A program made the position numbers and the translations under genes. Shown piece by piece: positions 1-33,885 of a stretch of 33,885 nt of DNA. Source of the stretch: a virus; the IMG/VR virus record IMGVR_UViG_3300044641_004668, positions 1-33,885 of that record. One strand, 5' to 3'. Below the pieces are notes generated by a model. It worked only from the letters and a program-made list of their open reading frames with translations, was not told the DNA's origin and did not search any database. Numbering within the stretch: the first letter of the stretch is position 1; each line of letters opens with the position of its first letter.

Positions 1-92
1 GCTTGCTGCACCAAATCCAACGCAGCCTCCCATTGCGCCAACGTGATGCCCGCCAGAATTGCAAGCACTCGCCTGATAAGCCACTCGCTCAT
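1..92 (-). CDS. Partial small hydrophobic protein, cut by the window edge
   Basis: The reading frame starts at ATG 92-90 and runs off the left edge after about 30 residues (begins MSEWLIRRVLAILAGIT). The start overlaps the TGA stop of the upstream holin-like gene by four bases (ATGA), the same coupling seen in the rest of this cassette. The visible part is an amphipathic or hydrophobic N-terminus with two arginines before a short hydrophobic run, which could be a membrane anchor or signal. Its place after small membrane proteins suggests the lysis region, but no family can be assigned from 30 residues. Confidence 0.5.
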   Translation of the reverse strand, partial: MSEWLIRRVLAILAGITLAQWEAALDLVQQ

Positions 93-298
93 TGCCCGCC
101 TCCTTCATCTTCCACAACTTGCGCTTTTGGGATTTTTGGCTCTTTGCGCCAGACGTTAATAATGCCAATCAAAGCCAAGAACAACGCAATCAACTGTTCG
201 TGATACTGCTCCTGTATTGTCAGGCCAAATGCCGTCAGCAATGCAAGAATGCCGCGCACTGTGGAGGGTTCTTGAAGCTTATTGAGAATTGCATTCAT
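89..298 (-). CDS. Holin-like small protein with two membrane segments
   Basis: I choose the internal ATG at 298 (69 residues) over the longer frame from 364, because 298 lies a few bases after the TAA stop of the upstream gene and begins a typical MNAILNKLQEP start. Two hydrophobic stretches are visible, roughly residues 15-28 and 35-50, joined by a short polar loop, followed by a charged tail ending EDEGGGQ. That shape matches small phage holin-like proteins that make holes in the inner membrane. It lies in a chain of overlapping tiny genes that includes a lipoprotein. The shape and context are seen; the holin role is inference, since many short two-helix phage proteins have other or unknown roles. 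Confidence 0.6.
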   Translation of the reverse strand: MNAILNKLQEPSTVRGILALLTAFGLTIQEQYHEQLIALFLALIGIINVWRKEPKIPKAQVVEDEGGGQ

Positions 299-302
299 CG
301 GC

Positions 303-566
303 TTAATTGGGTTTGGTTTTCTGCGGTTCAGTCTTTCGAGATGCGGTGGTGTTGGGAAGCTCATAACGAGTGTCGGCTCTGTTGTGTCTGTCTGCGATGA
401 TGCTCAGTTGAGCGCGGTGGTCAAAAATGGTGATCGTCACCCACGTTCCCCAAGAGAAGAGAGTCAGAGCGAAAAAAGGAACCATCAGCATCAACAACTT
501 GAAGCTCGCACTCCAAATCGAGTTGAGATGAATGATTTCGTTACCATCTTCGTCCTGAATACTCAT
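303..566 (-). CDS. Small single-pass membrane protein of the lysis-type cassette
   Basis: This 87-residue protein has one strong hydrophobic segment (about residues 20-48, including LLMLMVPFFALTLFSWGTW) between a short acidic N-terminus and a long basic, polar C-terminus rich in R, T and K. The start codon overlaps the stop of the upstream gene (ATGA at 566-563). One long helix with a soluble tail is compatible with an inner-membrane spanin, antiholin or other accessory lysis protein. The lipoprotein gene at 950-1111 would be the natural outer-membrane partner of a spanin pair, although the two are not nested as classical Rz/Rz1 genes are. No sequence family is recognised. Confidence 0.6.
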   Translation of the reverse strand: MSIQDEDGNEIIHLNSIWSASFKLLMLMVPFFALTLFSWGTWVTITIFDHRAQLSIIADRHNRADTRYELPNTTASRKTEPQKTKPN

Positions 567-820
567 AGCGTTAGTGTGACTTGAACTCCAGCATAAAGTT
601 TTTCCATGTCGATGCGCTCATAAATCCTATCCCCATCTTCAGAATCAAATGGAGTAAACACCATACCACCAAGTGAACCTGTTACCTTCAGCACTCCGCG
701 CACCGTCGCTGGTTGCGCTGTCTTGCTTCGCTGCAACTGCTCCTCATGCGCTTGCCACACGGCGGCGGCGATGCCAGTGGAGACTGGTGAGGCTAGTGCG
801 GCATCAATCACGCTGCTCAT
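563..820 (-). CDS. Hypothetical protein, 85 residues
   Basis: I place the start at ATG 820 (MSSVIDAALASPVS), because the longer frame from 898 begins with low-complexity R/S/Q sequence that lies over the preceding tiny gene. The chosen start sits inside the end of the 48-residue gene at 807-953. The N-terminal third is Ala-rich and probably helical. The C-terminal part (RGVLKVTGSLGGMVFTPFDSEDGD to VQVTLTL) looks beta-rich. No family is recognised. It is between fibre genes and small membrane proteins, so a virion or lysis accessory role is possible but unproven. Confidence 0.55.
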   Translation of the reverse strand: MSSVIDAALASPVSTGIAAAVWQAHEEQLQRSKTAQPATVRGVLKVTGSLGGMVFTPFDSEDGDRIYERIDMEKLYAGVQVTLTL

Positions 821-953
821 CTTGCGCCTCCTTCGGTTCGGGTTGTGGCTCTGGCTTTGGCGCAAGCGCTTGCTCAAGTCGAAGCGTTGCGACTCCAAGG
901 TTGAACTGGGCTTGGCCGTAAGCTTGGATGGCGTTTTGTAGTTGTTCGTTCAT
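807..953 (-). CDS. Very small ORF, 48 residues, helical with acidic proline-rich tail
   Basis: An open frame of 48 codons runs from ATG 953 to TGA at 807. It fills the gap between the lipoprotein gene and the 85-residue gene and overlaps both: its ATG shares four bases (ATGA) with the upstream stop at 950, and its end covers the next start at 820. The product begins MNEQLQNAIQAYGQAQFNL, is helical for about 30 residues, then has a KPEPQPEPKE-type tail. The exact fit in an overlapping gene chain is the main reason to believe it. No function can be given. Confidence 0.5.
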
Positions 954-1111
954 GGTTTGCTGTTGGGGTTGAAAGGGTCAGGTTTATGCACGCCCCAGTC
1001 CTGCTCGATGCGGCGGATCTCCAGCCGCTGCTGCGCCACTGCGAGGGCAGTGCATCCCGCGCACACAGTGGCGGCGGCGATGACGAGGAGGAGCTGGAGG
1101 GCGCGGATCAT
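950..1111 (-). CDS. Small lipoprotein, Rz1/o-spanin-like
   Basis: The frame is taken from ATG 1111 (53 residues), since this start overlaps the stop of the upstream gene as ATGA; the longer frame from 1282 is Arg/His low-complexity shadow sequence. The product starts MIRALQLLLVIAAATVCAGC, a short basic N-terminus, hydrophobic core and a lipobox-like AGC cysteine at about residue 20, followed by a short periplasmic-type part with several prolines near the end. Very short phage lipoproteins with this layout are often outer-membrane spanins of Gram-negative phages. The -3 position of the lipobox is Cys rather than the common Leu, so lipidation is likely but not certain. Confidence 0.6.
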   Translation of the reverse strand: MIRALQLLLVIAAATVCAGCTALAVAQQRLEIRRIEQDWGVHKPDPFNPNSKP

Positions 1112-1458
1112 TGGAGGGTGACGGTGCCGTTGGGGTGAAAGGTCACTGGTTGTTTTGGCGTCAAGTATTTGGCATCTTCCAGCAAAGCCTCTGCCGTGGT
1201 GCCGAGGGCGGTGGCGATGGTTGTCACCCATGCGCGTTCTGCGCCTGCTGCTTGAAACATGAGTTTGGCATTGGTGCCCCACGCTTCGAGAATTTCGGCG
1301 GGCGTTGCGGTGTCGTTTTCCCAGAGCAGACTCCAGAGATTTTTGAAGGTGTCGAGACGCTGCGGGAAGTGCCGATTCGATTCCGCGATGATGGCTTCGG
1401 CAATGCGTTCTGCTTGCGTCTTTTCTGGCGGTGGTGGAGCGGGGATGAGTTCAGGCAT
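1108..1458 (-). CDS. Hypothetical protein, 116 residues, downstream of fibre gene
   Basis: The protein opens with a proline-rich stretch (PELIPAPPPPEKTQ), then a largely helical region with Trp-containing segments (FKNLWSLLWENDTATPAEILEAWGTNAKLMF) and ends in a short beta-like segment (VTFHPNGTVTLQ). It follows the large fibre gene by 8 bases and overlaps the lipoprotein start by four. Similar small proteins with the pattern LW-N--ATP-EIL-A-GT-A--LF are, from memory, common next to phage fibre and lysis genes, but none has a role I can name. It may be a virion-associated or fibre-accessory protein. Confidence 0.65.
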   Translation of the reverse strand: MPELIPAPPPPEKTQAERIAEAIIAESNRHFPQRLDTFKNLWSLLWENDTATPAEILEAWGTNAKLMFQAAGAERAWVTTIATALGTTAEALLEDAKYLTPKQPVTFHPNGTVTLQ

Positions 1459-1466
1459 GGCGGTGG

Positions 1467-4358
1467 TTATTTGGCGACCCAGCCTGTTGAGCCAGTGCCG
1501 GGTTCTTTGACGTAAAGGGTGGTTCCTGCACCGCCATCTGTTCTGGTGTACATGGAGCCAACTGGCGCTGTAACGACAGATTCGGGCGAGCCGCTGCCAC
1601 TGGTCCAGAAAACGGTGGTTGTGGTGTGGTAGCGGACAACTGATGCCGTGCCTGTGCCTGTGGCCTGGGGGCGGATGAGGTTGGTGCCTGCGGCGGCGGA
1701 GAGTTCGAGGTATTCGTCATTTGCGCCACTGTCTGTTTCGTAGATTCTGAAGGTCTGGGCGTTGCTGGAATTGCGCTGGGCGAGGACTCCATTTGCGTCA
1801 CGAATCAACGAAACTTCAGTTGTTCCGGTATAGGCGTTGTTGTCTGTTCCGGTCCAAACAAGTGCTTGGTTTGCAGGAAGGCGAAATTCAGTAGTTGTGA
1901 TTTTAGTGCTAAAGGCTGAGCTGACGGAAAACAAAACTCCCGCACTGTGAATACCTATTGCGGTGCCATTTAATGAAGTTCCTAATTGCAAGGAACCAGC
2001 TCCTGACCCTAAATACAAAACACCTCCGGGTTGGGCCAGAATTGAATCAACCCAAGTGCCAGAATTGTTGATTTCACTTTGCAGCCTCCAAGTTCCAGAT
2101 GGGTTAGTCGTACCTTGGACGGGCAGCACATTTTGACGAAAGCGTACGGTTTGGCTTGCTGCTGTTGCGGTGGTTTTCCACCCTTGGCCTTCGAGGACGA
2201 TGGAGGGGCTGACCTGCTGCGCGCCTGCGGCGGCGGCGCTGGTGTTGCGGAGGGTGAGGAGGGCGGTGGGGGTGGTGCCGAGGGATTCGGCATCACCGAG
2301 GGTGATGGCACCGCTAGAGACGCTGCTGTTGGTGACGGCTCCGAAGGCCGTGCCGCTGCTGCGGAACTGAAGCTCGCTGCCGCTGCCTGCGGGGTTGGTG
2401 GTGGCTGGGGCGGTGGAGGTCCAGGTGGTGCCGTTGCTGGTTAATACGTTGCCGCTGGTGGAGGGGGCGACTTCAAGGGGGGCGCTGGTGCCGTTGCCGA
2501 GGAGGACGGCGTTGGCGGTGAGGGTGGTGGCTCCGGTGCCGCCGTTGGCGACGCCGAGGGTGCCGCTGGAGATGTTTCCGGCGTTGAGGGAGGTGAGGCT
2601 TGCGCCGTCGCCAAGGAATCGGTAAGCGTAAACATCTGCTGTGTTTGCTCCGCCGACTCCTTCAAACTGAAAATTATTGGTTGAGCCTTGAAATATTTGG
2701 GTGCCACTGCCTGCGCCATTGCCGCGAAAGCCAAATAACGCTGCTCCAATCGAGGCGGGTGGGTCTTGATCGTCGTAAAGACCGACTGAGATAAAGGGTA
2801 CAGCCGAGGAGTCAACGACATCATAATAATTGTAGGCTAACCTGCCTGAAACTGATGTAATATCCCCACTCGTTAAATCAAGGCCAGCAAATGCCACTGC
2901 ATCTGTTGTGTTCAGGTCTTGATCGAAGGGGTTGCCTCCTGAACCATTGGCGGCGGCGGTGATGCGACCTTTGGCGTCCACGGTGATGTTCGCCGAGGTA
3001 TAGCTGCCTGCTGTGACAGCGGTGTTGGCGAGGGTCGTTGAGTTGCTGCCTGCGCTGGCGGTGACATCGCCAGTAAGTGCGGCTCGGCGCAGGTTGGCAC
3101 CTTGTAACTCTAAGCCGCCGTCGATGGTGATCTGCTGCACATCGCCCGATCCGCTTGAGTGCCTACCTAGCAGGTGCGCGGTGGAGATGTGCTGCATCTT
3201 GGCGAAGGTGACGGCTTGGTGATCAATTGTCCAAACCGCTCCGCTTGAGCTAACCGTGATGTCGCCCTTGTCGCCGTCTGTGACGCCACCACTCGCGCTA
3301 ATTGTTGTTCCAGAAATAGTCAACCCGCTACCAGCCTCCAGCCACGTTACTTGACCTGCGCTGTCGTCCCAGAATAGCAACCTGTCTGCATTTGGGTCGG
3401 TTAGTGATGCGCCTGTTCCGCCACGGGCTAGGGCTAGAGTGCCGCTGGTGATGTTTCCGGCGTTGATGTCGGTGATCTGATTGCCTGCGCCAGAAAATGA
3501 AGACGCCTGAATGTCGGGGAAAATGAATTTTGATGCCCCTGCGCTAAAGGATACCCAGTCCAGAGCATCCGCGTCCCACAATCGAATCCTTCCATAGTTA
3601 GTTCCGGTCTGGCCCAACTCATAGGCATCCGCTTTGGTCAAGGTGCCATCGTCTGCAATGGTCACAGCACTGCCCTGCAACGTGTTGCCGCCTGTGCCAT
3701 TTGCGCGAGGGATGGCGTTATCTGTTGTGCCGACTGTGCCGCCGATGTCTGCGCTACCATTTGCTGCTGCTGTAATCCTGCCCTTGGCATCAACCGTGAT
3801 GTTGGCAGAGGTATAGCTCGCAGGAACCACTGTCGTATTGGCAAGTGTCGCTGCAAAAGACCCTGTTCCCGAACCTGTTACATCGCCAGTCAGCGTAATT
3901 GTCTGATCTCCGCTGTTCGTTCCAGTCAGACCCAGATCTGTTTTTAAGGTTGCGAGCGTATTGACTTCAGGAGCGCCACTTCCCGCAGTTTTGCGGTAGA
4001 CGACACTAGCAGTCGCCATGTTGGCCTGCTTGGCAAGAGTCACTGCCCCATTATCAATCGTCCAGATAGTTCCACTTCCTGAAACGGTGATGTCACCTTT
4101 GTCGCCATCGGGTATCCCGTCTGGTGGTGCGCTTTCCCATGCAGTCCCTGTGCTGGTGAGAACTTCGCCTGCTGTTCCTGGGGATATGCCCGCAAATCCA
4201 ACTCCGTTTTTGACTTGGACATCCCCATTGCTTCCCCCTGGGTTATTGATGCTCCCTGTCAGCGTGCTGTATGTAACCGTGCAAGTCACTTCCCCCGCCG
4301 GATTCACCGTGATTTCGGGGGTTGTTGGGGCAGGTTCGACTGTGATCTCAACAGACAT
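1467..4358 (-). CDS. Large tail-fibre-like structural protein with internal repeats
   Basis: This 963-residue protein is rich in Gly, Thr, Ser and Ala and contains the repeated short modules typical of phage fibres. GDKGDITVS plus a -W-IDH/N- segment occurs twice. A GDVT..TLANT..V..SYTSANITVDAKGRITAAANGS type block occurs twice. N-AGNI-SGTL-hA-GGTGA blocks occur at least twice. The C-terminus carries a late-fibre motif (PVGSMYTRTDGGAGTTLYVKEPG). Such proteins form trimeric beta-rich fibres that touch the host surface. The start at 4358 has no SD; its leader is CCCACCTAACCC. It lies between a small Ig-like gene and lysis-type genes. The fibre class is well supported; whether it is a side fibre, head fibre or tail spike is not decided. 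Confidence 0.85.
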   Translation of the reverse strand: MSVEITVEPAPTTPEITVNPAGEVTCTVTYSTLTGSINNPGGSNGDVQVKNGVGFAGISPGTAGEVLTSTGTAWESAPPDGIPDGDKGDITVSGSGTIWTIDNGAVTLAKQANMATASVVYRKTAGSGAPEVNTLATLKTDLGLTGTNSGDQTITLTGDVTGSGTGSFAATLANTTVVPASYTSANITVDAKGRITAAANGSADIGGTVGTTDNAIPRANGTGGNTLQGSAVTIADDGTLTKADAYELGQTGTNYGRIRLWDADALDWVSFSAGASKFIFPDIQASSFSGAGNQITDINAGNITSGTLALARGGTGASLTDPNADRLLFWDDSAGQVTWLEAGSGLTISGTTISASGGVTDGDKGDITVSSSGAVWTIDHQAVTFAKMQHISTAHLLGRHSSGSGDVQQITIDGGLELQGANLRRAALTGDVTASAGSNSTTLANTAVTAGSYTSANITVDAKGRITAAANGSGGNPFDQDLNTTDAVAFAGLDLTSGDITSVSGRLAYNYYDVVDSSAVPFISVGLYDDQDPPASIGAALFGFRGNGAGSGTQIFQGSTNNFQFEGVGGANTADVYAYRFLGDGASLTSLNAGNISSGTLGVANGGTGATTLTANAVLLGNGTSAPLEVAPSTSGNVLTSNGTTWTSTAPATTNPAGSGSELQFRSSGTAFGAVTNSSVSSGAITLGDAESLGTTPTALLTLRNTSAAAAGAQQVSPSIVLEGQGWKTTATAASQTVRFRQNVLPVQGTTNPSGTWRLQSEINNSGTWVDSILAQPGGVLYLGSGAGSLQLGTSLNGTAIGIHSAGVLFSVSSAFSTKITTTEFRLPANQALVWTGTDNNAYTGTTEVSLIRDANGVLAQRNSSNAQTFRIYETDSGANDEYLELSAAAGTNLIRPQATGTGTASVVRYHTTTTVFWTSGSGSPESVVTAPVGSMYTRTDGGAGTTLYVKEPGTGSTGWVAK

Positions 4359-4361
4359 GGG

Positions 4362-4742
4362 TTAGGTGGGTAGGATTGGCACCCTGCGGCGTTTGGGTTT
4401 TACCGTGATGTTGCCTTCGGCATAGTGTTGTCTCTGCACTGGATCAGACGAATCTGTCAGATGGATGCCCCACACATACGAACCCCGCGCTAGTGGAAGA
4501 GCCTGCGTGGGGATGGTGAATGTCCAGTTCTCCGCATCCGTGATCGAGATTTGATTAGGGTCGGTTGAAGTGACTCGACAAGACTCACGGCGAGCTTCGT
4601 CGTCGGTCAGAAATACCATCTCCACCAAGGAGAGATAGGTAAGAGGTGCGGGAGTGACCGTGAATAGCGGAATACCTGTCCATGTATCACCTTCGTGAAA
4701 CGCAAGCGTTGCATCGAGTGCTGTGGAGGTTCCGGCAATCAT
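4362..4742 (-). CDS. Small beta-rich baseplate/fibre-associated protein
   Basis: This 126-residue protein reads as a single beta-sandwich domain (for example TWTGIPLFTVTPAPLTYLSLVEMVF, then WTFTIPTQALPLARGSYVWGIHLTDSSDPVQRQHYAEGNITVKP). The alternation of hydrophobic strands with a closing G-I-V or T-V strand resembles phage BppU-type or Ig-like upper-baseplate domains. It starts just after the 454-frame stop and ends 4 bases before the large fibre start. That suggests a fibre adaptor or attachment domain. The fold assignment is from pattern only. Confidence 0.65.
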   Translation of the reverse strand: MIAGTSTALDATLAFHEGDTWTGIPLFTVTPAPLTYLSLVEMVFLTDDEARRESCRVTSTDPNQISITDAENWTFTIPTQALPLARGSYVWGIHLTDSSDPVQRQHYAEGNITVKPKRRRVPILPT

Positions 4743-4751
4743 GAGGCGGGC

Positions 4752-6011
4752 TTAGTTGGCGGAACGGGCAAGCTCGATAAAGTTGGTGCCATTAAACAAG
4801 AGCGTCAGTGTGTCGTTCGCGTCGGGACTCCAAGCTGCACTCAGCACTTGAATACCTGTGTCAGCGATCTCGCAGCCATTGGATGCGGGGGCGATGATGA
4901 CGTAGATTTGCCCAGTGATCGCGCCCGTGGCAGAGAGGGTAAAGGTGCGGTTGGCTGGAGTTGCGTTATCACTGGATAGTTGGATGCGGGAAGCAGCACC
5001 AGGGGTGACCGCTTGGTTGTCGGCGGTGAGGGAAACGGCGGTGCTAGCTTGGGAAAGAGCAACAGTGCCTGAAGCATCTGCCAGGGTGACCGTGCGGTCT
5101 ACTGTGGGGTTGGTTACTGTAATGCTCGTTTCGTGATCGTCGGCGGAAGAACCCTCAAACACCAAGTTGTTGCTGACCCCCCAGATGGAGTTAGCCGCAT
5201 TGACGTTGTTAGTGGACAGCGTGGAAGTGAAAACCGTAGCCGAAGTGGCTGGGAATGTAAACGTGGTGCTGTCCGTGCCTGCCAGTGTCAGACTGTTTGT
5301 CACCGCCAAGGTTTTGCCGTCTGTCAGCGTCAGGGTGGCACCTGTGGCTGGGGCGGTAAGCGTGATCTTGTTCACCGTGGTAGCGGTAGCAACTCCAAGT
5401 GTTGGAGTCGTCAAGACTGGAGCCGTGAGCGTTTTGTTGGTCATGGTAGCCGTGCTTGTCGCAGTGATGACCGTTCCGCTGGTGCTTGGGAACGTCATCG
5501 TTGTGCCGTCTGTGCCTGCAAAGGTCAGCGTGTTGCTAGCGGCAAGGGTTTTGCCGTTTGCGACGGTCAACGTGCCAGTGCTGGTGGTGATCGTCAGACC
5601 GTTGACGCTGGTAGCGGTAGCAACCCCGAGGGTTGGGGTCGTCATGATTGGGGACGACAGGACTGGAGCCGTGAGCGTTTTGTTGGTGAGGGTAGCCGTA
5701 GACGTAAGGCCGACCAGTGTTTGACTGGTGCTGGGGAACGTCATGGTCGTGCCATCCGTTCCAGCAAAAGTCAGCGTGTTGTTTGCCGTCACTGTTTTGC
5801 CATTTGCAATGGTCAACGTGCCAGTGGTGGTGGTGATCGTCAGGCCATACAGGATGTTAGCGGCGGTGACTTTTTTGTCCACGCCAGCGTCATTGATGGG
5901 AAATTCCTCCGTGCCAACTAGGGGGGATTTTGCGTTTCGGCCAGTGACAGTGGCGGCTTCCAGATTGAAAGCAAACAGAAGGCTTGTGAGAATGAGCAAT
6001 GAGGTTTTCAT
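4752..6011 (-). CDS. Repetitive fibre-like protein with predicted signal peptide
   Basis: I use ATG 6011 (419 residues), because the longer frame from 6116 would overlap the upstream gene and adds Ser/Pro/His low-complexity sequence. The N-terminus, MKTSLLILTSLLFAFNLEAA, is a textbook Sec signal peptide (K, hydrophobic core, A-x-A-like cleavage site near residue 20). The body has three copies of a module of about 76 residues (NG-TITTSTGTL-VANGKT-A--TLTFAGTDGTTMTFPST... TNKTLTAPVL), the third diverged, then a beta-rich C-terminal domain (FTLSATGAITGQIYVII...). The repeats are fibre-like. A signal peptide is unexpected for a virion fibre assembled in the cytoplasm, so export, or use of the hydrophobic end as an anchor, is possible. 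Confidence 0.8.
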   Translation of the reverse strand: MKTSLLILTSLLFAFNLEAATVTGRNAKSPLVGTEEFPINDAGVDKKVTAANILYGLTITTTTGTLTIANGKTVTANNTLTFAGTDGTTMTFPSTSQTLVGLTSTATLTNKTLTAPVLSSPIMTTPTLGVATATSVNGLTITTSTGTLTVANGKTLAASNTLTFAGTDGTTMTFPSTSGTVITATSTATMTNKTLTAPVLTTPTLGVATATTVNKITLTAPATGATLTLTDGKTLAVTNSLTLAGTDSTTFTFPATSATVFTSTLSTNNVNAANSIWGVSNNLVFEGSSADDHETSITVTNPTVDRTVTLADASGTVALSQASTAVSLTADNQAVTPGAASRIQLSSDNATPANRTFTLSATGAITGQIYVIIAPASNGCEIADTGIQVLSAAWSPDANDTLTLLFNGTNFIELARSAN

Positions 6012-6045
6012 GGAGGTGGGGTCTGGTTTTGAGGGGGTGGGTTTT

Positions 6046-6552
6046 TTACAGGAGATCGAAGCAATCGGATGGGATTTCAATGAAGCTGAGTGTGATTCCG
6101 GTGGTGGAACCTGCACCAGTGGTGACTGTCACCGCTCTCGCAACATCGGGTGTCTGCGCCCAACCGTGAAGGTTTAGGGGAAGCACCGCACCGCCGTTGG
6201 CTGCGTTGGCGAACAAGGGGGTAATGGCTACCGAAGATTCACCCGATTCCTTGGATTTGATCGTTACATTGGTGGCTGTTCCGCCTGTGACCATCGCCAA
6301 GGAGATGATTCGGATGGCAGCACTGGCGTTGGCGGGAATGATTTCTTCGTCGGTTTGGGAGGCAGCAACATTGGCAAATGCTCTTCGGACAGGGACTGCC
6401 GTGCCATTGGGAAGCCAAATGCGACCCACAGATGACAGAGAAACGGTTTCAGATGCGCGTATGTCTGGGGTTGCTGCCGCTGCTGGGTCGCGGAAACCTG
6501 AAGTGTACCACAGATGTTCGTGTGCGTCACGGAGAGGAATTGCGTCAGCCAT
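6046..6552 (-). CDS. Head-associated hypothetical protein, possible decoration or head-fibre protein
   Basis: The 168-residue product starts MADAIPLRDAHEHLWYTSGFRD and is mostly beta/Ala/Thr-rich (AANGGAVLPLNLHGWAQTPDVARAVTVTTGAGSTTGITLSFIE). It directly follows the capsid-like gene and precedes the fibres. Position and the small beta-rich composition suit a capsid decoration protein or a minor virion component. No family motif is recognised, so the role rests only on order. Confidence 0.6.
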   Translation of the reverse strand: MADAIPLRDAHEHLWYTSGFRDPAAAATPDIRASETVSLSSVGRIWLPNGTAVPVRRAFANVAASQTDEEIIPANASAAIRIISLAMVTGGTATNVTIKSKESGESSVAITPLFANAANGGAVLPLNLHGWAQTPDVARAVTVTTGAGSTTGITLSFIEIPSDCFDLL

Positions 6553-6625
6553 ATTCGTGGAAAGTTTGCATTGAGAGCGGGCACCCAGTTAGGATGCCCG
6601 CCCACAAAGGATGTTGGGGGTTAGC

Positions 6626-7834
6626 TTACGCTGGGCAAGCCGTGGTTCCAAGGTTGCCGGAGCAGCGCAGGACGCGGATGACGTAACCGTACTCAGGGAT
6701 CAAGGCACTGTATGCAGCGCGAAGGCGTGCGCTCCAGTAGCCATTGTCCTTGTACTTGTTGCACTCGCGGTCATACTCATTGATCCACTGCACCTCGCCG
6801 GAGTAGTCCCAAGGCTTGACGTTTGCACCGCTGCCCAAGCTGGACAGAGGCTTCTGCATCAAGCACTTGACCACTTTTGGGTGATACACGATCACGTCCT
6901 CGTAAGCAGCAGTTTCGTAGTCTGGGTTCACAATGGCAATGCCACCGCTGACCGAGTAGAACGGAACCCGCACCCAGCCACCTTCAGCGATGTCCCAGCG
7001 GGGGGCTTTGTCGTCGATGATGTGGTAGAAACCAGAGTAGACCCGATTCACGCCGAAGGGCTTCAGCAACTCCGCAGGAGCGGCGTAGCGGTAGTCCTGG
7101 CGAACGTCAGCGTTGCCCTTGATGAGCGCACGTTGTTGTTCGCTGGACATGAACACCGTGAAGATGGGCTGTCCGTCGATCTTGCCGTAGGCACCTTCTT
7201 CGCCAGCACCGTCATGCACCATCTTCCAGCGAACATAGTCGAGGGCGTCTTGGTGGATTTGGCTGTCGGGTGGGTTGCCGACAGGAAGGGACGGCTCCAA
7301 GGCACCGTTGTCGAAGCAGTACTTGTTGGCCGCAGGGATAGCAGCAACATACTGATCGCGGTGACGATCTTCCCAGATGTCGATGATGTTCTTCTCAAAG
7401 TTCCGTTTGATCTCGCGGATTTGGTCGCGGAAACGGTAGGAAGCACGGGCATCGGTGATGCAGATTTCGTCGGAATCCACAACGTATTCAGCCAAAGTGG
7501 CGGTCGTTTGGGATTGACGGCTCGACAGAACCGCAGCCGTTGGGCGGCAGGATTGATCAGCGGTGCCTTCGGTAGACCCTGTGATGTTTGTCCAGCCTGC
7601 GCCTTCACCTTCAGTGGGGATGGTGCGCTGGTAGATCACGCGGGTGAGGGTGTGACCGATCTCGTCAGGGAAGAAATCCTTTTCGAGAACAGCGACCCAA
7701 GGGGACGACACACGACCACGGCGAGCGATTTCGCCGGAGAGACGCCCTGATTCAAGGGCCATAAATTCGTTAACAGATTCGCAAGGCATAACAGTAGTTG
7801 GGGGGTGGGTGATTTGAATTGAAGTTTGTGCCAT
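6626..7834 (-). CDS. Probable major capsid protein
   Basis: The frame from ATG 7834 gives 402 residues; an ATG two codons earlier at 7840 is also possible. It follows the order portal, scaffold-like gene, AlkB, then this gene, and has the right size for a phage coat protein. The N-terminal region has MALESGRLSGEIARRGRVSSPWV followed by a mixed alpha/beta body with many aromatic residues and a long helix (FRDQIREIKRNFEKNIIDIWEDRHRDQYV). Several Cys are scattered through it. I see no signature that proves an HK97 fold; the call is from genomic order and length. A separate promoter candidate lies upstream, consistent with high expression. Confidence 0.7.
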   Translation of the reverse strand: MAQTSIQITHPPTTVMPCESVNEFMALESGRLSGEIARRGRVSSPWVAVLEKDFFPDEIGHTLTRVIYQRTIPTEGEGAGWTNITGSTEGTADQSCRPTAAVLSSRQSQTTATLAEYVVDSDEICITDARASYRFRDQIREIKRNFEKNIIDIWEDRHRDQYVAAIPAANKYCFDNGALEPSLPVGNPPDSQIHQDALDYVRWKMVHDGAGEEGAYGKIDGQPIFTVFMSSEQQRALIKGNADVRQDYRYAAPAELLKPFGVNRVYSGFYHIIDDKAPRWDIAEGGWVRVPFYSVSGGIAIVNPDYETAAYEDVIVYHPKVVKCLMQKPLSSLGSGANVKPWDYSGEVQWINEYDRECNKYKDNGYWSARLRAAYSALIPEYGYVIRVLRCSGNLGTTACPA

Positions 7835-7934
7835 GCACATCGTGGTGCTTGGCGGCGTCCTGTCGGAGCAAACAGGGAAAAACTCCGGTCAATCTAGCAG
7901 TGCTGCACTTGTAAGGTAGTAGCCACCCATCAAC

Positions 7935-7962
7935 ATCTTATGGGATGTATGTTAATCGTCAA
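7935..7962 (-). promoter_or_regulatory. Candidate promoter for the capsid gene
   Basis: On the minus strand TTGACG (7962-7957) is followed after 16 bases by TAAGAT (7940-7935). The -35 overlaps the stop of the AlkB gene. A start near 7926 would give a leader of about 90 bases before the capsid ATG. This is a 118-base gap in an otherwise tightly packed block, which is unusual here and fits an extra promoter for the most abundant virion protein. Confidence 0.4.
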
Positions 7963-8459
7963 GGGCGAAAAACAATGCTGTATCGTGGCGCGGCAAGTGG
8001 CAATACTGCGTGTTTCCACAAGTATCGGGACTCGCCTCGCATGAATACCACGGAACGAGGGAGTAGCTCCACCGTGTAGGACGGGAATTTGTCTCTGGAA
8101 AACACCATAGTGGCTGGTGAAAGCAGGCTCACTACTGTGATGACGGGGCCGCAGTCGGGCTTGTCAATATGGGCTACCAGACTATTGCCAGCGTAGTACT
8201 CATTAACCGTCACCTTGGTTGGCTGCTTTGCCAGATGCCCTGCATCCACCAGTTTTTTGCCCAAGGCTATCAGGCTCTTGGGGATGGTGGGGTTATATGT
8301 GCCGGAAGTGTATGCGTCTCTGGCCCCGAAGCGTTGGACAGAGTTACGATCCCCTTTTGCCCCCTGCATGGACTTCTTGGGGATCGCAGCTAGAATGGAG
8401 GTTTCCTCTTCCGGCGTGAGGAAGTCGGTGATCAACTCCAAGCCATCGGGCATTTCCAT
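7959..8459 (-). CDS. AlkB-like 2-oxoglutarate/Fe(II) dioxygenase
   Basis: The 166-residue protein shows the AlkB core in order: N-x-Y-YAGN (86-92), the iron ligands H97-x-D99 in AHID, a SLLSPATMVF strand (111-120), a RGESRYLWKH segment ending in the second iron ligand H150, and the oxoglutarate-binding R159..R165 in APRYSIVFR. AlkB enzymes remove alkyl groups from bases of DNA or RNA by oxidation; some act on tRNA or protein. At 166 residues it is shorter than bacterial AlkB (about 216), with a shortened N-terminal substrate-recognition lid, so the substrate is unknown. It overlaps no gene but sits between the scaffold-like and capsid genes, an odd place for a repair enzyme. The family call is strong. 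Confidence 0.88.
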   Translation of the reverse strand: MEMPDGLELITDFLTPEEETSILAAIPKKSMQGAKGDRNSVQRFGARDAYTSGTYNPTIPKSLIALGKKLVDAGHLAKQPTKVTVNEYYAGNSLVAHIDKPDCGPVITVVSLLSPATMVFSRDKFPSYTVELLPRSVVFMRGESRYLWKHAVLPLAAPRYSIVFRP

Positions 8460-8460
8460 A

Positions 8461-9618
8461 TCAGCGCAGGTTCAGGGCTTTCTCCAGTCCATCCATGAAG
8501 CTGTCGCCGGAGGAAGAGGTGTCGGGGGTCGTCGAGACTCCTCCGCTACGCGCTCTTGGGCCACCAGAACTGCGTTTGGTGATCGACGCTTCCAGTTCTG
8601 CGATGCGTTTGTTCTGGGCGTTGAACTTCTCCAGCAGCGTCGGCAGCAGCACCGCAGCGTGTTTGGCGTAGACTTGCACATCGGGGGCTGCGCTCATCAG
8701 ATCGGCCCCTTCGGCATCCGCAAACAGTTGCGGAGTTTCGGCCAAAAAGGGCAACCTCTTGGTCAGAGACTCACGAACGTGGGTTGCCGCTTCTTTCTGC
8801 GCCTGCTGATACTGCTGCTGGGCTTTTTGGCTCTCTTTTTCCCGCTGCTGCTCGATGTATGCCAGAGACTCCTGAGCGTTGGCTTTGGCCTGTTGGGAGC
8901 GAGCGAACAGCGTTTGCGCATTGTCCACAAGGTTTTTGAACTCCAACTTGTCGAAGTCATTCATGCCCGCCGTCATCTCAGAGAGCATCTTGTTGCGCTC
9001 CAAGATGTTGGTCTGCATCGCCGCAGCCGCGATTTGGGGGATGTCCAACTCATACGCCTTGGCGTATTCCTGAATCATCGACTCAGCTGCCGCCAAAGGT
9101 TTGGCGATACTTTCTTGGTATTCGCGGGATTGCTCCACGTTCACCATCGCCATGCGGCTTTCGTATTCCTCCAGTTGCTGGCGTGCCTGCTCCAGTTCGG
9201 CTCTGGTCGCCTCCACCTCTGCGGGGGGCTGAGATTTCACCGTTTCCAGTTCGGCTTTCAGCCTGTCGCGCTCCTGCTCGACTTGCTTCTTGAGAGACTT
9301 GAGTTCCTTCCAGCCGACCTTGTTTTTCTCCGACAGCCCTGCTGGGGCATCACTCAGATCATCTGGGGTGGCTGCTGTGGCTTCGGGTGTTTCCTCCTCG
9401 TCCCCGTTGTCGCGGGGATCGTTTGGCTGCGGTTGCGGGGTTGAGGGCGTATCGGATTCGGGGGCGTCGAGAGACTGGAACAGGCTGGACAGAAACCCAG
9501 GCTCATCACCCCCCGTGTCCTGTGCGGGGATGTCGTCCTGCGGGCGATTCATCTCCTGAGTGGATTCTTGCTGTGCGGGTGTCGGGGTCAGGTCGTACGG
9601 GTTGGTATTGTCTTCCAT
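8461..9618 (-). CDS. Scaffold-like head assembly protein, coiled coil
   Basis: The 385-residue product has an acidic, Pro/Gln/Thr-rich N-terminus (residues 1-95, with PTPAQQESTQEM), a long Glu/Gln/Lys/Ala coiled-coil region (about 100-270), and a short C-terminal helix rich in basic residues before FMDGLEKALNLR. This layout and the place between portal and capsid genes match phage scaffolding proteins, which guide procapsid assembly and then leave or are cleaved. The start at 9618 has no SD but a long CA-rich leader (CACCAACACCAACAACC). Confidence is from layout and order, not from a named family. Confidence 0.7.
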   Translation of the reverse strand: MEDNTNPYDLTPTPAQQESTQEMNRPQDDIPAQDTGGDEPGFLSSLFQSLDAPESDTPSTPQPQPNDPRDNGDEEETPEATAATPDDLSDAPAGLSEKNKVGWKELKSLKKQVEQERDRLKAELETVKSQPPAEVEATRAELEQARQQLEEYESRMAMVNVEQSREYQESIAKPLAAAESMIQEYAKAYELDIPQIAAAAMQTNILERNKMLSEMTAGMNDFDKLEFKNLVDNAQTLFARSQQAKANAQESLAYIEQQREKESQKAQQQYQQAQKEAATHVRESLTKRLPFLAETPQLFADAEGADLMSAAPDVQVYAKHAAVLLPTLLEKFNAQNKRIAELEASITKRSSGGPRARSGGVSTTPDTSSSGDSFMDGLEKALNLR

Positions 9619-9657
9619 AAAGTTGGGGCGGTTGTTGGTGTTGGTGAGGCTGTGACT

Positions 9658-9963
9658 TTACTTGTCGGGGTTCTTGGGCATGGCGTGACCCCATTCGTCA
9701 GTGATACTGGGGTCAGGTGTCAGAGTGCGTTTCGAGACGAGCGGAAGACGGGACAACGCCATCAGGTCGTCCAGAGCTTTCTGATACCCCGCCAGATGAG
9801 CGTGGGTCAACGCCAGTGTCGTCACATCCACCTGCATCGACGGCAGAGTCGCCTTGGCTTTGGTGGAGAGAACCTCCATGGCCGTGGCTAGAACGGTTTC
9901 CTTGACAAGCCTTGCAAGTTCCTCGCGTAATTCGGGAACGCTGTACCAGTTGGTTATGGTCAT
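9658..9963 (-). CDS. Hypothetical protein, 101 residues
   Basis: This helical protein (MTITNWYSVPELREELARLVKETVLATAMEVLSTKAKATL...) is followed by a second helix (LTHAHLAGYQKALDDLMAL) and a Pro/Asp-rich tail. It overlaps the stop of the 78-residue gene by four bases and lies just upstream of the scaffold-like gene. Small helical proteins here can be head assembly chaperones or connectors, but I see no family motif. Confidence 0.65.
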   Translation of the reverse strand: MTITNWYSVPELREELARLVKETVLATAMEVLSTKAKATLPSMQVDVTTLALTHAHLAGYQKALDDLMALSRLPLVSKRTLTPDPSITDEWGHAMPKNPDK

Positions 9964-10196
9964 GCCGTAATAATTGCAGGTTGTGGTTGTTCATCGTCTT
10001 GAGGTTTGTTTTCGATTCGCGCCTTGATGATATCTGCGATTTTCTGGGTTCCCTCCCACAACTCGTCATACGTCACAGACAGCATATCCCCTTTTTTCTC
10101 GCCGGAAGGCTGGAAAATCTGGATGATACGCGGCCCAGTGAACACCTTGACGGCGAAGATGTGCGGGGTTTCGGAAAGTTCGGGGTGGAGTGGCAT
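9960..10196 (-). CDS. Hypothetical protein, 78 residues
   Basis: A compact protein with a beta-strand-like N-terminal part (HIFAVKVFTGPRIIQIFQPSGEKKGDMLSVTYDELWEGTQKIADII) and a polar, charged C-terminus. It starts five bases downstream of the portal stop and its end overlaps the next start by four bases, so it is translated with its neighbours. No family recognised; a minor virion role is plausible from location only. Confidence 0.62.
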   Translation of the reverse strand: MPLHPELSETPHIFAVKVFTGPRIIQIFQPSGEKKGDMLSVTYDELWEGTQKIADIIKARIENKPQDDEQPQPAIITA

Positions 10197-10201
10197 ATTT
10201 T

Positions 10202-12511
10202 TTAGCTGTATTGTTTTCGGGCAATGGATGCTGCGACTTCGGCGTCTTTGAGTGCTTGGCTCTGACGGAAGGCTTCTTCGCGGTGGCGCAACTGCTGTGA
10301 GTGCGTCTCTTCTGCAATGCGTAGCTTGGTAGAGGCTTCGACCATCTGGCGTTGCAGGGTATCGGGCAGCGCGTTCGGATTGGCGGCGTTGGTTTGACCT
10401 TGAGCGGCTGGGGCTTCTGGGTTGTTGGGGTCTGCCGCTGCTTCTTCCTGAGCCAAGGCGGCATCACGCTGCAATTTTTCCAAGCGTTTGGCCAAATTCC
10501 AAGCCACTTCGTCGATCTGCTGCAACCGCTTCTTGATTTGGGGGTAGTCAGGTTCGCCCACCATGAACTCGGCGTGTGCGGAAGCGTGGGTGTGCAGCGG
10601 AAACAGTTTTGGTGCTGCTTCCTCCAAGGGTTGTTCGCCGCTGTCGATGGATGCAATAAGTTGTTCCAGTGCGTCAAGGTGAACTGGGAAATGGATGGGG
10701 TGCATCTCCGATGGCAGCACTTGAATCTCGTTGCCCTGCATGAGCAGGATGTTTTCCAGTTCTGCCGTCTTGGTTTCCATCGGGGGCCGCTGATTCTCTG
10801 GGGCAGGGGCATACCGATCAGCCGCCTCCACGCCGCCGATGGTGCGAGTGAGGTCGCGGATAGCTTGCTGCCGCCCCTGTGGGTCAAAGCTGGACGACAA
10901 CTCAAAAATCTGCCGCATGATGGCGGAGCGGGCTGCGCTGGAGCCGTTACCAATGGCACGCACCACGCGAACACGCGACGGGTCGATGGACATGAGAGCC
11001 TCTTCCGGCACTCCACGGGCCATGCAGCGTTCGCGGAACTCGGCTACCTGTTCCCCGCCTGGGTCTTGCGGGAAGTAATCTGGGCGGGCCACACGGCGCA
11101 CTGTTTCCTTCATCAGGCGTTCCCATGGCTGGTAGAACAGACTTAATGCGGAGATGCTAATGTTGGAAAGGGACTCCAACTGCGCCTGAACTTCATACTG
11201 GGTGCGCTCTTTGGCCTGATTGAAAATGGCTTCCGTCGAATACTGGCCGCTCTGTTGTTGGAGCAGGGAGTTGAGTTCGTTCAGCCCAGGAATCAGAGAG
11301 TTGCCGAAGTTTGGGTAATCCTTCTGGATGAATTTGACGTTCGGCGGCTTGATGACGAACGGGCCGAAGTGAATGAGGGAAAGGTCTTCCATCGCCTGCT
11401 CAGATTCCGGCTCCAGCATGAGCATGGAACTCGTCATCAGGCTGTCGAAAAAGCGGCAGCGAAGCCTGTTGAGGGCTTGGACAATAGCGAAAATCTTGTG
11501 GCCCAGACCACGGATGCTGTGGAAATACCCGTTGGTTCCTACTCCGTAGCAGAAAGTGTTGAAAACTTCGGAGCTTTTACCGTATCGGCTTTTGTTGACG
11601 TAGAGAAACTCGTCCTCGTCGTTGTTGAGTTTTTCGGGGAAAACATACTGCGACACCGTGCCGTCGAGTTCCTTCACCCACATGAACACCAGTTTGACTT
11701 CAGAAGTGTAGGCTGCGCCGGACACACCCAAGTCATTGTTCTTGAACTCCCGTTGCAGGGTTTCCCATTCCGACCATGAGGCATTGTATTTGTCTGCCTG
11801 TGTGGCATTCATCAGAGCTTTCTTCACCGCTGGGACATTCCAGCCTAGCTCTTTTGCGGCTTCCTCGTCCTCAATCTTGCTGAACAACTCATGGGGCGGC
11901 ATCCCCCGCACCACCGCACCAATTTCAATCTCTTCGTCCGATGCACGGGTCTGGCGGGGGATGAGGAAATCGCCCAAAGGCGCAATCTGCCATCTCCAAT
12001 CGATCTCATCCTCACGGAAAGCCACACCAACGCCGTGGGCGAGAAACTGGTGGATAAGGAACTGGTAGCGCGGAAAGAACTCAGGCCAGCCGCGCACCAT
12101 ACGGGAGAACTCTTCTGCCATGATTTGCTCCCAATCGAGTCGGGCTGTCGGGTCGCCAAAGTTAGTCGGCATCGTGCAAAGGTGATCCACAGACTCCACC
12201 AAGTCGATGTACGGGCTGGTTGCCAAAGCCAGAAGTTGCTCGCCCTGACCCCAGTTGACGTTGCACATCTCCGCCAAGCCGTTCATCCGCTGGGCAGCTT
12301 GATCATAGGGTGCCTCTCCGTCCAGCATGGCCTGCACCTTGGCACGGGTATACGAGGCGTTCTCGTCTGCCGTCTTCATCCTCATGTAGGATTCGTGGGC
12401 AGCTTTGGCGTTCTTGATCCGTGAACGGGGTGCGGTGATGAGCTTTCCATCCTCCTGAACGGGAGCCAGAAGTGTGTCGGATGTCAGAGAGTTGGAGTTA
12501 GTTGAGTTCAT
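10202..12511 (-). CDS. Portal protein
   Basis: The 769-residue protein is placed between the terminase large subunit block and the scaffold/capsid genes. Features typical of large portals are visible: a long mostly helical N-terminal half with many Trp and Tyr (WGQGEQLLALATSPYIDLVESVDHL, FSRMVRGWPEFFPRYQFLIHQFLAHGVGVAFRE), an internal beta-rich part (YTSEVKLVFMWVKELDGTVSQYVFPEKLNNDEDEFLYVN), the helical stretch GQYSTEAIFNQAKERTQYEVQAQLE typical of the portal stem/wing, and a C-terminal coiled-coil tail of about 150 residues rich in Gln, Glu and Ala. A dodecamer of this protein forms the DNA entry vertex. Length is at the upper end for portals, closer to podovirus-type proteins. Confidence 0.82.
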   Translation of the reverse strand: MNSTNSNSLTSDTLLAPVQEDGKLITAPRSRIKNAKAAHESYMRMKTADENASYTRAKVQAMLDGEAPYDQAAQRMNGLAEMCNVNWGQGEQLLALATSPYIDLVESVDHLCTMPTNFGDPTARLDWEQIMAEEFSRMVRGWPEFFPRYQFLIHQFLAHGVGVAFREDEIDWRWQIAPLGDFLIPRQTRASDEEIEIGAVVRGMPPHELFSKIEDEEAAKELGWNVPAVKKALMNATQADKYNASWSEWETLQREFKNNDLGVSGAAYTSEVKLVFMWVKELDGTVSQYVFPEKLNNDEDEFLYVNKSRYGKSSEVFNTFCYGVGTNGYFHSIRGLGHKIFAIVQALNRLRCRFFDSLMTSSMLMLEPESEQAMEDLSLIHFGPFVIKPPNVKFIQKDYPNFGNSLIPGLNELNSLLQQQSGQYSTEAIFNQAKERTQYEVQAQLESLSNISISALSLFYQPWERLMKETVRRVARPDYFPQDPGGEQVAEFRERCMARGVPEEALMSIDPSRVRVVRAIGNGSSAARSAIMRQIFELSSSFDPQGRQQAIRDLTRTIGGVEAADRYAPAPENQRPPMETKTAELENILLMQGNEIQVLPSEMHPIHFPVHLDALEQLIASIDSGEQPLEEAAPKLFPLHTHASAHAEFMVGEPDYPQIKKRLQQIDEVAWNLAKRLEKLQRDAALAQEEAAADPNNPEAPAAQGQTNAANPNALPDTLQRQMVEASTKLRIAEETHSQQLRHREEAFRQSQALKDAEVAASIARKQYS

Positions 12512-12521
12512 AGGGGGCTAC

Positions 12522-12535
12522 GGCGATATTTCGCC
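12522..12535 (-). other. Small hairpin just before the portal start
   Basis: The 14 bases form a perfect 5-bp stem with a 4-base loop (GGCGA-TATT-TCGCC on the plus strand). It sits about 10 bases before the portal ATG at 12511 in a 32-base gap. It is too short and lacks a T run to be a terminator. It could affect ribosome access or mRNA processing; equally it may be chance. Confidence 0.3.
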
Positions 12536-12543
12536 AAGGGCCG

Positions 12544-13563
12544 CTACTTCTTCTTTTTGGCGGGTCGTCCTGGCTTCTTTCCAATGACCATAACCGCTTG
12601 GGGTGACTTCTCAAGGTCAGCGTGTTCTGCCTCTGCTTTCTCCTCCACTGTCGGTGTCTCCGGCTCCGCTGCTGGCTCAGGCTCCGATTGTGTTGGCTGG
12701 TTCGCTGTCAACGTCTCCGACAGCGGGCGGTTGCCTCCCAAGTGAATCCTGCCGGACGAGTCCGTGTATGTCCCTGGCGGGAGGGACGGTGCAGCCATTG
12801 GCGGCGGGGGCGGAGGTGCGGCTACTGGGGTTGCGGCGGGGGCTGGAGCCATGGGGACGGGGATTGGGACGGGTGTGTTGGTGAGCAGTTGCCGTGCTGG
12901 ACTGTCGTCGTAGACCCGCACCAGAAGAACCGCCTCTTCGGGAACCTCAAACAGGCTGAATTTTTCCGCCCACTTTGCTGACGCAATCAGTTCGGTGGAA
13001 CAGGTGTGAGGAACTATTGTTCCGCGACGAATTTGTTCATGGTGGGTGTTTCTGTTGAGCAGGTTGACGGTCAGACGTTTTGCCGTGTCCTGTGGGTAGA
13101 TGGCCGTTTCCAAGGTGTATGGCTCGCCAAAATGCACCCGTGTCACCCCCTGTGAATCGGTGATCTTTTGCGGGATGTAGTCCAATTTGCCGAGGAATGG
13201 CTTGCTCTGGCTGAGATATTGCCGCTCCAGTTGCGTCAGCCAGCCCTGCTTGAGGGGGAGGCATTCCCCCGTCAGATACAGCCACGGTTGGTCGGGAGCC
13301 AGTGTCTTGGCGGCATACCGCGCACATTCCAAGAACAACTCGTTGGCGTTAAGGGGGAACTGGCGTAGTGTGCCGGACAAGGCAACCTCTGTGGAGGCAT
13401 ACGGCAGGTGACTGATCAAAGGCCAAAGCTCGCCTTTCTTGCTGGGGCTGGTCAGAAAGATGAACTTATCATCCTGTTGGTATGGGGCCAGTCGTTCGAT
13501 GACTTTGATGAGGGGGAGAATCTTGGGGAGATTCTGACTACTGACGGGGATGATTACCTTCAT
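12544..13563 (-). CDS. Glycosyltransferase-like (GT-A fold) protein, divergent
   Basis: The 339-residue protein starts with a beta-alpha pattern (MKVIIPVSSQNLPKILPLIKVIERLAPYQQDDKFIFLTSP), like the nucleotide-sugar half of GT-A enzymes. Around residues 95-115 it has PWLYLTGECLPLKQGWLTQLERQY, which parallels phage GT-like proteins where a D-x-D or E-P-D-C motif precedes I-P-L-x-x-G-W. Here the acidic pair reads GEC, so the metal-binding motif is degenerate and activity may be lost. The C-terminal third is low complexity (Pro/Ala-rich, then Glu-rich) and ends in a very basic PGRPAKKKK tail. Its spot between terminase and portal suggests a virion or DNA-modification role, not proven. Confidence 0.55.
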   Translation of the reverse strand: MKVIIPVSSQNLPKILPLIKVIERLAPYQQDDKFIFLTSPSKKGELWPLISHLPYASTEVALSGTLRQFPLNANELFLECARYAAKTLAPDQPWLYLTGECLPLKQGWLTQLERQYLSQSKPFLGKLDYIPQKITDSQGVTRVHFGEPYTLETAIYPQDTAKRLTVNLLNRNTHHEQIRRGTIVPHTCSTELIASAKWAEKFSLFEVPEEAVLLVRVYDDSPARQLLTNTPVPIPVPMAPAPAATPVAAPPPPPPMAAPSLPPGTYTDSSGRIHLGGNRPLSETLTANQPTQSEPEPAAEPETPTVEEKAEAEHADLEKSPQAVMVIGKKPGRPAKKKK

Positions 13564-13644
13564 GCGTGTGTAAACGTGCGGTGTTGCTTGAGAAACCTGA
13601 TTTTTCGGGATTTGGCAAGAGCTAAATGCGAATATTTGGCGAAT

Positions 13645-15597
13645 TTAGGCGTATTTGACCATTTTGCTCAACTTTTGCGAGAACTTTTTGAAGGGTGTCG
13701 GGTTTCTGTTGAAGTTGCCGCCCTCTTCTCTTCCCCAGTTTCGGCTGCTGAGTTTGGATGATATGCCCAAACGGTGGCGGCACACGGCAAGGGCGATGAG
13801 GGCTGCGTCCGATTTGTCGGGGGAACTGCCTATCCGCGCCTTCATGTCTGTTTTCGGCTCCACACGCACCTTGCCACGTTCTCTGGTTTCGTAGGTTCGG
13901 GAGCATAACTCACGGGCGAGGTCGGGTTTGATGCCTTTGAGTTGCTTTGACTGAAGAAACTCGCGTCCCACGAACCAGAGTTCACTGACCTTGTTGGAGT
14001 ACCGTTCTTTTGAAGATGTGCTGTCTGTCCCAGACGCCGGAAGCTCGGAAGCTGCACCGCTGAAATTGACTTCCAGAATCTCGCCAGACCAGATCGAACG
14101 CAACACATCACAGAAAGGCTTCCCTGCGCCCGTGCCATCGACGCCCAAGTGGCGGGGGTGGACGTTGCGCTTGCGGCACTCTTCGGAAACCTGTCTGGCA
14201 ATCTGATGTGTCCGACTTTCATTTTTTACATCCCTGTCTTCGTTGATTTCCAGATAGTCGCCCAATTCCAGAACCTTGAGTCCATCGATGGTTGTCCCAT
14301 ACTTGCCAAAGAATAGGACGCTTTTGTCGCCCCCATTAGTGAAAGCTGGGTCAAATCCAGCCACGGGGGTGGGCGGTTCCTGCCAGATGGCGGGTTTGTC
14401 GCCTTGATACCTGATGATGTCTGCGGGGGAGAAAATCGAATCTGCTGCGCCAGTCGGACACCATGCGCCTTTGACCATTCGGGCGTATCTGGCTGAAGTC
14501 TCTCCCATCATCTCACGGGCTTCTTGCAGTTTTGCCTCGGTGAACATCCACGGGTAGAGGTTTTGCCCCGCGAGGATGTTCGGGCTGCGCTCTCCATCGA
14601 AGCGCAGGCATCTGCCGCGTTTGGTTTTCCACTCATCCATTGTGTCGTTGATGGACGCCCAGCCTTCGATGGGTTCGCAAAGCGTGCCGAACGGGTCGTA
14701 GTAGGATGCGGGGTTTCCCAGTCCGACCAACTGAAACTCAAGGTTGGACGAAAGGTTGGATTCAGCCGCGATGATTAGGGACTCAGAAAGCTCCGGCATT
14801 TCATCCGCCACCAGAATCATTCGGTCTGCCTTGAAACCAATAAGTTTTCCGATGGACTCCTTCTCCCGTGACTTTTCCCCAGCGACGAGAACCAATCCAT
14901 ATTTGTCGGACTGTTGACCGTCAGCGCGGAAACGAATGAGTCCTTGGGAGGAGACAAGTTCCCCAGGCATATTGGCCTCCCCGCCAAAGACAATGCAGGC
15001 TGCTTGGAAGAAGGCTTCCACGTCCCCCCAAATCCGTCCACGGGAATCCTTGAGGCTGGTGGAGGTGAAAATGACCTTCGTCTCCCCTGGTGCAGCCATC
15101 CAGTTGACCAACCCCCAGATGGCAAACGTCAGAGACTTGCCGGACGAGCGGCTTCCAGCGATGCCGATGTAGTTGGTTTCGCACGCTTCTCGGAGCATCC
15201 TTTCCGACCACGGATTCCAGATGAACTTCTTCGGGGATGCTGGGTTGTTCCAGATCGCATCGACGATGTTCTTGAAATGCTGGAACTTCCCAGGGGCTTT
15301 CGGCCCCTTGATGTTGTGCCGGAACGCTTGGAACTCGATGTAGATGTCGGCGGCGGGCTTTCCACCCACGGGGGGCCACCACTTGCCATAGCGTTCGCGG
15401 AAACCACGCCGCACCATGTCGGCTGGGCTGTTGGGGTCGATGTGCTTTTGTGGGGTTGGGACGGGTCGCGGTTTCGGGGGTGGCTTTGCCACGGCTTGCG
15501 CTGGTGCGGGGGTGGAGGGCTTCGGGCGAGGCTGGGATGCCCGCTTCTGGCGTAGCAGGGTTGCGGGGTTGGGGGCTTGTGAGGTTTCAGGGGTCAC
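13645..15597 (-). CDS. Terminase large subunit (packaging ATPase and nuclease)
   Basis: The 650-residue protein has the terminase motifs in order: Walker A GSRSSGKS (148-155), Walker B MILVADE (near 260), then the RNase H-like nuclease acidic sites GFDPAF (near 412), GVDGTGAG (near 487) and SPDKSDAAL (near 597). It cuts concatemeric DNA and drives it through the portal. The start is GTG at 15597 (reads as Met); the first 55 residues are Pro/Lys/Ala-rich low complexity, so a later start is also possible. The C-terminus ends with a basic tail. Strong family call; the nuclease Asp set looks complete. Confidence 0.93.
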   Translation of the reverse strand: MTPETSQAPNPATLLRQKRASQPRPKPSTPAPAQAVAKPPPKPRPVPTPQKHIDPNSPADMVRRGFRERYGKWWPPVGGKPAADIYIEFQAFRHNIKGPKAPGKFQHFKNIVDAIWNNPASPKKFIWNPWSERMLREACETNYIGIAGSRSSGKSLTFAIWGLVNWMAAPGETKVIFTSTSLKDSRGRIWGDVEAFFQAACIVFGGEANMPGELVSSQGLIRFRADGQQSDKYGLVLVAGEKSREKESIGKLIGFKADRMILVADEMPELSESLIIAAESNLSSNLEFQLVGLGNPASYYDPFGTLCEPIEGWASINDTMDEWKTKRGRCLRFDGERSPNILAGQNLYPWMFTEAKLQEAREMMGETSARYARMVKGAWCPTGAADSIFSPADIIRYQGDKPAIWQEPPTPVAGFDPAFTNGGDKSVLFFGKYGTTIDGLKVLELGDYLEINEDRDVKNESRTHQIARQVSEECRKRNVHPRHLGVDGTGAGKPFCDVLRSIWSGEILEVNFSGAASELPASGTDSTSSKERYSNKVSELWFVGREFLQSKQLKGIKPDLARELCSRTYETRERGKVRVEPKTDMKARIGSSPDKSDAALIALAVCRHRLGISSKLSSRNWGREEGGNFNRNPTPFKKFSQKLSKMVKYA

Positions 15598-15714
15598 GGG
15601 GTAGAGCTTCTTAGGTTTGGGCTGAAAACCAGAAAAATTTTTGGAGGGTTACGCTATAATTCTTGGATCGGAGCGAGGGGTCGAAGGGGACGGGTGGCGT
15701 GGTGGCGAGGTGAA

Positions 15715-15808
15715 GCGGAGGAGCGGAGGAGCGGAGGAGAGGGGGGTGCGCGCGCGGGGGGAGGGGCGGAGGCTCTAAAGAGGGGGGGATGGGGAGGGGG
15801 AGGGGGGG
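15715..15808 (+). repeat. G-rich tract with GCGGAGGA repeats and G-quadruplex pattern
   Basis: On the plus strand three tandem GCGGAGGA units (15715-15738) are followed by long G runs. At 15782-15808 there are four runs of G (7, 4, 5 and 7) separated by AT, A and A, which fits the strict pattern for a very stable G-quadruplex. It covers the intergenic gap and the 3' end of the terminase small subunit gene, whose tail (PPSPSPSPPL) is encoded opposite. Terminase recognition (pac) sites commonly lie in or near terS, so this may be a packaging element. Confidence 0.55.
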
Positions 15809-16266
15809 AGTGTGTCCGCAAAAACAGACTCAGCCTCATAAAACGGGAGAGGCTCGCTAGATCCAGCAATCGGGAAAGCCAAGGTGATTGCAGGGGCTTG
15901 CTTCTCAAGACCTGCTGCACGGTCGCCAATTCTGGCCGCGCGCTCCAGGTCTGCCCAGTTCTCAGGGGCTGGCAGGTTGGCACCTTCTAAGGCGCGGTTG
16001 ACGATCCCCATGATTCGCCGCCTGTGTTGCTCCCCCTGTTCGGCCCAAGACTGTGCTACGATCTCCCGAGCGTTGGGGACACCGGCGGGAGCGGCTGCAA
16101 TTATGCGGTCGCGGGTAGGCCATTGATCCCGCTGCGCTCGTTTCTTGGCTCGCTCGTACGGGATGCCGTACCTTTCTGCCGCTTCCCTGATCGTCATACC
16201 CAAGGCCACGGCCTCCCGCGCCATTCTCCATTCCTCCTCCGTTGTTGCTTCCGTTGTTGCTGTCAT
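15775..16266 (-). CDS. Terminase small subunit-like protein
   Basis: From ATG 16266 the product is 163 residues. It has an N-terminal helix-turn-helix (EEEWRMAREAVALGMTIREAAERYGIPYERAKKRAQRDQW), an alpha-helical middle (EIVAQSWAEQGEQHRRRIMGIVNRALEGANLPAPENWADLERAARIGDRAAGLE) and a proline-rich tail. That is the usual build of TerS: DNA-binding HTH, oligomerisation helices, C-terminal contact with TerL. It lies directly upstream of the large subunit. The longer frame from 16302 is possible (12 more residues), but lacks sense before MTATTE. Confidence 0.75.
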   Translation of the reverse strand: MTATTEATTEEEWRMAREAVALGMTIREAAERYGIPYERAKKRAQRDQWPTRDRIIAAAPAGVPNAREIVAQSWAEQGEQHRRRIMGIVNRALEGANLPAPENWADLERAARIGDRAAGLEKQAPAITLAFPIAGSSEPLPFYEAESVFADTLPPSPSPSPPL

Positions 16267-16332
16267 GTCCCCCAAACATAAAACCCCACCCCTGTTTATC
16301 AAGGGCGGGGCTGGCGGGCTGGCTGGCTTTGG

Positions 16333-17502
16333 TTACCCCTCCGACGATATGGTACAGGTCAGACGTTGCCCGCCCCACAGCATCACGTCTTCGATCCGCT
16401 CTCTACCGCCCGCCTCTTCGTATCCGTATGGGTTCCCGTGTCGATCAGCAAACCACACTACCCCGCCCTCCTCCTCCATGTACTCCATTCCGCACTCCTC
16501 CGCCGACTTGATCCCATCCCCGTCCCAGTCGGGCATACCAAACGCCCCCAACTTTTCCGCCTCCCGCTCCATAACCTCCCTCGCCTCCCTCGCTAGCCTG
16601 TCGGCTTGAGTCGGGTACGCCCCCCGCTCCAGATCTGCCCAGTATTTATCTAGCCGTGCCTGCTCCGCCGGACTGCTCGCATGGCTGGCGTACGCTCCCC
16701 CCGTGTATGCCTTGGGGGAGTACTTGGGGCGTGGTGGGTTGGTGTGTCGCCACTCCCGCCCCCCGAACGATTGACAAAGCGCGAGCATAAGCCCGACACA
16801 TTGCGACAGGTGCCCAAGGTCGATGTACTCGCTTGGTTGGTGCGGGCGATGATACCCAGCCGACAGGTTAAGCGCACAAAGGCCCGCGCCCCTGCTCACA
16901 AGCTCCTGCACGTCAGTTAATCCGCCATCTTCACACCGTTTATAGCCGTACCGCTTGCCGATCCTGCCCGCCGCTTTGATAAAAACGGGGGAAGCCAGCA
17001 CATCACCGCACGCACGGGTTACCATGTCCGCGCTCCCGCGCCGATCCGCTTGGAGTAAAAACCCCACCCCCTCCAGATGTGCAAGATCCAGCCGCGACGC
17101 ACCCACTGCGCCGATCTCCTCGTCCACCGTCAAAACCACACGGCACGAAGGAAGCTCACGCAGCAAAAACAAAGCCGCATAAATGCCGCATTTGTCATCG
17201 CCGCCGATTCCCGTTTGTTGCATCGTCACAGGGTCGAGGCCCGTTACCCTGCCCCCATGCTCAACCACATGGATGCCGTGGCCCGTGATGTCATGGACGG
17301 TGTCTAGGTGAGCCACCACACAAGGAGGGTACGCCCCCGCCCCCTTGCTGGCTATGACGTTGCCCCACTCGTCAACGTCCCAAGACACGCCCGCCATGGT
17401 GGAGAGTACGCCCCCCACATGGTCGCGCATTGCGTCCATATCGCCCGACTCCGACTCAACCGCCAAGAGCGGAAACAGTAGCTTTTTATCAATGTTTTTC
17501 AT
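16333..17502 (-). CDS. M20-family metallopeptidase with C-terminal Ca-binding-type extension
   Basis: The 389-residue protein has the M20/peptidase T active-site set: H65-x-D67 (AHLDTVH), GIGGDDKCG with D102, the acidic pair E128-E129 in VDEEIGAVG, D153 in QADRRG, and the late histidine in GYHRPHQPSEYI (H218 or H221). These bind two zinc ions and cut small peptides. The usual dimerisation lid domain seems absent. After about residue 250 there is an added region with a dockerin or EF-hand-like loop D325-W-D-G-D-G-I-K-S-A-E-E336. One of few genes here with an SD-like AAAGGA before ATG. A metabolic-type peptidase as the second leftward gene of a phage is unusual; activity and substrate are unknown. 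Confidence 0.8.
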   Translation of the reverse strand: MKNIDKKLLFPLLAVESESGDMDAMRDHVGGVLSTMAGVSWDVDEWGNVIASKGAGAYPPCVVAHLDTVHDITGHGIHVVEHGGRVTGLDPVTMQQTGIGGDDKCGIYAALFLLRELPSCRVVLTVDEEIGAVGASRLDLAHLEGVGFLLQADRRGSADMVTRACGDVLASPVFIKAAGRIGKRYGYKRCEDGGLTDVQELVSRGAGLCALNLSAGYHRPHQPSEYIDLGHLSQCVGLMLALCQSFGGREWRHTNPPRPKYSPKAYTGGAYASHASSPAEQARLDKYWADLERGAYPTQADRLAREAREVMEREAEKLGAFGMPDWDGDGIKSAEECGMEYMEEEGGVVWFADRHGNPYGYEEAGGRERIEDVMLWGGQRLTCTISSEG

Positions 17503-17524
17503 GTTTGAGAATCCTTTCTAAATT

Positions 17525-18856
17525 TTAGAGTTCGCGCACGTATTCCGAGGAAAAGTACACGGTGTTATGGCGGGAGATCTCCACCTCATACGCCCCTCCA
17601 CGGAGGATATACTCGCCCGACCTGTGACACGTCACCACGTCCTCCCCACAATAAAACTCCCCATCCACCTCGTACGCATCGTCCTCATCATGCCAGGTGC
17701 CGTCATGCAGTTGTACCTCACCTTCGTGGGGGTCGCACTCCTCCCGAACTCCACAGGTACTGGAGTATGCGTAGACCGTCCGATCCTCATCATGCACCGT
17801 CCACAAGTCGCCATCCCCGTCCTGATACCGAAACGTGTCAACGTATGGGTAGAAATCGGCCCCACACACGCTTCGAGCCGGAACAATGTACGCTCCATAT
17901 CCCAGCGACTCACCGTTGATCACCCAATTGGTATCTCCCCCACTTTGGGGGTTCGCCCGCATAGCCACACCATTTTCCGCCGCCCAGCTTTTAACCATCT
18001 CCAGCACCTCTGGCGACCCGTAAACCCGGTCAATGCCCGCCACCTCGCCGCCGCTCAATCCGTGGATTTTAGGCCAATAAAGGGCGCGACCCTCCAACCG
18101 TCCATCCCCCCGCCAAATCGCAAGCACCTTCGCCCCCGCCCGCTCATAAAAATCCCCGACCCTCTCCCCGCGCCCGTTATCACTGTCCGCGCCGTGGGAA
18201 ACGTGGTATTGCTGCATACACGCATGGCCCACACTCTCCGAGTGGTTCCGCTCTCCATATATCGCCCCCACATCCTCCACCAACACCACACGCAAAGCAG
18301 AGGCATTTTCCGCCGCAGCAAATTTAGCGGCAAAGGCGGAAAACTCATGATCTTTCAGCCGCGCCAATTGCCACCCAGCCAGCACGCTTTTAGCCCATTT
18401 GACAGGTTTTATTTCCTGCCTCCCATCCCTCGCCCACAATCCCGCATCAGTCGTCACCAAAGCCCTCCCCGCTGGGAGGTAGCTGATCATGCCCGCTTTT
18501 TCCCGAAACGAGAAATAGTTCCCCGCCGGATTTTGACTGTGCGCATGGCGATACTTCCGCGCCTTTTGCAAAGCCTCCGCCACTGGGCACCCCCCCGCCG
18601 CAATGTCTGCGACTAGATCGCGCAGCGATGCCGACCAATGGAGGCGGGAGGCGGGCGGAGCCTTCGCCACCGTCACCGTCGATTGACGGGCGTACTCCCG
18701 ATGCTCCCGCAGCCTAGTCGCCCAGTAGGAGGTACTCCTCTCATTTATCATCGCCATTGCATCTTCTGCGCAAAACCAAGAATATAGGTGCATCTGTGCC
18801 CTTTTTGCACTGCGCTTCAACTTGGCCGTCACTCGTTCTAATTGTGCTGTTTTCAT
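17525..18856 (-). CDS. Unknown 443-residue protein, first gene of the leftward block
   Basis: I choose ATG 18856 (MKTAQLERVTAKLKRSAKRAQMH), because it sits after the A/C-rich leader and a strong promoter; the frame from 18946 would translate the hairpin and leader. The N-terminal 90 residues are basic and helical. The middle has unusual segments (ASALRVVLVEDVGAIYGERNHSESVGHACMQQYHVSHGADSDNGRGERVGDFYERAGAKVLAIWRGDGRLEGRALYWPKI, then IDRVYGSPEVLEMVKSWAAENG). The C-terminal third is very acidic with several Cys and repeated DEDD/EVDGE patterns. I do not recognise a family. As first gene downstream of the divergent promoter it is probably expressed early, which suggests a host-interaction or regulatory role; this is inference. 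Confidence 0.75.
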   Translation of the reverse strand: MKTAQLERVTAKLKRSAKRAQMHLYSWFCAEDAMAMINERSTSYWATRLREHREYARQSTVTVAKAPPASRLHWSASLRDLVADIAAGGCPVAEALQKARKYRHAHSQNPAGNYFSFREKAGMISYLPAGRALVTTDAGLWARDGRQEIKPVKWAKSVLAGWQLARLKDHEFSAFAAKFAAAENASALRVVLVEDVGAIYGERNHSESVGHACMQQYHVSHGADSDNGRGERVGDFYERAGAKVLAIWRGDGRLEGRALYWPKIHGLSGGEVAGIDRVYGSPEVLEMVKSWAAENGVAMRANPQSGGDTNWVINGESLGYGAYIVPARSVCGADFYPYVDTFRYQDGDGDLWTVHDEDRTVYAYSSTCGVREECDPHEGEVQLHDGTWHDEDDAYEVDGEFYCGEDVVTCHRSGEYILRGGAYEVEISRHNTVYFSSEYVREL

Positions 18857-18894
18857 ATTTTTTCGTGTTTCGTGTTTTGATGTGTTTGTGTTTT

Positions 18895-18910
18895 GGCCGG
18901 ACTTCCGGCC
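18895..18910 (-). other. Perfect hairpin at the predicted transcript start, leftward
   Basis: GGCCGG-ACTT-CCGGCC (plus-strand reading) is a 6-bp stem with a 4-base loop. On the minus strand it begins 36 bases after the start of the TTGACG box, that is at the predicted +1, and is followed by the A/C-rich leader of the 443-residue gene. The same spacing is found at 27.3 and 31.2 kb. Confidence 0.6.
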
Positions 18911-18917
18911 CGCTGGG

Positions 18918-18946
18918 ATGTTGACACACTCCCCGCCCCCCGTCAA
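18918..18946 (-). promoter_or_regulatory. Promoter of the leftward block
   Basis: On the minus strand TTGACG (18946-18941) is followed by a G-rich 17-base spacer and CAACAT (18923-18918). The predicted start near 18910 lies exactly at the edge of a perfect hairpin. The -10 box is weak (3 of 6), so an extra factor may be needed. It is the only clear promoter feeding the first leftward gene. Confidence 0.5.
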
Positions 18947-19023
18947 TCACAAATGCACTTTTTCTAAACTTTATTTTCCCCCGGCAAACTGCCCGCATTC
19001 CGTCCCTCCCTCCTGCTCATCAT

Positions 19024-19087
19024 CCCCCCACCGTTCAACCGTCCCTCCCCCAGCTTCCACACCCCCCACCGTTCCGCCGTCCCTCCC
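19024..19087. repeat. 26-base C-rich direct repeat, two copies
   Basis: Copies at 19024-19049 and 19062-19087 share CCCCCCACCGTTC then two variable bases then CCGTCCCTCCC (24 of 26 identical) with a 38-base period. A looser third relative (CCGTCCCTCCCTCC) lies before them at about 19000. Function unknown; could be binding sites or recent slippage duplication. Confidence 0.7.
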
Positions 19088-19195
19088 TCGGCCCGCACAC
19101 CCCCGCCCTGCGCCCGCGCCCGCCCTGCGCACACCCCCGCCCGCCGACCCCAGGCACAGCCCATCTGCCCCCGCCCCCGCAGCGGGCATCCAGCT

Positions 19196-19235
19196 TGAAG
19201 TCAATACGATGGGCGATCTGAAGTCAATACGATGG
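19196..19235. repeat. 17-base direct repeat upstream of the rightward promoter, operator-like
   Basis: TGAAGTCAATACGATGG occurs at 19196-19212 and again at 19219-19235, a 23-base period, close to two helical turns. The second copy ends about 29 bases before the TTGACT box. Paired same-face sites upstream of a promoter are typical of regulator binding, though no regulator gene is obvious in the window. Confidence 0.6.
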
Positions 19236-19263
19236 CAAGGTTGAAAAATAAATTGAAAATAAG

Positions 19264-19291
19264 TTGACTACCTTCTCAGCCCATGTAGACT
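19264..19291 (+). promoter_or_regulatory. Promoter of the rightward block
   Basis: TTGACT (19264-19269), 16-base spacer, TAGACT (19286-19291), preceded by an A-rich run (AAAAATAAATTGAAAATAA) that could serve as an UP element. Start expected near 19300. A leader rich in CACATC precedes the ATG at 19332. Confidence 0.55.
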
Positions 19292-19304
19292 GGGGTTGCC
19301 AGTC
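19288..19304 (+). other. Hairpin overlapping the -10 and start region
   Basis: GACTGG-GGTTG-CCAGTC forms a perfect 6-bp stem with a 5-base loop. It overlaps the -10 box, so as DNA it may be an operator dyad; if the true start is upstream it would be a 5' hairpin like those at 27.3 and 31.2 kb. Confidence 0.45.
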
Positions 19305-19331
19305 CACAACCACATCACACCAAACATCACA

Positions 19332-19490
19332 ATGACCAAGAAACACTTCATCGAACTCGCCAAAATCCTGGCTCAAAACCCAGCCGACTTCACGGAAACT
19401 GCAAAGCTGAAAATCGCAGACTTCTGCGTGAAACAAAACTCCATGTTTGACCGTGCCAAGTTCCTGCTTGCTGCCGGAGTGAAACCCTAA
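19332..19490 (+). CDS. Small hypothetical protein, 52 residues, first rightward gene
   Basis: The start ATG 19332 follows the leader CACATCACACCAAACATCACA and begins MTKKHFIELAKILAQNPAD; an upstream in-frame ATG at 19296 falls inside the hairpin and is unlikely. The product is helical with a charged N-terminus. Proteins of the shape KHFIELAKILA--P.DF---AK--IADFC-K-N--FDRAKFL-A are often found as tiny phage early genes, without known role. Being the first gene after the rightward promoter suggests early expression. Confidence 0.7.
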   Translation: MTKKHFIELAKILAQNPADFTETAKLKIADFCVKQNSMFDRAKFLLAAGVKP

Positions 19491-19589
19491 CCCACGCATC
19501 ACACCACCATGTCATTCTCATCCATGCACAACGACTACCTCGACCCAGAAGATCACATCAACACGAAAACTACACCCATCAAAACCCAC

Positions 19590-20504
19590 ATGAAAACCAT
19601 CAATACCTATCGCAACCTCGTCATCGTCTCCATCAAGAACAACCTTCTGGTGGCAAACCCCGTCCAACCTGACGGAAAACCTGTCCACTCTGAAATCTTG
19701 AGTTTGCTGGGGTTTGAGCCGGATGGCAGCACCGATGGCGACCTCGCCGCACTCTCCCTCGACGCATACAAGGCCAAGGTGGTCGAGTTCTTCGCCAAAG
19801 ATGCGCTCAAAACCCATCGTCTCCTGTTTCTGGAGTTGTCGGATGCCGAAGGCGGGCAACTGTTCGTCGAACTGGAGATGGACGTGTCCGAAAACCTCCC
19901 AGTCGATGCCATGTTCCAGTTCTCCGAAACCTTCTCCCGTGGCGACCTCACCAAGTGGGGCGCATCGGACTTCTACCCCGACAAGGAGGCAGAACTGTGT
20001 GCTGCTCTGGCATCCGGCAAGCCTTTCGACACTGGCTGGGGCGGGTGCAAGAAGGAAATCTGCTCCAGTCGAGTCTCCTTCGACGGCAAAACCATCACCT
20101 GTGAAGTGTCCGTCTCCGACGACTTCGACACCGAAGGCTTGGGTTCAGTGTCCATCCCTGCCCCCGCCACCTTCGACCAAGTGGAAACCGCACTCGACCA
20201 AGCCGCTTGCTCTGCGGATGAAAACCGTGACGACAACGCGGATTACACGGGGTTCTCCATCCATCGGGGGGATGACAAAGGCCCATGGGTCGAAACCTAC
20301 ATTGCCCAACGCTCAGACATGGCTGGGTACATGGACTGCCCCCCAGGGGACAACTACGACCAGTGGGGCTTCCAGGACGAAACCGACGAAATCTCCGCCG
20401 AAGATCGTGAAACCATGGAGAACTACATCGTCGCCCACCAGTTCGACGTGGACTTCGCCCCCTTTGTCTGCGGAAACTGGACAGTCACCCGCTGGGCTAA
20501 GTAG
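19590..20504 (+). CDS. Hypothetical protein, 304 residues, acidic
   Basis: I choose ATG 19590 (MKTINTYRNLVIVSIKNN), because it follows the typical leader (CACCCATCAAAACCCAC); the upstream in-frame ATG at 19509 would translate that leader. The protein is acidic, with a beta-rich first part, a DFYPDKEAELCAALASGKPFDTGWGGCKKE segment, a Cys-containing middle, and C-terminal WVETYIAQRSDMAGYMDCPP and ETMENYIVAHQFDVDFAPFVCGNW. No known family is recognised. Position in the early block suggests takeover or replication support. Confidence 0.72.
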   Translation: MKTINTYRNLVIVSIKNNLLVANPVQPDGKPVHSEILSLLGFEPDGSTDGDLAALSLDAYKAKVVEFFAKDALKTHRLLFLELSDAEGGQLFVELEMDVSENLPVDAMFQFSETFSRGDLTKWGASDFYPDKEAELCAALASGKPFDTGWGGCKKEICSSRVSFDGKTITCEVSVSDDFDTEGLGSVSIPAPATFDQVETALDQAACSADENRDDNADYTGFSIHRGDDKGPWVETYIAQRSDMAGYMDCPPGDNYDQWGFQDETDEISAEDRETMENYIVAHQFDVDFAPFVCGNWTVTRWAK

Positions 20505-20530
20505 CCCCGCATTCGCATTCTTTGCCATGC

Positions 20531-20549
20531 TGGGGGTGTTTGCCCCCCA
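20531..20549 (+). terminator. GC-rich hairpin after the 304-residue gene
   Basis: TGGGGG and CCCCCCA pair around a 6-base loop about 27 bases after the stop at 20504. There is no T run after it, so it is a weak candidate terminator or RNA-end protecting stem. Confidence 0.35.
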
Positions 20550-20588
20550 TCTCCGCTACCCTGACCCTCAAAACCACATCACACGCAC

Positions 20589-20891
20589 ATGGACACCTCA
20601 TACATCCCAGACCCCGCAACAGTCCGGCGCAGTGCCGAGCTAGACCTATCCCCTGCAACCAAGTTCATCAAGTCGCCGCACTCAGGTCTGTGGCACATCG
20701 GCAAACGCCACGATTCCCGTGGTGCGCGATCCGGCCTGATCCTCCGCGTGTCCTACATCACCAGTTGTTCAGGCAAACAGTTGGGCGGGCCATGGGGGCA
20801 GACCGAACGACGGGAACTCCCAGATGGGGCATCCCTGTGTCCCAGGTGCCAGTCTATCCGTGCCAAGGCTACCGCTGCTGATCGGAAGTGA
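20589..20891 (+). CDS. Small protein with CxxC motif, 100 residues
   Basis: Begins MDTSYIPDPATVRRSAELDLSPATKFIKSPHSGLWHIGKRHDSRG after a CACATCACACGCAC leader. A C-terminal CPRC with a neighbouring Cys and His residues suggests a zinc site, but a full ribbon is not complete. The middle is beta-like (SGLILRVSYITSC). Role unknown; possibly nucleic-acid binding. Confidence 0.65.
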   Translation: MDTSYIPDPATVRRSAELDLSPATKFIKSPHSGLWHIGKRHDSRGARSGLILRVSYITSCSGKQLGGPWGQTERRELPDGASLCPRCQSIRAKATAADRK

Positions 20892-21192
20892 TGGCGACTC
20901 TGAAACCCAAACCCACACATCACATCCACATGAGCAATCCCACCTTCATCACCCTCCACAAACCCCAAATGACCTTCACCCGCCAATCACTGGCAAACTT
21001 TGCCCTTGAGTACAACCTGCAACGGGATGCCGAGGTATTCACCTTTCAGGGGCAGGAGTACTTCCCAGTCTACGCCCGATACCTCATCGAGTATCTGGCA
21101 TGGCAACTGGGAATGCGGTTCCAGATCGACGCAGCCGGATTCATCGAACTGGGGACAAACTGAACTGGGCGAGAGTGATGGCGACTCCGAAA
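20887..21192. repeat. 19-base direct repeat flanking the 77-residue gene
   Basis: AGTGATGGCGACTCYGAAA occurs at 20887-20905 (Y is T) and 21174-21192 (Y is C), with a shorter GCGACTCCGAAAAG copy near 21207. The two copies lie just after the stops of consecutive genes, so the block between may be a duplicated or inserted unit. Confidence 0.6.
20930..21163 (+). CDS. Small hypothetical protein, 77 residues
   Basis: Start taken at ATG 20930 (MSNPTFITLHKPQMTF), directly after the leader CACACATCACATCCAC; the frame opens earlier at GTG 20888, inside the repeat. The product is mixed alpha/beta (FALEYNLQRDAEVFTFQGQEYFPVYARYLIEYLAWQLGMRFQIDAAGFIEL) with no known family. It is the last gene before the origin-like region. 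Confidence 0.65.
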   Translation: MSNPTFITLHKPQMTFTRQSLANFALEYNLQRDAEVFTFQGQEYFPVYARYLIEYLAWQLGMRFQIDAAGFIELGTN

Positions 21193-21233
21193 TTCCGAGG
21201 AGCATAGCGACTCCGAAAAGTTTTCAGAAATCA

Positions 21234-21549
21234 CTGGGACACTGGGACACTGGGACAGACGCCTGATCGGGCCAGACAAAAATCAGTTCTGTCCCAGTGT
21301 CCTGTCCCGCCCAGTGTTTTCAAAAGTTTTTCTGTACACAGATTTTATACATACCCCCTTTTTCATCTATACACATCACCTATACCCTCTCTTCTATACA
21401 CATCACCTATACCTCTTGTATATTCTCACATATATGACATATTATTATACTGGGACACTGGGACAGAGAGAAGGAAGAGCATATAGAATAAGGGATTCCG
21501 GCTGTCCCAGCACATTTTTCACATCGGGACAGACTGGGACACTGGGACA
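21234..21549. repeat. CTGGGACA iteron clusters
   Basis: Perfect units on the plus strand: three in tandem at 21234-21257, two at 21450-21465, two at 21534-21549, plus a near copy at 21525-21531. Perfect inverted units TGTCCCAG at 21290-21297 and 21503-21510, with degenerate neighbours up to 21316. The exact 8-base tandem spacing and the mix of orientations support protein binding sites and possible cruciform pairing. Confidence 0.8.
21366..21413 (+). repeat. 21-base direct repeat in the AT-rich core
   Basis: Identical 21-base copies occupy 21366-21386 and 21393-21413, period 27, each centred on TATACACATCACCTATAC. They sit in the AT-rich stretch between the iteron clusters. Confidence 0.75.
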
Positions 21550-21620
21550 AAAACCCCTGCAAAGCGCATCAAAACGCTGTTTTCGGGTTACACATGGATG
21601 GGAAATCTGAAAAAAAAGCA

Positions 21621-21648
21621 TTGACCGCATCCCACATCAGCTGTAACG
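21621..21648 (+). promoter_or_regulatory. Candidate promoter of the primase-helicase gene
   Basis: TTGACC (21621-21626) preceded by an A8 run, followed after 15-16 bases by TGTAAC/GTAACG. The first 11 bases (TTGACCGCATC) match the promoter at 31163 except for one base. The -10 is poor, so confidence is low. Confidence 0.35.
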
Positions 21649-21759
21649 CATCCCACCATCGCTTCTGGAGCTACACTTTCCAGTTAGCTTCAGCAGCGCA
21701 AATTGCCCCCAAATGGTTGTGTAGAGCCGTCTGGGGGTATTTTTGTGACTCCATTTAAC

Positions 21760-24447
21760 ATGAAACCGACACCAAACACCTTCTTCTGCGGCACCCAATA
21801 TGGGAAAGTCCGACAAGCCGATGCCCAAAACTGGGGTGAGTTCTTCGATAAATACCTCGCAACCCCGATTCCCTTGGAAGTTACCCGCGCCCAATACGCC
21901 CAACTAGGGGACAAGGAGAAGAAAGCAGTCAAGAAGGTGCCTTATTATACCTCTGCCAGATTTGCCCTTCCAGTCAGCGACAGACAAACCCAGCACGCCG
22001 TAGCCTGCTCACTGGTCACATTGGACATCGACGATGCCGCCCCCGCCTCTTATCTTCTGGAAAACCTCCCCTTGGTCGAGTCCACCCTAGCCAAGCTCAA
22101 CTACAGCCTCCACCACACCACCTCATCCACCCCAGCGCATCCCCGCCTCCGTCTGGTGGTAGAAGCCCAAGACATCCCGCTCACCCGATACCCCGCAGCA
22201 GTTCACACCCTCCAGCAGATGCTCAACTTGGAGCGCATCGACCCCTCCAGCGACAAAATGGTTCAGCCAATGTACCGCCCGTCCCGCTTCTTGGACGACG
22301 ACCCCGCCAAATCCAGCCCAATCATTCTGGTAGCCAAAGACGGTTCCCCCTTCACCGAGGACATGATCTCAGGAGAACGCCAGACTGGGGCCAACCGCGT
22401 CCCCCCACGCCCCGCATTAGAGGACACAGACGACCCCGACGAACTCGACAACCTCCGCAACCCCGTGGACGACATCACCCTCGCCACGGTATCCAGCACC
22501 CTCTCCCATCTCGATCCCGACATGGACTATGCCCCATGGCTGGCCGTTGCCGCAGGACTCAAGCACCAGTTCCACAACACCCCCGAAGAAGAGGAAGCCT
22601 TCAACCTCTTCAACGACTGGAGCGCACAAGGACAGAAGTACACCACCTTGGAAGAGACACGCGCAAAGTGGGACAGCTTCGCCCACACCCCCAAAGGCCG
22701 CGCCCCAGCAACCTTTCGATCCGTCCTCCACATGGCCAAGGAAGCCGGATATGTCCCGCCCCCCGTTCTGCCTATCCCCCTGGAAAAGATGCCCCGTTCC
22801 GCCAAGGAACTCATTGAGCTTACGCTCAACCAAATGGCGGCACATCCGAAACGCAGCAAGACCGAAGAGGCGATGGCCCTCAACGACCTATCCCGCACAC
22901 TCAAGAAGATTCACAAGGAGGACATCACCCAAGCCACCCTGCAACGCGACCTCAAAGCCAAACGTGAGGAACTCCGCGCCCAGCACTACGCCGCGCAACG
23001 GGCCGAAGCTATCGCCCAGAACGATGGTGAGTTCCCCGTGCCCGACTGGGTAGCCCCGTTCGTCTACATCTCCGCAACCGAGAAATTCTACGACAAGGAC
23101 AAAGGAGTTGCCTATTCCGCCCGTGCGTTCAACGCCACCTTCTCCAGAGAACTCACGCCGACAGCCGAGGATGTGGACGACCCCGCACAGCTTTCCCGTC
23201 CCCGTGTCCTGCCAACAGACTATGCCACCAATGAGATTCGCATCCCCGCAGTGGTGGACTTCATCTACTCTCCGGCGCACCCGAAGATGTCCCTCATCGA
23301 GAACAACGGCTCACTCTACATCAACAGCTACAAACCCTCATACGCCCCCGCCGACCCATCCACCGCCCAAGTCTGCGGTGAAGCTCTCACCCGCCATCTC
23401 GCCAACATCATCGCGGAACCAGAGCATCAGCGCACCCTACTCGACTGGTTCGCGTACAACGTCCAGAACCCAGGGCAGAAGATCATGTGGGCACCCCTCA
23501 TCGGCGGGGGCCAAGGCATCGGCAAGACCCTGCTCCTGCACATCATGAGCGCAGCCCTTGGCGAGTCCAACGTCTACGCCATGGATGGCAGCAGTCTCTT
23601 CAGTTCGTATAACGAGTGGGCGCAAGGGCATCAACTCATCGCCGTGGAGGAGGTGCGTGTTCACAGCAAGTCCCGCTACATGGCCATGGACAAGCTCAAG
23701 CCCCTCATAACCAATCGGACGGTGGAAATCACCCAGAAGTATCAGGACAACAGGTGTGTCCCGAACATTACGAACTACATCTTCTTCTCCAACGCCCACG
23801 ATGCCTTGGCCATCGACGACAGCAACAGACGCTACTTCGTCATCCAGTCACCCCTGCAAACGCGCAACGAGGTGGCAACTTTGGGGGGAGAGTCCTACTT
23901 CGCCCCGATCTACAAGCTCATCAATGACCACCCTGGCGGGTTCCGCGCCTTCCTCCTCAACCACGCTATCTCCCCGACCTTCGACCCCAACGGCACGGCC
24001 CCCAAAACTAAATACATGGACGACCTCATCGAATCCTCCGCCAACGACCTGACCGCACTCGTCCGTCAGATCATCAGTGACAATGATAACCCGCTCATCG
24101 GCAGCGACCTGATCAGCTTCGATAAGTTGCGCAGCATCATCCAGGAGGAGTCTCTGCCATGCCACATCCAGCAACTCCGCAGCACCTTAACCTTGGAAGG
24201 CTATCGCCTCCATGGGAGACTCCGCGTAGACGATGGCAACAGGCATCGGGTATGGATTCACAAGGACGCACTCCAGTCCATCCCCGACCCCGCCGCAACC
24301 CTGAAGGCCCGAGTCGCCGCATCCCTCGACACCGCAGCCCGTGACCACTTCAACGAACAAAGTGAGTTCAAGGAGCAAAGCGACTTCCAATCCGAACCCG
24401 ACACAACCACATCAACACTACAACAAGAGATCGACGAACTGCTATGA
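21760..24447 (+). CDS. Primase-helicase fusion (AEP-type primase, SF3 helicase)
   Basis: Start taken at ATG 21760 (MKPTPNTFFCGTQYGK, 895 residues); the frame opens at 21703. The N-terminal third looks like an archaeo-eukaryotic primase with LDIDD at 88-92 and a later H-P-R-L-R-L-V-V strand. A middle region (DPDMDYAPWLAVAAGLKHQF...FNLFNDWSAQGQKY) is PriCT-like. The C-terminal half is an SF3 helicase: Walker A GGGQGIGKT near 582-590, Walker B IAVEEV near 627-632, the SNRRYF arginine region near 686-692. It primes and unwinds at the phage origin. The tail is polar and ends in a short EIDELL helix. It follows the iteron region, as expected for an initiator. Confidence 0.9.
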   Translation: MKPTPNTFFCGTQYGKVRQADAQNWGEFFDKYLATPIPLEVTRAQYAQLGDKEKKAVKKVPYYTSARFALPVSDRQTQHAVACSLVTLDIDDAAPASYLLENLPLVESTLAKLNYSLHHTTSSTPAHPRLRLVVEAQDIPLTRYPAAVHTLQQMLNLERIDPSSDKMVQPMYRPSRFLDDDPAKSSPIILVAKDGSPFTEDMISGERQTGANRVPPRPALEDTDDPDELDNLRNPVDDITLATVSSTLSHLDPDMDYAPWLAVAAGLKHQFHNTPEEEEAFNLFNDWSAQGQKYTTLEETRAKWDSFAHTPKGRAPATFRSVLHMAKEAGYVPPPVLPIPLEKMPRSAKELIELTLNQMAAHPKRSKTEEAMALNDLSRTLKKIHKEDITQATLQRDLKAKREELRAQHYAAQRAEAIAQNDGEFPVPDWVAPFVYISATEKFYDKDKGVAYSARAFNATFSRELTPTAEDVDDPAQLSRPRVLPTDYATNEIRIPAVVDFIYSPAHPKMSLIENNGSLYINSYKPSYAPADPSTAQVCGEALTRHLANIIAEPEHQRTLLDWFAYNVQNPGQKIMWAPLIGGGQGIGKTLLLHIMSAALGESNVYAMDGSSLFSSYNEWAQGHQLIAVEEVRVHSKSRYMAMDKLKPLITNRTVEITQKYQDNRCVPNITNYIFFSNAHDALAIDDSNRRYFVIQSPLQTRNEVATLGGESYFAPIYKLINDHPGGFRAFLLNHAISPTFDPNGTAPKTKYMDDLIESSANDLTALVRQIISDNDNPLIGSDLISFDKLRSIIQEESLPCHIQQLRSTLTLEGYRLHGRLRVDDGNRHRVWIHKDALQSIPDPAATLKARVAASLDTAARDHFNEQSEFKEQSDFQSEPDTTTSTLQQEIDELL

Positions 24448-24752
24448 GTTACATCAACCACAGACAAATCCGAGAAGAACAGGAAGGCCCATGCAACTGG
24501 GTCACACGAATGCTCCGCAGGTGGGAGTGGCATAAACGGGAGCGCGACATCAAGCGCAACTGTGGATGCGTGACGTACTGCCCCAAGTGCCACGATATGC
24601 TCAACGACCAAGCTCATTGGCTGGCGAGCAACGGCGACGGACTGGGAACATACAAATGCCGCCTCTGTGGAAACGTCAGCGAATGGAACTTCGGAATCAC
24701 CCCTGGGGCATTGCTGATCTGGTCATCCCACACCGAATCAGAGAAAAAGTAA
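24444..24752 (+). CDS. Zinc-ribbon protein, 102 residues
   Basis: The start overlaps the primase-helicase stop by four bases (ATGA), so the two are co-translated. The product has a basic helical N-terminus (WVTRMLRRWEWHKRERDIKRN) and two Cys pairs, C-x-C-x4-C-x2-C and C-x2-C (CPKC and CRLC), separated by about 27 residues, forming a ribbon. Such small proteins often assist replication or transcription; the partner is likely DNA or the primase, by inference. Confidence 0.75.
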   Translation: MSYINHRQIREEQEGPCNWVTRMLRRWEWHKRERDIKRNCGCVTYCPKCHDMLNDQAHWLASNGDGLGTYKCRLCGNVSEWNFGITPGALLIWSSHTESEKK

Positions 24753-24760
24753 ATCCCCGT

Positions 24761-24789
24761 TTGACATCCTGTTCAGTTTCTGAAATACT
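24761..24789 (+). promoter_or_regulatory. Sigma-70 type promoter
   Basis: TTGACA (24761-24766), 17-base spacer, AATACT (24784-24789). The -35 is perfect and the -10 matches 4 of 6. Start expected near 24797, then a 27-base CA-rich leader to ATG 24824. No hairpin at +1 here, unlike 27.3 and 31.2 kb. Confidence 0.65.
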
Positions 24790-24823
24790 AGCCGCTCACA
24801 TCCACAAACACAACAACACCCAC

Positions 24824-25195
24824 ATGAAAAACGAACACACCTCAATTCAGAACTTCCCACAGGTCGAACATGACGGCAAAATCGCCGTTCTCCATGCCCC
24901 CCGTTTCGGCGCAGGCTGGTCTACCTGGAACGACAACGACATCGCTCTCCTGTTGATGACGCACCGCGAACTTGTGGAAGCAGTGCAGCATGAGAAAGAC
25001 AGCGCAGTAATCCGCGAAATCGCAGAACGCCTTGTGCGCGAAGCAAAAGGAAACCCTGAAGAATACGTTTGCGCCCTCGCAGCCGATGATCTCAAAATTG
25101 AGTGGATCGACAAAGGATCACAATTTGAAGTTGAAGAGTATGATGGGTCAGAGACGATCCACGTCATCGGACGGCGCAAGTACTTCACCGTCTAA
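24824..25195 (+). CDS. Hypothetical protein, 123 residues
   Basis: Begins MKNEHTSIQNFPQVEHDGKIAVLHAPRFGAGWSTWNDNDIALLLMTHRELVEAVQ after leader CACAACAACACCCAC. Helices in the middle (KDSAVIREIAERLVREAKGNPEEYVCALAADDLKIEWIDKGSQFEVEEYDGSE) and a beta-like end (THVIGRRKYFTV type). The pattern G-x-G-W-STWN, E-x-x-Y, and K-x-x-F-x-I-x-E-Y-D-G-x-E resembles small phage proteins of unknown function. It has its own promoter. Confidence 0.72.
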   Translation: MKNEHTSIQNFPQVEHDGKIAVLHAPRFGAGWSTWNDNDIALLLMTHRELVEAVQHEKDSAVIREIAERLVREAKGNPEEYVCALAADDLKIEWIDKGSQFEVEEYDGSETIHVIGRRKYFTV

Positions 25196-25222
25196 CCCCC
25201 AACACATACCCACATCAAAAAC

Positions 25223-25960
25223 ATGACATTTCACCCCCACACCGCGATACCCACAACCCAACCACTTCAGCGAAGCTTATATGAGCAACGCGAATACCCA
25301 GACCACAAACCACTGATCAACATGAACACACTACGTTCCCTCCTCACAGACATCATCGAAGTCATCGACACCCTTGAATCCCTCAAGTCCCCAAAGGTTG
25401 AAAAGATGGACAGCAATTACTACGTCCCGAAACCCCTGACCCCCGATGAGGCATTCCCGCAACAGACCTTCGGAGGAACAGGTATCGACCTGATCACCAC
25501 AGAGTTTGCACAGAAAGTGGCCGAAGCACTGGAGAGCGCAAACCTTGGCGAAGTCACCGCCGTGTCTGAGCATGGCATCGTGGTTCAGACGGAGAAGGAG
25601 CAGGATTCCGACCCAGAGGAGAACGCCCACAACGCCGCCATGTTCACGCCGGAAGCTGAAAATGAGATCGCGGCTGCGGCTGCGGAGCTTTCGGCCTTCC
25701 CAGAACCTGCCCCCACCCCCGCCCCTGAGCCAGAGAAGAAGCCAGTCCGCAAACCCCGTGCGCCCAAAGCCCCCAAGCCCGAACCAGTGGACATCGGCGC
25801 AGTCCGTCAGGATGTGGCTGAAGTCATCTCAGTCATGGTCACAGAGGGCAAGAAGGACATCATCAAGTCCATCCTCGCAACCTACGGCGTTGACCGCGCT
25901 CGCGAACTGCCAGACGACAAGGTGGAGAACTTCCTCAACGACCTCAGAACCCCATTGTAA
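25223..25960 (+). CDS. Hypothetical replication-linked protein, 245 residues
   Basis: Start 25223 follows the CCCACATCAAAAAC leader; an internal ATG at 25322 (MNTLRSLLTDIIEVIDTLE) is an alternative. The N-terminal half is acidic and helical. A linker of Ala/Pro/Glu/Lys (AAAAAELSAFPEPAPTPAPEPEKKP) joins a C-terminal domain (about 60 residues, VRQDVAEVISVMVTEGKKDIIKSILATYGVDRARELPDDKVENFLNDL) of a kind found at the ends of phage replication or ssDNA-related proteins. It sits directly before the DUF2800 and DUF2815 genes, so a recombination role is likely but unproven. Confidence 0.65.
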   Translation: MTFHPHTAIPTTQPLQRSLYEQREYPDHKPLINMNTLRSLLTDIIEVIDTLESLKSPKVEKMDSNYYVPKPLTPDEAFPQQTFGGTGIDLITTEFAQKVAEALESANLGEVTAVSEHGIVVQTEKEQDSDPEENAHNAAMFTPEAENEIAAAAAELSAFPEPAPTPAPEPEKKPVRKPRAPKAPKPEPVDIGAVRQDVAEVISVMVTEGKKDIIKSILATYGVDRARELPDDKVENFLNDLRTPL

Positions 25961-25965
25961 CACAC

Positions 25966-27252
25966 ATGACACCCACAACACAACCAGCCCAACACGGCAC
26001 ACGCAAACATTCCAGCCTCGCCCCAAGCAAAGCGGCGACTTGGACGGTTTGCACAGCATCTCCCGCCTACTTGGAGGACAACGCCTACCGCATCGTGGAG
26101 CGCAGTTCCCGCTACGCTGACGAAGGCACCAAAGCTCATGAGGTGTGCGATGCCCTGATGAAGGGCCAGCCCATCCCTGCGGGAGCAAACGAGGAGATGA
26201 TCAAGCACGGCAAAGCCTACCGCGACTTCTGCGCCAGCCTGCACAAGGACAACTTTGTCATTCCGACGTTCGTGGAGCTTGCCGTGCCTCTGTTCTACCG
26301 TCCGCAGGATGAGGGTCATGTGGATTACCTGTTGTTCCAGCACACGCTCAACAGGATCGACGTGGTGGACTTCAAGTACGGTGCGGGCGTCAAAGTCCAT
26401 GCCGACCACAACAGGCAGATGAGCATCTACGCACGCAGCGCAATCGAGGAATACGACCTCGACGGCTGGGTGCGCGACGACACACTCATCCGGCTGCACA
26501 TCTTCCAGCCCCGTTGCCGCGATCTCTTGGACGACTTCGACGACCTCACCATCGAGTCCAGCGACAACCCCAACGCCCCGAAAGGCGTTGAGTCCACTTG
26601 GGAGATCACATGGGACAAATTCAGGCTGTTCACCGAAAAGGAGATTGGCGTCCCCGCACAACTGATTCAGGACAACACTACCCACCTGCTGAAGTTCGTG
26701 GCTTCTGAGTCCACCTGCAAATGGTGTCCCGCATCCTCCTTCTGCGATACCCGTGTTGCTGCTCTTGCCGTCAACGCGCCAGTCATCATCCAGATGATGC
26801 AGCCCGCGCCCCTCTCACCCACCCCGCCGGAGGAGATCACCGACGACAAGCTGGCGCAGATTCTCCGTCACGCCCCAGACCTCAAGAAGTGGCTCGCCAC
26901 CTGCGAGGAGTATGCGTTCAATCGTGCCGTGTCAGGGAACGCCCTCCCAGGGACAAAGCTCATCGCCGGAAGAGGTTCACGCAAGTGGACGGATGAGGAT
27001 GCAGCGGCTACCATTCTGGAGAGTGCCAACGTGGAACCCTACGACAAGAAAATCATCAGCCCCTTCAACGCTGAAAAGCTGCTCAAGGAGGCTGGCATCG
27101 ACAAGAAGGACTTCCACGCCCAAGCCTTGGACAAGCTCACCCAGCGCATCGCCGGAGGCCCGAAGCTGACCTCCATCGCAGACCCCCGCCCTGAGTGGAA
27201 ACCATCCGTGGACGCGCTCACCGAGTTCACCGTCATCGAAGAATCAGAGTAG
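25966..27252 (+). CDS. RecB/Cas4-like exonuclease, DUF2800
   Basis: The 428-residue protein has a PD-(D/E)xK nuclease core: E-G-H-V-D-Y (D near 119), then D132-V-V-D135-F-K137. Four cysteines suit a Fe-S cluster as in Cas4/AddB: C29 at the N-terminus and C251-x2-C254-x5-C260 (CKWCPASSFC). The family is DUF2800, common in phage recombination modules. It likely trims DNA ends for annealing. Gene order is followed by the DUF2815 ssDNA-binding protein, which supports pairing in one pathway. The C-terminal third (WLATCEEYAFNRAVSG...RGSRKWTDEDAA) is the usual DUF2800 tail. Confidence 0.85.
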   Translation: MTPTTQPAQHGTRKHSSLAPSKAATWTVCTASPAYLEDNAYRIVERSSRYADEGTKAHEVCDALMKGQPIPAGANEEMIKHGKAYRDFCASLHKDNFVIPTFVELAVPLFYRPQDEGHVDYLLFQHTLNRIDVVDFKYGAGVKVHADHNRQMSIYARSAIEEYDLDGWVRDDTLIRLHIFQPRCRDLLDDFDDLTIESSDNPNAPKGVESTWEITWDKFRLFTEKEIGVPAQLIQDNTTHLLKFVASESTCKWCPASSFCDTRVAALAVNAPVIIQMMQPAPLSPTPPEEITDDKLAQILRHAPDLKKWLATCEEYAFNRAVSGNALPGTKLIAGRGSRKWTDEDAAATILESANVEPYDKKIISPFNAEKLLKEAGIDKKDFHAQALDKLTQRIAGGPKLTSIADPRPEWKPSVDALTEFTVIEESE

Positions 27253-27281
27253 TTGCCGCAGATAATATTTCAAAAATTGAA

Positions 27282-27309
27282 TTGACTCTACCCCCGCTTT
27301 CCCCATAAT
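27282..27309 (+). promoter_or_regulatory. Promoter for the DUF2815 gene
   Basis: TTGACT (27282-27287), 16-base spacer, CATAAT (27304-27309, 5 of 6). It is preceded by AAATTGAATTGAC, a 13-base string shared with the promoter at 31163. Start near 27318, where a hairpin begins. Confidence 0.65.
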
Positions 27310-27317
27310 CCAATTTC

Positions 27318-27331
27318 GCCTGACAGCAGGC
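27318..27331 (+). other. 5' hairpin at the predicted +1
   Basis: GCCTG-ACAG-CAGGC is a perfect 5-bp stem with 4-base loop, starting 36 bases after the -35 box start. It precedes a 38-base A/C-rich leader (AATAACACAAACCAAACATAAC) to ATG 27370. Confidence 0.55.
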
Positions 27332-27369
27332 AATAACACAAACCAAACATAACCACAGACATCCCCTCT

Positions 27370-27921
27370 ATGAGTAACCAAACAACCGATCCGTCCAAGG
27401 TGCGCCTTAAAAACGTGCGCCTCTCATTCCCCCAACTGTTCGTCGCCAAAAGCGTCAACGGTAGCGAACCCAAGTTCTCCTGCTCTTTCCTCTTGGACAA
27501 GTCAGCGGACAAGGCGCAAATCCAAACCCTCGCCAACGCCATCGAGGAGTGCAAAAAGGCCAAGTGGGGCGCAACCCTGCCCAAGGGCATCAAGGTGTGC
27601 CTCCACGAAGGCTCCAGCAAGGAGTTCGACGGGTATGACGAAACCAATATGTTCGTCAGCACCTCCTCGTCCCGCCGCCCCGTGGTGGTTGACCGTGATC
27701 TCCAGCCGCTGACCGCAGCCGACAACAAACCCTATGCTGGGTCGTTCTGCAATGCGACGATTCGCCTCTGGGCGCAAGACAACCAGTTCGGTAAGCGTGT
27801 GAACGCTGAAGTTCTGGCCGTGCAGTTCAGCAAGGACGGCGAAGCCTTTGGCGGCAGCACCCCAGTGGTGGCTGAGAACGAGTTCACCACCCTCGACGAC
27901 GACGACGAGGACTTGACCTAA
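27370..27921 (+). CDS. ssDNA-binding protein, DUF2815 family
   Basis: The 183-residue protein has the DUF2815 pattern: V-R-L-x-N-V-R-L-S-F-P near residues 10-20, a beta-barrel-type core (SCSFLLDKS, GIKVCLHEGSS, CNATIRLWAQDN, KRVNAEVLAVQFSKDGEAFGG) and a strongly acidic C-terminus (DDDDEDLT). Proteins of this family bind single-stranded DNA like T7 Gp2.5. The acidic tail is typical of SSB-like partners that contact polymerase or nuclease. The gene has its own promoter and lies beside the DUF2800 exonuclease. Confidence 0.85.
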   Translation: MSNQTTDPSKVRLKNVRLSFPQLFVAKSVNGSEPKFSCSFLLDKSADKAQIQTLANAIEECKKAKWGATLPKGIKVCLHEGSSKEFDGYDETNMFVSTSSSRRPVVVDRDLQPLTAADNKPYAGSFCNATIRLWAQDNQFGKRVNAEVLAVQFSKDGEAFGGSTPVVAENEFTTLDDDDEDLT

Positions 27922-27957
27922 CCCCTCCCGTGTCCTGGGCATGACAGAAACTGCCCT

Positions 27958-28027
27958 CCTCCCCTCGCCCAGTCGGCCCTACTCTGTCTAACTCCTGCGG
28001 GAGTTCTAGCCTTCGGGCGAGGAGAGG
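27958..28027 (+). ncRNA. Large structured RNA element in the 5' leader of the polymerase pair
   Basis: CCTCCCCTCGCCC (27958-27970) pairs with GGGCGAGGAGAGG (28015-28027), 12 of 13 bases. Inside is a second hairpin AACTCC-TGCG-GGAGTT (27990-28005), with GGC/GCC and TA pairs between. It resembles an extended stem or a tRNA-like fold, but the anticodon and TpsiC arms of a tRNA are absent. It is followed by CCCTTTTC, so it may be a weak terminator or a processing site before the 69-residue gene and polymerase. Confidence 0.55.
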
Positions 28028-28059
28028 AAACCCTTTTCATAACCACATCCACACCACAC

Positions 28060-28269
28060 ATGACAATTACAATCCACATCAAAGACCCAGACACCATTGA
28101 CGACATCAAAGCCGTTGGTGCGCGTGATCTGCTGAAACACTTCCTGCCCCTTGCCCACATCCACGCCGACAGCATCCGTGTCCATGAACGCACTCCTGAA
28201 AACACTGCCAAGCTCAAACGTGGCGAGGAGTACAGCTACTACGAGGACACCTACACCACAATCGCATGA
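28060..28269 (+). CDS. Small hypothetical protein, 69 residues
   Basis: Starts after the ACCACATCCACACCACAC leader. Product MTITIHIKDPDTIDDIKAVGARDLLKHFLPLAHIHADSIRVHERTPENTAKLKRGEEYSYYEDTYTTIA, beta strand then helix. The stop overlaps the DNA polymerase start (ATGA), so it may be co-translated and help or regulate the polymerase. No known family. Confidence 0.68.
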   Translation: MTITIHIKDPDTIDDIKAVGARDLLKHFLPLAHIHADSIRVHERTPENTAKLKRGEEYSYYEDTYTTIA

Positions 28270-30263
28270 ACTACCATCTCGATTTCGAGACATACTCTGA
28301 GCCAGGCCTCAACTCCGTGGGCGTATATCGCTATGCCCGTGACCCCAGTTGCGAGGTTCTCTGCCTCGCCGTCTCCCGTGGTCACGAAAAGCCGTTGCTC
28401 TGGGTGCCTCCGGCCTACCAGCATCAACTCAGTTTCATCGACCCTATGGAGCAGATGGAAGCCCAAGAGATGCTCGTTGAGATGATGTCGGATGAAGCCA
28501 ACCTCGTCTACGCTCACAACGCCTCCTTTGAGTACGGCATCTGGAACGAGGTCATGGTCAAGCAGCACAAGTTCCGCCCGCTCAACCCGAAGCAGATGCG
28601 TTGCACTCAAGCCATGGCCCGCCGTGCCTGCATCCCTCAATCCCTCGCCAAGTGCGGAGCGTATCTGCAACTGGGCCAGAAGAAGGATGCCCGTGGCTCA
28701 ACCCTCATCCGCAAGTTCTGCATCCCGCAGAAGCCCGACAAGACACATGGAACCGTGTGGCGCAGATTCCCGCAGGACGATCCAGCCGCATTCAAGGAGT
28801 TCTGCGAGTACTGCGTTCAGGATGTTCGCACAGAACAGGAAGTTGAGAAAGCCCTCAAGCTGTTCGATGTGGGCGGTATCTCCCATGCTGCTTTCGTCTA
28901 CGACCTCATCATCAACGACGAGGGGTTCCCCGTGGACATCGAAGCCCTGAAAGCTGCCAGCCAGATGATTGACAACGAACTTGATCGGGTGCGTGGCGAG
29001 TTTATCAAGCTGACAGGACTCAACCCCACCCAGACGGCAGCAGTCACCATCTGGCTGCGTGAACGTGGCTACCAAGGTGAGGACTTGCGGGCATCCACCA
29101 TGGATGAAGAGATTGAGAACTGGGAACCGTGGACAAGCACGCTAGAAGCAGACGCACTCAAAGCACTGGAGTTGCGCCGTGTCATGTCCTACGCCGCAAC
29201 CAAGAAAGTGAAGTCGATGCTGGAGCTTGCTGGGCCGGATGACAATCGGGTGCGCGGAACTTTGTTCTATCACGGCGCGTCCACTGGGCGTTGGTCATCA
29301 ACGCTGGTGCAGCAGCAGAATATGAAGCGGTCAACAGATGAGTCCGAAGCCGCCTTCCACCACCTGCGTCAGGGGCTGAGTGCGGACACCTTGGAGTTGA
29401 TCCATGGCCCCATTCTAGAGACACTGGCATCCGGCATCCGGCACTTCATCAACGATGGCACCGAACCCCTCGACTCCGTGGACTATGCGGCAATCGAAGC
29501 CCGCATCGTTTGCTGGCTGGCAGGGCAGGAGGACGCACTGGACGAGTTTGCCCGCAACGTGGATCGCTACAAGACCATGGCGGCACGGATTTTCAAGATC
29601 AGGCCGGAGGATGTGACGAAGCCCCAGCGGTTTCTGGGCAAGCAGTCCGTTCTGGGCTGCGGCTACGGCATGGGAGCATCCAAGTTCCAAGGCACCTGCG
29701 CCAGCTACGGGGAGGATGTCCCGATGGACTTGGCAGAGCTTGCCGTGCAGACCTTCCGCAAGACGCACCGCAAAGTGGTGTCCCTCTGGTATGATCTGGA
29801 GCGTGCCTGCAAGAACGCCATCAATAACCCAGGCAGCAAACACACCGTGGGCAAACTAGAAGTGTTCACATTGGCCACCGCAGGACGCAGGTTCTTGATG
29901 ATCAAGCTGCCCAGCAAACGTCACCTGTCCTTCCCCGATCCCGCGATTGAGGACGACCAGATCACGTTCTACGGGCAGATTCCGAAGAAACAAATCTGGG
30001 GCCGAATCTCAACGTACGGGGGCAAACTGGTGGAGAATGTCACCCAGGCAGTTGCCGCAGACGTGATGACTATGGGAACAGCCAACGCCATCAAAGCGGG
30101 ACACAAGATTGTCATGCTCGTCCACGATGAAGCCGTTCGCCTCACCCGTGGTTCCCCGCACAGTCTCGACCATTTCACCAAGTGCCTCACCGATATGCCT
30201 GAGTGGGCATCTGGGTTGCCTTTGGCAGCAGAAGGAGCAACCATCGAGTTCTACAAGAAATAA
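28266..30263 (+). CDS. Family A DNA polymerase with 3'-5' exonuclease
   Basis: The 665-residue protein opens with a DnaQ-like proofreading domain: Exo I DFETYSE at 6-12, Exo II AHNASFEYGIW near 83-93, Exo III YCVQDVRTE near 181-189. The polymerase part carries motif A DSVDYAAIEARI near 402-413, motif B RFLGKQSVLGCGYGMG near 455-470 and motif C VMLVHDEA near 616-623. It copies the phage genome. The length matches phage Pol A without the 5'-3' nuclease domain. All catalytic aspartates look intact. It shares a 4-base overlap with the upstream 69-residue gene. Confidence 0.95.
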   Translation: MNYHLDFETYSEPGLNSVGVYRYARDPSCEVLCLAVSRGHEKPLLWVPPAYQHQLSFIDPMEQMEAQEMLVEMMSDEANLVYAHNASFEYGIWNEVMVKQHKFRPLNPKQMRCTQAMARRACIPQSLAKCGAYLQLGQKKDARGSTLIRKFCIPQKPDKTHGTVWRRFPQDDPAAFKEFCEYCVQDVRTEQEVEKALKLFDVGGISHAAFVYDLIINDEGFPVDIEALKAASQMIDNELDRVRGEFIKLTGLNPTQTAAVTIWLRERGYQGEDLRASTMDEEIENWEPWTSTLEADALKALELRRVMSYAATKKVKSMLELAGPDDNRVRGTLFYHGASTGRWSSTLVQQQNMKRSTDESEAAFHHLRQGLSADTLELIHGPILETLASGIRHFINDGTEPLDSVDYAAIEARIVCWLAGQEDALDEFARNVDRYKTMAARIFKIRPEDVTKPQRFLGKQSVLGCGYGMGASKFQGTCASYGEDVPMDLAELAVQTFRKTHRKVVSLWYDLERACKNAINNPGSKHTVGKLEVFTLATAGRRFLMIKLPSKRHLSFPDPAIEDDQITFYGQIPKKQIWGRISTYGGKLVENVTQAVAADVMTMGTANAIKAGHKIVMLVHDEAVRLTRGSPHSLDHFTKCLTDMPEWASGLPLAAEGATIEFYKK

Positions 30264-30266
30264 CAC

Positions 30267-30482
30267 ATGAAAAAACCACCAAACTTCAACTCCTGGACCA
30301 CTCTCCAGCCATCCGTCAAACGCGCATCCATGCAAGATGTATATGACATGATCACACACGAATCCAACGGCCTGAAACGCTCATACATCCTCAAGCGTCT
30401 CGTTTCCGCTTTTCTCTCAAAATACCGCGCTCAACTCCACAAAACTCACATCAAATCCACAACCAAGAAAGCAAAGCCATGA
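30267..30482 (+). CDS. Small basic hypothetical protein, 71 residues
   Basis: Starts three bases after the polymerase stop (TAACACATG). The product (MKKPPNFNSWTTLQPSVKRASMQDVYDMITHESNGLKRSYILKRLVSAFLSKYRAQLHKTH...) is basic and helical. Its stop overlaps the next start by four bases. Unknown function; a DNA-binding accessory of the polymerase is possible from charge and place only. Confidence 0.66.
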   Translation: MKKPPNFNSWTTLQPSVKRASMQDVYDMITHESNGLKRSYILKRLVSAFLSKYRAQLHKTHIKSTTKKAKP

Positions 30483-30796
30483 AAGACTCAGGATACATCC
30501 TCCGCAACGAACCGACACCCATGGAAGCCACGTTCCCGCCAATCATCCTCATCCCTGACAGCATAGAGGATGAGGAAACCTCACGCAGCTTTGAAGAGCT
30601 TCGCAGCCACCTTCGGATGTGCGAACGCTTGCTTCAGTTGCCCGCCACCCACCTCTCCGGCCCTGACCGCTACACCGTGGAGATGGCCATGGACAACCCC
30701 GACAGCTACCAACGCCAGTTCGTGGAGAAGCTCTACGCCGCCCGTGAGCGTGAAGCCCACCTGCGCTGCGAAGAATGGGAAGGGGGTGCCGCATGA
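30479..30796 (+). CDS. Hypothetical protein, 105 residues
   Basis: Helical protein with a Pro-rich start (MKDSGYILRNEPTPMEATFPPIILIPDSIEDEETS) followed by FEELRSHLRMCERLLQLPATHLSGPDRYTVEMAMDNPDSYQRQFVEKLYAAREREAHLRCEEW. The end overlaps the DUF5664 gene start (ATGA). No family recognised. Confidence 0.66.
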   Translation: MKDSGYILRNEPTPMEATFPPIILIPDSIEDEETSRSFEELRSHLRMCERLLQLPATHLSGPDRYTVEMAMDNPDSYQRQFVEKLYAAREREAHLRCEEWEGGAA

Positions 30797-31149
30797 GCCA
30801 TGCCCCCACATACACCGCAGATGACCCCAAAGGTCACGCAGGCTCACTGAAAGCACCGATGAACCTGCTCCCGCCCGATGCCCTGCTGGAGACGGCAAGG
30901 GTGATGGGCTTCGGCGCAGCCACCTATGGCCCGTGGAACTTCATCGGTGCCACCGTCTGCTCTCACACCTATATCGCCGCAATCGGACGCCACTGGGCAG
31001 CGTATGCTCGGGGCGAGGACGTTGACCCTGATAGTGGGTTGAGCCATCTGGCGCACCTCGCAGCCAACTGCTTCATCTTGATGACGGCAGCACAACAAGG
31101 AACCCTCAACGACGACAGACCAAAGTTGAAGCCAGCCGCAGAAAAATAA
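30793..31149 (+). CDS. dATP/dGTP diphosphohydrolase-like protein, DUF5664
   Basis: The start at 30793 overlaps the upstream stop; the frame opens earlier at 30775. The 118 residues follow the DUF5664 pattern: K-x-P-M-N-L-L-P..L-L-E-T-A-R-V-M-x-F-G-A-x-T-Y-G-x-W-N-F, then R-H-W-A-A-Y-A-R-G-E-D-V-D-P-D-S-G-L-S-H-L-A-H-L-A-A-N. Members are related to MazG-like enzymes that remove phosphates from dATP or dGTP. It may tune the nucleotide pool for phage DNA. Known relatives serve 2-aminoadenine genomes, but no purZ is present here. Confidence 0.78.
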   Translation: MSHAPTYTADDPKGHAGSLKAPMNLLPPDALLETARVMGFGAATYGPWNFIGATVCSHTYIAAIGRHWAAYARGEDVDPDSGLSHLAHLAANCFILMTAAQQGTLNDDRPKLKPAAEK

Positions 31150-31162
31150 TTCATAAATTGAA

Positions 31163-31190
31163 TTGACGGCATCAGCCCATCTGCTAATCT
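31163..31190 (+). promoter_or_regulatory. Promoter for the DUF932 gene
   Basis: TTGACG (31163-31168), then GCTAAT/CTAATC near 31183-31189; spacing is short (14-15) or the -10 is TAATCT with spacer 16. The 13 bases AAATTGAATTGAC before and in the -35 match the 27282 promoter. A hairpin starts at 31200, 37 bases after the -35 start. Confidence 0.55.
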
Positions 31191-31199
31191 CTTCACATC

Positions 31200-31214
31200 G
31201 CTGCACGATGCAGC
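31200..31214 (+). other. 5' hairpin at the predicted +1
   Basis: GCTGCA-CGA-TGCAGC is a perfect 6-bp stem with a 3-base loop. It is followed by TTCAGTAAAACACAAAACAAACACATCAAA and ATG 31245. Third example of the TTGAC, 36 bases, hairpin, CA-leader layout. Confidence 0.6.
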
Positions 31215-31244
31215 TTCAGTAAAACACAAAACAAACACATCAAA

Positions 31245-32045
31245 ATGAACACACTTGAACTCCCATCCGCCGTCTACGCAACCGCACCAGCCGCCCACCT
31301 CTCCAGTGGATACGGCTTCATCCCCACCTCCGACATCGTGGACGCCTTTAGTGGCGAAGGTTGGGTTGTCACCCGTGGCTCCGCAGCCAAGCCCCGCAAG
31401 CCGGAGCGTCAGGGTTTGCAGAAACACCTTCTGCGTTTCGCCCGCATGGACGACCTTGCTAACCGCAACGTCGGCAGCGAGCGGATGGAGATGGTGGTCA
31501 TCAACGGCCATGACGGCACCTCCGCACTCCGCATGACCGCAGGCGTGTTCCGCCTCGCCTGTGCCAACGGCATGGTCGTCAGCACCTCAACCGTAGCGGA
31601 TGTCCGTTTCGGCCACCACAAGCTCACCATGGATCGTGTTCTGGATGCAGGCCACACCATTCTTGGCCAGACCTCCAAGGTCATCGACGTGATCGACTCT
31701 TGGAAATCCATCGGAGTCAGCAACGATGATGCCCTGCACTTGGCAGAGCAGGGGGCAATCCTCCGATGGGGCGTTGACCGTGCCACTCACCCCGTTGGCC
31801 CGCAGATGCTTCTGGACTTGCACCGTGATGAAGACCGAGGACTCACCCTTTGGAACGCATTCAACCGCATTCAGGAAAACCTCACCCGTGGTGGGCAGCG
31901 CGACATCAGTCGCTTCAACAGGGCCACCAACCGCTCGTTCCGTGCCACCCGTGGCATCAAGAACATCCAAGCGGATATGAAGGTGAACATGGGGCTGTGG
32001 GAAGCCGCAACGGAAGTGGCCTCCCGCGCCAACTTCGTCGGGTAA
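31245..32045 (+). CDS. DUF932 phage/plasmid-like protein
   Basis: The 266-residue protein shows the DUF932 core: Y-G-F-I-P-T-S-D-I-V-D-A-F-S-G-E-G-W, RFARMDDLA, E-R-M-E-M-V-V-I-N-G-H-D-G-T-S-A-L-R-M, and F-R-L-A-C-A-N-G-M-V-V near 100-110, then R-F-G-H-H-K near 125. These proteins are widespread in phages and plasmids with no agreed function; they are often strongly expressed early. Its separate promoter, hairpin and leader suggest high or timed expression. Family call is firm, role is not. Confidence 0.88.
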   Translation: MNTLELPSAVYATAPAAHLSSGYGFIPTSDIVDAFSGEGWVVTRGSAAKPRKPERQGLQKHLLRFARMDDLANRNVGSERMEMVVINGHDGTSALRMTAGVFRLACANGMVVSTSTVADVRFGHHKLTMDRVLDAGHTILGQTSKVIDVIDSWKSIGVSNDDALHLAEQGAILRWGVDRATHPVGPQMLLDLHRDEDRGLTLWNAFNRIQENLTRGGQRDISRFNRATNRSFRATRGIKNIQADMKVNMGLWEAATEVASRANFVG

Positions 32046-32053
32046 ATCATCCG

Positions 32054-32100
32054 GCACCATACGATTGCGCTTGTCACAAGGCGAGCCTTTCGTATGGTGC
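32054..32100 (+). terminator. Long hairpin after the DUF932 gene
   Basis: GCACCATACGA (32054-32064) and TCGTATGGTGC (32090-32100) pair perfectly over 11 bp, with a further inner pairing (CGCTTG with CAAGGCG, one bulge). It follows the DUF932 stop by 8 bases. There is no T run, so it is either a Rho-independent-like stop without U-tail, an RNase processing site, or an mRNA end protector. Confidence 0.6.
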
Positions 32101-32117
32101 GCTTTCACAACACCCAC

Positions 32118-32396
32118 ATGACACCTACAGATCCCCCATCAAACCCCAATCCGCATCTCAGGAATCTCCTGGAGCGAAATCTGCCACGCACCCTGGATGA
32201 ACAAGTCCAGCACGCCTATATGCAACTCTTGGGCAAACTTGAGACGGCCATCGCAAAGGCAGTGACCGAGGTGGACAGGCTCCGACAGGATGGTCAAGAT
32301 GACGCAGCCGAACCTTTGCAGGAACTGGTCGATGACCTCACCTTCGCATGGTCGAAGAATGTGGCCCTCAAAACCAAAATCTCACATAGGGGATAA
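32118..32396 (+). CDS. Small helical hypothetical protein, 92 residues
   Basis: I choose ATG 32118 after the leader CTTTCACAACACCCAC, because the frame start at 32094 lies inside the hairpin. The product (MTPTDPPSNPNPHLRNLLERNLPRTLDEQVQHAYMQLLGKLETAIAKAVTEVDRLRQDGQDDAAEPLQELVDDL...) is helical, coiled-coil-like. No family recognised. Confidence 0.64.
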   Translation: MTPTDPPSNPNPHLRNLLERNLPRTLDEQVQHAYMQLLGKLETAIAKAVTEVDRLRQDGQDDAAEPLQELVDDLTFAWSKNVALKTKISHRG

Positions 32397-32402
32397 TCAA
32401 CC

Positions 32403-32759
32403 ATGTTGCTTGAGGACATCTCTCATCTTCAAGAAGAATCTGATGGCCACTGGATTCTGTCGTATGCGATGATCATGTCTCTTGCAGCAGATTTGGGCAA
32501 GCTACGCAAAATGGGCTTGTGGAAGCACAACCCCAACGAGATGCGAGACAGCCCTTGGTTCCACCTTCCATGCGATGTGATCTTCAAACAGAGAAATCCC
32601 AACTGCAAATCATCGGACTGGCCGGATAGCCCCAGTTTCTTTTTGCGGCAATACAACGAAACAGTAGTTCCCCCCCTCTGCGAGTTCATCACCTCTGCCA
32701 CAGATGGCAAAGTCAAAGTCAATCAGTCCAACGTGGTCTACATGGCCAAACAATTCTAA
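32403..32759 (+). CDS. Hypothetical protein, 118 residues
   Basis: Begins MLLEDISHLQEESDGHWILSYAMIMSLAADLGKLRKMGLW with a possible SD-like AGGGGA upstream. It has Trp-rich and Cys-containing segments (WFHLPCDVIFKQRNPNCKSSDWPDSPSFFLRQYNETVVPPLCEFITSAT). Unknown. It starts six bases after the previous stop. Confidence 0.66.
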   Translation: MLLEDISHLQEESDGHWILSYAMIMSLAADLGKLRKMGLWKHNPNEMRDSPWFHLPCDVIFKQRNPNCKSSDWPDSPSFFLRQYNETVVPPLCEFITSATDGKVKVNQSNVVYMAKQF

Positions 32760-32769
32760 CCACAACACA

Positions 32770-32946
32770 ATGCTAACCTACTCCACCACAGCAAAAACCA
32801 CAGACGAGCAAAAGCGTAAGATCATCCGCGCCAACGATATGCGGAAAGCCGGATATTCGCGGGACTTGATCGAACGCCGAGTTAATGCCACATATAAAAC
32901 GCTCCGTCTTTGGGCGGATAAGCACAAGCTCACACTACTTCCATGA
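32770..32946 (+). CDS. Small helix-turn-helix-like protein, 58 residues
   Basis: ATG 32770 follows CCACAACACA. The product MLTYSTTAKTTDEQKRKIIRANDMRKAGYSRDLIERRVNATYKTLRLWADKHKL is basic with a pattern like transposase or phage HTH (R-A-G-Y-S-R-x-x-I-x-x-x-V-N-A-T-Y-K-T-L-R-L-W-A). Likely DNA-binding. Its end overlaps the next start by four bases. Confidence 0.62.
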   Translation: MLTYSTTAKTTDEQKRKIIRANDMRKAGYSRDLIERRVNATYKTLRLWADKHKLTLLP

Positions 32947-33191
32947 AATGGATTTCGAGTTTTCTGAGGCTCTATGACAGCATACCCCACGGGATGTCCA
33001 TTGTCCTGTTGCGGATGTACCTCTACGGCGGCAGCGCAACGTGGGCAGAGATGCTCCTGTGGCCGACATCCCCACAAATCCGCACACTGCAACTGGCGGT
33101 AAAGCAAGGCTGGCTTACCCGCACCCGCGATGGCCGCACAATCACATACCACATCACGGAAAAAACCAATCAAGCACTCACACCACCATGA
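32943..33191 (+). CDS. Small winged-helix-like protein, 82 residues
   Basis: Product MKWISSFLRLYDSIPHGMSIVLLRMYLYGGSATWAEMLLWPTSPQIRTLQLAVKQGWLTRTRDGRTITYHITEK has a helix, then the pattern L-x-x-A-V-K-Q-G-W-L-T-R-T-R-D-G-R-T-I-T-Y-H-I-T, which is a recognition helix and wing as in MarR-type wHTH. Overlap starts at both ends show coupling. Possible regulator. Confidence 0.62.
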   Translation: MKWISSFLRLYDSIPHGMSIVLLRMYLYGGSATWAEMLLWPTSPQIRTLQLAVKQGWLTRTRDGRTITYHITEKTNQALTPP

Positions 33192-33475
33192 ACACTGAAA
33201 AAGTACCCATCCAAGATTCGCCTTTTGCCACCAACTTTGGCGTTGCCCTAGCCGTTGAAAACCTCGACAACGAGACGCTTGCCAACGTGACGGCAATGAT
33301 CACACGCGACCCCAAAGACCCTGAGCAAATCTGCTCATCCATCAGGTTTAGCTCCGCAGAACCCGAAATGCTTGTCCTGCTAATCCAAGCCATACTGGAC
33401 GAGATTGAAAAACCCGAGTTCGCCCAATTGTGGGAAGACAACGAAATAGAGTATTGCGAAGAAGAGGACGAATAG
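33188..33475 (+). CDS. Acidic hypothetical protein, 95 residues
   Basis: Start ATG 33188 overlaps the previous stop. The product (MNTEKVPIQDSPFATNFGVALAVENLDNETLANVTAMITRDPKDPEQICSSIRFSSAEPEMLVLLIQAILDEIEK...) is acidic, ending EYCEEEDE. Unknown family; strong charge is seen in small phage proteins that bind host factors. Confidence 0.65.
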   Translation: MNTEKVPIQDSPFATNFGVALAVENLDNETLANVTAMITRDPKDPEQICSSIRFSSAEPEMLVLLIQAILDEIEKPEFAQLWEDNEIEYCEEEDE

Positions 33476-33476
33476 T

Positions 33477-33521
33477 ATGACTAACGTCTCGGATCAGGCG
33501 ACGGCGAAGAAAAAGGTATGA
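33477..33521 (+). CDS. Possible 14-residue micro-ORF
   Basis: ATG 33477 to TGA 33519-33521 gives MTNVSDQATAKKKV. It starts one base after the previous stop and its end overlaps the next start (ATGA). It may be a leader for translational coupling of the zinc-ribbon gene. Very short, so low confidence. Confidence 0.3.
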   Translation: MTNVSDQATAKKKV

Positions 33522-33885
33522 ATGACACGACAGACGAACTTCGAGCGGTTGTCTCCAGCGGGCTTGTTCGGCGGGGGTGGCGTGAATTTCAATGTCACGA
33601 CTGCAATCATGTGTGGGAGTGGCCTTCTCGTGACCGCTTTTCTCCGAGCGGTGAGGACTGCCCACGCTGCGGGAGTTGGTGCTTCCCATGTGCCAATCGA
33701 GAAGATGCAACCCTCCCGTGCGATAACATGGGCAACCTGACCGTGCCGTGGAACTGGTCGCCGAACGTAGAGCGCATCCACGGCGGCGCTGGACAATCGA
33801 AACAACCAGAGACGCCCACGCCGTTGGATGGCGCGTCTTGTTCTCCTTCTGATTATGACGCTGGACTTCTCAGCGACTACGGAGG
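33518..33885 (+). CDS. Partial zinc-ribbon protein, cut by the right edge
   Basis: ATG 33518 opens a frame with no stop to the window end (over 120 codons). The product MNDTTDELRAVVSSGLVRRGW is followed by C-x2-C (CHDC), then CPRC and CFPC with more Cys, that is at least two Zn knuckles in the first 70 residues. An SD-like AAAAAGG lies just before the ATG. Likely nucleic-acid binding or a host-directed factor. A different frame from 33522 (MTRQTNF...) is a shadow. Confidence 0.65.
   Translation, partial: MNDTTDELRAVVSSGLVRRGWREFQCHDCNHVWEWPSRDRFSPSGEDCPRCGSWCFPCANREDATLPCDNMGNLTVPWNWSPNVERIHGGAGQSKQPETPTPLDGASCSPSDYDAGLLSDYG

Follow-up and report, generated by a model that had tools for sequence, protein, structure and literature searches.

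Short stems at a constant distance from predicted sigma70-type promoters precede A/C-rich leaders without a Shine-Dalgarno sequence in a phage genome

Why would a phage place a short hairpin, different in sequence each time, between a promoter-like element and a leader that has no Shine-Dalgarno (SD) sequence? The question is raised by the first leftward gene in the window analysed here, the whole 33,885-base stretch (56.5% G+C) of the IMG/VR viral record IMGVR_UViG_3300044641_004668. The phage is without an annotated close relative, and a phage collection gave no near DNA match to window positions 15000-33885. The module read rightward, from 19.3 kb, consists of replication genes, and the leftward genes, from 18.86 kb, comprise among others those for the terminase large subunit and a virion structural protein as well as a peptidase-like gene (Table 1). 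Between the two modules lies a C-rich divergent intergenic region (18950-19195) with imperfect direct repeats of 38 bp (two copies) and 22 bp (three copies, 17-bp spacing), a candidate control region or origin. A longer sister phage, IMGVR_UViG_3300034012_001772 (51,961 bases; G001 below), matches most of the window at about 87-99% identity and is more diverged in stretches at about 18.9-19.6 kb; the 443-aa leftward gene is 89% identical in G001, and no viral relative of it besides G001 was found.

The original prediction described, on the minus strand, TTGACG, a 17-base spacer, CAACAT, a 6-bp hairpin at offset 36 and an A/C-rich leader before ATG, and the sequence agrees in all these elements. 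The stem of the hairpin was given correctly; its loop, quoted as ACTT, is the plus-strand reading, and the minus strand reads AAGT. CCCAGCG separates this -10 from the stem. The same geometry does recur, with unrelated stems, at 27282 and 31163, the offset at the latter being 37 and not the expected 36; another 5-bp stem, CATCG/CGATG, is an alternative at 31163, from offset 33. Both this promoter and the one at 27282 have AAATTGAATTGAC and so may be related to each other; their stems are not.

Table 1. Positions of the promoters, stems, leaders and genes discussed in the text (offsets are counted from the start of TTGAC)
Feature	Position	Strand	Details
Predicted sigma70-type promoter	18918-18946	-	TTGACG 18946-18941, 17-nt spacer, CAACAT 18923-18918
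Perfect 6-bp stem	18910-18895	-	GGCCGG-AAGT-CCGGCC; offset 36; at predicted mRNA 5' end
A/C-rich leader	18857-18894	-	No Shine-Dalgarno; contains CACATCA; then ATG 18856
First leftward gene	17525-18856	-	443 aa; no match in PHROGs or Pfam
Predicted promoter	27282-27309	+	TTGACT, 16-nt spacer, CATAAT
5-bp stem	27318-27331	+	GCCTG-ACAG-CAGGC; offset 36
A/C-rich leader	27332-27369	+	Before ssDNA-binding protein gene; ATG 27370
Enc34-type ssDNA-binding protein (SSB) gene	start 27370	+	After A/C leader of site 27282
Predicted promoter	31163-31190	+	TTGACG, 16-nt spacer, TAATCT (TGC before)
5-6 bp stem	31200-31214	+	GCTGC(A)-CGA-(T)GCAGC; offset 37
A/C-rich leader	31215-31244	+	Before DUF932 gene; ATG 31245
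DUF932 gene	start 31245	+	After A/C leader of site 31163
Promoter and A/C leader, no stem	24761-24823	+	Counter-example; good promoter; leader folds to 0 kcal/mol
Promoter and A/C leader	19264-19331	+	6-bp stem 19288-19304 overlaps -10; outside layout
Intercistronic stem	20531-20549	+	TGGGGG-TGTTTGC-CCCCCA; precedes A/C leader of gene 20589; without visible promoter
Intercistronic stem	27990-28005	+	AACTCC-TGCG-GGAGTT; precedes A/C leader of gene 28060; without visible promoter
Replication-module genes		+	Primase/helicase (DUF5906, VapE-like); DUF2800 exonuclease; family A DNA polymerase
Gene at 30775	30775	+	Top PHROGs annotations: endolysin and dATP/dGTP pyrophosphohydrolase

All three putative promoters have the sigma70-type composition (a TTGACA-like -35, a spacer of 16-18 nt and a TATAAT-like -10). 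The one at 27282 agrees at 10 of 12 positions; those at 18946 and 31163 are weaker, below the pass of the promoter scan, and each has a TGn before its -10 (TGT and TGC, respectively), an extended -10-like feature that helps these calls. In every case the stem starts 8-10 nt past the last base of the -10, as would fit a stem within a few nt of the predicted 5' end of the transcript. Predicted folding of the three 5' ends yields a stem followed by a mostly unpaired leader, at -13.5 (the left stem, z -2.8), -9.2 and -8.6 kcal/mol, that is, the stable stem and unpaired downstream leader of the ompA type, and none of the three leaders has an SD. The reading of the stems as intrinsic terminators was rejected, as an A/C leader and no T-run follows each of them and the terminator scan lists none. 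A covariance-model search with Rfam 15 gave no match in the window or in the sister-phage sequence L053.

Transcription as a rule starts 5-9 nt after the -10. If it does so here, the position of the stems would leave few unpaired nucleotides at the 5' end, and this, together with the unpaired, SD-free leader, makes an mRNA protected in the manner of ompA the best explanation, which we hold tentatively and with somewhat less than even confidence. The host housekeeping (sigma70-type) RNA polymerase would read the three phage promoters and start a few nucleotides or less before the short GC-rich stem, so that the mRNA would begin with a hairpin, followed by 30-38 nt of A/C-rich, largely unpaired, SD-free leader. 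The stem would deny a single-stranded 5' end to decay enzymes that act from it (RppH together with RNase E, or enzymes of the RNase J type), and the unstructured leader would let ribosomes load without a Shine-Dalgarno sequence; selection would act on the structure of the stem and leave its sequence free. The transcript start, the stabilisation, the mode of ribosome loading and the type of host are what we infer within this ompA-like reading. The protective role proposed originally is consistent with established biology, as 5' stems stabilise mRNA because RppH and RNase E require single-stranded 5' ends (PMC3997798); it is weakened by the left promoter, whose -10 matches at three of six positions and which in G001, at unchanged spacing, reads TTGATC/CACGAT, with a poorer -35.

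Protection of a primary 5' end is perhaps not the full account, since some stems lie before A/C leaders for which no promoter is visible. A stem lies upstream of six of the seven intergenic A/C leaders in the window, against about 1.06 expected, the promoterless leaders of genes 20589 and 28060 among them. The stems could thus be general boundary elements, hairpins upstream of A/C leaders that are reached by promoter or by read-through and that would shield the leader from the RNA before it or guard processed ends, with the alignment to promoters following from the compact layout. As a full alternative this is rather unlikely. An arrangement in G001 speaks for it: exactly at the left A/C leader (L053 17670-18085 against window 18883-18888) the sister carries an extra gene of 103 aa, followed by a hairpin, a second, fresh AAAACACAAACACA leader and the left gene. 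However, the three promoter stems agree in offset within 1 nt, which insulation does not need, and related phages have only a mild excess of stems (59 against 43), near that of SD-using phages (107 against 89). Given the intercistronic stems, a general role in insulation or at boundaries may matter just as much, or in addition. Two copies of AAAACACAAACA flank the extra gene of G001, so that the leader is repeated where a gene was gained or lost.

The leaders have a further common trait. CACATC occurs within 40 nt of 11 of 29 gene starts (0.7 expected), nearly all of them in the rightward replication half (starts 19332-33188), together with the first leftward gene (18856), and before none of the virion genes; CACATCA is in 3-fold excess across the whole window. 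The motif is best described as a loose, putative start-associated element. That the mRNAs are early ones, as suggested originally, is a conjecture, although the leaders do gather in the replication half. It is conceivable, if unlikely, that a modular expression cassette serves the replication half: a promoter or a junction between cistrons, then a stem fixed in place and free in sequence, then an A/C-rich CACATC leader that recruits ribosomes without an SD. Exchange at the repeated leader would then add or remove genes, as in G001, where one gene lies between two such units.

Could the layout be a by-product of composition, GC-rich compact intergenic DNA yielding the stems and sites picked by eye yielding their alignment? 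With a stem defined as at least 5 perfect base pairs, at least 3 of them G-C, around a loop of 3-8 nt, stems start at 0.37% of window positions, and the 77 TTGAC sites of the window have four stem starts at offsets 36-37 against about 0.6 expected (about 0.3 per offset). Three of the six sites that combine a promoter with an A/C leader have a stem at these offsets, a number reached in none of 4000 dinucleotide shuffles; in the shuffles, no 2-nt window, at whatever offset, was shared by more than two stems (two in 10 of 4000). The six sites were chosen by eye, which makes this significance somewhat optimistic, and the other three have no fitting stem: 24761 has none, the stem at 19264 would be absent from an mRNA started there, and 21621 likewise has no fitting one. 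The absence of the layout from relatives also favours chance. Because of the choice by eye the true significance is weaker than the shuffle figure, and still convincing. Shuffling at equal composition had been named beforehand as one possible refutation and does not reproduce the three aligned stems, which upholds the claim that spacing and structure are kept while stem sequence varies. The stem layout is real and non-random in this phage, and its origin by chance is improbable.

The comparison with G001 also argues against chance, as the left stem block is invariant beside a diverged promoter. Of the 53 aligned bases that lie before the -10 end, 19 are changed (7 of 27 from TTGAC on), against none of 36 over the -10 end, the stem and the start of the leader (Fisher p ~1e-5; with the promoter part taken by itself, 0.0016). 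This invariance is most simply read as selection on the stem block, and may instead mark a recombination boundary. At 31163 a single base differs (A to T), which turns six pairs into five and keeps the 5-bp stem; the 27282 region is identical throughout and hence uninformative. No covariation is visible in the stems in this comparison with one sister sequence. With the DUF932 protein and the left gene as queries, the sister contig was the only match, which left no diverged orthologous promoters in which covariation could show.

Two further readings fare worse. Signals of the put or nut type, RNA elements for modification or pausing of RNA polymerase near the start, would suit the place of the stems, close to where long phage transcripts are predicted to begin, and the divergent modules. 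In known put and nut elements the sequence or the structure is conserved, whereas these stems and their loops (AAGT, ACAG, CGA/ACGAT) are without common sequence and without an Rfam match, and we regard antitermination as quite improbable. Least probable of all are operators in the DNA, with repressors binding the inverted repeats at +1: perfect inverted repeat arms do lie at the predicted +1 and separate, binding-site-like repeats lie elsewhere, but three unrelated sequences with no common operator would need three proteins. The separate repeats are two exact 17-bp direct repeats, TGAAGTCAATACGATGG, at 19196-19235, their starts 23 bp apart, shortly before the 19264 promoter; they are identical in G001 and possibly are operator or activator sites.

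How far does the layout reach? Searches with the SSB, polymerase and terminase gave more than 100 related loci, A/C-rich leaders being found mainly in the nearer ones. The search of related phages proposed originally gave no recurrence of the TTGAC-N31-stem pattern: there are no stem starts at offsets 36 or 37 among 113 promoter-like sites in 43 related loci. Nor was there an offset-36 stem peak at 901 sites in other viral loci or in samples of three Verrucomicrobiota genomes, including 200 kb of an SD-less one, a possible host type. IMG/VR searches with AATTGAATTGAC-N-TAAT and with promoter plus ACAAACACATC gave the sister contig and otherwise little but chance matches. In more distant phages the architecture upstream of the SSB gene varies, some having a hairpin before an A-rich leader and others none. 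In another record (G395, L457), upstream of the gene at 20506-21399, TTGACCGGAGCTAGCAACCCCTGCTAGACTCCGGTTG is a long inverted repeat that spans -35 to +1 and precedes a leader with ACAAACACAG; it resembles the 19264 promoter of the window. As it was not found in more distant relatives or in the sampled Verrucomicrobiota, the layout appears to be specific to this lineage, namely this phage and one close sister. The original interpretation as a whole is thus partly supported.

A scan of a genome collection for promoter plus AAACACAAACACA gave apparent chance matches in many phyla, and for that reason no host was identified. A search for SSB homologues in 388 Verrucomicrobiota genomes gave one distant match, and counts of ACAAACACA-ATGA are only mildly above the reversed control, as judged by eye. 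Bacteroidota promoters differ from TTGAC/TAnnnT. Scarcity of SD sequences (PMC10783764) together with classical -35 and -10 elements leads us to guess at a host among the Verrucomicrobiota. The leaders share the lack of an SD before ATG with SD-scarce bacteria (Bacteroidota, Akkermansia, other Verrucomicrobiota; PMC10783764), and differ in being strongly A/C rich.

Among known systems, the 5' stem-loops of the E. coli ompA/papA type likewise have a short stem near the predicted 5' end, an unpaired leader and then the start codon, the sequence of the stem being apparently free (PMC3997798). The phage differs in that its leaders are SD-free, the stem is reused at several promoters at a constant distance and the 5' ends are predicted. 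Another parallel is offered by the SAS and ESAS elements of Cluster K mycobacteriophages, also repeated just upstream of many start codons; SAS are confined to non-structural genes, about half have inverted repeats just upstream, and their function is unknown (PMC3203893). The distribution of CACATC resembles this restriction (PMC3203893) and its sequence differs: the 13 bp of SAS are fixed and a 17-bp consensus is common to the ESAS repeats, whereas the stems of the window have no common sequence and the leader motif is a loose CACATC. Identity with SAS was rejected, as the 13-bp GGGATAGGAGCCC occurs in the window only with 3 mismatches, not above chance.

Most likely, then, a known principle, the slowing of mRNA decay by a 5' stem, is met here in a new instance, and as it stands the layout is a tidy, lineage-specific use of that principle. 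If the predicted starts are right, the phage systematically caps its messages with stems in an SD-free setting, a combination that would let 5' protection be separated from ribosome loading and that offers sequence-free 5' stems and leaders ready for testing in SD-poor bacteria.
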